Shown: piece after piece, positions 1 through 64,000 of the stretch | How the letters are laid out: each line of letters opens with the position of its first letter | Position numbering within the stretch: position 1 is the stretch's first letter | Assembly: GCF_900184795.1 (NCBI RefSeq) | Contig: NZ_FXXN01000027.1 | Span: 293,748-357,747 of the forward strand | Direction of reading: 5' to 3' | DNA from: Magnetospirillum sp. 15-1 | GTDB taxonomy: Bacteria > Pseudomonadota > Alphaproteobacteria > Rhodospirillales > Magnetospirillaceae | DNA: 64,000 bases | Notes under the pieces: model-generated | The model's input: only the letters and a program-made list of their open reading frames with translations | What the model was told of the DNA's origin: nothing | Databases searched by the model: none | Translations under genes and position numbers: made by a program

Positions 1-2119
1 GGCCCCCGCCGCTTCGGCCCCGGCCGCCCCGGCTCCCGCCGCCGCTGTTGCGCCCGCCTCCGCTCCCGCTCCCGTCGCCGCCGCTCCGGTTGCCAAGCCG
101 GTTGCCGCCGCCGATGCTCCCGCCGCTCCGCGCGCCCGCACCGAGGAAGAGGAAGAGGAAGAGGAGCGCGCCAAGAAGCGTGCCGCCGCCCACAAGCCCG
201 CTCCGGTCAAGCGCACCGAACCGCGCCGCCGTACCGGCAAGCTGACCATCACCGATGCGCTGACCGACGACGACCGCTCCGAGCGCGGCCGGTCGCTTGC
301 CGCCGTCAAGCGCGCCCGCGAGCGTGAGCGCCTCAAGCACATGCAGAAGGGCTCGGAAAAGGTCATCCGCGAGGTGATCGTGCCCGAGAGCATCACGGTG
401 CAGGAGCTGGCCAACCGCATGGCGGTGCGCGGCGCCGACGTGATCAAGTGCCTGATGCGCCTGGGCGTGATGGCCACCATCAACCAGAACATCGACGCCG
501 ATACCGCCGAGCTGGTGGTCACCGAGTTCGGCCACAACATGAAGCGCGTGTCCGAGGCCGACGTCCTGGTCGGTCTGGAGGGCGAGGCAGACACCGACGA
601 GGTGCTGGTGTCGCGTCCGCCGGTGGTCACCGTCATGGGCCACGTCGATCACGGCAAGACCTCGCTCTTGGACGCGCTGCGCGCCACCGACGTGGTGTCG
701 GGCGAGGCCGGCGGCATCACCCAGCACATCGGCGCCTATCAGGTGACCATGAGCTCGGGCGACAAGATCACCTTCATCGACACTCCCGGCCACGAAGCCT
801 TCACCGCCATGCGCGCCCGTGGCGCCAAGGTGACCGACATCGTGGTGCTGGTGGTGGCCGCCGACGACGGCATCATGCCGCAGACGGTGGAAGCCATCCG
901 CCACGCCAAGGCCGCCGGCGTGCCGATCATCGTCGCCATCAACAAGATCGACAAGCCGGGCGCCAGCCCGGAAAAGGTCCGCCAGGAGCTGTTGCAGCAT
1001 GAACTGGTGACCGAGGAACTGGGCGGCGACGTGCTGGCCATCGAGGTTTCCGCCAAGAAGCGCATGAACCTCGAGAAGCTGGAGGAAGCCATCCTGCTTC
1101 AGGCCGAAATCCTCGACCTCAAGGCCAACCCGACCCGCGCCGCCCAAGGCGTGGTGGTCGAGGCCAAGATGGAAAAGGGCCGTGGCTCGGTGGCTACCGT
1201 TCTGGTGCAGAAGGGTACGCTCAAGGTCGGCGACGTGTTCGTGGCCGGTGCCGAATGGGGCCGCGTCCGCGCCCTGGTGGACGATCACGGCAATTCCATC
1301 AAGGAAGCCGGTCCCTCCGCCCCGGTCGAGGTTCTGGGCCTGCAGGGCACTCCTGCCGCTGGTGACGATTTCGTCACCGTCGAGGACGAGGCCCGTGCCC
1401 GCGAGATCGCCGGCTACCGTCAGCGCATGGACCGCGAGGCCAAGGCCAAGCTGGCCCAGCGCGGTACGCTGGAGCAGATGTTCTCGGCCATCAAGTCGGG
1501 CGAGGCTCAGGAACTGCCCGTCGTCATCAAGGGCGACGTGCAGGGCTCCATCGAGGCCATCTCCTCCACTCTCGAGAAGATGGGCAACGAAAACGTCAAG
1601 GTGCGCATCCTGCATGCCGCCGTCGGCGCCATCAACGAATCGGACATCACCCTGGCCAAGGCCTCCAACGGCCTGCTCATCGGCTTCAACGTCCGCGCCA
1701 ATCCCCAGGCCCGCGACATGGCCCGGCGCGACGGTGTCGATATCCGCTACTACTCGATCATCTACGACGTCACCGACGATCTGAAGAAGATGCTGTCGGG
1801 CATGCTGGCGCCGGAGCTGCGCGAGCGCTTCCTGGGCTACGCGTCCATCCGCGAAGTGTTCAACATCACCAAGGTCGGCAAGGTCGCGGGCTGCATGATC
1901 ACCGAGGGTATCGTCAAGCGCGGTTCCAAGGTGCGCCTGCTGCGCGACAACGTGGTCATCCACACCGGCGACCTCGCCCAGCTCAAGCGCTTCAAGGAAG
2001 ACGTCAAGGAAGTGCGCGAGAGCTACGAGTGCGGCATGTCCTTCACCAATTATGAAGACATCCGGGTCGGCGACGTCATCGAGTGCTTCGAGATCGAGGA
2101 GATCGCGGTCACCCTTTAA
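1..2119 (+). CDS. infB: translation initiation factor IF-2 (5' end outside window)
   Basis: IF-2 is the GTPase that brings fMet-tRNA to the 30S subunit and promotes subunit joining. The frame is open from base 2, so about 705 residues are visible and the start lies outside the window. The first 60 or so residues are the low-complexity Ala/Pro stretch and Glu/Lys/Arg-rich segment usual in alphaproteobacterial IF-2. The conserved core follows: G1 GHVDHGKTS near base 640, G3 DTPGHEAF near 781, G4 NKID near 940, then the beta-barrel domains II to IV and a normal C-terminus. The gene sits directly upstream of rbfA, the common nusA-infB-rbfA arrangement. The family assignment is secure. Confidence 0.97.
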
Positions 2120-2155
2120 GGGGGTGATCGTGTCTCTCGCGGCGGAGTCTTTGCC

Positions 2156-2587
2156 ATGAGCCGGGGTGCCAAGCCACCGTCCCAGCGCCAGCTTCGCGTC
2201 GGCGAGGAACTGCGCCACGCCATCGCCATGGTGATCGAGCGTGGCGAGTTCCGCGACCCCGACCTTCAGGGCCGCGCCATCACCGTCACCGAGGTCCGGG
2301 TCAGCCCCGATCTGCGCAACGCCACCGTCTTCGTGGTGCCGCTGGGTGGCGGCGACGTGGCCCCCATTCTGGCGGGTCTGAAGCGCGCCAAGGCCTTCCT
2401 GCGCCACGAAATCTCCCGCATGGTCGAACTGCGCGCCGTGCCGGATTTGTGGTTCCAGGAGGATACCACCTTCGATACCGCGTCGCGCATCGACACCATC
2501 CTCAATTCGCCGGAAGTCCGCCGCGACATCGACCACGCTTCGGCGGCCGAGGACGATTTCCCGTCCGACGAGGACGACGGGCAGTAA
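2156..2587 (+). CDS. rbfA: ribosome-binding factor A
   Basis: A 143-residue protein of the RbfA family, a KH-fold factor that binds the 30S subunit during late 16S rRNA maturation and cold adaptation. The N-terminal region (SQRQLRVGEELRHAIAMVIE), the central ITVTEVRVSPDLRNATVFV strand and the LRHEISRMVELRAVPDL helix are typical. The C-terminus is an acidic tail. It begins 36 bases after infB, with GGAG ahead of its ATG, so the two are probably co-transcribed; a strong hairpin follows the gene. Confidence 0.95.
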   Translation: MSRGAKPPSQRQLRVGEELRHAIAMVIERGEFRDPDLQGRAITVTEVRVSPDLRNATVFVVPLGGGDVAPILAGLKRAKAFLRHEISRMVELRAVPDLWFQEDTTFDTASRIDTILNSPEVRRDIDHASAAEDDFPSDEDDGQ

Positions 2588-2625
2588 TCGGGATCGCTGG
2601 CGCGAGCGGGCAGCCGCCCGCACCC

Positions 2626-2656
2626 GTGCGGAAGCGCAGCTTCCGCACCATCAGTT
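2626..2656 (+). terminator. intrinsic terminator of infB-rbfA
   Basis: A perfect 10-bp stem (GTGCGGAAGC / GCTTCCGCAC) with a 3-base loop is followed by CATCAGTTTT. It lies 39 bases after the rbfA stop codon on the plus strand. Confidence 0.75.
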
Positions 2657-2740
2657 TTCCTATCAGGATCAGGGATGCGCGAAGGGATGAATCCCTTTGC
2701 CTCTTAAGAACGGCGGGAGTTCAATCAGAACCCCCCTTTC

Positions 2741-2837
2741 AGTCATGGCCGGGCTCGACCCGGCCATCCACGTGGAGCCGTTTGGCACGATACCAGGAGG
2801 AGATGCGTGGATGCCCGGAACAAGTCCGGGCATGACG
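2741..2837. repeat. dispersed palindromic element of alphaproteobacterial type
   Basis: Two inverted copies of one unit of about 31 nt. The first, at 2743-2773, contains an 8-bp stem with 5-base loop (TGGCCGGG/CCCGGCCA). The second, at 2805-2836, contains TGCCCGGA/TCCGGGCA, also with a 5-base loop. Both units share GTCATG and CATCCACG flanks, so the whole can fold as one long cruciform. Intergenic elements of this kind, with a GGCCGGGCTCGACCCGGCC-like core, are familiar in alphaproteobacterial genomes (recalled, not searched). Any short open frames across it are by-products of the repeat. Confidence 0.7.
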
Positions 2838-2850
2838 AGAGTGGGCGCCA

Positions 2851-2882
2851 AAACAAAACGGCGGCCCCTTTCGGGACCGCCG
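2851..2882 (-). terminator. intrinsic terminator of the leu operon
   Basis: On the minus strand a 9-bp stem GGCGGTCCC/GGGGCCGCC (one G-U pair) is closed by a GAAA tetraloop and followed by GTTTTGTTTTGG. It lies 22 bases beyond the leuB stop codon. Confidence 0.85.
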
Positions 2883-2904
2883 CTCTGTTTGATCGCCCGA
2901 GGGA

Positions 2905-4014
2905 TCAGGCGTTCAGCTTGTCCAACTCGCGGACCACGGCTTCGCCCATGACGGTGGTCGAGACCTTGGCCTTGCCGGGCTGCATGATGTCGGCGGTGCG
3001 CAGGCCGCCCTTCAGGACGTTCTTGACGGCGGTCTCGATCAGGTCGGCCTCGGCGGCCATGTCGAACGAGTAGCGCAGGCACATGGCGAACGACATGATG
3101 GTGGCCAGCGGGTTGGCCATGTCCTTGCCGGCGATGTCGGGGGCCGAGCCGTGGACGGGCTCGTAGAGGGCCTTGCGGCGGCCCTGGGCGTCGGCTTCAC
3201 CCAGCGAGGCCGACGGCAGCATGCCCAGCGAGCCGGTCAGCATGGCAGCGCAATCGGACAGGATGTCGCCGAACATGTTCTCGGTGACCATGACGTCGAA
3301 CTGCTTGGGGTTGCGCACCAGCTGCATGGCGGCGTTGTCCACGTACATGTGGGTGAGCTCCACGTCGGGGAACTCCTCCTTCTGCAGCTTGATCATCTCT
3401 TCGCGCCACAGCACGGTGCATTCCAGCACGTTGGCCTTGTCCACCGAGCAGACCCGCTTGTTGCGCTTGCGGGCCAGATCGAAGGCGACGCGGCCGATAC
3501 GCTGGATTTCCGGGGTGGTGTAGACCAGGGTGTTGTAGCCCTTGCGGGTGCCGTCGGGCAGGGTCTCGATGCCGCGCGGCTGGCCGAAATACAGGCCGCC
3601 GGTCAGCTCGCGCAGGATCATGATGTCCAGGCCCGAGACCACTTCGTTCTTCAAGGTCGAGGCGTCGGCCAGGGCTTCCAGCACGGTGGCGGGACGCAGG
3701 TTGGCGAACAGGCCCATTTCCTTGCGGATCTTCAGCAGGCCGCGCTCGGGCTTGACGTCGAAGGGCAGGTCGTCCCACTTGGGGCCGCCCACGGCGCCCA
3801 GCAGCACGGCGTCGGCGGCCATGGCGGCGGCCAGGGTCTCGTCGGACAGGGGCGTCCCGTGCACGTCGTAGGAGGAGCCGCCGATCAGGCCTTCGGTGAT
3901 CTCGAACTCGATCTTCCGCTTGCGGGCCATCCAGTCGATGATCCGGCGAACCTGAGCCATCACTTCGACGCCGATACCGTCACCGGGAAGGATCAAAAGC
4001 TTCTTGGCGGCCAT
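2905..4014 (-). CDS. leuB: 3-isopropylmalate dehydrogenase
   Basis: Catalyses the NAD-dependent oxidative decarboxylation of 3-isopropylmalate in leucine biosynthesis. The 369-residue product starts [15 protein letters not shown], the usual N-terminus. It contains the substrate-binding [10 protein letters not shown] stretch, the [10 protein letters not shown] region, the [12 protein letters not shown] loop and the [16 protein letters not shown]-binding motif. The frame continues 22 codons upstream, but that part is not conserved. The start at 4014 lies 93 bases after leuD, in a leuC-leuD-leuB order. A strong terminator follows. Confidence 0.96.
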
Positions 4015-4107
4015 ACTAGTCTCCGAGAGTAAAATATAGCGAACGGATGCCTGCCTAGCGTCGGGGCGAGGTCCCGTCAAGCAACGGAAAGATACGAAAT
4101 CCTGCGG

Positions 4108-4713
4108 CTACAGCCAGGGCGTGGAGGTCTTGCGGGTTTCTTCAAACGCCGCGATCTTTTCCTCGCGCTGGAGCGTCAAACCGATGTCGTCCAGGCCGTT
4201 CAGCAGGCAATGCTTGCGGAAGGGGTCGACCTCGAAGCTGATGGAGCCGCCGTCGGGACCGGTGATGACCTGCTTGGCCAGATCGACGGTGACGATGGCG
4301 TTGGAGCCGCGCGAGGCGTCATCCAGCAGCTTGTCCACCTGCTCCTGCGGCAAGGTGATCGGCAGGATGCCGTTCTTGAAGCAGTTGTTGAAGAAGATGT
4401 CGGCGAAGCTGGGCGCGATGACGCAGCGGATGCCGAAATCGCCGATGGCCCAAGGCGCATGCTCGCGCGACGAGCCGCAGCCGAAATTGGCGCCGGATAC
4501 CAGGATCTTGGCCGAGCGGTAGGCCGGCTTGTTCAGCACGAAGTCGGGGACTTCCTTGCCGTCCTGGGTGTAGCGCATCTCGTCGAACAGGTTCTTGCCC
4601 AGACCGGTGCGCTTGATGGTCTTCAGGAACTGCTTGGGGATGATCATGTCGGTGTCGACGTTGATCATGGGCAGCGGCGCGGCGACGCCGGTGAGGGTGG
4701 TGAACTTTTCCAT
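4108..4713 (-). CDS. leuD: 3-isopropylmalate dehydratase small subunit
   Basis: Small (swivelling) subunit of isopropylmalate isomerase, 201 residues. Seen: [20 protein letters not shown] at the start, [11 protein letters not shown], and the diagnostic [13 protein letters not shown] segment that closes the active site shared with LeuC. The start at 4713 lies 11 bases after the leuC stop; the frame upstream of it is antisense-free overlap with leuC coding sequence and is not real. It is co-transcribed with leuC and leuB. Confidence 0.96.
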
Positions 4714-4724
4714 GTCCGTTTCCC

Positions 4725-6128
4725 TTACAGCGAGCGAACGTCGGTGAGCTTGCCGGTGATGGCGGCGGCGGCGGCCATGGCGGGGCTGACCAGATGGGTG
4801 CGGCCGCCGCGGCCCTGACGGCCCTCGAAATTGCGGTTGGAGGTCGAGGCCGAGCGCTGGCCGGGCTTCAACTGGTCGGCATTCATGGCCAGACACATGG
4901 AGCAGCCGGGCTCGCGCCATTCGGCGCCCGCCTCGAGGAACACCTTGTCCAGGCCTTCGGCTTCCGCCTGCTCCTTGACCAGGCCCGAGCCGGGAACCAC
5001 CAGCACCTGCACGCCCTTGGCGACCTTGCGGCCCTTGAACACCTCGGCGGCGGCGCGGAAGTCCTCGATGCGGCCGTTGGTGCACGAGCCGATGAACACC
5101 ACGTCGATGGCGATGTCGGTGGCCTTCTGGCCGGCGGCCAGACCCATGTAGTCGAGCGAGCGTTCGACGGCCTTGCGCTTGGCCTCGTCCTTGATGTCGG
5201 CCGGGTTGGGCACCGTGCCGGTGATCGGAATGACGTCCTCGGGGCTGGTGCCCCAGGTGATCTGCGGCACCAGGGTGGAGGCGTCCAGGGTCACCTCGGC
5301 GTCGAACTTGGCGCCCTCGTCGGTGAACAGGGTCTTCCAGTAGGACACGGCGGCCTCGAAGGCGGCGCCCTTGGGGGCGCGCGGCTTGCCGGCGATGTAG
5401 GCGAAGGTCTTGTCGTCGGGGGCGATCAGGCCGGCGCGGGCGCCCGCCTCGATGGTCATGTTGCAGACCGTCATGCGGCCTTCCATGGACAGGTCGCGGA
5501 TGGCCTCGCCGGCGAATTCCACCACGTAGCCGGTGCCGCCGGCCGTGCCGATCTTGCCGATGATGGCCAGCACGATGTCCTTGGCGGTCACGCCCGGACC
5601 GGGCTTGCCGGTCACGGTGATGCGCATGTTCTTGGCCGGCTTCTGCACCAGGGTCTGGGTGGCCAGCACGTGCTCCACCTCGGAGGTGCCGATGCCGAAG
5701 GCCAGGGAGCCGAAGGCGCCGTGGGTGGCGGTGTGGGAATCACCGCAGACGATGGTGGTACCGGGCAGGGTGAAGCCCTGCTCGGGGCCGACGATGTGGA
5801 CCACGCCCTGGCGGATGTCGTCCATGGCATAGTATTCCACGCCGAACTTCCGGGCGTTGGCTTCCAGGGTCTCGACCTGAATCCGGCTCTCCTCGTTCTC
5901 GATGCCCTTGGAGCGGTCGGTGGTCGGAACATTGTGGTCGGCGACGGCGAGCGTCAGTTCGGGATGGCGCACCTTGCGGCCCGACATCTCCAGGCCCTCG
6001 AAGGCCTGCGGGCTGGTGACCTCGTGGACCATGTGGCGGTCGATGTAGATCAGGCAGGTACCGTCGTCCTGGACGTCCACCAGGTGGGCGTCCCAGATCT
6101 TGTCGAACAGCGTGCGGGGCTTGGCCAT
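4725..6128 (-). CDS. leuC: 3-isopropylmalate dehydratase large subunit
   Basis: Catalytic aconitase-family subunit, 467 residues, full length for the family. The cysteines that hold the [4Fe-4S] cluster are visible in [12 protein letters not shown] and in CSMCLAMN. The DHNVPTTDR and [12 protein letters not shown] motifs bind substrate. It is the first gene of leuC-leuD-leuB. The 5' flank to rplS is about 170 bases and carries an rplS-proximal hairpin but no leader-peptide attenuator that I can recognise. Confidence 0.97.
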
Positions 6129-6237
6129 GTCGAATCCCTAGAATGAAGCAGCACCAAGGCGGCCTGATATCTCGGGACGCGAACGCCCCTTAAGCTCAAG
6201 AGGCCGCACCAACCAGTCAAACATCCGGTCCCCGAAC

Positions 6238-6264
6238 AGCCTCCTTCCCGACGGGAAGGAGGCT
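6238..6264 (-). terminator. hairpin after rplS
   Basis: A perfect 13-bp inverted repeat (AGCCTCCTTCCCG / CGGGAAGGAGGCT, one base between the arms) lies 38 bases beyond the rplS stop. There is no clear U-run on the minus strand, so it may act as an RNA 3'-end stabiliser or a weak terminator. Confidence 0.55.
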
Positions 6265-6301
6265 GATGCGAGGGCAGGAACCAAGGAACCGAAAGAAGAG
6301 A

Positions 6302-6748
6302 CTACTCTTCCTTGGCGGCGGCGACCTTGGCGGCCTTGACGGCGGCGGCGTCGGCGCGCTCGGCGGCGGCCACCTTGCCGGAATGGCCGGTGGTCTGCTC
6401 GGCGATACGGGCCGACTTACCGCGACGGTCGCGCAGGTAGTACAGCTTGGCCCGACGCACGTCGCCGCGGCGCACCACCTCGATGGAGGCGATGTTGGGC
6501 GAGTACAGCGGGAAGATACGCTCGACGCCTTCGCCGTAGCTGATCTTGCGGACCACGAAGGAAGAATTCAGGCCGTCGTTCTTGCGGGCGATGCAGACGC
6601 CCTCATAGGCCTGGACGCGCTCGCGATTGCCTTCGATCACCTTGACGTTGACCTTCAGCGTGTCGCCCGGAGCGAAGCTGGGAACGCCGCGGTCGGCGGT
6701 CAGCTTCTCGATCTGCTCCTTTTCGAGCTGCTCAATGATGTTAACCAT
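6302..6748 (-). CDS. rplS: 50S ribosomal protein L19
   Basis: Ribosomal protein at the 30S-50S interface, 148 residues. The L19 core is clear: a [16 protein letters not shown] start, [33 protein letters not shown], then the [20 protein letters not shown] end of the fold. About 30 further residues, rich in Ala and Lys, form an extension common in alphaproteobacterial L19. It lies three bases after trmD in the ffh-rpsP-rimM-trmD-rplS cluster. Confidence 0.96.
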
Positions 6749-6751
6749 GGC

Positions 6752-7468
6752 TCAACCCTCACTCACGTTCTTGGCCGCGACGTACCGATCCCACAGATCG
6801 GGCCGGCGCTGCCGGGTTATGTCCTCTGCCTGGCGCTTCCGCCAGGCGCGTATCTTTTCGTGGTGACCGGAAAGCAGAACCTCCGGCACCGTTCGCCCGT
6901 CCCATACCTGGGGGCGGGTATAATGGGGATATTCAAGCAATCCCCATTCGAAGCTCTCTTCCGCCAGCGATTCCTCCTTCCCGATCACGCCGGGAAGCAG
7001 GCGGACGATGGCGTCCAACATCACCAGTGCCGCCGGCTCGCCGCCCGAAAGGACGAAGTCGCCGGCACTGACCTCGAGCGCCCCGTGGGCTTCCAGCAAA
7101 CGCTGGTCAACCCCTTCGAAACGCCCGCACAGAACCCTCACACCCGGCCCCGCCGCCAGCTCGCGAACCAGTTCCTGGTTCAACAGCCGGCCGCGCGGCG
7201 TCATGTACACCAACGGCCCCGGCGCCGGTGCGCCTCGGATGGCGGCGTCCAGTACGTCGGGACGCATCACCATTCCGGCTCCGCCGCCGAAGGGCGAGTC
7301 GTCCACCGACCGGTGCCGGTCCGTGGCAAAGCCCCGGATATCCACCGTGTCGAGAGCCCACTTGCCCTCCTCCAGCGCCCGGCCTGCCAAAGACAGGCCC
7401 AGAGGCCCCGGAAACATCTCTGGGAAGATGGTGAGCAGCGTCGCCCGCCAGGGCTCCTTATGCTCCAC
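6752..7468 (-). CDS. trmD: tRNA (guanine-N1-)-methyltransferase
   Basis: Methylates G37 of tRNAs using S-adenosylmethionine and so prevents +1 frameshifting. The trefoil-knot features are visible: [11 protein letters not shown] near the start, [17 protein letters not shown], and the [25 protein letters not shown]-binding knot split over two helices. There is no ATG at the start. Two consecutive GTG codons (7471 and 7468) lie inside the end of rimM behind GAGGAG; I chose the second because its spacing of 7 is better. This gives 238 residues and an 11-base overlap with rimM, suggesting translational coupling. Confidence 0.93.
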
Positions 7469-7988
7469 CACTCTTCTCCTCGTTCTCGTCGGGCGCGTAG
7501 ACCGGCGGAACCACCACCAGCCGACCGCCCGCAATATCCACTTCCGGCACCGAGGCCTGGGTGAAGGGCACCATCATGTCGCCTTTCGGCTCCAGCCTGA
7601 TGTCCAGCACGTCACCGGCCCCGTAATCGGCCACCGCTTTCACGATGCCCAACCTCTTGCCGTCGACCCCTTCCGCCACCAGCCCGATCAGATCGGAGTA
7701 GAGGAACTCGTCCTCGGCCAATCTGGGCAGGCGCTCGCGGGCAACCCATAACTCGGTGCCCTTCAGCGCCTCGGCGGCGTCGCGGTCCGTCACCCCGTCC
7801 AGCGTGGCGATGACAAGGCCCTTGACCTCGCCCGTCACCTTCAGCCGGAACTTGACGCTGCCCGCCTCGTTCTCCACCGGGGAATAATAGCCGATATCGG
7901 CCGGCTCCTCGGTGAAGCTCTTGATGCGGACCGCGCCCCGGACCCCATGGACGCCGGCAATCACGCCGACGCGGACACGAGGTCCCAT
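7458..7988 (-). CDS. rimM: 16S rRNA processing protein RimM
   Basis: 30S assembly factor that binds S19, with an N-terminal beta-barrel and a C-terminal PRC-barrel, 176 residues. Seen: [20 protein letters not shown] at the start, the central [16 protein letters not shown], then [16 protein letters not shown] and the [20 protein letters not shown] end of the barrel. It starts six bases after rpsP and overlaps the start of trmD. Confidence 0.94.
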
Positions 7989-7994
7989 GGGTGG

Positions 7995-8363
7995 TTACTC
8001 GCCCGCGGTTTCGGCGGCGGCGGCCGCGTCGCGCTCGGCCTGGTCCTTGGCGCGCTGCTGCGCCTTGGCCTTGGGCTGGGGCTGCTTGGTCTGCTCGGCC
8101 CGCACGGGCTTGGCGACCAGACCCTTGTCGGCGAAGAAGCGGACCAGACGGTCGGTCGGCTGGGCGCCGACGGACAGCCAATGCTTCACGCGGTCCTCGT
8201 CGAGGATCCAACGCTGGCCGTTGTCGTTCGGCAGCATGGGGTTGTAGGTGCCCACCTTCTCGATGAAGCGGCCGTCACGCGGCGCGCGGGCGTCGGCGAC
8301 AACGATCTTGTAGAACGGACGCTTCTTGGCGCCGCCGCGGGAGAGACGAATCTTCAGAGCCAT
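7995..8363 (-). CDS. rpsP: 30S ribosomal protein S16
   Basis: 122 residues. The [20 protein letters not shown] start and the [12 protein letters not shown] segment are diagnostic of S16. The family core is about 80 residues; here a Lys/Gln/Ala-rich C-terminal tail adds about 40, as often in alphaproteobacteria. It lies 46 bases after ffh. Confidence 0.97.
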
Positions 8364-8409
8364 TCTTAGGTCTTCCTCTGTTCGAAACCGAATAACCTTT
8401 GGACGCCGG

Positions 8410-9774
8410 TCAGCGCCCGAACTTCATACCGGGCGGCAGCAGGCCGCCGATGCCATGTCGCATCAGCCCCTTCTGACCCAGCTTGCCGACCTTCTTCATC
8501 ATGTCGGCCATCTGCTGATACTGCTTGAGCAGCTTGTTGACGTCCTGGACCTCGACCCCGGCGCCCGCGGCGATGCGCTTCTTGCGCGACGCCTTGATCA
8601 GGTCGGGGTTGCGGCGCTCGGCCTTGGTCATGGACGTGATGATCGCTTCCTGACGGGCGACCATCTTGTTGTCGATATTGGCGTCCTTCAGCGCGCCGGC
8701 CATCTTGCCGATGCCGGGCAGCATGCCGAGGATGCCCTTCAGGTCACCCATCTTGCGCACCTGGGCGAACTGCTTGCGCATGTCGTCCAGGTCGAACTTG
8801 CCCTTCTCCATGCGCTTGGCAAGGCGTTCGGCTTCTTCCTGGTCCAGGGTCTCCATGGCCTTCTCGACCAGGCCGACCACGTCGCCCATGCCGAGAATGC
8901 GCCCGGCGATACGATCCGGGTGGAAGACCTCCAGCGCGTCGAGCTTTTCGCCGGCGCCCAGGAACTTGATGGGCCGCCCGGTGATGGCGCGCATGGACAG
9001 CGCCGCGCCGCCACGGGCGTCGCCGTCGATACGGGTGAGAACGATGCCGGTGACACCGACCTTCTCGTTGAATTCGCGCGCCAGGGTGACGGCGTCCTGG
9101 CCGGTCATGGCGTCGGTGACCAGCAGGGTTTCGGTGGGCTGGGTGGCGTCGCGCACGGCGGCGACCTCGGCCATCAGCTTCTGGTCGATGTGCAGCCGGC
9201 CGGCGGTATCCAGGATGACGACGTCATAGCCTTCCTTGCGGCCGACATCGACGGCCCGCTTGGAGATGGCCACCGGCATCTCGCCCATGACGATGGGCAG
9301 GCTGCCCACTTCGGCCTGTCCGGCCAGAATCTGCAATTGCTGCTGCGCGGCGGGACGGTAGACGTCCAGCGAGGCCAGCAGGACCTTCTTCTTCTCTTTC
9401 TTGAGCTTCAGCGCGATCTTGGCCGAAGTGGTGGTCTTGCCCGACCCCTGAAGGCCGACCATCAGGACGACGACGGGGGGAACCGCGTTGAGGTTGAGCT
9501 CGGTGCCCTTGGTGCCCAGGGTGGCGATCAGCTCGTCATGGACGATCTTCACCACCATCTGGCCGGGGGTGACCGACTTGATCACCTCGGCGCCGACGGC
9601 ACGGGCCTTGACCCGGCCGATGAATTCCTTGACCACGGAGAGCGCGACGTCGGCCTCGAGCAGGGCGACGCGAACCTCGCGCAGGGCCTCGGTGACGTCG
9701 GCTTCCGACAGGGCGCCACGGCCCGTCAGCTTCTCGAACACCTTACCCAGTCTTGAGCTCAAGCTCTCGAACAT
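8410..9774 (-). CDS. ffh: signal recognition particle protein Ffh
   Basis: GTPase that binds 4.5S RNA and signal sequences and directs nascent membrane proteins to FtsY. At 454 residues it is normal length. The N domain is followed by the G domain with GLQGSGKTT (G1), DTAGR (G3) and [10 protein letters not shown] (G4). The Met-rich M domain follows, with the RRIAAG-type RNA-binding helix ([18 protein letters not shown]). It begins the rpsP-rimM-trmD-rplS cluster, linking SRP and ribosome production. The 4.5S RNA gene was not found in the window. Confidence 0.97.
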
Positions 9775-9901
9775 GACCCGTCCATAAACGATTACACGCC
9801 GGTGCGCGAAACTCGCGGACCAGCGGGCCTCCTCGGAGGCGGTGATCTCCAGAAATCTGAAGAGGATGGGGTTCTAGTCCGTTGCGGCGAAAGAGTCAAC
9901 A

Positions 9902-9934
9902 GGAGAGCACTCCTTGCCCATAGGAGTGCTCTCC
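9902..9934 (-). terminator. terminator hairpin after the RNA helicase gene
   Basis: A 13-bp perfect stem (GGAGAGCACTCCT / AGGAGTGCTCTCC) with a 7-base loop lies five bases past the helicase stop codon. On the minus strand it is followed by TGTTGACTCTTT, a weak T-rich tail. Confidence 0.65.
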
Positions 9935-9939
9935 GTTCC

Positions 9940-11709
9940 TTAGGCCCGCTCGGGCTTACCCTTGCGGTGGCCGTCCTTCTTGCCCTTCCAGGGCGTCTTC
10001 GGTCCGATCGGCTTGACTCCGGCGGGGGGCCTGGGGCGGTCGTCGGCGCGGGCACCGGCACCGGTGGCGGGTTCGGCGGCATGCTCGGCCAGACGCTCGA
10101 TGCGCACCTCGGCCTTTTCGATCTGGCGCAGCGCGATGGCGAAGCGGTCGGCGTGGGCGGCGTCGATCTCGAAGCGGGTCTCGCGCTCGAAGATGCGGAT
10201 GGCGCCGATCTCGGCCTTGGTGACCTTGCCCTGGCGGCAGATCATGGGGATCAGCCAGCGCGGGTCGGCATTCTTTTGCCGGCCGATATTCATGCGGAAC
10301 CACACGGAGCCGCCGGGCAGGCCGGGGCCCTTGCCTTCGCGCGGCGGGCGGGGTTCGCGTTCGCGATGCTCCCGGGGCTCGCGCGATGGCGAGCCGGGGC
10401 CGGGATCGAACACTTCCTCGGCGGCCGGCAGGTGCGAGCGGTACATGCGCACCAGGGCGGCGGCGATGTCCTCGGGCGAGCGCTCGGCCAGCAGCGCCTT
10501 GGCCATGGCCAGATCGTCCTCGGTGTTTTCCTCGGCCAGCAGCGGGCTGGTCAGCAGGCGCTCCTGATCCAGCTTGCGGATATCCTCGACCGAGGGGGCG
10601 CCGCTCCAGATGGCCTGGACGCCGGCGGTCTGCAGCAGCATGTCCGCCTTGCGGCGCCGCGACAGCAGGACGAGGAGGACGCTGACCCCCTTCTTGCCGG
10701 CGCGGCCGGTGCGGCCCGATCGGTGTTGCAGGGTCTGGGCGTTCTGGGGCAGTTCGGCATGGATCACCAGCCCGAGATTGGGCAGGTCGATGCCGCGCGC
10801 CGCCACGTCGGTGGCGACGCAGACACGGGCGCGGCCATCCCTGAGGGCTTGCAGCGCGTTGTTGCGCTCGTTCTGGCCCAGTTCGCCCGACAGGGCCACG
10901 GCGGCGAAACCGCGCTCCAGCAGGATGGCCTGGAGATGGCGCACCGAATCGCGCGTGTTGCAGAACACCATGGCGGTGGGCGATTCGAAATAGCGCAGCA
11001 GGTTGACCACCGCGTGCTCGATCTCGTTGGGGGCCACCCGCACGGCGCGGTACTCGATGTCGGCATGGCCCTGCTGCCCGGCCGAGACGGCGATGCGCCA
11101 GGCGTTGCGCTGATAGCGCTTGGCCATGGTGACGATGCCGTGGGGCAGGGTGGCGGAGAACAGCAGGGTGCGGCGCTCCTGGGGCGTGGCCTCCAGGATG
11201 AATTCCAGGTCCTCGCGGAAGCCGAGATCGAGCATCTCGTCGGCCTCGTCCAGCACCACCGCCTTGAGGCGGTTGATGCGCAGGCCGCCGCGCTCGAGGT
11301 GGTCGCGCAGGCGTCCGGGCGTTCCCACCACGATATGGGCGCCCTGGCCCAGCATGCGCTGTTCGGTCCGGGGGTCCATGCCGCCGACACAGGACACCAC
11401 GCGGGCGCCGGCATGCTCGTACAGCCAGGTCAGCTCGCGGTGGACCTGCAGCGCCAGCTCACGGGTGGGGGCGACGATCAGGGCCAGCGGCTCGGCCGCC
11501 GGCTCCAGCATGAAGGCGTCGCCCAAGAGCGTGTTGGCGATGGCCAGGCCATAGGCGACGGTCTTGCCGGAACCGGTCTGCGCCGAGACCAGCAGATCGC
11601 GATCCATGGCGCCCGGCTCGAGGACGGCCTCCTGAACGGCGGTGGGATCGGTGTAGTCGCGCTCGGTCAGGGCTCGGAGCAGCGGATGGCCCGCGGGAAA
11701 GAATTCCAT
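9940..11709 (-). CDS. DEAD-box ATP-dependent RNA helicase
   Basis: A 589-residue helicase of the DeaD/CsdA-DbpA type. Motifs in order: Q-motif region DYTDPTAVQEAVL, I AQTGSGKT, Ia PTRELALQ, Ib TPGRLRDHL, II VLDEADEML, III SATLP, then the second RecA domain with VATDVAARGIDLP and HRSGRTGRAG. About 200 further residues hold an RNA-binding domain of the DbpA type and an Arg/Pro/Glu-rich tail ending in basic residues. The start at 11709 (MEFFPAGHPLLRAL) is chosen because the frame upstream is not conserved. It probably acts in ribosome assembly or RNA turnover, like DeaD. Confidence 0.92.
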   Translation of the reverse strand: MEFFPAGHPLLRALTERDYTDPTAVQEAVLEPGAMDRDLLVSAQTGSGKTVAYGLAIANTLLGDAFMLEPAAEPLALIVAPTRELALQVHRELTWLYEHAGARVVSCVGGMDPRTEQRMLGQGAHIVVGTPGRLRDHLERGGLRINRLKAVVLDEADEMLDLGFREDLEFILEATPQERRTLLFSATLPHGIVTMAKRYQRNAWRIAVSAGQQGHADIEYRAVRVAPNEIEHAVVNLLRYFESPTAMVFCNTRDSVRHLQAILLERGFAAVALSGELGQNERNNALQALRDGRARVCVATDVAARGIDLPNLGLVIHAELPQNAQTLQHRSGRTGRAGKKGVSVLLVLLSRRRKADMLLQTAGVQAIWSGAPSVEDIRKLDQERLLTSPLLAEENTEDDLAMAKALLAERSPEDIAAALVRMYRSHLPAAEEVFDPGPGSPSREPREHREREPRPPREGKGPGLPGGSVWFRMNIGRQKNADPRWLIPMICRQGKVTKAEIGAIRIFERETRFEIDAAHADRFAIALRQIEKAEVRIERLAEHAAEPATGAGARADDRPRPPAGVKPIGPKTPWKGKKDGHRKGKPERA

Positions 11710-12028
11710 GGAGAGGTGGGTGCTTTCTTCATAAGTAGGGGGATGCCCGGCCTGGATGGGGGCTGTCCCAGGCTTTCCGCCAACGCGCGGGAAGCGACGC
11801 GGTGAGATATCACGTTTCCCATCTCCGTCGCCAAGAATATCGATCTGTTCGCCGGACAGCCCAGCCGTGCGCCAGCGAGGGAAGGGGCTCAGGAACCCGA
11901 CCGGTATGGCCGGAAGCGGAGAGTATTCGCTATTAGTAGTTGCTTTGATATAACAATGGCGTAGCAGGCCGACCTTCACCAAAACTTCAGACTCTGTCCG
12001 TGATAGTACACCGTTAGCCCAGTGTGAT
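11710..12028. promoter_or_regulatory. divergent intergenic region between helicase and secretion locus
   Basis: 319 bases without a supported gene. It must carry promoters for the leftward helicase and the rightward secretion operon. A TATAAC at 11949-11954 could be a -10 element for the rightward operon, but no convincing -35 is present. I see no other clear structure. Confidence 0.35.
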
Positions 12029-12046
12029 TTGCATGAGGGGGGAGGG

Positions 12047-13522
12047 TTGTCCGCTCGGACGGGATTTCGAAGCGCGGTCCTGGGAGTCAGCGCGGCGGCG
12101 TTGCTGTCGGCGTGTTCGGTCATGCCCGAGGATTTGGCCGAGATCCGCCAGGATATCACCCGTCACGCCGAAGCCCTGCCGCAGGAGGTGCTGAAGCGGC
12201 CGCTGACGGTGGAGGACGCCATGGCCCTGGCCGTCGCCCACAACCTCGATGCCCGCGTCAAGGTGCTCGAAGAGGTGCTGGCCGCCGGCAAGGCCGACCT
12301 GTCGCTGTTCGCCATGCTGCCCGAACTGGCGGCCAAGGGAAACTGGTCCAAGCGCAATCCGAAGAAGCTGACCACCTCCAAGGATATCGGCACCGGCACC
12401 ATCAGCAATGATTACAGCACCGCCGAGGACAGGGTCAGCCGCACCGGCGATCTTACCGCCTCGTGGAACCTGGTGGATTTCGGCATCGCCATGGTGCGCG
12501 CCGACCAGGAAGAGGACAAGATGGTCCTGGCGGCGGAAAAGCGCCGCCGTGCCCAGCACCTGCTGCTTCAGGACGTTCAGGCCGCCTATTGGAAGGCGGT
12601 GATCAACGAATTCGCCAACCGCAAATACGCCTCGTTGGAGGAACGGCTGGTCAAGTCGGTGGAGGATGCCGAGATCGCCGAGCGCACCAAGGTGGGCGAT
12701 CCCATGCAGATGCTGGGGCACCAGCGCGCCATCGTCGACACCATGCGCCAGATCGCCGAATTGCAGCGCCAGACCTCGACCGCCAAGGCCGATCTGGCCG
12801 GCTATATGGGAGTGCCGTCGGCCAACTCCTTCGAACTGGCCGAGCTGAAGGACGATTCCTTCCTGTCGGTGGAGGACCCGGAACAGGGCGTCGAGGCCAT
12901 GGAGGCCACCGCTCTCGCCAACCGCCCGGAGCTGAAAAGCGAGGAGGTGCAGTTTCGCATCGACCGCAACGACATCCGCACCGAACTGCTGAAGACCCTG
13001 CCGGGCATCGGCCCGTTCATGGGCGGCCATTACGATTCCAATTCCTTCGTCAAGTACAACGCCTGGGCCGACGCCGGTACCCACATGGCCTGGAACCTGA
13101 TCGACATCCTGAATGCCCCCAGGCGCATCGGCAACGCCCAGACCGTCGCCGAGACGACGCGGGCCCGCCGCCTTGCCATGGGCATGGCGGTGCTGACCCA
13201 GGTGCATGTGGCCGACATCCAGTATCGTCACGCGCTCAAGGAATACCGCCTGACCGAGCAGATGGCCGCCATCGACCGGCGTATCTCCGGTCTGGCCGCC
13301 AAGTCCAAGCAGGCCGGCAGCGGCAGCGCCATGGAGGCCATCAAGGCCGAGGCCTCGGGCATGCTGTCCACGCTGCGCCGCTTCATCCTTTATTCCGATC
13401 TGCAGGGCGCCAAGGCCCGCCTCAAGGCGGCCCAGGGCATCGATCACGTGCCGCCGTCCGAGACCTTCACCGATACTCCGCCGCCGGAGGCCACGGCCGA
13501 TGCTGCCCCTCCGACCGGTTGA
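12047..13522 (+). CDS. TolC-like outer membrane efflux lipoprotein of the type I secretion locus
   Basis: About 491 residues. The start has arginines, a hydrophobic stretch and a lipobox (LLSAC), so it is a predicted lipoprotein. The body is largely alpha-helical and Ala/Glu/Lys-rich, with two repeated halves each opening with a TVEDAMALAVAHNLDARV-like segment. This is the outer-membrane-factor pattern. No ATG is usable: TTG at 12047 follows a purine-rich GAGGGGGGAGGG, and TTG at 12029 is the alternative. The 3' end overlaps the exporter gene by 23 bases. Its location implies it is the outer channel for the RTX protein encoded downstream. Family evidence is from pattern, not from a search. 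Confidence 0.8.
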   Translation: MSARTGFRSAVLGVSAAALLSACSVMPEDLAEIRQDITRHAEALPQEVLKRPLTVEDAMALAVAHNLDARVKVLEEVLAAGKADLSLFAMLPELAAKGNWSKRNPKKLTTSKDIGTGTISNDYSTAEDRVSRTGDLTASWNLVDFGIAMVRADQEEDKMVLAAEKRRRAQHLLLQDVQAAYWKAVINEFANRKYASLEERLVKSVEDAEIAERTKVGDPMQMLGHQRAIVDTMRQIAELQRQTSTAKADLAGYMGVPSANSFELAELKDDSFLSVEDPEQGVEAMEATALANRPELKSEEVQFRIDRNDIRTELLKTLPGIGPFMGGHYDSNSFVKYNAWADAGTHMAWNLIDILNAPRRIGNAQTVAETTRARRLAMGMAVLTQVHVADIQYRHALKEYRLTEQMAAIDRRISGLAAKSKQAGSGSAMEAIKAEASGMLSTLRRFILYSDLQGAKARLKAAQGIDHVPPSETFTDTPPPEATADAAPPTG

Positions 13523-15521
13523 GCTGGAAGGGCTGGACGACAAGGCCCGGGCCGTTTCCGCCTGTCTGCGCGCCATGGGCCACGCGGTGGCGGCGACGGC
13601 GCTCAAGGATTCCTACGGCATGGCGACCGCCGACGCCGCCGAGGCGCCGTGGATCACCGCCCTGGCCCGCTACGGCTTCGCCGCCCATGTGGAGGACAGC
13701 GTCAATCCCGCCAAGCTGGCCGCCGATCTGTTTCCCTGCGTGGTTCTCGGACCGGGCGAGCCCCGCGCCCTGGTGATGGCCCCCGCCGAGGGCCAGCCGT
13801 CCCGCATGCTGTTCATCCGGCCGCGCCTGGACCGCGAGGCGTCGGCTGTGCCCACCTCGTGGCCCGCCCTGCTGGCGTCCTGGAAACCCATGGTGGTGCG
13901 GGCCGGGCTGGCCGGCATGCTGGCCAACATGCTGGCGCTGGCCGCTCCCATCTTCTCGGCCCAGGTCTACGACCGGGTGCTGCCCCACGGCCTGCTCGAT
14001 TCACTGGCGGTGATGGTGCTGATGTTCCTGGGCGCCTCGCTGTTCGAGCAGGTGTTCCGGCGGTTGCGCGCCCTGTTCGTCGAGGATGCGCTGCACGAGG
14101 GCAATATCCGCCTCGCCATGGACATGCATCGCCGCATCCTGGAGACCCGCTTCGACGGGGCTTCGGCGCCCAGCGGCCATCTGATGCGGCTGCTGCAGGA
14201 TTTCGACGCCATCCGCGACGGATTGGGGGCGGCGGCGGTGTCGCTGCTGGCCGATCTGCCGTTCATGCTGCTGTTCCTGTTCGGGCTGTTCCTGTGCGAC
14301 CCGGTGATCGCCCTGGCCGTGCTGGGACTGAACCTGCTGGTGTCGCTGGGCACCCTGCTGGCCATCCACCGCCAGAAGCTGCTCTACAAGGAACTGTCGG
14401 GCGCCGCCACCCACCGGGCCCAGGCGGCGCAGGAATCCTTCTCGGACCCCGAGACGGTGCGGCGCGTCGGCGCCAGCGCCTATCTCCAGGCCCGTTTCCG
14501 CCACGGGACCGCCCTTTACGCCGCCACGGCGCGGGCCATCCGCACCCTGTCGGCGGCGCGCGGCAACATCTCCATGCTGGCCCAGAACATGGCGCTGCTG
14601 CTGGCCGTCGGGCTGGGAGCCTGGCGGGCCGTCGAGGGCGGCATGAGCGCCGGCGTGATCCTGGCCGCCACCATGCTCGCCACCCGCTTCACCGGTGCCG
14701 CCATGCAGATGGTGTCGGTGGTGCCCCAGACCCTGTCGGCCATCGCCTCGCTGGAGGCGCTGCGCACCGTCACCGGGCGGCCTACCGAGCGGCCGGCCGG
14801 CTCGTCGCTCATCCACCGGCCGGTGTCGCGCGGCGGCCTGATCATCGAGGCGGTCACCGCCGGCTATCCCGGCGCCTTCAATCCGGCGCTGGACGGCATC
14901 TCGCTGGAATTGGAGGCCGGTGGCCGGATGGCGGTGATCGGGCCGTCGGGCTCGGGCAAGACCACCTTGGAAAAGGTGCTGTCGGGCATCATCCGTCCCG
15001 TCTCGGGCCGCGTGCTGCTGGACGGTGTCGACATCGCCCTGATCGACCCCGCCGACCTGCGCCGTCACACGGCGGTGTGTCCGCAGACGCCGCCGCTCTA
15101 TTCCGGCACGCTGCGCAACAACCTGTGCTTCGACGGTCTGGTCTCGGACGAGCAGATGGTCGCCATGATGAACACCCTGGGGGCGGGCGGCATCATGCCC
15201 ATGGGCATGGGGCTGGACTTCCAGGTGGTGGAGGGCGGCCGCAACCTGTCGGGCGGCCAGCGCCAGATCGTCGCCCTGGCCCGTACCCTGCTGCGCAACG
15301 CTGCGGTGACCATCCTGGACGAGCCCACCGCCTTCCTGGACGAGGTGTCCGAGAAGCGGGCCATCGCCGGCATCCATCAGGCGGTGGGCAACCGCTCCCT
15401 GGTGGTCATCTCCCATCGCCCGGCGGTGGTGGCCCTGGCCTCCAAGGTGGCGAGGCTGGACCGCGGGAAGCTGCTGGAGGTGACGCGCCGCGCCCCCGCT
15501 CCGGCCCAGGGAGGAGCCTGA
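13500..15521 (+). CDS. type I secretion ABC exporter (HlyB/LapB-like)
   Basis: A 673-residue fused permease/ATPase. The first 115 or so residues resemble a degenerate C39-peptidase-like domain (no catalytic Cys recognised). About six membrane helices follow between residues 130 and 400. The nucleotide-binding domain then has Walker A GPSGSGKTT, signature LSGGQRQ, Walker B VTILDEPT and the switch His in VVISHRP. The residue after the Walker B Glu region is FLDE where SALDE/SSMD is usual. It lies between a TolC-like gene and an HlyD-like gene, so it should power export of the giant RTX protein. Confidence 0.92.
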   Translation: MLPLRPVELEGLDDKARAVSACLRAMGHAVAATALKDSYGMATADAAEAPWITALARYGFAAHVEDSVNPAKLAADLFPCVVLGPGEPRALVMAPAEGQPSRMLFIRPRLDREASAVPTSWPALLASWKPMVVRAGLAGMLANMLALAAPIFSAQVYDRVLPHGLLDSLAVMVLMFLGASLFEQVFRRLRALFVEDALHEGNIRLAMDMHRRILETRFDGASAPSGHLMRLLQDFDAIRDGLGAAAVSLLADLPFMLLFLFGLFLCDPVIALAVLGLNLLVSLGTLLAIHRQKLLYKELSGAATHRAQAAQESFSDPETVRRVGASAYLQARFRHGTALYAATARAIRTLSAARGNISMLAQNMALLLAVGLGAWRAVEGGMSAGVILAATMLATRFTGAAMQMVSVVPQTLSAIASLEALRTVTGRPTERPAGSSLIHRPVSRGGLIIEAVTAGYPGAFNPALDGISLELEAGGRMAVIGPSGSGKTTLEKVLSGIIRPVSGRVLLDGVDIALIDPADLRRHTAVCPQTPPLYSGTLRNNLCFDGLVSDEQMVAMMNTLGAGGIMPMGMGLDFQVVEGGRNLSGGQRQIVALARTLLRNAAVTILDEPTAFLDEVSEKRAIAGIHQAVGNRSLVVISHRPAVVALASKVARLDRGKLLEVTRRAPAPAQGGA

Positions 15522-15522
15522 G

Positions 15523-16908
15523 ATGGCCTCCGATCCCATGGATTCGTTCCGCTCGCCCATCCACGGCATCGCGCCCAGGCTGACGCCGCCGTCGGCCTCG
15601 TGGCTGCTGGTGTGGTCGGCCCTGGCCTTCGCCACGCTGGTCGGCGCCTCGGCGGTGCTGGAGATCGAGGAGGTGGTGACCGCCCCGGCCCGCGTCGAGC
15701 CCTCGAGCCAGGTGCGCCATGTGCAACATTTCGAGGGCGGCACCATCTCGGAAGTGATGGTCCACGAAGGCACCCTGGTGGCCGAGGGCGATGTGCTGGT
15801 CCGTCTGATCAACAGCCAGGGCGCCGGCGATCTGGCCGACAAGCGGGCCCATTGGTCCGCCTATCAGGCCCGCGCCGCGCGGCTGCGCGCCGACCTGGAC
15901 GGGATCGTCGACATCAAATGGCCGCGCGACGTGGAGATCGATGCCGAGACGCGGAAACGCGAAACCGCCATTCATGCCGAGCGCCTGGGCCACCGCGCCC
16001 AGCAGGCCACGGTGATCACGCGCGAGATCGAGCGCCGCCGCCGCGAGGTGGTGGAAAGCGAGACCAAATTCACCGGCCTTACCCGCGCCCAGGCCAAGGG
16101 CGTCGAGGAGATGCGCATCAAGAAGAAGGCCTATGATTCCGGGGTGGTGGGCAACCAGGAGATCGTCAAGCTGGAGCGCGAGCAGCTGATGCTCGACACC
16201 GATGTGTCGACGACGCGGGACTCCATCTCGCGGCTCAAGGCCCAGATGAGCGAGGCCGAGGCCCGCCTCTCCGAGTTCGAGAAGGGCTGGCGGGCCGGGG
16301 TGCTGGACGAGATCGGCAAGGTGGAAGCCGAACTGGCGGCGCTGAAGGCCACCATGGAGGTGGCCAACGACCGGGAATCGCGCAGCGAGATCCGTTCGCC
16401 GGTGCGTGGCATCGTCAAGATGAGCGCCATTGCCAGCGTCGGGCAGGTGGCCCGGCCCGGCGATACCTTGATGGATATCGTTCCCGTCGACGACGCCCTG
16501 GTGGTCGAGGCCAAGGTGCCGCCCCAGGACATCGGCCATCTGCGCCCCGGCCTCAACGCCTCGGTGCGCCTGTCGGCCTACGACCAGTTCCGCTTCGGCT
16601 CCCTGCCGGGCCGGGTGGTAATGGTCGGTGCCGATTCCTTCGAGGAAACCAAGGGTCCGACCACCATCACCTATTACAAGGTGCAGATTCACGCCGATCG
16701 GGCCGAACTGCTGGACGGCAAGGGCGTGGCCTGGCCGGTGCGCTCGGGCATGGCGGGAACCGCCTCCATCGTCATCGGCGGAAAATCCATCTTACGTATG
16801 GTTTTGGACCCGCTGCTGCGCAACGACATGATTTTTTCATTGAATTCGTTCAAGCTGAATTGGCCGGTGCGGGCCGATGCCCCCAGAACGAAGGGCGAGG
16901 CGCCGTGA
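15523..16908 (+). CDS. HlyD-family periplasmic adaptor (membrane fusion protein)
   Basis: 461 residues. A short cytoplasmic N-terminus is followed by one membrane helix (about residues 24-45). The EPSSQVRHVQHFEGGTISEV lipoyl half comes next, then a long helical hairpin rich in Arg/Glu and the second half with IRSPVRGIVKMSAIASVGQV. The C-terminal beta-barrel includes GLNASVRLSAYDQFRFG. The adaptor links the ABC exporter to the outer-membrane channel. The ATG follows GGGAGGAG and the exporter stop one base earlier. Confidence 0.93.
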   Translation: MASDPMDSFRSPIHGIAPRLTPPSASWLLVWSALAFATLVGASAVLEIEEVVTAPARVEPSSQVRHVQHFEGGTISEVMVHEGTLVAEGDVLVRLINSQGAGDLADKRAHWSAYQARAARLRADLDGIVDIKWPRDVEIDAETRKRETAIHAERLGHRAQQATVITREIERRRREVVESETKFTGLTRAQAKGVEEMRIKKKAYDSGVVGNQEIVKLEREQLMLDTDVSTTRDSISRLKAQMSEAEARLSEFEKGWRAGVLDEIGKVEAELAALKATMEVANDRESRSEIRSPVRGIVKMSAIASVGQVARPGDTLMDIVPVDDALVVEAKVPPQDIGHLRPGLNASVRLSAYDQFRFGSLPGRVVMVGADSFEETKGPTTITYYKVQIHADRAELLDGKGVAWPVRSGMAGTASIVIGGKSILRMVLDPLLRNDMIFSLNSFKLNWPVRADAPRTKGEAP

Positions 16909-16932
16909 TGACCGGCCAGAGGGATTGGTGCC

Positions 16933-19900
16933 ATGCACATTGATCCATCGCAGGTTCCGGCGGCGAAGAACCTCGCCACGCCGGTCGCCGACACCAAGGA
17001 AGCCGCCGAGCCCCCCTCGGCCGGCGCGGTGCCGATCGGCAAGGTGGATAAGCTCCAGGGTGATGCCTGGATCATCCACGACAGCCAGAAGGTCCCCGCC
17101 AGGGTCGGCGCGATTCTGGCCCAGGGCGATTCGGTGGAAACCTCGCAAGGCAGCCAGATTTCCCTGGTGTTCGCCGACCGCACCACCTTCGTGCTGAAGG
17201 ACAAGGGCCTGGTGGGCCTGGACGAGTTCTCCTACAACCCGGCCACCAAGAGCGGCAAGCAAACCCTCCTGGTGGCCCAGGGCGGCTTCAGCTTCGTGTC
17301 GGGCGATATCGCCAAGACCCAGCCCGACGCCGCCCACATCGCCACCCCGGTGATGAGCATGGGTATTCGCGGTACCACGGTGGCCGGAGCCGTGGGCGCC
17401 GACGGCAATACCTCGGTGGCGCTGCTGCCCGATCCCGGTTCCAACTTCGTCGGCGAGGTGGCGGTCAGCGCGCTCGGCGGCGGCGGCCAGACCTTCACCC
17501 TCAATTCCGCCGGCTCGGGTATCCTCAACGCCAGTTCGGGAAGTTCGTGGTCGGTATCGGCCAATGCGGCGGCAGCCGTGGCGAATTTCGCTCCTGCCCC
17601 GGTGGCGCCGCCCGCCACGTCGCCCAATCTCGGCAGCGGATCGACCGGAAGCGGCAACGGCCCGGCCGGCAACACCGGGGCTCCGACCGATCCCGGCACC
17701 GGTGGAGGAGGAGACCATCCACCGCCGGTCTCGCTGCCGCAGCCCATTCCGGATCCCAAGCCGGAACCGAAACCTGAGCCGAAGCCGGATCCCAAACCCG
17801 ATCCCAAGCCCGATCCCAAGCCGGACCCGGTGCCGCCACAGAACCACGACCCAACTGTCACATCCACGACCCATGCCACCGCCGACGATCACAACGGTCT
17901 GACCAGCGGCACCATCACCGCCCGCGACAGTGACGGCGATAAGCTGAGCTATCACCTGCAGGGCGGGTCGGCGCTGGACGCCGCCCACGACGCCAAGGTG
18001 ACCACCCACGGTACCATCACCCTCAATACCGCCGACGGTACCTACACCTTTACCCCCAATACGGCGGCGGCGGGCATGGCCACCGGGCAGACCGCCACCG
18101 ACACCGCCGCCGTGGTGGTGAGTGACGGCCACGGCTCGATCACCGCTACCGCCACCGTCGACATCACCGGTACCAACGACACCCCGACGGCCAGCGGCTC
18201 GGCATCGGCCGGCTCGACGACGACCAATACCGCGCTGACCATTTCCATCTCGACCCTGGTGGGCAACGTCACCGATCCCGACAGCGGCGAGACCGCCTCG
18301 CTGACCCTGACCGGGACGATCACCGCCCTGCATGGCACGGTGGTGGACAACGGCAATGGCACCGTCACCTATACGCCCACCGGCGGTTATACCGGTGCCG
18401 ACACCCTCAGCTACACCGTCATCGACGTGAACGGCGCCACCGTCGGCGATACCGCCACCCTGACCGTGGGCGCCGGAGCCAACAGCGCGCCGACCATTTC
18501 GGCGGGCGTCAATGCCACGGCCAGCGACCATGCCGGCCTGACCGCCGGAACCATCACCGCCGGCGACGTGGACGGCGACACCCTGGCCTATCACCTGCAG
18601 GGCGGGTCGGTTCTGGACGCCACCCACGATATCAAGGCGACCACCCACGGCACCATCACCCTCGACACCACCAACGGGCACTATACCTTCACGCCGGATG
18701 CCTCGGCCGCCGCTCTGGGGCTGGGGCAGACCATTGCCGACACCGCCACCGTGGTGGTATCCGACGGCCATGGCGGCACGGCCAACACCACGGTGGCGGT
18801 CGGCATCACCGGCACCAACGACACCCCGGCGGCGAGCGGCTCGGCGGCGGCCGGCTCGACGACGGCCAACACCGCGCTGACCATTTCCATCTCGACCCTG
18901 GTGGGCAACGTCACCGATCCCGACAGCGGCGAGACCGCCTCGCTGACCCTGACCGGGGCGATTACCGCCCTGCACGGTACGGTGGTGAACAACGGCGACG
19001 GCACAGTTACATACACGCCCATCGGCGGTTATACCGGCGCCGATACCCTCAGCTACACCGTCACCGACGTGAACGGCGCCACCGTCGGCGATACCGCCAC
19101 CCTGACCGTGGGCGCCGGAGCCAACAGCGCGCCGACCATTTCGGCGGGCGTCAATGCCACGGCCAGCGACCATGCCGGCCTGACCGCCGGCACCATTACC
19201 GCCAGCGATGTGGACGGCGACACCCTGGCCTATCACCTCCAGGGTGGGTCGGTGCTGGACGCCACCCACGATATCAAGGCGACCACCCACGGTACCATCA
19301 CCCTCGATACCACCAACGGGCACTATACCTTCACGCCGGATGCCTCGGCCGCCGCTCTGGGGCTCGGGCAGACCATTGCCGACACCGCCACCGTGGTGGT
19401 ATCCGACGGCCATGGCGGCACGGCCAGCACCACGGTGGCGGTCGACATCACCGGTACCAACGACACCCCGACGGCCAGCGGCTCGGCGTCGGCCGGCTTG
19501 ACGGCGGCCAACACCGCGCTGACCATTTCCATCTCCACCCTGGTGGGTAACGCCACCGATCCCGATAGCGGCGAGACCGCCTCGCTGACCCTGACCGGGA
19601 CGATCACCGCCCTGCACGGCACGGTGGTGGACAACGGCAATGGCACGGTCACATACACGCCCATCGGCGCTTATACCGGCGCCGATACCCTCAGCTACAC
19701 CGTCACCGACGTGAACGGCGCCACCGTCGGCGATACCGCCACCCTGACCGTGGGTGCCGGACTCACCCAAAGCGGCACAGTGCTGCACTCCACGGTGGCC
19801 ACCACCCTGGCCGATACCGATTTCGCAGGGTTCACCGGCGCCAATACCCTGGTGTTCGACGTGGCCGCCGGCACCCAGGGCGTGACGCTCGGCACCAACA

Positions 19901-22900
19901 GCAACACCACCGGCATCACCAGGGTCGACGCCTCCCTCACCACCGGCGGCATCACCATCGACGGCCTGGCGGCCAGCGGCAACCTGTCGCTGCTTGGCGG
20001 TTCGGGCAACGACGTCATCCACGGGGCCAGCAACGACGCCCTGATCGACGGCGGTACGGGAACCAACGTGCTGTCCGTCGACGGCATCAACTTCGACGAC
20101 ACCTATGGCAACAACGGCCAGATCGTCAACATCCAGACCATCAACATCACCAACGCCACGGTGGCCGGTCAGTGGTTCAAGTTCGACGACCAGAACGACG
20201 GCTTCACCATCAACGTCACCAGCACTCAGAACGTCACCGTCCAGGGCAGCCAGGGCAATGACGTCATCAATGGCGGAACGGCCGGCGAATACCTGTGGGG
20301 CGACCAGGGCAACGACACAATCTACGGCAACGGGGGCAACGACACCCTGGTGGGCGGGTCGGGCAACGACGTCCTGACCGGCGGGGCGGGCACCGATGTG
20401 GCGGTCGTCAACGCGACCACGGCGGCCAGCACCATCAGCGCCAGCGGCAGCACCCTGACCGTACTCAGCACCGATGGCACCGACACCATCAGCGGGGTCG
20501 AGACCCTGCGCTTTACCGACCACGACGTCACGGTGTCGGGCGGCACCGCCTATTCCGAGGTCCAGGCCAACACCTACACCACCAGCGACCAGAAGAATCC
20601 GGCGATCACCACCCTGTCCGACGGCGGCTATGTCATCGCCTGGCAGTCCAGCGGCCAGGACGGCGACACCTGGGGTGTCTATGCCCAGATGTACAATGCC
20701 GACGGTTCGGTTCGCGGTTCCGAGCTTCACCTGAGCGGCTATACCGCCGGCGAGGAGAACGAGGTGACGCTGACCGCCACCTCGGACGGCGGCTTTATGG
20801 CCTCGTGGACCCAGTGGGCCGGGGAGGACGGCAACTATGGCGGCATCTTCGCCCGGCGCTTTGATTCCTCCGGCAACAATGTCCTGCTGACCGGCGCCAA
20901 CGGCTCCGGCGAGTTGCAGATCAACGTCACCACCGCGATGGACCAGAACGATTCCTATATCACCATGCTGTCCAACGGTGGGTTCCTGGTCACCTACAAA
21001 GTGGACGACACCGATTATTCCGGAGTCTCGGGGCGTTTCTTCGACAGTTCGGGTGTTGCCACCTCGGGCGAGTTCCGGATCAACCAGTTTGCTACCCAGC
21101 ACCAGATTTCCTCGGCCTCGGCCCAGATGTCCAACACCAACGTCATCGTGGTCTGGCAGTCCGACAACCAGGATGGGGACAACAGCCGGGGTGTCTATGG
21201 CCGCATCATGGACACCTCGGGGAATTTCCTGGGCAACGAGTTCGTGCTGGCCACCACCACCAACGGGGTGCAGAACACTCCGGCGGTGGCGGCGCTGGGC
21301 AGCGGCTTCGTCGCCATCTGGAGTTCCGAGAACCTTGCGGGTGATTCCGGCTTCGGTATCGCCGGACAGCGCTTCGACAGCGTCGGTGCCAAGGTCGGGT
21401 CCGAGTTCCACATCAACACCACCATGCCCGGCGACCAGTCGTTGCCGCAGGTGGTCACCCTGGCCAGCGGCGGCTTCGTGGTCGTATGGCAGGATTCCGC
21501 CGCCGACGGCTCGGGCAAGGGTATCTTCGGGCGGGTCTACGACGCTTCGGGCAACCCCATCACCAGCGAATTCCTGGTCAACACCACCGCCGCCCTCGAC
21601 CAGGGAAATCCGGTGGTGACCGCCCTGGCGGACGGCAGCTTCGTGGTCGCCTGGGATTCCAACGGGCAGGACGGCGCCGCCACCGGTGTCTACAGCCGGC
21701 ACTTCAACGCCGACGGCACGAGCTTGGCGCCGCTCACCCTGACCGCGTCCACCGGCAACGACACGCTGACGGTGGGCAGCGGCGTCCATCTGGTCGATCT
21801 CGGCAATGGTGACGACACCCTGAACACCAGCATGAGCGCGCTCAACGCCGGGATGTCGGTCCATGGCGGCGCCGGTTCCGATCAGGTGGTGATCAGCGAC
21901 ACCGCCTCGCTGGGCACGACGCAATTGGGACAGTTGACGGGGGTCGAGACCCTGACCCTGGCCTCGACCATCTCCACCGCCCAGAGTGTTGACCTGGGAA
22001 GCGACAGCAATACCCCCGGCCTGGTGGTGGTGAATGGCGCGGCGGCCACCGGAGCCCTTACTCTTAACGGCAGCGGCAAGACCGCCGCCCTGACGCTGAC
22101 CGGTGGTTCCGGCAACGACATCATCACCGGCGGCGGCGGCAACGATACCCTGATCGGCGGTTCCGGCAACGATACCTTCGTCGGTGGCGCCGGCGGCGAT
22201 TCGCTGACCGGCGGGGCGGGCAGCGACACGTTCGTCTACACGGCGCCGTCTCAGACCCAGGACGGGATCGCCAACCGCGACATCATCACCGACTTCGTCA
22301 CCGGCACCGACCACATCAAAATCTCGCTGAGCGGGACGCATGTGGACGTGTCGAGCTTCGCCTCGGTGGGCAGCTATAACGGCGGGCAGGCGACGCTGGC
22401 CCTCGGCGGCGTCATCGGTGACGGCTTCTATTCCAGCGGCGACGCGGCTTTCTATATCTATACCCAGGGCACCACCACGGCCATTTCCGATGGCGGCTAC
22501 GTCATCGGCAGCACCAATGCCATCAACGCCTCGGACCTGCAATTCGATATTACCGGCACCTCGGGCAACGATACCCTGGTGGGCGGGGCCGGTGCCGATA
22601 CCATCAGCGGCGGAGGGGGCGACGATACCATCGTCGGCGGTGGGGGCGGCAACGTCATCGATGGCGGTACCGGTACCGATCAGCTCAGCTACGCCACCCT
22701 AGGGGCGGGGATTACCGCCACGGTTACCGGAGCCTCGGCCAGCGTGGTGCATTCGGGCGCCACCGATACCGTCTCCAACGTCGAGGTGCTGGTCGGCACC
22801 GCCTATAACGACACCATCAAGACCGACGGCGCCGTGGCCGGCACGGTGATCGGCGGTGGCGGTACCGACAGCTTCGTCCTGACCGCCAGCCCCGTCGCCA

Positions 22901-24024
22901 ATCAGACCATCGACGGCACCGGCGGCACCGGCAGCAGTCTGACGCTGGACATCGCCGGGCGTTCCGCCGATTCCCTGGTGCGCGATATGTCGTGGAGCGG
23001 TTCCGACCTGGTGCTGACCATGGATGGCGGCGGCACCGTGACGATCACCGGCGATACCGTCAACATCGTCGTCGATCCCCTGGACGGCTCCACCCACCAC
23101 ATCGTCGGGCAGGGTCTGGCGACCACGGCGCTGCAGGACTACATCGTGGTCGGCAGCGGTGCCGATACGTCGCTGACCGGCAATACCGGCGACGATATCC
23201 TGGTCTGGCACAGCGGCAACGCCACCCTTGACGGCGGAACCGGCAACGATACCGCCGATTTCGGCCATGCCTCGGGGGCGGTGGTCGCCGACCTGTTCGC
23301 CGGCACCACGGCGGTGATCGGCGGGGCCGAGACCGTTCACCTGCAATCCACCTTCACCGAGATTCACGGCGGCGATTACAACGACACCCTGACCGCCGGC
23401 ACCGGGGCATCCGTCCTGATGGGCGGCGATGGCGACAACGTTCTGGATGGCAGCCACAGCTCGTCGGCCACCGTGTCGTACCGCGACCAGTTGAGCGGCG
23501 TTACCGTCGACCTGACGGCCGGCACCGCGACCCACGGAGCCCATACCGACACCCTGACCGGCATCTCGGGGGTGATCGGTTCGGACTTCTCCGACACCAT
23601 TACCGGCAGTGCCGGAAACGATTACCTGGACGGTGGCCATGGCGCCAACACCCTGACCGGCGGTGCCGGGGCGGATACCTTCGTCCTCCATGCCTCGGCC
23701 AACGCCACCGCCACCCAGACCGTCACCGATTTCACGGTGGGCACCGACCAACTGGCCCTGTCCAATCGCGAGTTCAGCCTGGGCAGTTCCGGGACCTTGA
23801 CCGATGGGGTCAATTACGGCGAAGGGACGGCCATGGACGGCACCGCCCGGAATTTCGGCAGTGGCACCGACGGCGTGGTGGCCATTCAGAACGGCAGCAA
23901 CGTGGACCTGTGGCACACCAGCAACATGAGCGCCGCGACCAGCACCAATTCCCACTTGGTGGGCACCTTGGAGAACGTCAACACCAGCGCGCTGGACAAC
24001 ACCAGCTTCCACCTGGCGGTCTGA
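16933..24024 (+). CDS. giant FecR/Ig-like/RTX surface protein exported by type I secretion
   Basis: 2363 residues with no N-terminal signal peptide, as expected for a type I substrate. Residues about 36-154 form a FecR-like domain (GKVDKLQGDAWI through MSMGIRGTTVAG). Residues 274-302 are a DPKPEPKP-type linker. Residues 304-944 are three near-identical units, each a VCBS-like plus a cadherin-like domain with the GTNDTP signature. From about 1020 come RTX nonapeptides (GGSGNDVI, GGNGGNDTLVGG types) around a block at 1210-1596 of repeated strands such as GGYVIAWQSSGQDGDTWGVY. More RTX clusters lie near 1723-1770, 1877-1916 and 2226-2250. The C-terminus (GGAGADTFVL, then a hydrophobic aromatic-poor tail) resembles T1SS secretion ends. 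It is probably a calcium-dependent adhesin or biofilm protein. Function is inferred. Confidence 0.88.
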   Translation: MHIDPSQVPAAKNLATPVADTKEAAEPPSAGAVPIGKVDKLQGDAWIIHDSQKVPARVGAILAQGDSVETSQGSQISLVFADRTTFVLKDKGLVGLDEFSYNPATKSGKQTLLVAQGGFSFVSGDIAKTQPDAAHIATPVMSMGIRGTTVAGAVGADGNTSVALLPDPGSNFVGEVAVSALGGGGQTFTLNSAGSGILNASSGSSWSVSANAAAAVANFAPAPVAPPATSPNLGSGSTGSGNGPAGNTGAPTDPGTGGGGDHPPPVSLPQPIPDPKPEPKPEPKPDPKPDPKPDPKPDPVPPQNHDPTVTSTTHATADDHNGLTSGTITARDSDGDKLSYHLQGGSALDAAHDAKVTTHGTITLNTADGTYTFTPNTAAAGMATGQTATDTAAVVVSDGHGSITATATVDITGTNDTPTASGSASAGSTTTNTALTISISTLVGNVTDPDSGETASLTLTGTITALHGTVVDNGNGTVTYTPTGGYTGADTLSYTVIDVNGATVGDTATLTVGAGANSAPTISAGVNATASDHAGLTAGTITAGDVDGDTLAYHLQGGSVLDATHDIKATTHGTITLDTTNGHYTFTPDASAAALGLGQTIADTATVVVSDGHGGTANTTVAVGITGTNDTPAASGSAAAGSTTANTALTISISTLVGNVTDPDSGETASLTLTGAITALHGTVVNNGDGTVTYTPIGGYTGADTLSYTVTDVNGATVGDTATLTVGAGANSAPTISAGVNATASDHAGLTAGTITASDVDGDTLAYHLQGGSVLDATHDIKATTHGTITLDTTNGHYTFTPDASAAALGLGQTIADTATVVVSDGHGGTASTTVAVDITGTNDTPTASGSASAGLTAANTALTISISTLVGNATDPDSGETASLTLTGTITALHGTVVDNGNGTVTYTPIGAYTGADTLSYTVTDVNGATVGDTATLTVGAGLTQSGTVLHSTVATTLADTDFAGFTGANTLVFDVAAGTQGVTLGTNSNTTGITRVDASLTTGGITIDGLAASGNLSLLGGSGNDVIHGASNDALIDGGTGTNVLSVDGINFDDTYGNNGQIVNIQTINITNATVAGQWFKFDDQNDGFTINVTSTQNVTVQGSQGNDVINGGTAGEYLWGDQGNDTIYGNGGNDTLVGGSGNDVLTGGAGTDVAVVNATTAASTISASGSTLTVLSTDGTDTISGVETLRFTDHDVTVSGGTAYSEVQANTYTTSDQKNPAITTLSDGGYVIAWQSSGQDGDTWGVYAQMYNADGSVRGSELHLSGYTAGEENEVTLTATSDGGFMASWTQWAGEDGNYGGIFARRFDSSGNNVLLTGANGSGELQINVTTAMDQNDSYITMLSNGGFLVTYKVDDTDYSGVSGRFFDSSGVATSGEFRINQFATQHQISSASAQMSNTNVIVVWQSDNQDGDNSRGVYGRIMDTSGNFLGNEFVLATTTNGVQNTPAVAALGSGFVAIWSSENLAGDSGFGIAGQRFDSVGAKVGSEFHINTTMPGDQSLPQVVTLASGGFVVVWQDSAADGSGKGIFGRVYDASGNPITSEFLVNTTAALDQGNPVVTALADGSFVVAWDSNGQDGAATGVYSRHFNADGTSLAPLTLTASTGNDTLTVGSGVHLVDLGNGDDTLNTSMSALNAGMSVHGGAGSDQVVISDTASLGTTQLGQLTGVETLTLASTISTAQSVDLGSDSNTPGLVVVNGAAATGALTLNGSGKTAALTLTGGSGNDIITGGGGNDTLIGGSGNDTFVGGAGGDSLTGGAGSDTFVYTAPSQTQDGIANRDIITDFVTGTDHIKISLSGTHVDVSSFASVGSYNGGQATLALGGVIGDGFYSSGDAAFYIYTQGTTTAISDGGYVIGSTNAINASDLQFDITGTSGNDTLVGGAGADTISGGGGDDTIVGGGGGNVIDGGTGTDQLSYATLGAGITATVTGASASVVHSGATDTVSNVEVLVGTAYNDTIKTDGAVAGTVIGGGGTDSFVLTASPVANQTIDGTGGTGSSLTLDIAGRSADSLVRDMSWSGSDLVLTMDGGGTVTITGDTVNIVVDPLDGSTHHIVGQGLATTALQDYIVVGSGADTSLTGNTGDDILVWHSGNATLDGGTGNDTADFGHASGAVVADLFAGTTAVIGGAETVHLQSTFTEIHGGDYNDTLTAGTGASVLMGGDGDNVLDGSHSSSATVSYRDQLSGVTVDLTAGTATHGAHTDTLTGISGVIGSDFSDTITGSAGNDYLDGGHGANTLTGGAGADTFVLHASANATATQTVTDFTVGTDQLALSNREFSLGSSGTLTDGVNYGEGTAMDGTARNFGSGTDGVVAIQNGSNVDLWHTSNMSAATSTNSHLVGTLENVNTSALDNTSFHLAV
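17842..19764 (+). repeat. three tandem 642-bp repeat units inside the RTX protein gene
   Basis: Units at 17842-18480 (639 bp), 18481-19122 (642 bp) and 19123-19764 (642 bp). Each encodes about 214 residues, with units 2 and 3 nearly identical at DNA level and unit 1 diverged in its first half. Each begins with a VCBS-like domain ending GTNDTP and continues with a cadherin-like domain ending TLTVGAGA. Such units expand and contract by recombination. Confidence 0.9.
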
Positions 24025-24108
24025 CCGGCCGAAAGGCGCGGCCGCCAAGAGGACTTGCCTGAGGCCAGAGCATCTGGCACTTTCTGCCGACAGGGGGCTT
24101 CGGCGGGC

Positions 24109-24137
24109 TTGCGTCCTGCCCTCCCACCCCCTATCTT
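24109..24137 (+). promoter_or_regulatory. possible promoter of tRNA-Gly
   Basis: TTGCGT, 17 bases, TATCTT. The -10 lies 12 bases before the tRNA gene. The -35 is fair and the -10 moderate. Confidence 0.4.
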
Positions 24138-24149
24138 CTGCGCCTCGGC

Positions 24150-24223
24150 GCGGGTGTAGCTCAATGGTAGAGCAGAAGCTTCCCAAGCTTACGACGAGGG
24201 TTCGATTCCCTTCACCCGCTCCA
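24150..24223 (+). tRNA. tRNA-Gly (anticodon CCC), island attachment site
   Basis: The acceptor stem GCGGGTG pairs with CACCCGC. The D arm has GCTC/GAGC. The anticodon loop TTCCCAA gives CCC, reading GGG. The T arm has GGGTTCGATTCCC. The 3' end is T plus an encoded CCA. The 3' part from base 24178 is duplicated at 28145, and the tRNA stays intact because the integrated element restores it. Confidence 0.95.
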
Positions 24224-24229
24224 ACGCTT
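24178..24229 (+). repeat. attL direct repeat (52 bp)
   Basis: Left copy of the duplicated attachment sequence. It runs from the anticodon stem of tRNA-Gly through CCA and six bases beyond. The flanking bases differ from the right copy at both ends (A/G on the left, C/T on the right), so the duplication is exactly 52 bp. Confidence 0.92.
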
Positions 24230-24273
24230 CTGCGGCTTACAGCCCCGCAATCCCGAAAATAGCTTGAATTTTC

Positions 24274-24291
24274 GGACCAATTTGGACCACG
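24274..24291 (+). repeat. left arm-type site of the integrase
   Basis: GGACCAATTTGGACCACG occurs here and again, identically, at 28023-28040 near the other end. It contains GGACCA twice at 10-bp spacing. Further copies follow at 24297 (GGACCA) and, inverted, at about 24307 (TGGTCC). Positions near both att sites suit integrase arm-site binding. Confidence 0.65.
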
Positions 24292-24348
24292 CTAGTGGAC
24301 CAAGGGTGGTCCAACGTGTCCGCCCGGCTTGCGATTCCGGAGGCGGAA

Positions 24349-25422
24349 ATGGCGACCATTGACCAGCGCGGCCCCCATCAGTTTCGAGCCCGTGTGCGCC
24401 GGAAGGTGGGCGGCAAGTTGGTTACTCTGACCGAGACCTTTGAGACCCGCGAAGCGGCTGAAAAATGGGGGGTGACCAGAGACGGAAAGGTCGTCGGCGA
24501 TGAGTACGTGGACCGCAAGGAGGCTCGTTCCAAGACGGTGGCGCAAGCCTGCGAATGGTTCATGGATCGCATCGCGCCGATCGATACGACGACGAGCAAG
24601 CGCGTGGCCAAGAGCCAGCATGCCAAGAACCAGCTCTCCAAACTGAAATACTGGATCACCTCGGAGTTCGCCTCCTGGTCCCTGGTCTCGCTCAAGCCCT
24701 GGGATCTGATCGACTGGCGAGATCAGACGATGGATGAAGAGGGCTGCTCCGCCCAAACCATCGTTCACCGCCTTAACACGCTGTCGCAGGTCTACGTGAA
24801 CATCGCCTTGGCCCTGAAAATCGAACTCGCCAATCCAGTTGGCGAGAAGGTCCGCCCCTCCCTTGGGCCGGGTCGTGATCGACGCCTGGATGTTCACCCC
24901 GACAAGGACGGCAAGGACGAGGAGGTCAGGCTGCTGGAAGCCTGCGCCAGCAGTTCGCGCCCGTGGCTGAAGGCGGCCGTCATCATCAGCCTGGAATCGG
25001 CCTTGCGTCAGTCCGAGCTCGCTGGCCTGACCTGGGATCGGGTCAAGCTGAATGCCGAATATCCCCACTGCGATCTGCCGCGCACCAAGAATGAGCGCCC
25101 GCGCCGGGTGCCGCTTTCCACCAAGGCCATCGCCGCGTTCAAGTCTCTGCTGCCAGAGAATGTCACAGTCCTGGGCAAGCGCCCGGTGTTCCCCGTCGAG
25201 ACGCCCCGAGCCTTCGGCCACGCTTGGCGCGACGTGGTGAAGGATGAGACCTTCCCGGACTTCCGATGGCATGATCTCCGCCACGAGGCCGTCAGCCGCC
25301 TGTTCGAGCGCACCGATCTCCGCGACAATGAGATCATGGCCATCAGTGGCCATCTCCGGCCGGAGATGCTGACGCGATACACCCATCTGAGGGCGGATAG
25401 GTTGGGTGGGCGACTGGGTTAG
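24349..25422 (+). CDS. int: tyrosine-type site-specific integrase
   Basis: 357 residues. The MATIDQRGPHQFRARVRRK start is the short N-terminal arm-binding domain common in alphaproteobacterial tRNA-island integrases. A SAM-like core-binding domain follows, then the catalytic domain. Catalytic residues: Arg in SALRQSE, Lys region near RTKNERPRRVPL, HDLRH box, then GHLRPEMLTRYTHL with the nucleophilic Tyr. The ATG at 24349 follows GGAGG by five bases, so an upstream in-frame GTG (24295) is unlikely. It is 126 bases from the tRNA end. Confidence 0.95.
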   Translation: MATIDQRGPHQFRARVRRKVGGKLVTLTETFETREAAEKWGVTRDGKVVGDEYVDRKEARSKTVAQACEWFMDRIAPIDTTTSKRVAKSQHAKNQLSKLKYWITSEFASWSLVSLKPWDLIDWRDQTMDEEGCSAQTIVHRLNTLSQVYVNIALALKIELANPVGEKVRPSLGPGRDRRLDVHPDKDGKDEEVRLLEACASSSRPWLKAAVIISLESALRQSELAGLTWDRVKLNAEYPHCDLPRTKNERPRRVPLSTKAIAAFKSLLPENVTVLGKRPVFPVETPRAFGHAWRDVVKDETFPDFRWHDLRHEAVSRLFERTDLRDNEIMAISGHLRPEMLTRYTHLRADRLGGRLG

Positions 25423-25464
25423 GAGGCCACTTCACCCTTGCCTCAGCGCGGCGCAGAAACTACA

Positions 25465-25482
25465 TTGTATTCGGTTGTATTC
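25465..25482 (+). promoter_or_regulatory. tandem TTGTATTC operator ahead of the toxin-antitoxin genes
   Basis: TTGTATTC at 25465 and again at 25475, exactly one helical turn apart, 18 bases before the antitoxin start. Ribbon-helix-helix antitoxins typically bind such short phased repeats to repress their own operon. Confidence 0.45.
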
Positions 25483-25499
25483 TCATAGGGCCCGCTGCC

Positions 25500-25748
25500 A
25501 TGCAGAAAGATGTGACCATCACCGCCCGCATCGAATCCGATTTGTCCGACCGGCTGAATCGTCTGGCAAGCGTCCAGGGACGGAGCAAGTCCTGGGTCGT
25601 GGGCAAGGCGCTGAAAGCCTATCTCGATGCCGAACTGGCCTTCGTCGAGGCGGTCGAGGACGGCCTTGCTGATATGCACGAAGGTCGCACCATCCCCCAC
25701 GAGGAGGTAGTTGCCCGCTTCCAGTCCCGCTTTGGAGCGGCTGAGTGA
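25500..25748 (+). CDS. ribbon-helix-helix antitoxin (CopG/ParD-like)
   Basis: 82 residues. The VTITARIESDLSDRLNRLA strand and first helix, followed by GRSKSWVVGKALKAYLDAEL, give the RHH fold. The acidic C-terminal half (VEAVEDGLADMHEGRTIPHEE) should wrap the toxin. The stop overlaps the toxin start by four bases, so the pair is translationally coupled. It represses its own promoter if it behaves like relatives. Confidence 0.85.
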   Translation: MQKDVTITARIESDLSDRLNRLASVQGRSKSWVVGKALKAYLDAELAFVEAVEDGLADMHEGRTIPHEEVVARFQSRFGAAE

Positions 25749-26026
25749 TCATCCGGTGGACCCGAAAAGCAGAAGCCGATCTGGCGGATCAATGCGACCA
25801 TATCGCCAAGGATGATCCCGTCCTGGCGGCCCGGATCGGCGGCGATATCTTCCGCACCATCCAGGGATTGAGCGATTTTCCCCTGCGCGGACGGCCTGGC
25901 CGTGTCGATGGCACCCGCGAATTGGTCCTGGCGGGATTGCCCTGGATTGCTGTTTACGCCGTCACCGACAGCACCATCGTGGTCTTGCGTCTGCTCCACG
26001 GAGCGCAAGCCTATCCACCGGAGTAG
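25745..26026 (+). CDS. ParE/RelE-family toxin
   Basis: 93 residues. Seen: RWTRKAEADLADQCDHIA at the start, the LSDFPLRGRPGRVDGTRELV segment and the LRLLHGAQAYP end, all typical of the RelE/ParE fold in its ParE-like branch. ParE members act on gyrase; RelE members cut mRNA. Which applies here cannot be told from sequence alone. It starts with GTG inside the antitoxin stop (GTGA). Confidence 0.87.
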   Translation: MIIRWTRKAEADLADQCDHIAKDDPVLAARIGGDIFRTIQGLSDFPLRGRPGRVDGTRELVLAGLPWIAVYAVTDSTIVVLRLLHGAQAYPPE

Positions 26027-26032
26027 CTCGGG

Positions 26033-26323
26033 ATGACTGACCACGCAGCCGACCGGATCATGCAGGGCTTGAGCGAAGCTCTCGCCCACGCCAAGGGCGA
26101 GATGATTCCAGACCTGGCGCCTCACATTCCCGCCCAGGTGGACGTGTCGGCCATCCGCCGACGCACTGGCCTGTCCCAGGCCGCCTTCTCGCGTCGCATC
26201 GGCGTTTCGCCGACAACCCTGCGCAATTGGGAGCAAGGCCGCTGCAGCCCAAAAGGCCCTGCACGCGTGCTGTTGGCGATGCTGGACCGCAATCCCCGGA
26301 TCGTCGAAGAAACGCTGGAGTAA
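26033..26323 (+). CDS. Xre-family helix-turn-helix regulator (HigA-like)
   Basis: 96 residues. The second half is an Xre helix-turn-helix (DVSAIRRRTGLSQAAFSRRI, GVSPTTLRNWEQGR, then GPARVLLAML). This form is usually the antitoxin of RelE/HigB-like toxins. Here it lies six bases after a toxin that already has its own RHH antitoxin, giving a three-gene antitoxin-toxin-regulator order. Confidence 0.8.
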   Translation: MTDHAADRIMQGLSEALAHAKGEMIPDLAPHIPAQVDVSAIRRRTGLSQAAFSRRIGVSPTTLRNWEQGRCSPKGPARVLLAMLDRNPRIVEETLE

Positions 26324-26345
26324 ATAGCTCGGCTCGGAGATCGCC

Positions 26346-26639
26346 ATGCGCACCCTTGACGACATCATGACCCAGCTTCGAGCGCTTCTGCCCGACCTAC
26401 GTTGTCGCTATCCCATCCGCTCCATAGGGGTGTTTGGCTCGTATGTGCGTGGCGAACAGCGTGAAGGCAGCGATTTGGATGTGCTGGTGGAATTAGGCGA
26501 CGGCATGGATTTGATCGCCTTTGCCGGCCTTCAGATCGAACTCAGCGATGCCTTGGGGCTTTCCGTCGAATTGGTCGAGCGCGAGGCACTGCGCCCCAGG
26601 CTGGCGGCTCATGTTCTCGCGGAAGTCATGCTCTTGTGA
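26346..26639 (+). CDS. minimal nucleotidyltransferase (MNT, MntA-like)
   Basis: 97 residues. The motif GVFGSYVRGEQREGSDLDVL is the GS-x-A/V-RG ... SDxDxL signature of minimal nucleotidyltransferases, with two catalytic aspartates in DLD. These are usually antitoxins that AMPylate a neighbouring HEPN toxin. No HEPN gene with an RxxxxH motif lies on either side, so it is an orphan or has lost its partner. The ATG is preceded by GGAG, and the gene follows the Xre gene by 22 bases in the same direction. Confidence 0.82.
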   Translation: MRTLDDIMTQLRALLPDLRCRYPIRSIGVFGSYVRGEQREGSDLDVLVELGDGMDLIAFAGLQIELSDALGLSVELVEREALRPRLAAHVLAEVMLL

Positions 26640-26661
26640 CGTCTAGCCGCGATCGTGAAAT

Positions 26662-26910
26662 TTAAAGTTTCCGCCCGATCAGTTCGTCGAGCATTCGCCA
26701 AGCATTGTCAATCTGCTTGATGTCGCCGCTAGTCATGGCCTTGCTTAGCTCCGAGTAGGCCGCCTCAGCTCGCTTACGCGGCTTGGAATCGGTTGAAGGA
26801 ATTCTATCAATCGCATTCAGAAGAATTCTATTCACGATCGACTGAAGCCCCGCCAATCTATTTAAGTCTTGGTCATTCACGTCAATACACCTTGTCAGAT
26901 CAGAATTCAT
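26662..26910 (-). CDS. hypothetical 82-residue protein
   Basis: I do not recognise a family. The protein is hydrophilic and mostly helical (LNRLAGLQSIVNRILLNAID, then AEAAYSELSKAMTSGDIKQI), without a signal peptide or membrane segment. It is more AT-rich than the chromosome, a sign of transfer. It lies on the strand opposite to the toxin genes and 43 bases downstream of the OLD-type remnant. It contains no His, so it is not a HEPN domain. Confidence 0.5.
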   Translation of the reverse strand: MNSDLTRCIDVNDQDLNRLAGLQSIVNRILLNAIDRIPSTDSKPRKRAEAAYSELSKAMTSGDIKQIDNAWRMLDELIGRKL

Positions 26911-26953
26911 ATAGATGATCAGTGCGCGGCATCATAAAAAGAGACCGCTCATG

Positions 26954-27550
26954 TCATGCGAACGGATCCATATTCTTCTCCCTAATAACCTTGAACAATA
27001 CTTTGATTCTAGCGAATAACCTCTCAAACCCCTGAAGCGAGGCTTCGGTAAACACATCTGCAGGCTTCTCAGCTGCTTTGCGAAGTAGAAGTTTGGCCGG
27101 TCGTGTCTTGTTGAACTCCATGCCAAGTTCCTTGAAGGCTTTTTCATAGCGCTGAACTCGCCGAGGAAACTTATCATTTAATTTCAGAGTTTTGCCCTTG
27201 AGGTCCTTAGCGTAGGCCTCGAGGACAAGCGCCTCATAAACGGCAGGATCGATGAGGTCCTCAATGTCGGCCTCTGCCTCAGCCGCGAGCCCCTCACTGG
27301 CGAAAACAACATGATCGTCAGCCAGCAGCTTCTGCTTAACCAGATCCTCGGCCGTTTGGCGTGAGGCACGCTCGTCATCGAGCAGGATGACCACTTTCAG
27401 CTGGTTTGAAGCCAGCAGTACAACAAGATAGTGGACCTTTTGGGCGCCTCCCGCTGGAGTGACCGTAACCACGTCAGGCAAATGTGTGCGTCCAGCATCC
27501 TTGAGTGCCTCGGAGAATACGGTCAGATACCAGTAGTCGGTGACAGGCCT
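26954..27550 (-). pseudogene. C-terminal TOPRIM remnant of an OLD-family endonuclease
   Basis: About 198 residues resemble the end of OLD/GajA-like nucleases: VTDYWYLTVFSEALKDAG, a hydrophobic strand then LLDDERAS (DxD position), and EADIEDLIDPAVYEALV. The N-terminal ABC-type ATPase, which should be about 350 residues, is missing. The catalytic Glu of the usual VEGxxD motif is out of frame: the other frame reads WLLEG at this point. The remnant is joined to the 3' end of an AlpA-like gene by what looks like a single missing base. It is probably non-functional defence debris. Confidence 0.65.
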
Positions 27551-27726
27551 TCCAGAAGCCAGCGTTCGAATGTCGGTACGTGGTAAAGAATCCGGCCGCT
27601 TTTCCGAATCACCGGAGGACCGTTGACGCAGTCTTTCATCCCCAGCTTCTTCAGCCGCGAATAGGGAATAATGTGGCCGTAAAGTGTGGCGATCTCGCGC
27701 CGTGTTTTGAAATCTGAGGGAGCCAT
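27523..27726 (-). CDS. AlpA/excisionase-like DNA-binding protein
   Basis: 67 residues from the ATG at 27726; in-frame starts at 27759 (ATG) and 27777 (GTG) would lengthen it. The TRREIATLYGHIIPYSRLKKL helix-turn-helix, GPPVIRKSGRILYHVPTFER wing and final Trp are the winged-helix pattern of AlpA regulators and excisionases. It is the natural candidate for recombination directionality factor of the island. The last 12 or so codons run into the OLD remnant in another frame. Confidence 0.65.
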   Translation of the reverse strand: MAPSDFKTRREIATLYGHIIPYSRLKKLGMKDCVNGPPVIRKSGRILYHVPTFERWLLEGLSPTTGI

Positions 27727-27730
27727 TATG

Positions 27731-27792
27731 GTCGCACACCTCTGCTGCGACCTGCCCATCCCACAGACAGAGTCCACAGCTTGGTGTGCGAC
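27731..27792 (-). promoter_or_regulatory. inverted repeat flanking the AlpA-like gene start
   Basis: GTCGCACACC at 27731-27740 and its perfect inverse GGTGTGCGAC at 27783-27792, 42 bases apart. The first lies four bases from the ATG at 27726. This suits two half-sites for an autoregulator. Confidence 0.45.
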
Positions 27793-28022
27793 GCCCAGGC
27801 TTTGCAGCAGCGATAGCGGCTGCCAGACGGCCGTAGTGCCCTGAGGTGCGCCCCTGCGAGGGGGCCTTCTTATCGGCTCTGGCGATTACTCATCGCCCCG
27901 CTGCCGTTCTCAGGTAATCTTGCGGTCCTGGTCCGACACACATCGAGCGACACCTGACGGCCACCCGATATTGGGATGAGCTAAAATTAGCAGAACCGCG
28001 AGGAACCAGCAAGCCGATCCTT
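27793..28022. other. non-coding stretch inside the island
   Basis: About 230 bases between the AlpA-like operator and the right arm site. No gene is supported. I see no clear repeat; it probably contains the promoter of the AlpA-like gene. Confidence 0.4.
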
Positions 28023-28040
28023 GGACCAATTTGGACCACG
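28023..28040 (+). repeat. right arm-type site of the integrase
   Basis: Identical 18-bp copy of the left site at 24274-24291, GGACCAATTTGGACCACG, 105 bases from attR. Confidence 0.65.
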
Positions 28041-28046
28041 AAGAGC

Positions 28047-28126
28047 GAACTTTAGGGAACTTTTACGAACTCAGGCGAACCAATAATATCAACAAAAACA
28101 GTTGACTGGCGCGAACTGCCTGGAAC
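28047..28126 (+). promoter_or_regulatory. GAAC array phased at 10 bp beside attR
   Basis: GAAC occurs at 28047, 28057, 28067 and 28077, exactly 10 bp apart, then at 28113 and 28123, again 10 bp apart, with an AT-rich spacer (CAATAATATCAACAAAAACA) between. The phasing puts every copy on one face of the helix. This is expected of cooperative binding by an excisionase or accessory protein. Confidence 0.55.
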
Positions 28127-28144
28127 CGCTGGGGGCTCTGGACG

Positions 28145-28196
28145 GCTTCCCAAGCTTACGACGAGGGTTCGATTCCCTTCACCCGCTCCAACGCTT
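28145..28196 (+). repeat. attR direct repeat: 3' fragment of tRNA-Gly
   Basis: Right copy of the 52-bp repeat. It holds the 3' part of tRNA-Gly including CCA, but no 5' half, so it is not a functional tRNA. Confidence 0.92.
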
Positions 28197-28219
28197 TCCC
28201 AAGGAAATCAACGAACAAG

Positions 28220-28246
28220 CATCCGCCGGAAGGCCGGATGTTTCAT
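28220..28246 (+). terminator. original tRNA-Gly terminator, displaced by the island
   Basis: Stem CATCCG/CGGATG, continued by CC/GG around GGAA, followed by TTTCATT. It lies 24 bases after attR. Before integration it would have lain just after the tRNA gene; it also borders the ubiB 3' end. Confidence 0.5.
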
Positions 28247-28268
28247 TTGCCGTGGGATTTGGCCCGAG

Positions 28269-29810
28269 CTATTTCAGATACAGCGCCACGGCCAGGGCGG
28301 CGGCGATGACCCAGGCTATCAGGGACGAGGGGCGGCGGATGCGGCCCTGGTCGGCGAAGATGGTCTTTACCGTGTCGGGATGCAGCTTGAGGCCGTGGTT
28401 GACCAGCATGGAATAGGTCTTCTCGGTCTCGGCCAGCAGGCGGGGCAGGCGTTCGAGCGAGCCGACCACGCTGGTCACCGTTTCCCGCACCCGGGCCTCG
28501 GGGCCGAGATTCTCGCGCATCCAACCCTCGATCAGCGGTTGGGCCAGATGCCACATGTTGATGTTGGGGTCGAGGATGCGCCCGACGCCCTCGGCCACCA
28601 GCATGCTCTTTTGCAGCAGCAGCAATTGCGGCTGGGTTTCCATGGCGAAGGTCTCGGTGACCTGGAACAGCTGGCCCAGCAGCTTGGCGATGGAAATCTC
28701 GTGCAGCGGGCGGCCCAGGATGGGTTCGGCGATGGAGCGGCAGGCCTGGGTGAAGGTATCCAGGGACTGGTCGGCGGGCACGTAGCCGGCAGCGAAATGC
28801 ACCTCGGCCACCTTGCGGTAGTCGCCCGACAGGAAGCCCAGCAGCATCTCGCCCAGGAAACGCCGGGTGCGCTTGTCGACGCGCCCCATGATGCCGAAAT
28901 CCATGGCGATCAGGGTGCCGTTCTCACCGATGAACAGATTGCCCGGATGCATGTCGGCGTGGAAGAAGCCGTCACGGAACACCTGGTTGAACATGGCCTC
29001 GGCGGCCTTGGCCAGCACGTCGACGGGATCGATGCCGGCGGCCCGCAGGCGGTCGGTCTCGTCCACCGGAATGCCCGAGACGCGCTCCAGGGTCAGCAGG
29101 CGCTTGCCGGTGCGCAGCCAGTCCACCTCGGGGACCTTGAAATTGTCGTCGCCGCGGAAGTTCTCGGCCAGTTCGGAGGCGGCGGCCGCCTCGAAGCGCA
29201 GATCCATCTCGAGGGTGACGGATTCCTCGAAGGTCTTGACCGTCTCCACCGGCTTGAGGCGGCGGATGCGGGGAATGGTCAGCTCCGCCCACTCGGCCAG
29301 CCAATACAAGAGGTCGATGTCGCGGTGGAACTTGGCCTCGACGCCGGGACGCAGCACCTTGACCGCCACTTCGCGGCCTTCGCGCGTGGTGGCGAAATGC
29401 ACCTGGGCGATGGAGGCCGCCGCCACCGGTGCGTCGTCGAAGGTGGAATAGAAATCGGACAGCGGCCCGCCCAGTTCCTCCTCGACGATGCGCCGCGCCT
29501 CCGCGGGCGGGAACGGCGGCAATTCGTCCTGCAGCCCCGACAGGTCGGCGGCCATTTCCTCGCCCAGCAGGTCGGCGCGGGTAGACAGCGCCTGGCCCAG
29601 CTTGATGAAGGACGGTCCCAGTTCGGCCAGGGCGGCGGCCAGCCGCAGGCCCGGACGGCCGGTACTGACCGGCGAGCGGCCGCCGCGCAGCAGCTTCGAG
29701 CCGAAGCGCGCGATGGGCAGGTAGTCTTCCAGCAGGAACAGGGCGTCGTGGCGGGCCAGGACGCGGCCGATGGTCAGCAGGCGGTTGAGATTGCGGACGG
29801 AACGGATCAT
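28269..29810 (-). CDS. ubiB: ubiquinone biosynthesis regulatory protein UbiB
   Basis: 513 residues, an atypical protein-kinase-like ATPase needed for ubiquinone synthesis. Seen: the KxGQ motif in FIKLGQALSTRADLL, AVKVLRPG with the ATP-binding Lys, FFHADMHPGNLF catalytic loop and AMDFGIMGR. The C-terminus has a membrane helix ending at the last residue (IAWVIAAALAVALYL). It lies downstream of ubiE on the same strand with a 91-base gap. Confidence 0.95.
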   Translation of the reverse strand: MIRSVRNLNRLLTIGRVLARHDALFLLEDYLPIARFGSKLLRGGRSPVSTGRPGLRLAAALAELGPSFIKLGQALSTRADLLGEEMAADLSGLQDELPPFPPAEARRIVEEELGGPLSDFYSTFDDAPVAAASIAQVHFATTREGREVAVKVLRPGVEAKFHRDIDLLYWLAEWAELTIPRIRRLKPVETVKTFEESVTLEMDLRFEAAAASELAENFRGDDNFKVPEVDWLRTGKRLLTLERVSGIPVDETDRLRAAGIDPVDVLAKAAEAMFNQVFRDGFFHADMHPGNLFIGENGTLIAMDFGIMGRVDKRTRRFLGEMLLGFLSGDYRKVAEVHFAAGYVPADQSLDTFTQACRSIAEPILGRPLHEISIAKLLGQLFQVTETFAMETQPQLLLLQKSMLVAEGVGRILDPNINMWHLAQPLIEGWMRENLGPEARVRETVTSVVGSLERLPRLLAETEKTYSMLVNHGLKLHPDTVKTIFADQGRIRRPSSLIAWVIAAALAVALYLK

Positions 29811-29901
29811 TTATGCGCCCCTCGCCGGGCGCGCCCGTGTGGGCGCTTGGCCGCCGCCTCAATGGCGGCAAGGATGCCGGCGAAAATGAAGTTCGCCGGC
29901 A

Positions 29902-30660
29902 TCAGAGCCGCCAGCCCGAATGGATGGCGGCGATGCCCGCCGACAGGTTGCGCACCTCGACACGGGCGAAGCCGGCGGCCTCGACCATGGCGGCCATCTC
30001 CTCCTGGGGCGGGAACTTGCGGATGCTTTCCACCAGATACTGATAGGCCTCGGCATTGCCGGTGACCATGCCGCCCACCTTGGGCAGCACGTTGAAGGAG
30101 TAGGCGTCATAGGCCTCGCGCAATCCCGGTACGATGACGCGGGAGAATTCCAGGCACATGAAGCGCCCGCCCGGTTTCAGGACCCGGTAGGCCTCGGCGA
30201 TGGCGCGGTCCCAATGGGTGACGTTGCGCAGGCAGAAGGCGATGGTATAGCGGTCGACCGACCGGTCGGGTATGGGCAATTCCTCGGCATTGCCGCACAC
30301 CCAGGTCAGTCCCCCCAGCAGATTGCGGTCCACGGCGCGGTCGCGCCCGACGGCCAGCATCTCGCGGTTGATGTCGCAGACGGTGACCGGTCCGCCGCCC
30401 CGCTTTTTCCAGCCGAAGGCGATGTCGCCGGTCCCGCCGCCCACGTCCAGCAGGGTCTGGTCCGGGCGGGGACGCAGCATGTCGAGGAACGCCGACTTCC
30501 ACAGGCGATGCACGCCGGCGCTCATCAGGTCGTTCATCAGGTCGTATTTGGACGCCACCGAATCGAAGACGCCGCGGACCAGAGAGACCTTCTCGGCCTC
30601 GGCCACGGTCTTGAAGCCGAAATGGGTGGTGCCGCCGTTGTGGGAATGGCTGTTCGTCAT
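29902..30660 (-). CDS. ubiE: ubiquinone/menaquinone C-methyltransferase UbiE
   Basis: 252 residues. SAM-dependent methyltransferase that adds the C-methyl group to the benzoquinol ring in ubiquinone synthesis. Seen: [20 protein letters not shown] near the start, [16 protein letters not shown], the SAM-binding [11 protein letters not shown] and the [20 protein letters not shown] region. It begins 83 bases from the divergent mutM. Confidence 0.96.
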
Positions 30661-30743
30661 GGTGCGGCACCTTATCGCGGAATTTCGGCGCTGTCACGAG
30701 GAGGGAGGGGACTTGGCGCGGCGCCTCCATTATACTGACGGCC

Positions 30744-31583
30744 ATGCCCGAGCTGCCCGAAGTCGAAACCGTCGCAAAAGGCCTGGCCCAAGTGTGGGAC
30801 GGGCGCCGTTTCGTGTCGGTGGAGACGCGGCGCGCCGGATTGCGCCTGCCGTTCCCCCGGGACTTCGCCAAGCGCCTGACCGGCCGCACCGTGGAGAAGG
30901 TCGGGCGCCGCGCCAAGTATCTGGTGGTGCGGCTCGACGGCGGGCTGGTGATGCTGGGCCATCTCGGCATGTCGGGACGCATGACCATCGGAGGGTTGCG
31001 CAATGCTCCGCCCGGTCCCCACGACCACGTGGAATGGGTGACCGATCAGGGCGTCAGCGTGACGCTGACCGATCCCCGCCGCTTCGGCCTGATGACCCTG
31101 TGCGATGCTTCCGAACTGGCAAGCCACCCGCTGCTGGCCGGCATCGGGCCCGAGCCGCTGGATGACGCCTTCGATGCCGGCGTGCTGGCCGAAGCTTTGG
31201 CGGGCAAGAGCGGGCCCATCAAGACGGTGCTGCTGGATCAGAAGGTGGTGGCGGGGCTGGGCAATATCTACGTGTGCGAAAGCCTGTTCCGTTCGGGCAT
31301 CTCGCCGCTGCGCCCCGCCGGAGGCCTGAGCCGGGCCGAGGTGGGCCGCCTGCTTCCCGAGATCAAGGCGGTGCTCCGCGAGGCCATCGCGGCGGGGGGC
31401 TCCACCCTGCGCGACCACGCCCGCCCCGACGGCGAACTGGGGTATTTCCAGCACTCCTTCCAGGTCTACGGCCGCGAGGGCGAGAGCTGTCCCGGCTGTC
31501 CCGGGGCGCCGGAATGCGGCGGTATCAGCCGGATTACGCAGGCGGGCCGCTCCACTTTCTATTGTGCGAAGCGTCAAGGGTGA
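30744..31583 (+). CDS. mutM: formamidopyrimidine-DNA glycosylase (variant zinc finger)
   Basis: 279 residues. Removes 8-oxoguanine and formamidopyrimidines from DNA. The N-terminal PELPEVE with catalytic Pro2 and Glu3, the [10 protein letters not shown] strand, and [18 protein letters not shown] helix-2-turn-helix are intact. The C-terminal zinc finger is odd: [13 protein letters not shown] then [12 protein letters not shown], where the usual YCPxC end would place a fourth Cys. Here the codon is CGT (Arg), one transition from TGT. The extra Cys in APEC may substitute as ligand. Confidence 0.94.
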
Positions 31584-31598
31584 TGGTATAGGCTTTCC

Positions 31599-31958
31599 AT
31601 GGCTCGTTTTCGGCGTCTGGCTACCGCTTTCGTGCTTACCCTCCTGCTCGGCGCCGGTTCGGCGCGGGCCGAGGCGTTCCTGTCCGCCTACGAGGATCTG
31701 CCGCTGCCCCCCGGCCTGACCGAGGCGATGGGGTCGGGCGTATCCTTCGATTCTCCCTCTGGGCGGATCGTCGAGGCCTATGCCCACGGCGCCGCCAAGG
31801 CCGCCGACATCCTGAAATTCTATGCCGCCACCCTGCCGCAGTTGGGCTGGACCCGCGAGAGCGACCGGCTCTACCGCCGCGAGGCCGAGGTGCTGCGACT
31901 CGAGACGTCCCACGACCGCGCCGGGACGACCCTGCGCTTCACCATTTCCCCCGAGTGA
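31599..31958 (+). CDS. small secreted protein of unknown function
   Basis: 119 residues. An Arg-rich start, a hydrophobic stretch (LATAFVLTLLLGAGS) and ARAEA form a clear Sec signal peptide with cleavage after ARA. The mature part is about 95 residues with a mixed alpha/beta pattern, including ILKFYAATLPQLGWTRES and a final beta strand TTLRFTISPE. It is likely periplasmic. It lies 15 bases after mutM and 38 before the enoyl-CoA hydratase gene, all on the plus strand. I do not assign a function. Confidence 0.75.
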   Translation: MARFRRLATAFVLTLLLGAGSARAEAFLSAYEDLPLPPGLTEAMGSGVSFDSPSGRIVEAYAHGAAKAADILKFYAATLPQLGWTRESDRLYRREAEVLRLETSHDRAGTTLRFTISPE

Positions 31959-31996
31959 CACACCCCAATCGACACTCTTAGCGAAGAGGAATTCCC

Positions 31997-32773
31997 ATGG
32001 CTTTCGAGAACATCACCGTCGAGACCCGCGGCAATGTCGGCCTGATCGCGCTAAACCGCCCCAAGGCCATGAACGCGCTGTGCGCCGCCCTGATCAGCGA
32101 GCTGGGCCAGGCGCTCGACGCCTTCGAAGCCGACGATTCCATCGGCGCCGTGGTGCTGACCGGCTCGGACAAGGCCTTCGCCGCCGGCGCCGACATCAAG
32201 GAGATGGCGTCGAAGGGCTACATGGATGTCTACCTCGCCAACTTCATCACCGACGGCTGGGAGCGCGTCACCAAGTGCCGCAAGCCCATCGTTGCGGCGG
32301 TGGCCGGCTTCGCGCTGGGCGGCGGCTGCGAGATGGCCATGATGTGCGACTTCATCATCGCCGGCGACAACGCCAGGTTCGGCCAGCCCGAGATCACCAT
32401 CGGCACCATTCCCGGCGCCGGCGGCACCCAGCGCCTGACGCGGGCCGTGGGCAAGTCCAAGGCCATGGAGATGTGTCTCACCGGCCGCATGATGGATGCC
32501 GCCGAGGCCGAGCGTGCCGGGCTGGTCAGCCGCATCGTGCCGGTGGCCGAACTGGTGGATGAGGCCGTCAAGGCCGCCTCCAAGATCGCGGCCCTGTCGC
32601 GCCCCATCGTCATGCTGTGCAAGGAATCGGTCAACGCCGCCTTCGAGACCATGCTGGCCCAGGGCGTCACCTTCGAGCGCCGGCTGTTCCATTCCACCTT
32701 CTCCACCGAGGACCAGAAGGAAGGCATGGCCGCCTTCGTCGAGAAGCGCGCCCCGGCTTTCAAGAACAGGTAG
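31997..32773 (+). CDS. enoyl-CoA hydratase
   Basis: 258 residues, crotonase fold. Hydrates trans-2-enoyl-CoA in fatty acid beta-oxidation. The oxyanion-hole segments are visible: [12 protein letters not shown] and [17 protein letters not shown], with the catalytic Glu pair in GCEMA and in [19 protein letters not shown]. It is normal length. The start follows GAAGAGGA. A hairpin follows the stop. Confidence 0.93.
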
Positions 32774-32781
32774 AACGGCGA

Positions 32782-32809
32782 CGGAGCCCGGTGAATCCGC
32801 CGGGCTCCG
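32782..32809 (+). terminator. hairpin after enoyl-CoA hydratase
   Basis: A 10-bp stem CGGAGCCCGG/CCGGGCTCCG with an 8-base loop lies eight bases after the stop. It is followed by ATTC, so the U-run is weak. Confidence 0.55.
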
Positions 32810-32818
32810 ATTCAACGC

Positions 32819-32847
32819 TTGACGACCTTCCGGCGCGGACATATAAA
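32819..32847 (+). promoter_or_regulatory. near-consensus housekeeping promoter of rpsT
   Basis: TTGACG, 17 bases, TATAAA, ending 41 bases before the rpsT start. It is the closest match to the sigma-70 consensus that I see in the window. Confidence 0.75.
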
Positions 32848-32888
32848 CGCGCCTTCGAATTTGCAACCGTGTTCCAAGGTTCTGATCC

Positions 32889-33161
32889 ATGGCCCATCAT
32901 AAGTCGGCTAAGAAGCGCATCCGCCAGACCGAGCGTCGCACCGAGGTCAATCGCGCCCGCGTGAGCCGCATCCGCACCTTCGTCAAGAAGGTCGAGCTTG
33001 CCATTTCCGGCGGCGATTCCGCCGCTGCCCAGGCCGCCCTCAAGGAGGCTCAGCCCGAGCTGATGAAGGGCGCCCAGGCCGGCGTGCTGCACAAGAATAC
33101 CGCGTCGCGCAAGGTTTCCCGCCTCGTCGCCCGCGTCAAGGATATGAAGCCGCTGGCCTAG
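32889..33161 (+). CDS. rpsT: 30S ribosomal protein S20
   Basis: 90 residues, highly basic and helical. [20 protein letters not shown] at the start and [15 protein letters not shown] near the end are diagnostic. S20 binds 16S rRNA early in assembly. It is monocistronic, with its own strong promoter and terminator. Confidence 0.97.
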
Positions 33162-33191
33162 TGCCAATGGTTTGATTTTCCTGCGATTTCC

Positions 33192-33228
33192 AAGGGCCGC
33201 GCCTTGTGCGCGGCCCTTGTCGTTTTTG
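33192..33228 (+). terminator. intrinsic terminator of rpsT
   Basis: An 11-bp perfect stem AAGGGCCGCGC/GCGCGGCCCTT with a 5-base loop is followed by GTCGTTTTTGTG, 30 bases after the stop. Confidence 0.85.
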
Positions 33229-33664
33229 TGATTCAAGGCAAATCCGTGAGTCTGGAATTGCAAGCAAAAAATTTTCCATGTTCGCGTTCCGATCACGTTG
33301 CGAGTCAACAAGCGGGTCGGTAGAGTCGCGAACCTCGCTGGTCGCAATAAAGCGGCGCCGCGAAATCAATAGAATTTTGTCTTTTTTATTTGTTCTCTGT
33401 TTCGCACTACTGTGTGAAGCGGATCACAGCCCGTTGATGACTTTTTGTAATATGGATGGTTGGACGTATTTACAGTCTGGTCACACCGGAGTATGACTCG
33501 GCGCGACCAACGTCAGGGGTGGCAAAGCCGTATGTGTACGGGGCGTTCGCGGCCCGCGGGGAGGGGACCCCACCATATAATGTCGCCGCCGGCGAAAAGA
33601 GGTCGGTGTCGAGGCAAGGTTTCACGGCATCGCAGGACGATGGGTCAAGGATTCGGGGACGGCA
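33229..33664 (+). promoter_or_regulatory. dnaA upstream region
   Basis: 436 bases without a supported gene. An AT-rich stretch at about 33350-33480 (AGAATTTTGTCTTTTTTATT) stands out from the GC-rich surroundings. A perfect TATAAT lies at 33576-33581, 84 bases before the dnaA start, with no good -35. I found no TTATCCACA-type DnaA box on either strand, so I do not call a replication origin here. Confidence 0.45.
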
Positions 33665-35113
33665 ATGGTAAAGTCTGAGTGGGATCGGGTGAAGGTCAGG
33701 CTGAAGGACGAGGTCGGCGACGCCGCTTATCGCTCCTGGCTGCGGCCCATCACCCTGCACGGCATGACCGACGACGCCGTCAAGCTGGCCCTGCCGACGC
33801 GCTTCATGCGCGACTGGGTCAACACCCACTATGCCGAACGCATCCGCACCCTGTGGGGGGCCGAGAACCCAGCCATCCGCAATGTCGAGATCGTGGTCGA
33901 GGCCGCCCGCGCCGTCTCCGTCGCCCAGAGTGCCGCCAAGACGGCCACCGCCGCCGTGAAGGCTCTCCCCGCCGCCGAGAAGGCCCATTCCGCCGAAAAA
34001 GCCCATTCCGCCGAAAAAGCCCGTCCCGTCGAGGTTGCCCGTCCCGCGCCGTGCGCCCCGGCCGCCGCGCCGGGCAACGACATCGACGAACTGGGCGCCC
34101 CGCTGGACAATCGCTTCACCTTCAAGAACTTCGTGGTGGGCAAGCCCAACGAATTCGCCTGGGCGGCGGCACGCCGCGTGGCCGAGGCCGATCAGGTATC
34201 GTTCAACCCGCTGTTTCTTTATGGCGGCGTCGGCCTGGGCAAGACCCACCTGATGCACGCCATCGCCCACCACATCCGCGAGCGCAGCCCCGAGCGCAGC
34301 GTGCTGTACCTCTCGGCCGAGAAGTTCATGTACCGCTTCATCCGGGCGCTGCGCGGCCAGGACACCATGTCGTTCAAGGAGCAGTTCCGCTCCGTCGACG
34401 TGCTGATGATCGACGACGTGCAGTTCATCGCCGGCAAGGATGCCACCCAGGAAGAGTTCTTCCACACCTTCAACGCCCTGGTGGACCAGGGCAGCCAGAT
34501 CGTCATCTCGGCCGACAAGTCGCCCAGCGACCTGGAAGGGATCGAGGAACGCCTGCGGTCGCGCATGGCCTGCGGTCTGGTGGCCGACATCCACGCCACC
34601 ACCTACGAACTGCGCCTGGGCATCCTGCAGTCCAAGGCCGAGCAGATGGGGGTGATCGTGCCCCAGAAGGTCATGGAATTCCTGGCCCACAAGATCATCT
34701 CCAACGTCCGCGAGCTGGAAGGCGCGCTGAATCGCGTGGTCGCCCATTCCCAGTTGGTGGGCCGCACCATCACGCTCGAAACCACCCAGGAAGTGCTGCA
34801 CGACCTGCTGCGTGCCTCGGACCGCCGGATCACCATCGAGGAGATTCAGAAGAAGGTGGCCGAGCACTTCACCATCAAGCTGGCGGAAATGTCCTCGGCC
34901 CGGCGCTCGCGTCAGGTGGCCCGGCCCCGCCAGATCGCCATGTATCTGGCCAAGCAGTTGACCAGCCGTTCGCTGCCCGAGATCGGCCGCAAATTCGGCG
35001 GCCGCGACCACACCACCGTCATGCACGCGGTGAAGAAGGTCGAGGAGCTGAAGGAATGCGACCAGAATTTCGCCGAGGACGTGGAACTGCTGCGCCGCAT
35101 GCTGCAAGGCTGA
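33665..35113 (+). CDS. dnaA: chromosomal replication initiator DnaA
   Basis: 482 residues. Domain I at residues 1-85 (SWLRPITLHGMTDDAVKLAL), a variable Ala-rich domain II with the short repeat EKAHSAEKAHSAEKA at about 100-115, then the AAA+ domain with Walker A GGVGLGKTH, Walker B LMIDDVQFI and the box VII region. Domain IV ends with the DnaA-box-binding signature GRDHTTVMHAVKKVEEL. It heads dnaA-dnaN-recF-gyrB. Confidence 0.98.
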   Translation: MVKSEWDRVKVRLKDEVGDAAYRSWLRPITLHGMTDDAVKLALPTRFMRDWVNTHYAERIRTLWGAENPAIRNVEIVVEAARAVSVAQSAAKTATAAVKALPAAEKAHSAEKAHSAEKARPVEVARPAPCAPAAAPGNDIDELGAPLDNRFTFKNFVVGKPNEFAWAAARRVAEADQVSFNPLFLYGGVGLGKTHLMHAIAHHIRERSPERSVLYLSAEKFMYRFIRALRGQDTMSFKEQFRSVDVLMIDDVQFIAGKDATQEEFFHTFNALVDQGSQIVISADKSPSDLEGIEERLRSRMACGLVADIHATTYELRLGILQSKAEQMGVIVPQKVMEFLAHKIISNVRELEGALNRVVAHSQLVGRTITLETTQEVLHDLLRASDRRITIEEIQKKVAEHFTIKLAEMSSARRSRQVARPRQIAMYLAKQLTSRSLPEIGRKFGGRDHTTVMHAVKKVEELKECDQNFAEDVELLRRMLQG

Positions 35114-35219
35114 TCCCTACCCCCGAAATCGCTTTTGGACTCCGGCGCCTGTGATATACTGCCCAGCCCTGCCTCAGGGGGGGGCGGTAATGAATCATAT
35201 GGGTAGTCAGCAAAACGCC

Positions 35220-36334
35220 ATGAAACTGACCATCGAGCGCGCCGCGCTGTTGAAGTCGCTGGCCCACGTCCAGAGCGTCGTCGAACGCCGGACCACCATT
35301 CCGATCCTGTCCAACGTCAAGCTCGAGGGCCGCGCCGGCCAGCTGTCGCTGAACGCCACCGACATGGATCTCGACATCATCGAGGCGGTGCCCGCCGACG
35401 TGGTGCGCCCCGGCGCCACCACCGCGCCGGCCCACACCTTCTACGAGATCGTGCGCAAGCTGCCCGACGGCAGCCAGGTGGAGATCGAGCACGACGCCGA
35501 GAGCGGCCAGTTGACGCTGCGCTCCGGGCGGTCCAAGTTCTCGCTGGCCTGCCTGCCGGTCGAGGACTTTCCGGTCCTGTCGGGGGGCGATCTGCCGTTC
35601 AGCTTCTCGCTGTCCGCCGGCGAGCTGAAGACCCTGATCGACCGCACCCGTTTCGCCATCTCGACGGAAGAGACCCGCTACTACCTCAACGGCATCTACC
35701 TGCATGCCGCCACCAGCGAGGGCGTCGAGGTGCTGCGCGCCGTGGCCACCGACGGCCACCGTCTGGCCCGGGTGGAGATCACCCTGCCGGACGGTGCTTC
35801 GGGCATGCCGGGGGTGATCGTGCCGCGCAAGACCGTGGCCGAGATCCGCAAGCTGATCGACGAGACCGACGGCGAGATCACCGTGTCGCTGTCCGAGACC
35901 AAGCTGAAGTTCGCTTTCGGCGATGCCGTGCTGACCTCCAAGCTGATCGACGGCACCTTCCCCGATTACGAACGGGTGATCCCCGCCGACAACGACAAGG
36001 TGCTGGTGGTCGACTGCAAGAGCTTCGCCCAGGCCGTGGACCGCGTGTCGGCCATCTCCACCGAAAAGAGCCGGGCCATCAAGCTGGCCATCGAGAAGGG
36101 CACCGCCACCCTGTCGGCGTCGAGCGCCGAGAATGGCAGCGCGGTGGAGGAGATCGAGGCCGATTACACCTCCACGCCCCTGGAGATCGGCTTCAACTCG
36201 CGCTACCTGATGGACATCCTGGCCCAGGTGGAGGGCGACACCGCCCGCTTCGCCATGGCCGACGCCGCCTCGCCCACCGTGGTGCGCGAAGTGACCGATG
36301 GCGGCGCCATCTACGTGCTGATGCCCATGAGGGT

Positions 36335-36338
<4 letters not shown>
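35220..36338 (+). CDS. dnaN: DNA polymerase III beta subunit (sliding clamp)
   Basis: 372 residues from MKLTIERAALLKSLAHVQSV, the conserved clamp N-terminus. An upstream ATG at 35190 has a better purine-rich site (AGGGGGGGG) and would add ten residues, so the true start is open. Three clamp domains are intact, with the GDAVLTSKLIDGTFPDYERV segment and the end YVLMPMRV, which completes the peptide-binding pocket. The stop overlaps the recF start by four bases. Confidence 0.96.
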
Positions 36339-40325
<3,987 letters not shown>

Positions 40326-40402
40326 CTTCGCCCCCGAATTTACCCTTTGTTAAGAGTGCCTCGGGAAGGCCGCAATGTTGATGGGGGTAAACGGGTAGCC
40401 GT

Positions 40403-40449
40403 GCCGCTACCCCGGAGGAGGGGGGACTCCCCTCCGGCGTAGCGGCTTT
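40403..40449 (-). terminator. hairpin after gltB
   Basis: Stem GCCGCTAC/GTAGCGGC, one mismatch, then CCGGAGG/CCTCCGG around a G/C-rich loop. It lies 13 bases beyond the gltB stop. A T-run exists only in the opposite direction (TTTATA), so it may work both ways. Confidence 0.55.
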
Positions 40450-40459
40450 ATACTTCAGG

Positions 40460-43400
40460 CTATTCCGCGGCGGCCATGCGGTCGCGGCCTACCGGATGGG
40501 TAAGGCGGGACAGCATTTCCTTCGGCACCACCTGCCAGAAGCGGGGCAGCTCGCGGTCCCAGTCGGCCAGCAGGGATTCCGCCCAGGCCGAGCCGGTGAC
40601 GGCGGCGTGCTCCTGCACCAGGGCCTTCAGCACACCTTCCCAATGGGGCGTCTCGGGCCGTTGCCAGATGACGCTTTCCGGGTTGACCCGCCGCGCGAAG
40701 CTTTCGTCGGAATCGTAGACGAAGGCCATGCCGCCGGTCATGCCGGCGGCGAAGTTGGCGCCCACCGGTCCCAGGATCACGGCGGTGCCGCCGGTCATGT
40801 ACTCGCAGCCGTTGGAGCCGCAGCCCTCGATCACCGTCTCGGCGCCCGAATTGCGGACGGCGAAGCGCTCGCCCGCCTGGCCGGCGGCGAACAGCTTGCC
40901 CGCCGTGGCGCCGTACAGCACGGTGTTGCCGATGATGGTGTTCTGGTTGCTCTTCAGCGCCGAGGCCACCGGCGGCCGCACGATGATGGTGCCGCCCGAC
41001 AGGCCCTTGCCCACGTAGTCGTTGGAATCGCCGAACACTTCCAGCGTCAGGCCCTGCACCGCGAAGGCGCCGAGGCTTTGGCCCGCCGAGCCGCGCAACC
41101 GCACGGTGACGTGACCGGGCTCGAGGCCCGTCATGCCGTGGCGCTTGAAAATCTTGTGGCTGAGCTTGGTGCCGATGGCGCGCTGGACGTTGCGCACGTT
41201 GTAGTCCAACTGCATCTTCTCGCCATCTTCCAGGGCGGGCTTGGCGTCGATGATCATCTGGGCGTCCAGGGTCTCGGGGACCTCCTGGGTCTTGTCCTCG
41301 ACGCAATAGCGGGGGAAGCCGCCGGTGTCGGCCTGGGCCAGCAGCGGGTTCAGGTCCAGGTCGTCCAGATGGCTGGCGCCCCGGCTGACCTGATGCAGCA
41401 TGTCGGCGCGGCCGATGATCTCGGACAGCGAGCGCACACCCAAGGAGGCGAGGATTTCGCGCACCTCCTCGGCGATGAAGCTGAACAGGTTGACCACCTT
41501 CTCCGGCGAACCGGTGAACTTCTCGCGCAAGGACAGGTCCTGGGTGCACACCCCCACCGGGCAGGTGTTGGAGTGGCACTGACGGACCATGATGCAGCCC
41601 ATGGCCACCAGGGACGAGGTGCCGATGCCGAATTCCTCGGCGCCCAGCATGGCGGCGATGACGATGTCGCGGCCGGTCTTCAGGCCGCCGTCGGTGCGCA
41701 GCTTGACGCGGTGGCGCAGGCGGTTGAGCGTCAGCACCTGATGGGCCTCGGACAGGCCCAGTTCCCAGGGCAGCCCGGCGAACTTGATGGAGGTCTGAGG
41801 CGACGCGCCGGTGCCGCCCACATGGCCGGAGACCAGGATGGTATCGGCCTTGGCCTTGGCGACGCCGGCCGCCACCGTGCCGATGCCGGAGCGCGACACC
41901 AGCTTCACCGTGACGCGGGCGTGCGGGTTGATCTGCTTCAGGTCGTAGATCAACTGGGCCAGGTCTTCGATGGAATAGATGTCGTGGTGGGGCGGCGGGC
42001 TGATCAGCATGACGCCCGGCGTGGCGTGGCGCAGCTTGGCGATCTCCACCGTCACCTTGAAGCCGGGCAACTGGCCGCCCTCGCCGGGCTTGGCGCCCTG
42101 GGCCACCTTGATCTCGATCTCGCGGCACATGTTCAGGTATTCGGCGGTGACGCCGAAGCGGCCCGAGGCGATCTGCTTGACCGCCGAATTGGCGTTGTCG
42201 CCGTTGGGGCGCGGGCGATAGCGCTCGCGGTCCTCGCCGCCCTCGCCCGACACCGACTTGGCGCCGATGCGGTTCATGGCGATGTTCAGCGTGCCGTGGG
42301 CCTCGGGCGACAGCGCCCCCAGGCTCATGCCGGGGGTCAGGAAGCGCTTCCTGATCTCGGTGATGCTTTCCACCTCGTCCAGGCTGACCGGGGCACCGGC
42401 CGGCTTCAGGTCGAGGAGGTCGCGGATGGTGATGGGCGGAAGCCTCCGCATGCCGTCCGAGTACTTCTTGTAGGTGGCGTAGGAATCGCTGGCTACCGCC
42501 ATCTGCAGCAGGTGGATCAGGCTGCCGTCGAAGGAATGGGCCTCGGAGCCGCGCCGCATGCGGTAGAAGCCGCCGATGGGCAGGGCAGGGGCCGGGCCGG
42601 CAAAGCCGGTGGCGTGCTGCTCGACGCTCTTCTTCTGGATGCCGGCCAGACCGATGCCGGAGATGCGGCTGGTCATGCCGGGGAAGAACTCGGCCACCAG
42701 GGTGCGCGACAGGCCCACCGCCTCGAAATTGTAGCCGCCGCGATAGGAACTGACGATGGAGATGCCCATCTTGGCCATGATCTTCAAAAGACCCTGGTCC
42801 AGGGCGTACTTGTAGCGCCGCACGCATTCCTCGAGCGCCATGGAGCCGAACAGGCCCCGGCGCTGGCGGTCGGCGATGGCCTCCTGGGCCAGATAGGCGT
42901 TGACCGTGGTGGCGCCCACGCCGATCAGCACGGCGAAGTAGTGCACGTCCAGGCACTCGCCCGAGCGCACGTTGAGCGAGGTCCAGGTGCGCAAGGACAG
43001 GCGCACCAGATGGGAGTGCACACCACCGGCCGCCAGGATCATGGGGATGGCGGCGCGGGTTTCGCCGATGCCCTCGTCGGTGAGGATCAGATGGGTACAG
43101 CCGCCCCTGACCGCCTCTTCCGATTCGCGCCGCACGCGGGCCAGGGCATCGCGGAGCGCCTCGACCCCACCCTTGGGGTCGAAGGTGCAGTCGATGGAGG
43201 CCGCCGCCTCGCCCATGTACTTGCGCATGGCGGCGAACTCGGCGTTGGACAGCACCGGGCTTTCCAGTTGCAGCAGGTCGCACTGGCTCTCATCCTCGTC
43301 GAGGATGTTGCCCAGGTTGCCGAGACGGGTGCGCAGGCTCATCACCCTTGATTCGCGCAAGCTGTCGATGGGCGGATTGGTCACCTGACTGAAGTTCTGC

Positions 43401-44974
43401 TTGAAGAAGTGGTGCAGGCCGCGATAGCCGGCCGACAGCACCGCCAGCGGCGTATCGTCGCCCATGGAGCCGATGGCTTCCTTGGCGTCCTCGACCATGG
43501 GGTGGAGGATCAGCTCCATGTCTTCCATGGTCATACCATAGGCCGCCTGACGGCGGCGCAATTCATCCGAGGAGAGTTCCGCCGGTTCGGGCGCCCCGGT
43601 CTTGACCAGGGAGTCCAGTTCGGTGATGCGCTTGACCCAGGCCGAGTAGTTGCGGCGCGAGGACAGCAGGTCCTTGATCTCCGCGTCGCGGTAGAACTTG
43701 CCGGCGTCCAGGTCGATGGCGATGCTTTGGCCCGGTCCGACGCGGCCCTTTTCCACCACGTCGCAATCCTTGACCTTTACCATGCCGGTCTCGGAGCCGA
43801 GGATCAGCAGGCCGGTTCGGGTGATGGTGAAGCGCATGGGGCGGAGCCCATTGCGGTCGACGCCCGCCACCGCCCACTGGCCGTCGGTGGCGCAGATGGC
43901 GGCGGGGCCGTCCCACGGCTCGATCACCGAGTTGCAATAGCCGAAGAAGGTGCGATGCGCCTCGGGCATCAGGGCGTTGGACCCCAGGCTCTCGGGGATC
44001 AGCATCTGCTTGACCAGCGGCGCCGGGCGCCCGGCGCGGCACATCACCTCGAAGACGTTGTCGAGCGCGGCCGAATCCGAGCCGCCCGGCTGGACGATGG
44101 GCTTCAAGTCGTCCATGGCTTGCCCGAACACCTCGTGTTCCATGCGCGGCTCGTGGGCCTTCATCCAGTTGATGTTGCCGGTCAGCGTGTTGATCTCGCC
44201 GTTATGGGCGAGCATGCGGAACGGCTGGGCCAGACGCCAGGTGGGGAAGGTGTTGGTGGAATAGCGCTGGTGATAGATGGCGAAGCGCGACACGAAGCGC
44301 TTGTCCAGCAGATCGGGATAGAAGCTGGTCAACTGCTCGGCCAGGAACATGCCCTTGTAGATGATGGAGCGGCACGACAGCGAGCAGATGTAGAAGTCGT
44401 TGATGTGGCTGCCCAGCACCCGCTTCTCGATGCGGCGGCGGATGACGAACAGGTCGGCCTCGAACCGCTCCTCGCTGGTGCCCAGCGTGTTGGCGATCAT
44501 GATCTGCTCGATCTCGGGCCGGGTGGCGTTGGCCTTCTCGCCGATGATCGACACGTCCACCGGCACCTGACGCCAGCCGTAAATGGAATAGCCGAAGTTC
44601 AGGATTTCGGTCTCGACGATGCAGCGGCAGCTTTCCTGGGCGCCCAGATCGGTCTTGGGCAGGAACACCATGCCGACGGCCAGCCGTCCGGCGGCCACCG
44701 CGTGCCCGGAATTGGCCACGTGCTCCTTGAAGAAATCCTGGGGGATTTCAACGTGGATGCCGGCACCGTCGCCGGTCTTGCCGTCGGCGTCCACCGCGCC
44801 GCGATGGAACAGCACCGACAGCGCCTGGATGCCGGCTTCCACCACGTCGCGCCGGGGCTTGCCGTCCAGCGCCGCCACCATGCCGACGCCGCAGGCGTCA
44901 TGCGGGCGGGTGTCGATGCCGGCGGATTCCAGGATCTCCTGGTTGGCGAGGTATTGGGAGACGAAATCGGACAT
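40460..44974 (-). CDS. gltB: glutamate synthase large subunit
   Basis: 1504 residues. Makes glutamate from glutamine and 2-oxoglutarate together with GltD. The N-terminal amidotransferase domain begins at HDACGVGMVAA, where Cys becomes the N-terminal nucleophile after processing. The central and FMN domains follow, with the [3Fe-4S] cysteines in CHSNTCPVGVC. The C-terminal beta-helix carries GSNGCEYMTGGTAVILGPVG. The ATG at 44974 follows AAGGAG by five bases. It is second in a gltD-gltB operon. Confidence 0.97.
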   Translation of the reverse strand: MSDFVSQYLANQEILESAGIDTRPHDACGVGMVAALDGKPRRDVVEAGIQALSVLFHRGAVDADGKTGDGAGIHVEIPQDFFKEHVANSGHAVAAGRLAVGMVFLPKTDLGAQESCRCIVETEILNFGYSIYGWRQVPVDVSIIGEKANATRPEIEQIMIANTLGTSEERFEADLFVIRRRIEKRVLGSHINDFYICSLSCRSIIYKGMFLAEQLTSFYPDLLDKRFVSRFAIYHQRYSTNTFPTWRLAQPFRMLAHNGEINTLTGNINWMKAHEPRMEHEVFGQAMDDLKPIVQPGGSDSAALDNVFEVMCRAGRPAPLVKQMLIPESLGSNALMPEAHRTFFGYCNSVIEPWDGPAAICATDGQWAVAGVDRNGLRPMRFTITRTGLLILGSETGMVKVKDCDVVEKGRVGPGQSIAIDLDAGKFYRDAEIKDLLSSRRNYSAWVKRITELDSLVKTGAPEPAELSSDELRRRQAAYGMTMEDMELILHPMVEDAKEAIGSMGDDTPLAVLSAGYRGLHHFFKQNFSQVTNPPIDSLRESRVMSLRTRLGNLGNILDEDESQCDLLQLESPVLSNAEFAAMRKYMGEAAASIDCTFDPKGGVEALRDALARVRRESEEAVRGGCTHLILTDEGIGETRAAIPMILAAGGVHSHLVRLSLRTWTSLNVRSGECLDVHYFAVLIGVGATTVNAYLAQEAIADRQRRGLFGSMALEECVRRYKYALDQGLLKIMAKMGISIVSSYRGGYNFEAVGLSRTLVAEFFPGMTSRISGIGLAGIQKKSVEQHATGFAGPAPALPIGGFYRMRRGSEAHSFDGSLIHLLQMAVASDSYATYKKYSDGMRRLPPITIRDLLDLKPAGAPVSLDEVESITEIRKRFLTPGMSLGALSPEAHGTLNIAMNRIGAKSVSGEGGEDRERYRPRPNGDNANSAVKQIASGRFGVTAEYLNMCREIEIKVAQGAKPGEGGQLPGFKVTVEIAKLRHATPGVMLISPPPHHDIYSIEDLAQLIYDLKQINPHARVTVKLVSRSGIGTVAAGVAKAKADTILVSGHVGGTGASPQTSIKFAGLPWELGLSEAHQVLTLNRLRHRVKLRTDGGLKTGRDIVIAAMLGAEEFGIGTSSLVAMGCIMVRQCHSNTCPVGVCTQDLSLREKFTGSPEKVVNLFSFIAEEVREILASLGVRSLSEIIGRADMLHQVSRGASHLDDLDLNPLLAQADTGGFPRYCVEDKTQEVPETLDAQMIIDAKPALEDGEKMQLDYNVRNVQRAIGTKLSHKIFKRHGMTGLEPGHVTVRLRGSAGQSLGAFAVQGLTLEVFGDSNDYVGKGLSGGTIIVRPPVASALKSNQNTIIGNTVLYGATAGKLFAAGQAGERFAVRNSGAETVIEGCGSNGCEYMTGGTAVILGPVGANFAAGMTGGMAFVYDSDESFARRVNPESVIWQRPETPHWEGVLKALVQEHAAVTGSAWAESLLADWDRELPRFWQVVPKEMLSRLTHPVGRDRMAAAE

Positions 44975-45016
44975 GGTGTTCTCCTTGGCCCCGGTGGGCC
45001 TGTCCCAAGCGGTGTT

Positions 45017-45102
45017 TTCACCACGAAGGCACGAAGACACGAAGAAAAGAGGAGGAAATTCTTTCTTCTTAATCCTTCGCGCCTTCGTGCCTTCGTGGTT
45101 AA
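45017..45102. repeat. dispersed inverted repeat, copy 1 (gltD-gltB gap)
   Basis: Arms of about 26 bases: CACCACGAAGGCACGAAG at 45019 onward, and its near-inverse CTTCGTGCCTTCGTGGTT ending at 45100. The arms contain the CACGAAGG heptad-like repeat. A relative lies at 55580-55657. It can fold into a long hairpin in the gltDB message. Confidence 0.8.
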
Positions 45103-45109
45103 TCCTGAT

Positions 45110-46525
45110 CTACTCGGCCGCCTGGGCGGACTTGGCACTGACATAGCGGTGGATGGACTCGGCGGCGTCGCGGCCGTCCTTGATGGCCCAGACCACCAGC
45201 GAGGCGCCGCGCACGATGTCGCCGGCGCCGAACACGCCGTCCAGGCTGGTCATCAGGCCGGCATCGGTCTCGACGGTGCCCCATTTGGAGACCTTGAGAT
45301 CGGGGGCGCCGAACAGGACGGGCACGTCCTCGGGATCGAAGCCGAGCGCCGCGATGACCATGTCGGCGGGCAGCGTGAAGCCCGAGCCCTCGATCACCAC
45401 CGGGCTCTGACGGCCCGAGGCGTCGGGCATGCCCAGATGCATGCGCACGGCCTTGACGCCCTCGGCCTGCTTGGCGCCGGCGATGGCTTCGGGGGCGGCC
45501 ATCCACACGAACTCGACGCCTTCCTCCTCGGCATGGGCCACCTCGCGCTTGGAGCCGGGCATGTTGGCCCGGTCCCGGCGATAGAGGCACTTCACCGACT
45601 TGGCGCCCTGACGGATGGCGGTGCGCACGCAGTCCATGGCGGTGTCGCCGCCGCCGATGACCACCACGTTCTTGCCCTTGGCGTTCAGGTCACCCACCGT
45701 CTCGCCCAGATCGCGGCGGTTCTGGGCGATCAGGTAGTCCAGCGCGGCGTGCACGCCGGGCAGGTCCGAGCCGGTGATGCCCAGCGGCTTGGCCTTATAA
45801 ACACCGGTGGCGATCAGCACCGCGTCGTGGCGGGAACGCAACTCGGCGAAGGAGACGGTCTTGCCGATCTCCACGCCGGTCTCGAACACGATGCCCGATT
45901 CGGCCAGCAGGCGGATGCGGCGCTCCACCACGTACTTTTCCAGCTTGAAGCCGGGAATGCCGTAGATCAGCAGGCCGCCCATGCGGTCGTGGCGGTCATA
46001 GACGGTGACGGCATGGCCCTTGCGGCGCAGTGCCTCGGCCGCCGCCAGACCGGCGGGACCGCCGCCGACGACGCCCACCGAGCGCCCCGATTCGGCGCCG
46101 GGCAGCACCGGCTTGACCCAGCCCTCGGCGAAGGCGGTTTCGGTGATGTGCTTCTCCACCGCGCCGATGGTGACGTTGCCGTGAAGGGATTGCTCCAGGA
46201 CGCAATTGCCCTCGCACAGGCGGTCCTGGGGGCAGATGCGGCCGCAAATCTCGGGGAAGGTGTTGGTGGCCGAGGAAACGGCATAGGCCTCCTCCATCCG
46301 GTCCCCCGCCACCAGCATCAGCCAGTCGGGGACGTTGTTGCCCAGCGGGCAGTGGATGGAGCAGAAGGGGATGCCGCACTGCTCGCAGCGCGAGGCCTGC
46401 TCGCCGGCCGCCGGAGCCGTGAAGGCGGTGCTGATCTCGCCGAAATCCTTGCGGCGTTCGGCGGCGCCGCGCTTGTCGGGCTGGCGCTGATGGAGGTGGG
46501 TGAACTGCAGCATCTTGCGGGGCAT
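45110..46525 (-). CDS. gltD: glutamate synthase small subunit
   Basis: 471 residues. Flavoprotein that passes electrons from NADPH to GltB. The N-terminus carries Fe-S cysteines (CEQCGIPFC, then CPLGNNVPDW), followed by the FAD-binding GGGPAGLAAAEALRRKGH and NAD(P)-binding GGGDTAMDCVRTAIRQGA motifs. The start MPRKMLQF at 46525 follows GAGG. It precedes gltB with a 135-base gap holding an inverted repeat. Confidence 0.96.
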   Translation of the reverse strand: MPRKMLQFTHLHQRQPDKRGAAERRKDFGEISTAFTAPAAGEQASRCEQCGIPFCSIHCPLGNNVPDWLMLVAGDRMEEAYAVSSATNTFPEICGRICPQDRLCEGNCVLEQSLHGNVTIGAVEKHITETAFAEGWVKPVLPGAESGRSVGVVGGGPAGLAAAEALRRKGHAVTVYDRHDRMGGLLIYGIPGFKLEKYVVERRIRLLAESGIVFETGVEIGKTVSFAELRSRHDAVLIATGVYKAKPLGITGSDLPGVHAALDYLIAQNRRDLGETVGDLNAKGKNVVVIGGGDTAMDCVRTAIRQGAKSVKCLYRRDRANMPGSKREVAHAEEEGVEFVWMAAPEAIAGAKQAEGVKAVRMHLGMPDASGRQSPVVIEGSGFTLPADMVIAALGFDPEDVPVLFGAPDLKVSKWGTVETDAGLMTSLDGVFGAGDIVRGASLVVWAIKDGRDAAESIHRYVSAKSAQAAE

Positions 46526-46770
46526 GGCGAATCCTCGAACCCTGGGGGCGGCGAAAAAATACGTCAGAAAGCGTGACCAATCAACGGAAATCGCACGAAT
46601 GGGTAAGCTATGCTGACGTAAATATGGGCTGGACTGGCTTTGGTTGAATTTGTCCACATAAGGCTGGGGTGTTGGCTGGATATATAGTCCCATTCCGGTC
46701 CTTTCCGATTCCCTTCCGACTCGTCGGGCTCGGTGCTATAAGAGGGCAGCCGTTTACGGGGGGCACCCAA

Positions 46771-47568
46771 GTGACGTTCCTGGAAGTCCTGGTCGTGGCC
46801 CTGATTCAGGGGCTGGGAGAGGTGTTGCCTCTCGGTGCTGCTGGTTATCTGGCGGCGCTGCCCAATCTGGCCGCCACGTCCGAGGGACGGGCGGCGCTGT
46901 CGGTGGCGGCCCATGCCGGCACCCTGCTGGCCCTGATGATCTATTTCTGGCGCGACGTGCTGGCCATGAGCGTCGGCCTGTGGCGGCTGGCCAAGGGCAA
47001 GCCCGATTACGGCTCGCATCTTCTGCTGCACGTGCTGGCCGGGACCATTCCCGCCGCCATCGCCGGCTGGCTGCTATTGGAGCGCTCCCACTCCCTGGTG
47101 GGGCAGACAGGCGCGGCCGTCATTCTCATCGTCGGCGGGGTGCTGCTGTGGGGCTGCGACAAGCTGGGCGTCACGGTGCGCCGGGTGGAGCACATGGGTT
47201 TTTTCAGCGCCGTCGGCCTGGGCGTCCTGCAGATTCTATCCCTGGTGCCCGGCGTGTCGCGTACCGGAATCATCATCACCGCCGCCCGTCTGCTGGGCTG
47301 GGAACGTCAGGCGGCCGTGCGCTTTTCCATGCTGCTGGCCATGCCGCTGGTGCTGGGACACGGCATCAAGACCTTCTGGGGGCTGGCCCACCAGTCTCAT
47401 CTGGTGCTGTCCGCCGACCTGCTGATGGCGGCCGCCGTCGCCGGACTGGCCTCGCTGCTGGGGCTGGCGGGCATGATGGCCTGGGTGGAGCGCAACACCT
47501 TCACCCCCTTCGCCGTGGTCCGTATCGGCTTCGGGCTGGCGGTTCTGGGGCTGGTGTTCTTCGGCTGA
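46771..47568 (+). CDS. uppP: undecaprenyl-diphosphatase UppP/BacA family, altered active site
   Basis: 265 residues, about eight membrane helices. The family recycles undecaprenyl phosphate for wall synthesis. The GTG start follows GGGGGG and gives FLEVLVVALIQGLGEVLPLG. The PGVSRTG motif is present (usual PGxSRSG). In the first motif, however, the canonical SSSGH is GAAGY, so the conserved catalytic His is replaced by Tyr. It may be a divergent paralogue with reduced or different activity. Confidence 0.85.
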   Translation: MTFLEVLVVALIQGLGEVLPLGAAGYLAALPNLAATSEGRAALSVAAHAGTLLALMIYFWRDVLAMSVGLWRLAKGKPDYGSHLLLHVLAGTIPAAIAGWLLLERSHSLVGQTGAAVILIVGGVLLWGCDKLGVTVRRVEHMGFFSAVGLGVLQILSLVPGVSRTGIIITAARLLGWERQAAVRFSMLLAMPLVLGHGIKTFWGLAHQSHLVLSADLLMAAAVAGLASLLGLAGMMAWVERNTFTPFAVVRIGFGLAVLGLVFFG

Positions 47569-47587
47569 TCCGTGTCTATGAACAAGC

Positions 47588-49702
<2,115 letters not shown>

Positions 49703-49797
49703 GGCGCCTTCTACCACGAGGCGGGGGCCGCTCGGAACTGGCAACATCCGTTCATTGGATGTAGAGTCCCAGCGGAATGTTCAACGAGGACCGAACC

Positions 49798-50001
49798 ATG
49801 GAAACCCTGTCGATTGCCGTCCCGCCCGAACTGAAGCTGCGCCTCGAGGCGCTGGCCGCCGAGACCGGGCAGACGGTGGGGGAATGCCTGGCCGTCGCGG
49901 TCAAGGAATACGTCGAGAACTGGGAAACCCATCTCTCCGACGTGCACCAGATCGACGAGCACGAAGCCCGTGCCGTGCTGAAGGCCGCGGTCAACGAATA
50001 A
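49798..50001 (+). CDS. orphan ribbon-helix-helix protein
   Basis: 67 residues. METLSIAVPPELKLRLEALA and GQTVGECLAVAVKEYVENWE give the CopG/ParD-type RHH fold, with an acidic C-terminal tail of the antitoxin kind. The ATG follows GAGGA by eight bases. No toxin gene follows; a bidirectional terminator lies 25 bases downstream. Confidence 0.75.
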   Translation: METLSIAVPPELKLRLEALAAETGQTVGECLAVAVKEYVENWETHLSDVHQIDEHEARAVLKAAVNE

Positions 50002-50026
50002 CGCCATCGGCATCGTCCCCCAACGC

Positions 50027-50055
50027 AAAACGCCGCCCGGACCGGGCGGCGTTTT
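50027..50055. terminator. bidirectional terminator
   Basis: A 14-bp perfect stem (AAAACGCCGCCCGG / CCGGGCGGCGTTTT) with T-runs on both sides. It serves the RHH gene (plus) and the flavoprotein gene (minus). Confidence 0.85.
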
Positions 50056-50132
50056 CGTTTGTGGGCCGCAATTGCGGCCAAATTAGGGATCACTCGCCCG
50101 CCGTCCCCGCCGCAGCGGGGAGCGGCAAGGCC

Positions 50133-51530
50133 CTATTCACCGGTGGCGATGCGCTCCACAAGCTGCTTCACGGTCGGGATGAAGCCGTTCTTGTAGTAAG
50201 GGTCGGCCCCGAAACGGTAGGCGTTGTGGCCGGCGAACATCAGCTCGTTCTCGACGTCGCCGCCGTGACCGATGTTCTGCAAGGTCTTCTGGATACAGAA
50301 GCTGCGCGGATCGGCCTTCTTGCCGGTGGTGCCTGCCTCGTTCTGGGCCCAGTTGGAGAACATGCACTGGGACAGGCAGCCCATGCACTTGACCTGATCG
50401 ACGCGGATTTCCTCGGCCTTGTCCGGGGTGACGAAGATCAGGGTCGAATCGGGGGTGCGGAGCGCCTCGGTGAAGCCCTCGTTCATCCAGCCCAGCGCGC
50501 GGTCACGGTCATGGGGGGTGACCCAGACGATACGCTTGCGCGCGCCGATGGGCAGCTCGGCCTCGTGGTCGCCGACGCACTCGCTGGAATAGGGAATCTG
50601 GTGGTCCAGGCGCTGGCACAGCTCATTGATGAAGTCGTTCTTCACCGCCGAGGAGTAGAAGCCGGTCGGGCTGAAATGGTGCAGCAGCACGTCGCCGGGC
50701 TTGAGCGTCAGCAGACGCTGCTTCCAGGCGTCGGAGATGGGGCTTTCCTGGGTCAGCAGCGGACGGGTGCCGTACTGGAAGGCGATGGGGCCCAGCTCGG
50801 GATTGCCGATCCAGTCCTCCCACTCCTTCAGCCACCAGACGCCGCCGGCCATGAAGATCGGCACGTTGCCCAGGCCGCACTCGGCCATGGTCTTGCGCAG
50901 TTCGGCGACGCGGCCATAGGGGGGCTCGGGCTTCCTCGGGTCCTCGGAATTGGACAGGCCGTTATGGCCGCCGGCCAGCCACGGGTCCTCGTAGACCACG
51001 CCGCCCAGCAACTGGCCGTACTTGTGGTAGGCGCGCTTCCACAGCGCGCGGAAGGCGCGGGCCGACGACACGATGGGGTAGTAATAGACGTTGTAGCGCG
51101 CCGCGATCTCGGCGACGCGGTACGGCATGCCGGCGCCGCAGGTCACGCCGTGGATCAGGCCCTTGGCCCCATCCAGCACGCCTTCGAGAATCTGCTCGGC
51201 ACCGCCCATCTCCCACAGCACGTTCATGTGGATGCGGCCATTGCCGCCGGCGATGTCGTGAGCGATGCGGGCCTGGGCGATGCCGCCCCGGATGCCGTAG
51301 GCGATCAGCTCGTGGTGTTTTTCGGTCCTGGTCTTGCCGTGATAGACCATGTCGATGCGCTCGCCGTTCTCGTCGTAGAGATCGGCATTGACCCCGGAGA
51401 AGGTGGCGACGCCGCCGGCAGCCGCCCAGGCGCCGGAGCTTTCGCCGTTGGAGACGTTGATCCCCTTGCCACCCTCGACCAGGGGCAGGACCTCGCGACC
51501 GGAAATCAGAATAGGATCGAGCGGTTTCAC
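50133..51530 (-). CDS. 2-nitropropane dioxygenase/nitronate monooxygenase-like flavoprotein
   Basis: About 465 residues. FMN-binding TIM barrel of the nitronate monooxygenase group. Seen: SSGAWAAAGGVATFSGVNAD, HGVTCGAGMPYRVAEIAARY and FMAGGVWWLKEWEDWI. After residue 370 an unusual module carries KCMGCLSQCMFSNW and a further Cys (SFCIQ), which looks like a metal or Fe-S site. The GTG at 51530 lies behind GAGGAG at a long spacing; GTG at 51590 is the alternative. The substrate is unknown. Confidence 0.8.
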   Translation of the reverse strand: MKPLDPILISGREVLPLVEGGKGINVSNGESSGAWAAAGGVATFSGVNADLYDENGERIDMVYHGKTRTEKHHELIAYGIRGGIAQARIAHDIAGGNGRIHMNVLWEMGGAEQILEGVLDGAKGLIHGVTCGAGMPYRVAEIAARYNVYYYPIVSSARAFRALWKRAYHKYGQLLGGVVYEDPWLAGGHNGLSNSEDPRKPEPPYGRVAELRKTMAECGLGNVPIFMAGGVWWLKEWEDWIGNPELGPIAFQYGTRPLLTQESPISDAWKQRLLTLKPGDVLLHHFSPTGFYSSAVKNDFINELCQRLDHQIPYSSECVGDHEAELPIGARKRIVWVTPHDRDRALGWMNEGFTEALRTPDSTLIFVTPDKAEEIRVDQVKCMGCLSQCMFSNWAQNEAGTTGKKADPRSFCIQKTLQNIGHGGDVENELMFAGHNAYRFGADPYYKNGFIPTVKQLVERIATGE

Positions 51531-51634
51531 GTCAGGGGTAACTCCTCGGATAGCAACGGCAGGCTCTCCCACGCCTGCCGATGACGGCACATATATAGCC
51601 CTTTGCCGTTATGCGCCACAGTGACGTTACGAAC

Positions 51635-52342
51635 TCATGACGAATGAGGATAATCGCTGAATATGGCGGCCACGCCCCATTCCCGCAGCAAGGCGGCCCG
51701 TACCGGATCGTTGACGGTGTAGGTCCGCACGGCAAGCCCGGCGGCACGGGCGTTTGCCACCTGTCCGGCTTCGAGAAAACGGTGGTCCAGGTGCAGGGCG
51801 GAGGCGTCCAGCCGCCGGGCCTGACCCAGCCAGTCGGCGGGCAGGCGCTCGGCCAGCAGGCCGCGCGGCCAATGGGGCGCCGCCCGTCGCGCGGCCTCCA
51901 GGCAGGCGGAATGGAAGCTTGAAACCACCGGCGGCGGCGCCCCATCCGGCCAAAGGCCGAGCGCCAGCGCCAGGGCGGCCTCGGCGGTGGCCGTCTCGCG
52001 GCCGGGATCGGGCTTGATCTCCATGTTCACCGCCAGCCCCAGTTCCAGACACAGGCGCAGCACCTGCTCCAGGCTGGGGACTTTTTCGGCGGCGAAGGCG
52101 GGGGCGAACCATGACCCGGCATCCAGCCCGGCGATCGCCGCCCAGTGGTGATCCGCCACCGGGCCGGCGCCGGTGGTGGTGCGCTCCAGGGTGTCGTCGT
52201 GAAAAACCAGCGGCACGCCGTCACGGGACAGGCGGACGTCGAACTCGACCATGGAAAGGCCATGGGCGGCGGCGGTGCGGAATGATGCCGGAGTATTCTC
52301 CGGTGCCAGCCCGGCCAGGCCGCGATGGCCGATCAGGATCAT
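51635..52342 (-). CDS. ugpQ: glycerophosphodiester phosphodiesterase
   Basis: 235 residues, GDPD family. Hydrolyses glycerophosphodiesters to glycerol 3-phosphate and an alcohol. Catalytic and metal residues are in GHRGLAGLAPENT (HRG, E) and EFDVRLSRDGVPLVFHDDTL, and NMEIKPD follows. There is no signal peptide, so it is cytoplasmic. Its start overlaps the preceding GT9 stop by four bases. Confidence 0.93.
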   Translation of the reverse strand: MILIGHRGLAGLAPENTPASFRTAAAHGLSMVEFDVRLSRDGVPLVFHDDTLERTTTGAGPVADHHWAAIAGLDAGSWFAPAFAAEKVPSLEQVLRLCLELGLAVNMEIKPDPGRETATAEAALALALGLWPDGAPPPVVSSFHSACLEAARRAAPHWPRGLLAERLPADWLGQARRLDASALHLDHRFLEAGQVANARAAGLAVRTYTVNDPVRAALLREWGVAAIFSDYPHSS

Positions 52343-53550
52343 CCCAGCAGGCGTCGCACCGCGTCCAGGACCTGCTCCACCGTAATGGCGCGCATGCAGG
52401 CGGGGTCGGTGCAGGCGGTGCTGCGGTGGTTCATGGCCGAGACGCAGGGCGAACAGGCCAGCCGGGCGGTGAGGAACTCGGCCTTTTCATTGAGGGCGCC
52501 GTAAAGGGCGGGCGTCTCGGGGCCGAACAGCACCAGGGTGGGCAGACCCACCGGCGCGGCGAAGTGGGCCGGGCCGGAATCGTTGGTGACCATGGCCTGG
52601 GACAGGGCATAGAGGGGGATCAGATCCTCCATGCGGGTGAAGCCGGCCAGATTGCAGGCGCGATCAGAGCCGGTGGCGTCGACCAGAATCTGGGCCTCCG
52701 CCTTCTCCGAGGCCACGCCGGTGACGATGATGGCGAGGCTCTCATCCTCGAGCAGGCGCCGGGCCACCTCGGTATAGCGGTCGTAGGGCCAGCGGCGCAG
52801 CGGCATCAGTTCGCTGCTGTTGGGATTGAGGATCACCCAGCGCTTGACGTCCTTCAGCACCGGATAGGCCTGGAACAGCCGGGCCTTGAAGGCGTCCAGC
52901 GCTTCCGGGGACGGCGCCACCGGGGCGAGGCGGACATCCTCGTCGCTGAAGGCCGCCTTGCCGTGGGGCGTGGTGCCTTCGGGCTCGGTCAGAGCGTGGA
53001 CCAGGGCCATGAAGCTTTTGGCGATGTGCTGGTGCGGGTTGTAGCCGACCCGGTGGGTCAGCAGTTCGCCGCGATACAGCCCCTCGGTATGGAAGCGGTG
53101 AAAGCCCACCCGCTTGGGCGCCCCGGACAGGAAGGTCAGCAGCGCCGAGAAGCGCGAGAACATCTCCATGTCGATGGCGGCCATCAGGTCCAGCGAGCGC
53201 ATGGTGCGGATCATGCGCAACGTGTCGACCACCAGGGTGACCAGGTTGTCGACGCGGATGGTCAGCATGTTCTCGCGGGGGATGGTGCCCATGATGTCCA
53301 GGCTGGGGCGGTTCTTGGCGAAGATCAGGAAGTAGACCCTGGCGTCGGGAAACAGCGCCCCGGCGCGCTTCAGCGCGGCGTCGGCGATCACCGCGCTGCC
53401 CATCTCGGACAATTCGATGAACAGGATGTTCTTGGCCGCCGAAGGCACGGGCGGGCTGAAGAAACAGCGGATTCGCCAGTAAAGGGTCATCAGGAAAGCG
53501 AGGGGCACCCCCGCCCAGAAATCGATCTGCCGCATCCTGTCGACGTTCAC
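52339..53550 (-). CDS. glycosyltransferase family 9 (heptosyltransferase-like)
   Basis: About 403 residues. The central ILNPNSSELMPLRRWPYDRY, NLAGFTRMEDLIPLYALSQA and TNDSGPAHFAAPVGLPTLVL segments are the GT9 donor-binding pattern. A hydrophobic N-terminal stretch (WAGVPLAFLMTLYWRI) suggests membrane association. A Cys cluster lies near the end (CSPCVSAMNH, TACTDPACM). The GTG at 53550 is behind GAGG at five bases; ATG at 53535 is the alternative. It overlaps the upstream GT39 gene slightly less than its next start. The acceptor is unknown. Confidence 0.85.
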   Translation of the reverse strand: MNVDRMRQIDFWAGVPLAFLMTLYWRIRCFFSPPVPSAAKNILFIELSEMGSAVIADAALKRAGALFPDARVYFLIFAKNRPSLDIMGTIPRENMLTIRVDNLVTLVVDTLRMIRTMRSLDLMAAIDMEMFSRFSALLTFLSGAPKRVGFHRFHTEGLYRGELLTHRVGYNPHQHIAKSFMALVHALTEPEGTTPHGKAAFSDEDVRLAPVAPSPEALDAFKARLFQAYPVLKDVKRWVILNPNSSELMPLRRWPYDRYTEVARRLLEDESLAIIVTGVASEKAEAQILVDATGSDRACNLAGFTRMEDLIPLYALSQAMVTNDSGPAHFAAPVGLPTLVLFGPETPALYGALNEKAEFLTARLACSPCVSAMNHRSTACTDPACMRAITVEQVLDAVRRLLG

Positions 53551-53557
53551 GACCGCC

Positions 53558-55078
53558 TCACTTGTTCTCGAAGGCGCCCGAGCCATAGGACTCGGCCAGC
53601 CAGATTTCGTAATGATCCACGACCTTGCCGCCCCAGCCCCGGTCCACGGTGCCGAGCAGCGTCAGGCTGCGGAAGGACTTGCGCATGTCCTGGACCGCGT
53701 GGAACCCGTCCTTGATCACGTAGATGCCGTCCCGTCCCGGCAGGGTCGCCGCGTCCCGCGCATCATACGAAGGAATTCGGGGAAAGCCAGCCGAACCGGT
53801 CAGGAAGACGATGGGGTGGCCGGGCAGGTAATAGGTCAGCAGACCGGCCACCTCGTGCTTGGTGGTAAAGATGAAGGCGTCGGGACGTCTGGCCCTTTCG
53901 GCTTCCACGGCGCGGGCCAGCTTGTCCCACTCGCCCAGGCGGCTCATGGGGTCGGACTTGATGGGGATGGGCAGAAGGGCGGTGGCCATCTGCACGTAGG
54001 TGGCGGCGACCAGCAGGCCGCCCAGACCGATGGCCGCCACCCAGGCCCGGCGCAGGCCCGGTCCCCAGGAGCGTCCCGCCACCACGACGGCTCCCGCCGT
54101 GGCGATGGCGGCGCCCAGATAGGCCGGTCCCGGCCAGTGGGGCTGCACCAGTCCGCCCAGGCTGTGGCGCACGAAGAAGGCCAGCAGCGGCGCCGAGGTG
54201 GCGCCCAGCAGGAACCATTCCGGCCGCCGGCCGCGCCAGCCGGCCCACAGCGCCCAGCCCATGCCCCACAGCATGAAGGCGAAGACCAGCGGGGTGACCG
54301 TTCCCAACTGGGTGCCGAGGAAGGTGGCGAGGCTCTTCAGCGGATCGCCGACCGGCGCGTCGAAGGAATGGGACAATTGCTTGCGGATGGACACCCATTC
54401 GTGCTGGGCGTTCCAGACCAGCACCGGCGCGGTGCAGGCCAGGGCCAGGACGATGGCCGCCCAGAAATGCGGACTTTTCCACCAGCGCCGCGCCTGGGGA
54501 AACAGGGCGAACACCGCCAGGATGCCCGGCGCGATCAGCACCATGGTGTATTTGGACGTAAAGCCCAGGCCCAGCGACAGGCCCAGGACGTAGAGCCAGC
54601 GCGTCCGCCCGTCGTCCAGCAGGCGGATCACGGCCCACAGGCAGGCCGACCAGAAGACCAGCAGCGGCGAATCCGGGGTGACCAGCACGCCGGCGGCGGC
54701 GAACAGGATGGTGGCGTTGAGCAGCGCCAACGCCCACCAGCCGGCCCGGATGTCGCGAAAGGCCAGCCGGGCGGTGTCGAAGGCCAAAAGGGTGACGGCC
54801 GCCGCCGCCAGTACGGCCGGCAGGCGGATGGCGGTCTCGGACTCGCCGAACAGGGCGGTGGTGGCGGCCATCCACCAGGCCATCATGGCGGGGTGGTCGT
54901 AATAGGACAACTGCAGACGGCGCGACCATAGCCAATAATAGGCCTCGTCGCCCGACAGCAGGGTGCTGCCGGCCAGCCACAGATGCAGCAGCGCGGCCAG
55001 GGTCACCAGCCCGGCCAGCAGGGCCGCGTTCCTGGTTCCCATGGCGGGGGGGCGAATGGTCTTGGCGTCGGGTGCCAC
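53558..55078 (-). CDS. ArnT-like glycosyltransferase family 39
   Basis: About 506 residues with some 10 to 12 membrane helices. The periplasmic SGDEAYYWLWSRRLQLSYYD segment with DE and YDHP is the GT39 active site that uses polyprenyl-phosphate sugars. No gene for lipid-linked L-Ara4N or mannose synthesis is nearby, so the donor is open. The GTG at 55078 follows CCGGAG by seven bases; ATG at 55042 and GTG at 55123 are alternatives. It is followed by the GT9 and ugpQ genes, likely one operon. Confidence 0.85.
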   Translation of the reverse strand: MAPDAKTIRPPAMGTRNAALLAGLVTLAALLHLWLAGSTLLSGDEAYYWLWSRRLQLSYYDHPAMMAWWMAATTALFGESETAIRLPAVLAAAAVTLLAFDTARLAFRDIRAGWWALALLNATILFAAAGVLVTPDSPLLVFWSACLWAVIRLLDDGRTRWLYVLGLSLGLGFTSKYTMVLIAPGILAVFALFPQARRWWKSPHFWAAIVLALACTAPVLVWNAQHEWVSIRKQLSHSFDAPVGDPLKSLATFLGTQLGTVTPLVFAFMLWGMGWALWAGWRGRRPEWFLLGATSAPLLAFFVRHSLGGLVQPHWPGPAYLGAAIATAGAVVVAGRSWGPGLRRAWVAAIGLGGLLVAATYVQMATALLPIPIKSDPMSRLGEWDKLARAVEAERARRPDAFIFTTKHEVAGLLTYYLPGHPIVFLTGSAGFPRIPSYDARDAATLPGRDGIYVIKDGFHAVQDMRKSFRSLTLLGTVDRGWGGKVVDHYEIWLAESYGSGAFENK

Positions 55079-55208
55079 GCGGGACTCCGGCTGCGTCGAA
55101 AAGGGGCGACGGGCCAATACCACGAAATGCCCACCCTCTACCAGTCGCCACCTTGCCGGGCGGCCGGGCGGCCGCTATACCCGAGGGATGATGGATGGAG
55201 GAGCCCGC

Positions 55209-55553
55209 ATGTCCCGTTTCAGCTTCGTGAAGTCGTTTGTCGCCGTTTCCGCCGCGTGTCTGGCCCTGGCCGCCTGCAGCGGCGAACCCTCGGAGGCCGA
55301 TATGAAGGCCGCCGTCGAGCAGACCTTCGGCGGCATGAACGAACAACTGGGCGATGTCGGCAAGCTGATCGGCAAGGACCTGTCGACCAAGGTCAAGAGC
55401 TTCAAGAAGCTGGCCTGCGCCGAAGCCAAGGGCAATCCCGGCTTCGTCTGCGATTTCGAGATGAGCCTGGACGGCCCCCTCGGCCAGAAGACCGAGAAGG
55501 CCTCGGCCCGCTTCGTCAAGGGCGACAAGGGCTGGAGCGTTATGGAGAAGTGA
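55209..55553 (+). CDS. small predicted lipoprotein
   Basis: 114 residues. MSRFSFVKSFVAVSAACLAL then AACSGE is a lipoprotein signal with lipobox LAAC. The mature part is a charged, mixed fold with two Cys (KLACAEAKGNPGFVCDFEM), possibly a disulfide. The ATG follows GGAGGAG. I do not recognise the family. A dispersed inverted repeat follows its stop. Confidence 0.75.
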   Translation: MSRFSFVKSFVAVSAACLALAACSGEPSEADMKAAVEQTFGGMNEQLGDVGKLIGKDLSTKVKSFKKLACAEAKGNPGFVCDFEMSLDGPLGQKTEKASARFVKGDKGWSVMEK

Positions 55554-55579
55554 CACCGACCTAATTCCGATCGCCGAGT

Positions 55580-55657
55580 CCACCACGAAGGCCCGAAGGC
55601 ACGAAGGGAAGAGAAGAGGCCTTCGTGTTTCTTCCCGCCTTCGTGCCTTCGTGGTTC
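55580..55657. repeat. dispersed inverted repeat, copy 2
   Basis: CCACGAAGGCCCGAAGGCACG begins at 55583 in the left arm, and GCCTTCGTGCCTTCGTGG ends at 55654 in the right arm. It is the same family as 45017-45102. It lies between the convergent lipoprotein and nasA genes and may end transcription from both sides. Confidence 0.78.
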
Positions 55658-55709
55658 AGCGACCCCTGTCGTTTCCCGCCGAAGGGCGGATAGTGCGTAG
55701 GACGGAAGG

Positions 55710-58277
55710 TCACGCCACCTTCGGCACCGTTTCGGCCAGGATCGCCCGGATTTCCGGCACGCACGAGCCGCAATTGGTTCCGGCCTTCAGCATGGCCCCC
55801 ACCTCGGCGGCATTGGACAGGCGGTGCTCGTGGATGGCGGCGCGGATGGCCGCCAGACCGACGTTGAAGCAGGCGCACACCGTCTTGTCGCGGCCCCGGT
55901 CGCCGCCGGGCGGGGCGCCGGCCACCAGGGTGGCGCGCTCGCCGCCGTCGATGGCGGAGTGGCCGAAGGCGGTGGCCACCCAGTCGGGTGAGAAGTCTGT
56001 GGCCCAGGGAAAGACGAACAGCACCGCGTCCAGGCGGCCGTCCACCAGCCGGGCGCCCCGGTAATGGCCGCGGTTGGGGTCGAGGAACTCGATCCACTCG
56101 CCGTCGGTGCCCAGCCATTGCTTGGCGGCCGCCGGCCAGTCCTCGCCGGCTTGGCCCGCCAACCGCCAGATGGAATGGGCCCGGCCCGCCGCCTTGGCCC
56201 AATAGAACGAGCGGGGCAGTTCCACCGGATTGCGGCTCAGCAGCACGCCGTGCCAGGCGGCGATCAGCTTTTCGACCATCACCGGGGCTTGCTTCAGTTC
56301 CGGCTGGCCCGAGACGGGGTCGGTGACGGCGTCGATCAGGCTGCCGACGACCGCGCCCGAGGCGGTGCGGTCGTTCCAGTGGATGGGGGCGAAGACCTCG
56401 CCCGGCCGCTGGCCGCCGTCGAGGCAGACCCGCAGAACCACGCTGGCCCGGCGGCCCGAGACCCGGGCCAGTTCGCCATCGGCCAGACCGAAGCGCAGCG
56501 CGTCGCGGGGATTGACGAACAGCAGCGGCTCGGGGGCATGGGCGGCCAGCCGGACCGAGCGGCCGGTGCGCGTCATGGTGTGCCACTGGTCGCGCATGCG
56601 CCCGGTGTTGAGAAGCAGGGGGAAGGCCTTGTCGGTGGCCCGTACCGGCGGGCGGGGTGTGATGTCGAGCAGGCGGGCCTTGCCGTCGGGGTGATAGAAG
56701 CGGCCGTCGGCGAACAGCCGCGCCGTGCCCCGGCCGGGGGCGCGCACCGGCCACTGGATGGGCTCCATGGCCTCGTAATCGGCCCCCACCAGACCCGACA
56801 GGTCCAGGTCGCGGCTGCCCCCGTTTTCGAAGGCGGTGAGGCGGCAGAACTCGTCGAGGATGGCCCCCGTGCCGGTCCAGGCGAAAGCCTCGCCGAAGCC
56901 CATGCGGCGTGCCACCTGGGCGATGATCCACCAATCGCCCCTGGCGTCGCCCGGGGCGGGCAGGAAGGGTCGCTGGCGCGAGATGCGGCGTTCGGAATTG
57001 GTGACGGTCCCCGTCTTCTCGCCCCAGGCCAGGGCCGGCAGGCGTACATGGGCGAACTGGGCCGAATCGGTGTCGGCCTCGCATTCCGAGATGACCACGA
57101 AGGGGCAGGCCGCCATGGCGGCGCGCACGCAATCGGCCTCGGGCAGGCTGACCGCCGGATTGGTGGCCATCACCCACAGCGCCTTGATCTTGCCGTCGGC
57201 CACGGCGCGGAACAGGTCCACCGCCTTGAGGCCCGGCCTGGCCGCCACCCGGGCGGAGTTCCAGAAGCGCCCCACCCGGTCCACGCTGGCCTCGTCGAAG
57301 CCCATGTGGGCGGCCAGCATGTTGGCGAGGCCGCCGACCTCGCGCCCGCCCATGGCGTTGGGCTGGCCGGTCAGCGAGAACGGCCCCATGCCGGGGCGGC
57401 CGATACGCCCGGTGTGGAGGTGGCAGTTGATGATGGCGTCGACCTTGTCGGTGCCCGACGAGGACTGGTTGATGCCCTGGGACCAGACGGTGACGGTCTT
57501 TTCCGTGTCGGCGAACCACGAGAAGAAGCTGACGATCTTTTCCGGCGGCACGCCCACGTCCACCTCGGTCTTCTCGCCTCTGAGGTGGGCGAGCAGGCCG
57601 TTGAACAGGATGGCGTCGCTGCCCGGCCGGATGGCCAGATGCAGATCGGCGCATTCGGCGGTGGCGGTGCGGCGCGGATCGATGACCACGATGCGCATGT
57701 CGGGCCGCTTGGTCTTGGCGGCCAGCAGGCGCTGGAAGGCCACCGGGTGGCACCATGCGGTGTTGGAGCCGACCAGCACCACCAGATCGGCCAGGTCCAG
57801 ATCCTCGTAGCAACCGGGCACGGTGTCGGAGCCGAAGGCCCGCATGTGCCCGGCCACGGTGGAGGACATGCACAGCCGGGAATTGGTGTCGATATTGGCC
57901 GAGCCGATGAAGCCCTTCATCAGCTTGTTGGCGGCGTAGTAATCCTCGGTCAGCAACTGGCCCGAGACGTAGAAGGCCACGGAATCCGGGCCGTGCTCGG
58001 CGATGGCGGCGGAGAAGCGCTGGGCCACCAGATCGAGCGCCGGTTCCCAGTCCACCCGCTCGCCGCCGATCTCGGGATGGAGCAGCCGGCCGTCAAGGCC
58101 GATGGTCTCGGCCAGGGTGGAGCCCTTGACGCACAGGCGGCCGAAATTGGCCGGATGTTCGGGATCGCCCCGCACCACCCATTCCCCGGACGCGTCCCGG
58201 CGCTCGGCGATGACGCCGCAGCCGACGCCGCAATAGGGGCAGGTGGTGCGGACGGTCTCGGACATCGTGTCAGCCAT
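55710..58277 (-). CDS. nasA: assimilatory nitrate reductase catalytic subunit
   Basis: 855 residues. Cytoplasmic molybdopterin enzyme reducing nitrate to nitrite. An N-terminal [4Fe-4S] site (CPYCGVGCGV, then RLCVKG) is followed by molybdopterin-binding domains (NIDTNSRLCMSS, GSNTAWCHPV). The C-terminal 60 residues form a BFD-type [2Fe-2S] domain (VCACFNVGLAAI, GTNCGSCVPEI), as in bacterial NasA/NasC. It overlaps nirD by eight bases. Its end faces the lipoprotein gene. Confidence 0.95.
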   Translation of the reverse strand: MADTMSETVRTTCPYCGVGCGVIAERRDASGEWVVRGDPEHPANFGRLCVKGSTLAETIGLDGRLLHPEIGGERVDWEPALDLVAQRFSAAIAEHGPDSVAFYVSGQLLTEDYYAANKLMKGFIGSANIDTNSRLCMSSTVAGHMRAFGSDTVPGCYEDLDLADLVVLVGSNTAWCHPVAFQRLLAAKTKRPDMRIVVIDPRRTATAECADLHLAIRPGSDAILFNGLLAHLRGEKTEVDVGVPPEKIVSFFSWFADTEKTVTVWSQGINQSSSGTDKVDAIINCHLHTGRIGRPGMGPFSLTGQPNAMGGREVGGLANMLAAHMGFDEASVDRVGRFWNSARVAARPGLKAVDLFRAVADGKIKALWVMATNPAVSLPEADCVRAAMAACPFVVISECEADTDSAQFAHVRLPALAWGEKTGTVTNSERRISRQRPFLPAPGDARGDWWIIAQVARRMGFGEAFAWTGTGAILDEFCRLTAFENGGSRDLDLSGLVGADYEAMEPIQWPVRAPGRGTARLFADGRFYHPDGKARLLDITPRPPVRATDKAFPLLLNTGRMRDQWHTMTRTGRSVRLAAHAPEPLLFVNPRDALRFGLADGELARVSGRRASVVLRVCLDGGQRPGEVFAPIHWNDRTASGAVVGSLIDAVTDPVSGQPELKQAPVMVEKLIAAWHGVLLSRNPVELPRSFYWAKAAGRAHSIWRLAGQAGEDWPAAAKQWLGTDGEWIEFLDPNRGHYRGARLVDGRLDAVLFVFPWATDFSPDWVATAFGHSAIDGGERATLVAGAPPGGDRGRDKTVCACFNVGLAAIRAAIHEHRLSNAAEVGAMLKAGTNCGSCVPEIRAILAETVPKVA

Positions 58278-58605
58278 GGGCCACCTTTTTCGCGAATTCC
58301 AGCTTCAGCCATACCTGCCCGTCGGCCACCTTGGATTCCACCGGGCGGGTACAGCCCTCGTCGGGAGCGGTGGCTTCGCCGGTTTCCAGGTCGATGGTCC
58401 AGGAATGCAGGGGGCACACCACCACACGACCGGTGACGATGCCCTCCGACAGCGGTCCGCCCTTGTGGGGGCAGCGGTTGAACAGGGCGAAGATTTCGTC
58501 GCTCGAGGTGCGGAACACCGCGATGTCGCCCTTGGTCGTCTGCACGGTGCGGGCCCCCAGCTTGGGGATGTCGTCCACACGTCCGATCTTGATCCAGTCC
58601 TGCAT
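58270..58605 (-). CDS. nirD: nitrite reductase small subunit (Rieske type)
   Basis: 111 residues. Rieske-like fold with the cluster ligands in RCPHKGGPL and CPLHSW, and a preceding IPKLGARTVQTTKGDIAVFR. Many NirD proteins lack the ligands, but here they are present. It lies four bases after nirB and overlaps nasA. Confidence 0.94.
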   Translation of the reverse strand: MQDWIKIGRVDDIPKLGARTVQTTKGDIAVFRTSSDEIFALFNRCPHKGGPLSEGIVTGRVVVCPLHSWTIDLETGEATAPDEGCTRPVESKVADGQVWLKLEFAKKVAHG

Positions 58606-58609
58606 GGCT

Positions 58610-61069
58610 TCAGCCCACCTCGGCCAGGGTTTTGAATTCGTGCGCGTCCACCTCGCCGTCGGCCCGTTCGGCCCACGGATCGATCTGCGCGTATTTCTGC
58701 GAGAAGACGAAACGGGAGAAGGCGGCGCGGCGGCCTTCGGCGTCGTCCACCACCCGCTTCTTGACGTAGTCCATGCCGACCCGCTCGACCCACGGCGCGG
58801 TGCGTTCCAGGTAGCGGGCCTCCTCGCGGTAGATCTGCATGAAGGCGCCGGAATACTCGAGCACCTCCTCCTCGGTGGCGACGCGGACCAACTGGTCGGT
58901 GCCGCGCAGTTCGATGCCGCCGTTGCCGCCCACCGAGATGTCGTAGCCGGCCTCGACGCAGACGACGCCGATGTCCTTGATGGTGGCCTCGGCGCAGTTG
59001 CGCGGGCAGCCCGATACCGCCAGCTTGACCTTGTGCGGCGTCCACGAGCCCCACATCAGCTTCTCCAGCTTGACGCCGAGGCCGGTGGAATCCTGGGTGC
59101 CGAAGCGGCACCATTCCGAGCCGACGCAGGTCTTCACCGTGCGCAGGCCCTTGGCGTAGCCGTGGCCCGAGACCAGCCCGGCCTTGCCCAGATCGGCCCA
59201 CACGCCCGGCAGGTCCTCCTTCCTGACGCCCAGCAGGTCGAGACGCTGGCCGCCGGTGACCTTGACGGTGGGAATGCGGAACTTGTCCACCACGTCGGCG
59301 ATGGCGCGCAGTTCGGCCGGATTGGTCAGCCCGCCCCACATGCGCGGGATCACCGAATAGGTGCCGTCCTTCTGGATGTTGGCGTGGACGCGCTCGTTGA
59401 TGAAGCGGCTCTGGTAGTCGTCCACGTATTCCGCCGGCCAGGCGCACAGCAGGTAGTAGTTGAGCGCCGGACGGCACTTGGCGCAGCCGTCGGCATGGCG
59501 CCAGCCCAGCGCCGAGCGCACCGTGTCCTGGGTCTTGAGCTCCTGGGAGACGATGGCCTTGCGCACCTCGTCGTGGGAGAGGTCGGTGCAGCCGCACATG
59601 CCGCCGGCCTTGGCTTCCACCACCTCGCCGGTGACATGGGTCAGGATGGCCTGCACCACGCCGGCGCACTGGCCGCACGACGCGCTGGCCTTGGTGTGGG
59701 CCTTGACCTCGTCCAGGCTGGTCAGCCCCTTCTCGGTGATGGCCTTGACGATGGCGCCCTTGGACACGCCGTTGCAGCCGCAGACCTGGGCGTCGTCGCT
59801 CATGGCGGCGACGTTGACGCCGCCCGCGTGGCCCTTGCAGGTGGCGTCGGCATAGGCCTGGCCGAAGATCATGCGGTCGCGGATGGCGGCCACGTCGGCC
59901 TTTTCGCGCATCAGCTGGAAGTACCAGGAGCCGTCGGCCACGTCGCCGTACATGACGGCGCCCACGATCCGGTCGGCGCGGAGCACCAGCTTCTTGTAGA
60001 TGCCCTTGGCCGAGTCCCGGTAGACCAGTTCCTCGTCGGCCTCGTCCTGGGCGGCCAGTTGTCCGGCCGAGAACACGTCGATGCCGGTGATCTTGAGCCT
60101 GGTGGACAGCGGCGGCGTCACATAGCTGGTATCGTCGCGCCCGGCGAGGCGGGCGGCGCAGACCTTGGCCTGCTCCCAGATGGGGGCCACCAGGCCGAAG
60201 ATCTGGCCGCGATGCTCGACGCACTCGCCCACCGAATAGATGGCCGGGTCCGAGGTGGCCATGTCGTCGCCCACCTCGATGCCGCGGTTGATGTCCAGGC
60301 CGCAGGCCTTGGCCAGATCGACGTTGGGGCGGATGCCGATGGCCACCACCACCAGATCGGCGGGAATCTCGCGGCCGTCGGCCAGCTTGACGCCGGTGGC
60401 GCGGCCTTCCTCCTCGCCCATGATCTCCTCGGTCTGGCCCGAGGTGAAGAAGTGCAGGCCGCGCTCGGTCAGGTCCTTCTGCAGCAGGTGACCGGCCTCC
60501 ACGTCCAGCTGGCGCTCCATCAGGGTGGGCATCAGGTGGACCAGGGCGACGGGCATGCCGCGCCGCCGGAGGCCCCAGGCGGCCTCCAGGCCCAGCAGGC
60601 CGCCACCGATCACCACGGCGCGCTGCTTGGCCTCGGCGGCGTCCAGCATCTTCTCCACGTCGGCGATGTCGCGGAAGGCGACCACGCCGGGCAGTTCCAG
60701 GCCGGGCAGCGGCGGCATCAGCGGCTTGGAGCCGGTGGACAGCAGCAGCCGGTCATAGGGCACCACCAGCCCGGCGGCCGAGGTTACCGTCTTGGCCGTG
60801 CGGTCGATGGCCACCACCGGATCGCCGGTGTGGAGCCGGATGCCGTTGTCGGCGTACCAGGCGCGCGGGTTGATGACGATGTCGTCCACCTGCTTCTCGC
60901 CGGCCAGCACCGAGGACAGCATGATGCGGTTGTAATTGGGATGGGGTTCGGCGCCGAACACCGTGATGTCGTAGCGGGCCGGCGCGATGGCCAGCAATTC
61001 CTCGACGGTGCGCATGCCGGCCATGCCGTTGCCGATGACGACCAGCTTCTGGCGGGGAACAGCGTTCAT
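58610..61069 (-). CDS. nirB: NAD(P)H-dependent nitrite reductase large subunit
   Basis: 819 residues. Reduces nitrite to ammonium. FAD domain at the N-terminus (VVIGNGMAGMRTVEEL), NAD-binding GGGLLGLEAAWGLRRRGM, two BFD-type [2Fe-2S] segments (VCGCNGVSKGAIVKAI and CGCTDLSHDEV) and the sirohaem/[4Fe-4S] core with GSEWCRFG and SGCPRNCAEATIKD. The ATG is eight bases from AGGAG and inside the preceding gene's stop (ATGA). Confidence 0.96.
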   Translation of the reverse strand: MNAVPRQKLVVIGNGMAGMRTVEELLAIAPARYDITVFGAEPHPNYNRIMLSSVLAGEKQVDDIVINPRAWYADNGIRLHTGDPVVAIDRTAKTVTSAAGLVVPYDRLLLSTGSKPLMPPLPGLELPGVVAFRDIADVEKMLDAAEAKQRAVVIGGGLLGLEAAWGLRRRGMPVALVHLMPTLMERQLDVEAGHLLQKDLTERGLHFFTSGQTEEIMGEEEGRATGVKLADGREIPADLVVVAIGIRPNVDLAKACGLDINRGIEVGDDMATSDPAIYSVGECVEHRGQIFGLVAPIWEQAKVCAARLAGRDDTSYVTPPLSTRLKITGIDVFSAGQLAAQDEADEELVYRDSAKGIYKKLVLRADRIVGAVMYGDVADGSWYFQLMREKADVAAIRDRMIFGQAYADATCKGHAGGVNVAAMSDDAQVCGCNGVSKGAIVKAITEKGLTSLDEVKAHTKASASCGQCAGVVQAILTHVTGEVVEAKAGGMCGCTDLSHDEVRKAIVSQELKTQDTVRSALGWRHADGCAKCRPALNYYLLCAWPAEYVDDYQSRFINERVHANIQKDGTYSVIPRMWGGLTNPAELRAIADVVDKFRIPTVKVTGGQRLDLLGVRKEDLPGVWADLGKAGLVSGHGYAKGLRTVKTCVGSEWCRFGTQDSTGLGVKLEKLMWGSWTPHKVKLAVSGCPRNCAEATIKDIGVVCVEAGYDISVGGNGGIELRGTDQLVRVATEEEVLEYSGAFMQIYREEARYLERTAPWVERVGMDYVKKRVVDDAEGRRAAFSRFVFSQKYAQIDPWAERADGEVDAHEFKTLAEVG

Positions 61070-62289
61070 GTGAGGTCTCCTGATTCGGTCCTGGCCGGGG
61101 GCGGCAGGGTGGTGACGCGGGAGGTGAAGGGATCGAAGGTCAGGCCGCCCAGCATCAGGTCCGGCCCCATCTCCATGGGCCGGGTGGCCTTCAGCAGGCT
61201 CCACGGGGCGGCGTGCCCGCCCTCGGTCTTGTAGTCGGTCAGCGGGACCCTGAGGCCCAGTGCCAGGGCGGCCACCCGGTAGAGGTCGGGGCGGAACACG
61301 GCTTCGGCGGCGGCGCGGGAATCCAGCGTGGCCGGCGCCATGTCCCAGCGCTTCATCATCTCCAGGTACCACATGGCCTGGGAGCGCCAGGGGAAGTTGG
61401 CGGCACGGGCGTGGAAGACCAGCAGGTCCTTGGGAAGGCCGTGTTCGCCCAGCAGCGGCGCCATCAGGGCTTCGGCCGGGGCGTTGACGTATTGCGGCTG
61501 GGCCAGCAGCTCGGCCAGTTCGCAGCGGTTGTCGTCGCACCAGCGGGCGGCGGAGATCAGCGCCTGCAGCACCGCCAGATGGGTCTCGGGATAGGTCTCG
61601 GCCCAGCTCTGGGTGACGGCGAAGACCTTTTCCAGCCGGCCGGCGAAGATGTCGCGGCTGGTGGCGGCGATGCGGCCGAGATTCATGCGCGCCGCCAGGC
61701 TGCCCCAGGGCTCGCCGACGCAATAGCCGACGATGTTGCCCGCCGACAGGAAGGAGATCATCTGGGACGGCGGCACCACGGTGAAAGCCACGTCCTTCTG
61801 GGTGTCGATGCCCGCCGCTTCCATCCACAGGCGCAGTTCGGCGGCGTGGGGGGAATGGGGGTAGACGGTGGCGAAGGTCATGGGCGGGCGGCCGCAGGCC
61901 TTGTCGGCCTCGATGACCCGCTTCAGGGCACGGGCCGAGATGGGGCGGGCGGCCATGGATTCCGGGTCGGCCCGTTCCATGCGCTCCCACAGGGCATTGC
62001 CGATGGTGATGGTGTTGCCGCCCAGATTGAGCGCCATGCCGGCGGCCATGGGGACCCGCAGCGGCGACAGTCCCAGGCTCATGGCCAGCGGCATGGGGGC
62101 CAGCATCTGGGCGCCGTCCAGCGCGCCCACCGCCACCTTGTCGCGGATCGAGGCCCACGAGGACTCGCGGGACAGCTCCACATCCAGGCCCATCTCGGCG
62201 AAGAAGCCGCGCTCCTTGGCCACCACCAGGGGGGCCGCATCGATCAGCGGCACGATACCGAGCTTCAGACGGGTCTTTTCCACTCTCAT
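61066..62289 (-). CDS. nasS: NrtA/NasS-like nitrate-binding protein without signal peptide
   Basis: 407 residues. Related to the nitrate/bicarbonate-binding proteins NrtA/CmpA (LKLGIVPLIDAAPLVVAKER, GFFAEMGLDVELS, GYCVGEPWGSLAARMNLGRI). It has no signal peptide or lipobox, and no permease or ATPase gene adjoins it. NasS, the cytoplasmic nitrate/nitrite sensor that holds the ANTAR antiterminator NasT, has just this form. The leader upstream has ANTAR-target stem-loops. NasT itself is not in the window. A transport role cannot be excluded. Confidence 0.78.
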   Translation of the reverse strand: MRVEKTRLKLGIVPLIDAAPLVVAKERGFFAEMGLDVELSRESSWASIRDKVAVGALDGAQMLAPMPLAMSLGLSPLRVPMAAGMALNLGGNTITIGNALWERMERADPESMAARPISARALKRVIEADKACGRPPMTFATVYPHSPHAAELRLWMEAAGIDTQKDVAFTVVPPSQMISFLSAGNIVGYCVGEPWGSLAARMNLGRIAATSRDIFAGRLEKVFAVTQSWAETYPETHLAVLQALISAARWCDDNRCELAELLAQPQYVNAPAEALMAPLLGEHGLPKDLLVFHARAANFPWRSQAMWYLEMMKRWDMAPATLDSRAAAEAVFRPDLYRVAALALGLRVPLTDYKTEGGHAAPWSLLKATRPMEMGPDLMLGGLTFDPFTSRVTTLPPPARTESGDLT

Positions 62290-62307
62290 CTCTTGGGTCC
62301 CTCGGCC

Positions 62308-62386
62308 AAATAGAAAAGGCGTTCCCCGGAATGCCCGGCGCCGGTCCCCGCAGGGGGGCTGCGCCGATTTTCCGTGGAACGCCTTT
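62308..62386 (-). terminator. intrinsic terminator in the nas leader
   Basis: On the minus strand AAAGGCGTTCC (62376-62386) pairs with GGAACGCCTTTT (62314-62325), an 11-bp stem enclosing a G/C-rich folded region. The U-tail CTTTTCTATTT follows. It stands 19 bases before the nasS-like start, so it can stop the operon unless read-through is signalled. Confidence 0.75.
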
Positions 62387-62401
62387 GTTCCTTCGCCCCA
62401 T

Positions 62402-62419
62402 GGCCGCTTCGTTGCGGCC
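62402..62419 (-). promoter_or_regulatory. ANTAR-target stem-loop P2
   Basis: GGCCGC, loop AACGAA, GCGGCC on the minus strand: a perfect 6-bp stem with a six-base loop having A at position 1 and G at position 4, the hallmark of RNA sites bound by ANTAR antiterminators. It lies 15 bases ahead of the terminator arm. Confidence 0.7.
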
Positions 62420-62445
62420 GGGGGGCTTGATCTTGGGGCGGCGGG

Positions 62446-62461
62446 GCCTCGCCATTGAGGC
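62446..62461 (-). promoter_or_regulatory. ANTAR-target stem-loop P1
   Basis: GCCTC, loop AATGGC, GAGGC on the minus strand: a 5-bp stem with a six-base loop, again with A1 and G4. It lies 26 bases before P2. Confidence 0.65.
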
Positions 62462-62493
62462 TCGCTGCCGCATTCATAAAACTCCTATCCTGC

Positions 62494-62512
62494 TTTGCAT
62501 GCCCCGTGCCAA
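62494..62512 (-). promoter_or_regulatory. sigma-54 promoter of the nas operon
   Basis: TTGGCACGGGGCATGCAAA on the minus strand matches the sigma-54 consensus TTGGCACG-N4-TTGCA at all but one position, with GG and GC ten bases apart. It implies activation by NtrC under nitrogen limitation. No clear NtrC site was recognised upstream. Confidence 0.7.
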
Positions 62513-62560
62513 GGCGGGAATGGCGGTTTGGCGAGGGTTGGTTGGCAGGGCTGCCTATTT

Positions 62561-62597
62561 TTTAATCTGTGAAAAAATCACTGATTAAAATTTAATC
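62561..62597. promoter_or_regulatory. AT-rich overlapping inverted repeats upstream of the nas promoter
   Basis: TTTAATCTGTGA and TCACTGATTAAA form a 12-bp inverted repeat with one mismatch and a 5-base A spacer. GATTAAAATTTAATC at 62583-62597 is a perfect palindrome sharing its right arm. The element covers the end of the phosphatase/kinase gene and lies about 50 to 85 bases upstream of the sigma-54 promoter. Confidence 0.5.
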
Positions 62598-64000
62598 TCA
62601 CAGCAAGGGCGACCAGCAGCGCGGCGGCCAGCAGAGCCGAGACGGCCTGCCAGAAGCGCACCGGGTCGCGGTCGTAAAGCGGTGGCTTCTTGATGGGGGG
62701 CGGTTCGACAAGGGCGGAGCCGTGCTCCAGTTCCAGCACGAACTCGATGACGTCGCCCTGGCGGTCGCCGGGGCCGGGCGACAGGGCGCGGGTGATGGCC
62801 GCCTCCAGCCAGGAGGGCAGGTCGGGGCGCAACTGGGTCAGCGAGGCCGGGCGGCCGAAGCGTGGCCGCGAGAACGGCTCGATCTCGCCAAAGGGATAGG
62901 CGCCGGTGAAGGCGCGGAACAGGGTGGCGGCCATGGCGAACAGGTCCGAGGCCTCGGCTCCCGCCTCGCCGGCGAACAGCTCGGGGGCCATGAAGCTGGC
63001 GGTGCCGGGAATGTCCTCGGCGCGGAATTCCTCCAGCCGCGGTATCCGGGCCACTCCGAGGTCGAGCAGGCGCAGCGAGTCGCCCTTCTCCAGGATGATG
63101 TTGTCGGGCTTGATGTCGCGATGGATGATCCCGGCCCGGTGCAGCGTCGCCACCGCCTTGCCCAGCTTGATGGCGATGTCCAGGCCCTCCTCCAGGCCGA
63201 GCGGTGGCTTGCGCTTCAGGCGGGCCTCCAGGGTCTCGCCCTCGTAGAACGGCATTACCGAGTAAAGCCGCGACTGCCGGTCGGGGGCGGGCTCCAGCAC
63301 CTCGGCGATCCACGGGCTGCGCACCCTGGCGGCGATCCACGCCTCGCGCAGGAAGGCGGATTTGTAGGTGGCCTCGCTGGCGACGCGGGGGTGGGGGAAT
63401 TTCAGCACCACCTGACGGCCCCCGGCTCCGTCGCGCCCCAGGAACAGGCGGGAGTAGCGGCCGTCGGACAATTGCCGCTCCAGGCGGTAGCCGTCGACCG
63501 TCTCGCCCACTCGGGGCAGGTCGCCGATGGGCAGCGGCGCCAAGGCGAGGCCCAGGCTGTCCTGGTCCATGTCCGGCACGTCGATGATGTCCAGCACCAG
63601 GGCGCTGGCGTTGTCGTCGCCCCCCGCCGCCAGGGCGGCGGCCACCAGTTCGTGGGCGGTGTCCTCGGGGGCCGAGCGTCTGCCCAGGATGGCGGCGATC
63701 GCGGGGTCGGAAAGTACCCCGTGCACGCCGTCGCTGCACAGCATCAGCCGGTCATGGGGCGAGACCGGGTGGTGGGCATAGTCCAGCCGTACCGAATCCT
63801 CCAGGCCGATGGCCCGCAGCAGGACGTGGCTCATGCCTGCCCGGTTCATGACGTGGTCCTGGGTGAGGCGCGACAGATGCTCGCCGGCCAGGCGGTAGAG
63901 CCGCGAATCGCCCACATGGAGCACGTGCAGGGTGCGCCCCGCCACCACCAGACCGGTGAAGGTACAGGCCATGCCGGCCAGGGTGGTATCGGTGCGGCCC
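62578..64000 (-). CDS. bifunctional PP2C phosphatase/Ser-Thr protein kinase (5' end outside window)
   Basis: At least 474 residues are visible. The N-terminal part is the end of a PP2C phosphatase (GLVVAGRTLHVLHVGDSRLY, LMLCSDGVHGVL, GGDDNASALVL). The kinase domain follows, with the ATP Lys in QVVLKFPHP, the catalytic loop HRDIKPDNI, and LLDLGVARI where the usual DFG is DLG. PELFAGE marks the APE region. One C-terminal membrane helix (AVSALLAAALLVALAV) ends the protein. Kinases of this type adjoin nirBD/nasA in pseudomonads (recalled), which suggests a link to nitrate assimilation. Confidence 0.88.
   Translation of the reverse strand, partial: GRTDTTLAGMACTFTGLVVAGRTLHVLHVGDSRLYRLAGEHLSRLTQDHVMNRAGMSHVLLRAIGLEDSVRLDYAHHPVSPHDRLMLCSDGVHGVLSDPAIAAILGRRSAPEDTAHELVAAALAAGGDDNASALVLDIIDVPDMDQDSLGLALAPLPIGDLPRVGETVDGYRLERQLSDGRYSRLFLGRDGAGGRQVVLKFPHPRVASEATYKSAFLREAWIAARVRSPWIAEVLEPAPDRQSRLYSVMPFYEGETLEARLKRKPPLGLEEGLDIAIKLGKAVATLHRAGIIHRDIKPDNIILEKGDSLRLLDLGVARIPRLEEFRAEDIPGTASFMAPELFAGEAGAEASDLFAMAATLFRAFTGAYPFGEIEPFSRPRFGRPASLTQLRPDLPSWLEAAITRALSPGPGDRQGDVIEFVLELEHGSALVEPPPIKKPPLYDRDPVRFWQAVSALLAAALLVALAVRLNFNQ

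Follow-up and report, generated by a model that had tools for sequence, protein, structure and literature searches.

A genomic island of 3,967 bp is inserted at the 3′ end of tRNA-Gly(CCC) in the 64,000-nt stretch of DNA analyzed here (the window). It is best explained as a tRNA-Gly element that retains its integrase and both attachment (att) sites, and that is likely an internal-deletion derivative of a larger integrative and mobilizable element (IME) of the same clade, probably impaired in excision; this reading is assigned a probability of about 0.72. The first-pass annotation had left the choice between a satellite and a decayed remnant, and the evidence now favors descent by deletion within an IME-like family, because two of the four two-ended sister elements carry mobilization and Rep genes and because the attR-proximal gene ends at a deletion junction. 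From sequence comparison, we infer the larger ancestor from the sisters G049 and G041, whose cargo differs from that of the island.

The length of 3,967 bp is measured from start to start of two exact 52-bp direct repeats on the forward strand, attL (24178–24229) and attR (28145–28196). The target, tRNA-Gly(CCC) (24150–24223, forward strand), is complete and is the sole tRNA detected by ARAGORN in the window. Each repeat consists of 46 bp of the tRNA-Gly 3′ part followed by 6 bp (ACGCTT), and an exact match of 52 bp inside 4 kb is not a chance event. The functional att core, judged from the repeats, is probably 46 bp rather than 52, and the last six repeat bases of the island may be incidental, since the ends of G049 agree only as far as the terminal CCA. 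The island is low in GC (local GC 0.591), and thus combines the tRNA target, flanking repeats, integrase, and atypical composition of tRNA-associated genomic islands. The initial description of an integrative element with precise ends and its own integrase is borne out by the exact repeats, the complete tRNA, and an uninterrupted integrase, with repeat coordinates that were correct to the base.

The tyrosine integrase (24295–25422, forward strand; PF00589, 5.6e-20), whose conserved start is probably at 24349 (MATIDQ), is encoded by an uninterrupted and complete frame. R221, H309, R312, H336, and Y345 (alignment numbering), which we take to be the catalytic residues, are invariant in all 12 aligned integrases of its clade. 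This clade was defined by an integrase identity of at least 53% together with an adjoining copy of the tRNA-Gly 3′ end; the island possesses both, and such a copy adjoins all 13 clade integrases examined. The clade is a chromosomal family, and its int-att-arm architecture recurs in other genera. An integrase search had been expected to reveal sister elements in the same tRNA, and sisters were indeed found beside tRNA-Gly ends: the integrases of G049 and G041 are 77–81% identical to that of the island, while the database proteins P0034 and P0035, from contigs of 1.8 and 7.7 kb, reach 95%. Further copies of the island in the host genome (G000) were rejected, as the next integrases there are 33–35% identical. 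A plasmid origin was likewise rejected; of 2,299 matching plasmid records, one falls in the 60–80% identity band and every other one lies below 60%. A search of titles and abstract beginnings returned no paper on this clade, so that the suggestion of an undescribed element family stands at the level of the clade, although the island is ordinary as a kind of element.

Predicted arm sites lie inside both ends. On the left (24271–24314, forward strand), a GGACCA direct repeat spaced 10 bp apart is accompanied by an inverted copy of TTGGACCA, in the same place as in most sister elements. On the right (28021–28040, forward strand), two copies of TTGGACCA at 10-bp spacing stand 124 bp ahead of attR and are followed by a 10-bp-phased GAAC tract (28045–28126, forward strand) of predicted excision-factor binding sites. 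An arm repeat with 10-bp spacing comes after the core in 13 of 13 clade integrases, at an offset of 45–52 in 11 of them, against a background rate of 1.4% of random window stretches showing a 10-bp-spaced repeat at an offset of 40–55. The same motif class occupies matching places in both arms of all five two-ended elements, and the island carries such matched 10-bp-spaced repeats at both of its ends. The longest word common to both ends is 18 in the island and in G041, vs. shuffle maxima of 12 and 11, respectively. In G049, G032, and G031, the longest shared end words (9, 8, and 7, respectively) do not exceed those of shuffled ends, and therefore the match of their ends rests on the place and spacing of the repeat; G049 (P 0.060) and G032 (P 0.216) show weak 10-bp phasing. 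Across tRNA-Gly-end integrases, the arm motifs vary among GGACCA, GGGACA, GTGACA, GGCACA, and GGAGCA.

The eight island frames (Pfam, NCBIfam, PHROGs, and PADLOC; E limit 0.1) matched no family of relaxases, replication proteins, or phage structural proteins, in agreement with the absence of such genes noted earlier; the sole exception is the Xre HTH, which has a weak match to a terminase small subunit (phrog_57, 0.015). Mobilization and Rep genes are present in two of the four two-ended sisters (8 and 18 kb), with G041 encoding a MobA/VirD2 relaxase, NikA, and a sub-threshold Rep_1, and G049 encoding NikA/MobC and Rep3. The sisters G032 and G031 contain resolvases and no relaxase in the frames scanned (six of 11 picked non-integrase frames of G032; both frames of G031 and its HTH-like gene), some of these gene frames having been chosen by length and codon score and thus being guesses rather than annotation. 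The island therefore has the integration module and att sites of an IME and, in its eight frames, no mobilization module. A phage satellite was rejected: no hijacking, packaging, or capsid gene was found in the eight frames with PHROGs beyond the weak HTH match, and full-length identity to the nearest viral or phage integrases is about 30% (for viruses, among the best 80 of 370 relatives).

The junction that points to deletion lies between two truncated genes on the reverse strand. A small gene read as HTH (27523–27726), a candidate recombination directionality factor (RDF), matches a gene of G049 at 81% over 65 residues, and beside it is the C-terminal fragment of an OLD-type (AAA+TOPRIM) nuclease (26954–27544), 52% identical to P0006 from the VTDYW motif on. 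DNA homology of the HTH-like gene stops at 27554 and OLD homology starts at 27544; read from these limits, the boundary marks a deletion junction, the deletion being seen at this one junction only. A small attR-proximal gene occurs in all four two-ended sisters, each with an RGRP tail, whereas the island's gene is present without it. Excision is probably impaired, because the candidate excision factor appears to have lost this C-terminal tail at the OLD-fragment junction. The OLD protein was rejected as an intact defense gene, since its match begins at VTDYW and the ATPase part is missing, and it was found in no other of the 56 genomes of the family. The Pfam scan assigned no family to the HTH-like genes of the island and G049, and only the attR-proximal gene of G041 matches HTH_17, below its cut-off. 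No sequence match links the island and G049 genes to the G041/G032/G031 type at E 0.01, so that the argument for a shared role is one of position and tail. Modeled structures of the attR-proximal genes were poor (mean pLDDT 57.6 and 53.3) and too weak for a fold-library search.

The remaining cargo was previously described as several toxin or defense fragments. The OLD-type nuclease is one true fragment; the rest comprises a complete RHH-ParE pair, a single Xre gene, and a single MNT gene. On the forward strand, a CopG/RelB-like RHH antitoxin (25500–25748; PF01402, 3.1e-05; NF048017 below its cut-off) precedes a ParE-type toxin (25745–26026; PF05016, 1.3e-16), an Xre/HigA-like antitoxin gene (26033–26323; phrog_2104, 1.7e-23), and an MntA-like MNT nucleotidyltransferase (26346–26639; PADLOC PDC-S09). 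The RelE gene that precedes relatives' copies of Xre, as in G039 and G010, is absent, as is the HEPN partner of MNT, a HepT-like form of which adjoins MNT in G014. An 82-aa open frame on the reverse strand (26662–26910) has no Pfam match and a weak match to phrog_1869 (0.0021).

It is highly improbable that the repeat arose fortuitously, through duplication of the tRNA or faulty assembly, around an unrelated cluster of genes. The right flank is non-collinear with relatives beyond ~28214, where a ubiB-to-gyrB origin block, with junctions placed at 28214 and 39966, stands between attR and the native neighbor; however, one relative, G011, has a single-copy empty site whose left flank and first right-hand bases match the island locus, and the recurrence of the int-att-arm architecture in other genera, with the sister elements, largely refutes an accident. 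The expected single-copy site is thus seen on the left and immediately to the right and is lost farther right, and the lack of an empty site or a tRNA duplication, named at the outset as refuting the element, is half excluded, as the sequence downstream of attR is not collinear with G011. A fully functional minimal element, in which int, arm sites, and a short HTH suffice and which hitchhikes on plasmids, ICEs, or phages with its stability and defense cargo, is an unlikely alternative. In its favor, integrase, attL, and attR all appear intact, the one host relaxase above the Pfam cut-off might act in trans, and the integrase has 95% identical counterparts in the databases; yet the HTH gene is without the tail that all four sisters keep, no packaging function was found in the eight island frames, and the closest relatives encountered among the 56 genomes of the family, by searches other than a whole-island DNA query, are the broken copies in G013 and G039.

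It could also be supposed that the orphan antitoxins Xre and MNT are kept for neutralizing RelE and HEPN, the toxins that rival islands carry at the same tRNA-Gly gene, anti-addiction by orphan antitoxins being a published idea in the available portion of PMC7354431. Islands in the same tRNA-Gly do encode such pairs (in G014, an MNT 85% identical to the island's with a HEPN toxin; in G010, an Xre 77% identical with RelE), the Xre and MNT frames are open with pairwise dN/dS of 0.08–0.22 for island pairs, and G008 also has MNT without HEPN, its Xre lying behind an apparently frameshifted RelE. In contrast, private nonsynonymous:synonymous changes in the island give at most a hint of relaxed constraint: they are 7:5 for Xre (G039 2:4, G014 2:7, G008 1:1, G010 3:4, G033 8:7) and 8:9 for MNT (G014 0:4, G008 3:1, G016 2:1, G041 1:5, G042 1:5), but with the four closest MNT genes the island's 12:23 stands against 0:7, 4:3, and 2:2. 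Alternatively, Xre may work with RHH-ParE as a third component. This proposal of retained orphan antitoxins is doubtful, as is its extension to a stripped element that would hoard Xre and MNT against rivals' RelE and HEPN, hold tRNA-Gly through RHH-ParE, and, having clipped its excision factor, give up excision in return for permanence.

Under the preferred reading of an internal-deletion derivative, a larger mobile element would have shed its genes for transfer and replication, with its predicted excision gene clipped. The GGACCA arm repeats would serve as binding sites for the integrase, whose recombination of an attP circle with the tRNA-Gly 3′ half would restore the tRNA at the left. Excision would be promoted by the small HTH-like protein encoded beside attR, through its action on the phased GAAC tract. 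RHH-ParE may penalize island loss, and Xre and MNT likely remain from toxin-antitoxin pairs in which the toxin has since been exchanged or has disappeared. Any transfer still occurring would depend on helper functions in trans. The island may thus display, at one precise junction, the wearing-down of a mobilizable island to an integrase, att sites, and toxin-antitoxin genes. The tRNA-Gly-end integrases with differing arm motifs offer a natural series for co-change of arm-binding domains and arm sites, and one Xre gene with differing neighbors allows exchange of toxin partners to be tested.

Phage satellites such as PICI and P4-like elements are small, tRNA-integrated, and rely on others for movement; the island differs in that, apart from the weak HTH match, its eight frames yielded neither a packaging nor a capsid gene. 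As far as the available text describes them, likenesses also exist to IMEs at tRNA 3′ ends such as BcenGI2, which is integrated at the 3′ end of tRNA-Ala with Rep_3 and toxin-antitoxin genes (PMC5704250). The tyrosine integrase, the target kept whole by the repeat, the candidate RDF, and the toxin-antitoxin cargo are shared, and two sisters add a relaxase or NikA/MobC with Rep genes, whereas the island copy is without a mobilization or replication gene. In the same partial account, cis-mobilizable elements (CIMEs) keep attL and attR, have no transfer genes, and have lost the integrase (PMC5704250); the island likewise keeps both ends without transfer genes, but its integrase is open and complete. 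In the available part of its description, the IntS/RdfS system of ICEMlSymR7A has several arm-type sites and a small RDF, present on attP DNA at roughly one molecule for every 10 bp (PMC11963761). By analogy, the island resembles it in its tyrosine integrase, several predicted arm-type sites, small candidate RDF, and 10-bp period, although ICEMlSymR7A is a large complete ICE and the candidate RDF gene of the island, beside attR, is truncated.

The tRNA-Gly(CCC) gene at 24150-24223 is the sole tRNA gene of the 64-kb window, and a segment made up of its 3′ part and 6 further bp (24178-24229) recurs exactly at 28145-28196, confirming the precise 52-bp att repeats claimed by the first-pass annotation. 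Between the repeats, the + strand encodes a tyrosine integrase, an RHH antitoxin, a ParE toxin, an Xre regulator, and an MNT nucleotidyltransferase, while the - strand carries an 82-aa frame without assignment, an OLD-type nuclease fragment (26954-27544), and a short gene read as HTH (27523-27726). In overlapping 4-kb steps, GC content is 0.591 from 24001 and 0.610 in the next step, against 0.642-0.697 in all others. Directly upstream of the tRNA lies a repetitive RTX-like protein of 2,363 aa (16933-24024), preceded by what reads as a three-gene type I secretion set (12122-16908).

The same tRNA-Gly(CCC) was found in all 18 genus genomes searched, and in six of them the 3′ end of the gene recurs downstream within the contig, at 4.0 kb in the host (G000), 2.5 kb in G009, 7.8 kb in G006 and G014, 8.8 kb in G010, and 9.1 kb in G002. 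Partial 3′-end copies lie on a different contig in G012 and G016, in G001 it is the upstream half that is copied, not the 3′ end, and G003 has a 22-bp match 2.8 kb away. Since the integrases of the G014, G012, G001, and G015 islands share only 22-33% identity with that of the window, unrelated integrases use one tRNA-Gly site. In G013, a relic matches 25405-25639 (235 bp, 94%) and 25772-26157 (386 bp, 90%), and no integrase was found at its locus. A 2.5-kb segment of G009 bounded by two tRNA-Gly ends (L069 4382-6890) encodes a CitMHS-type transporter and, without an integrase, retains GGGACA arm-like repeats; it is probably a decayed relative. The G014 island encodes an 851-aa NACHT and pentapeptide-repeat protein (L068 6252-8807), a possible defence gene. 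The host also has a tRNA-Gly(GCC) with a partial 3′-end copy 6.4 kb later, a putative second island (L087 3728-10084; G000:C25:239677-246084).

A single-copy empty site, anticipated by the first-pass annotation, is represented by G011; among the remaining single-copy genus genomes, several stop at a contig edge. The G011 left flank matches window 24055-24229 at 85% and its core runs on identical to window 28200, so the expectation holds for the left flank and the first right-hand bases, but rearrangement follows beyond. Sequence homologous to window 39967 onward begins about 37 bp after the tRNA in G011 and 36 bp after attR in G010; in the window, an 11.7-kb block (~28263-39966) intervenes, whose frames read like ubiB, ubiE, mutM, dnaA, dnaN, recF, and gyrB. 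The cumulative GC skew minimum falls within ~24-42 kb, as expected near an origin. This right-flank rearrangement is not explained by the island; it seems that either the origin region was relocated beside the tRNA or the neighbourhood has been repeatedly rearranged across the genus. In the ubiB-ubiE gap, a ~53-bp sequence (29817-29869) matches at least dozens of places across six relatives and is a dispersed REP- or MITE-like repeat.

The window integrase has 3,837 protein matches at E up to 0.001, and 53 of 56 family genomes contain a match at E 0.001. Close relatives are few, with three genomes beyond 1e-60, G000 counted, in an even draw of 385 class genomes. The nearest full-length integrases sit in another genus (G041, 81%; G049, 77%), whereas same-genus integrases reach up to 43%, which points to horizontal arrival. 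The search for sister elements proposed at first pass succeeded: a tRNA-Gly 3′-end copy adjoins 13/13 clade integrases examined, namely those of the window, ten loci (L150-L159), the second G041 copy (54% over residues 2-326), and L018 (53%), with the partial rows G043:C30, G044, and G052 outside this set. The tRNA 5′ half is readable before the core in 10/13, the exceptions being both G041 copies and G043. ARAGORN identified tRNA-Gly(CCC) at L017 and tRNA-Gly(TCC) at L018, and found no tRNA at G041 locus L016; in a partial G039 copy, allowing up to 9 mismatches, no core could be recognised. Tandem att copies occur in UBA6219 (G041), where a second copy is followed by another clade integrase, and in Magnetospirillum sulfuroxidans J10 (G049), where a third lies 7.9 kb further on (L189, L179/L180). 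Database protein P0113, in which ParE is fused to pieces of an almost identical integrase with internal deletions, is another broken relative of the window element.

The ends of these elements share an architecture. A 7-mer repeated at 10-bp spacing (one mismatch allowed) follows the core in 13/13 elements, at an offset of 45-52 in 11, with the second G041 copy (28-32) and G029 (71-74) as the exceptions; such a repeat occurs at offset 40-55 in 1.4% of random window stretches. The right-arm counterpart lies 124 bp before the right core in the two-ended elements (n = 5; 111 bp in G031), and the left and right motif classes agree in 5/5: GGACCA in the window, G049, and G041, GGGACA in G032, and GTGACA in G031. 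The longest word common to both ends exceeds shuffles only in the window and G041. Between right arm and core sits a 10-bp-phased tract, of GAAC type in the window and G049 and GCA-like in the others, whose lag-10 signal against base shuffles was reached in 0 of 5,000 for the window, with P of 0.060 for G049, 0.001 for G041, 0.216 for G032, and 0.001 for G031. Because RdfS of ICEMlSymR7A binds with roughly one molecule for every 10 bp (PMC11963761), these tracts are predicted to be excision-factor sites.

In G049, G041, G032, and G031, a small - strand gene starts 358-400 bp before attR and terminates in an RGRP(T/R)KA tail. The G031 and G041 genes share 62% and 52% identity with that of G032; the window/G049 type has no sequence match to this type at E 0.01, and only the G041 gene matches HTH_17, below cut-off. 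The window HTH gene, a candidate excision factor, is 81% identical to the G049 gene over 65 residues. Their DNA homology ends at 27554, and OLD homology (52% identity to OLD-type proteins) starts ten bases on, in another frame, at a VTDYW motif, so the window has a junction that lacks both the tail of the HTH gene and the front part of an OLD gene. Sister cargo, from incomplete lists (frames scanned: 4/9 in G041, 6/11 non-integrase in G032, both in G031, about half in G049), includes a MobA/VirD2 relaxase (6.3e-24), NikA, and Rep_1 just below cut-off in G041, NikA/MobC, Rep3, and a large LPD7/Toprim protein in G049, and a serine resolvase in G032 and G031.

The RHH-ParE pair of the window is complete. 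One Xre antitoxin family stands behind ParE in the window and G013, RelE in G039, G014, and G010 (Pfam-confirmed for G039 and G010), and a toxin that reads like MazF/PemK in G033 (loci L091-L094, L190, L073), a variety that suggests toxin partner exchange; in G008, the RelE before Xre reads as frameshifted. As G039 has RelE-Xre behind a broken integrase whose last 94 residues are 93% identical to those of the window, the toxin beside Xre was probably exchanged within the integrase lineage. The MNT protein matches the PADLOC candidate defence model PDC-S09 at 5.8e-24; a HepT-like HEPN follows MNT in G014 and, by reading, in G016 and G041, and is absent in the window and, by reading, in G008. 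Pairwise dN/dS is 0.13-0.22 for window pairs versus 0.07-0.16 for others in Xre, and 0.08-0.15 versus 0.06-0.19 in MNT; in the six-gene sets, private changes give a hint of relaxed constraint that the set of four closest MNT genes does not show.

The island works like an IME-type tRNA island with its movement module half disabled, and its best place is within the tRNA-Gly element family, as a deleted derivative. The first-pass suggestion of an undescribed family holds only in that no paper on the tRNA-Gly family was found among titles and opening lines of abstracts; as a type of element the island is ordinary. An IME has a mobilization module; because this is missing from the window island, the island is not an IME. 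Nor is it a CIME, since a CIME has lost its integrase, whereas the window island keeps an intact one.
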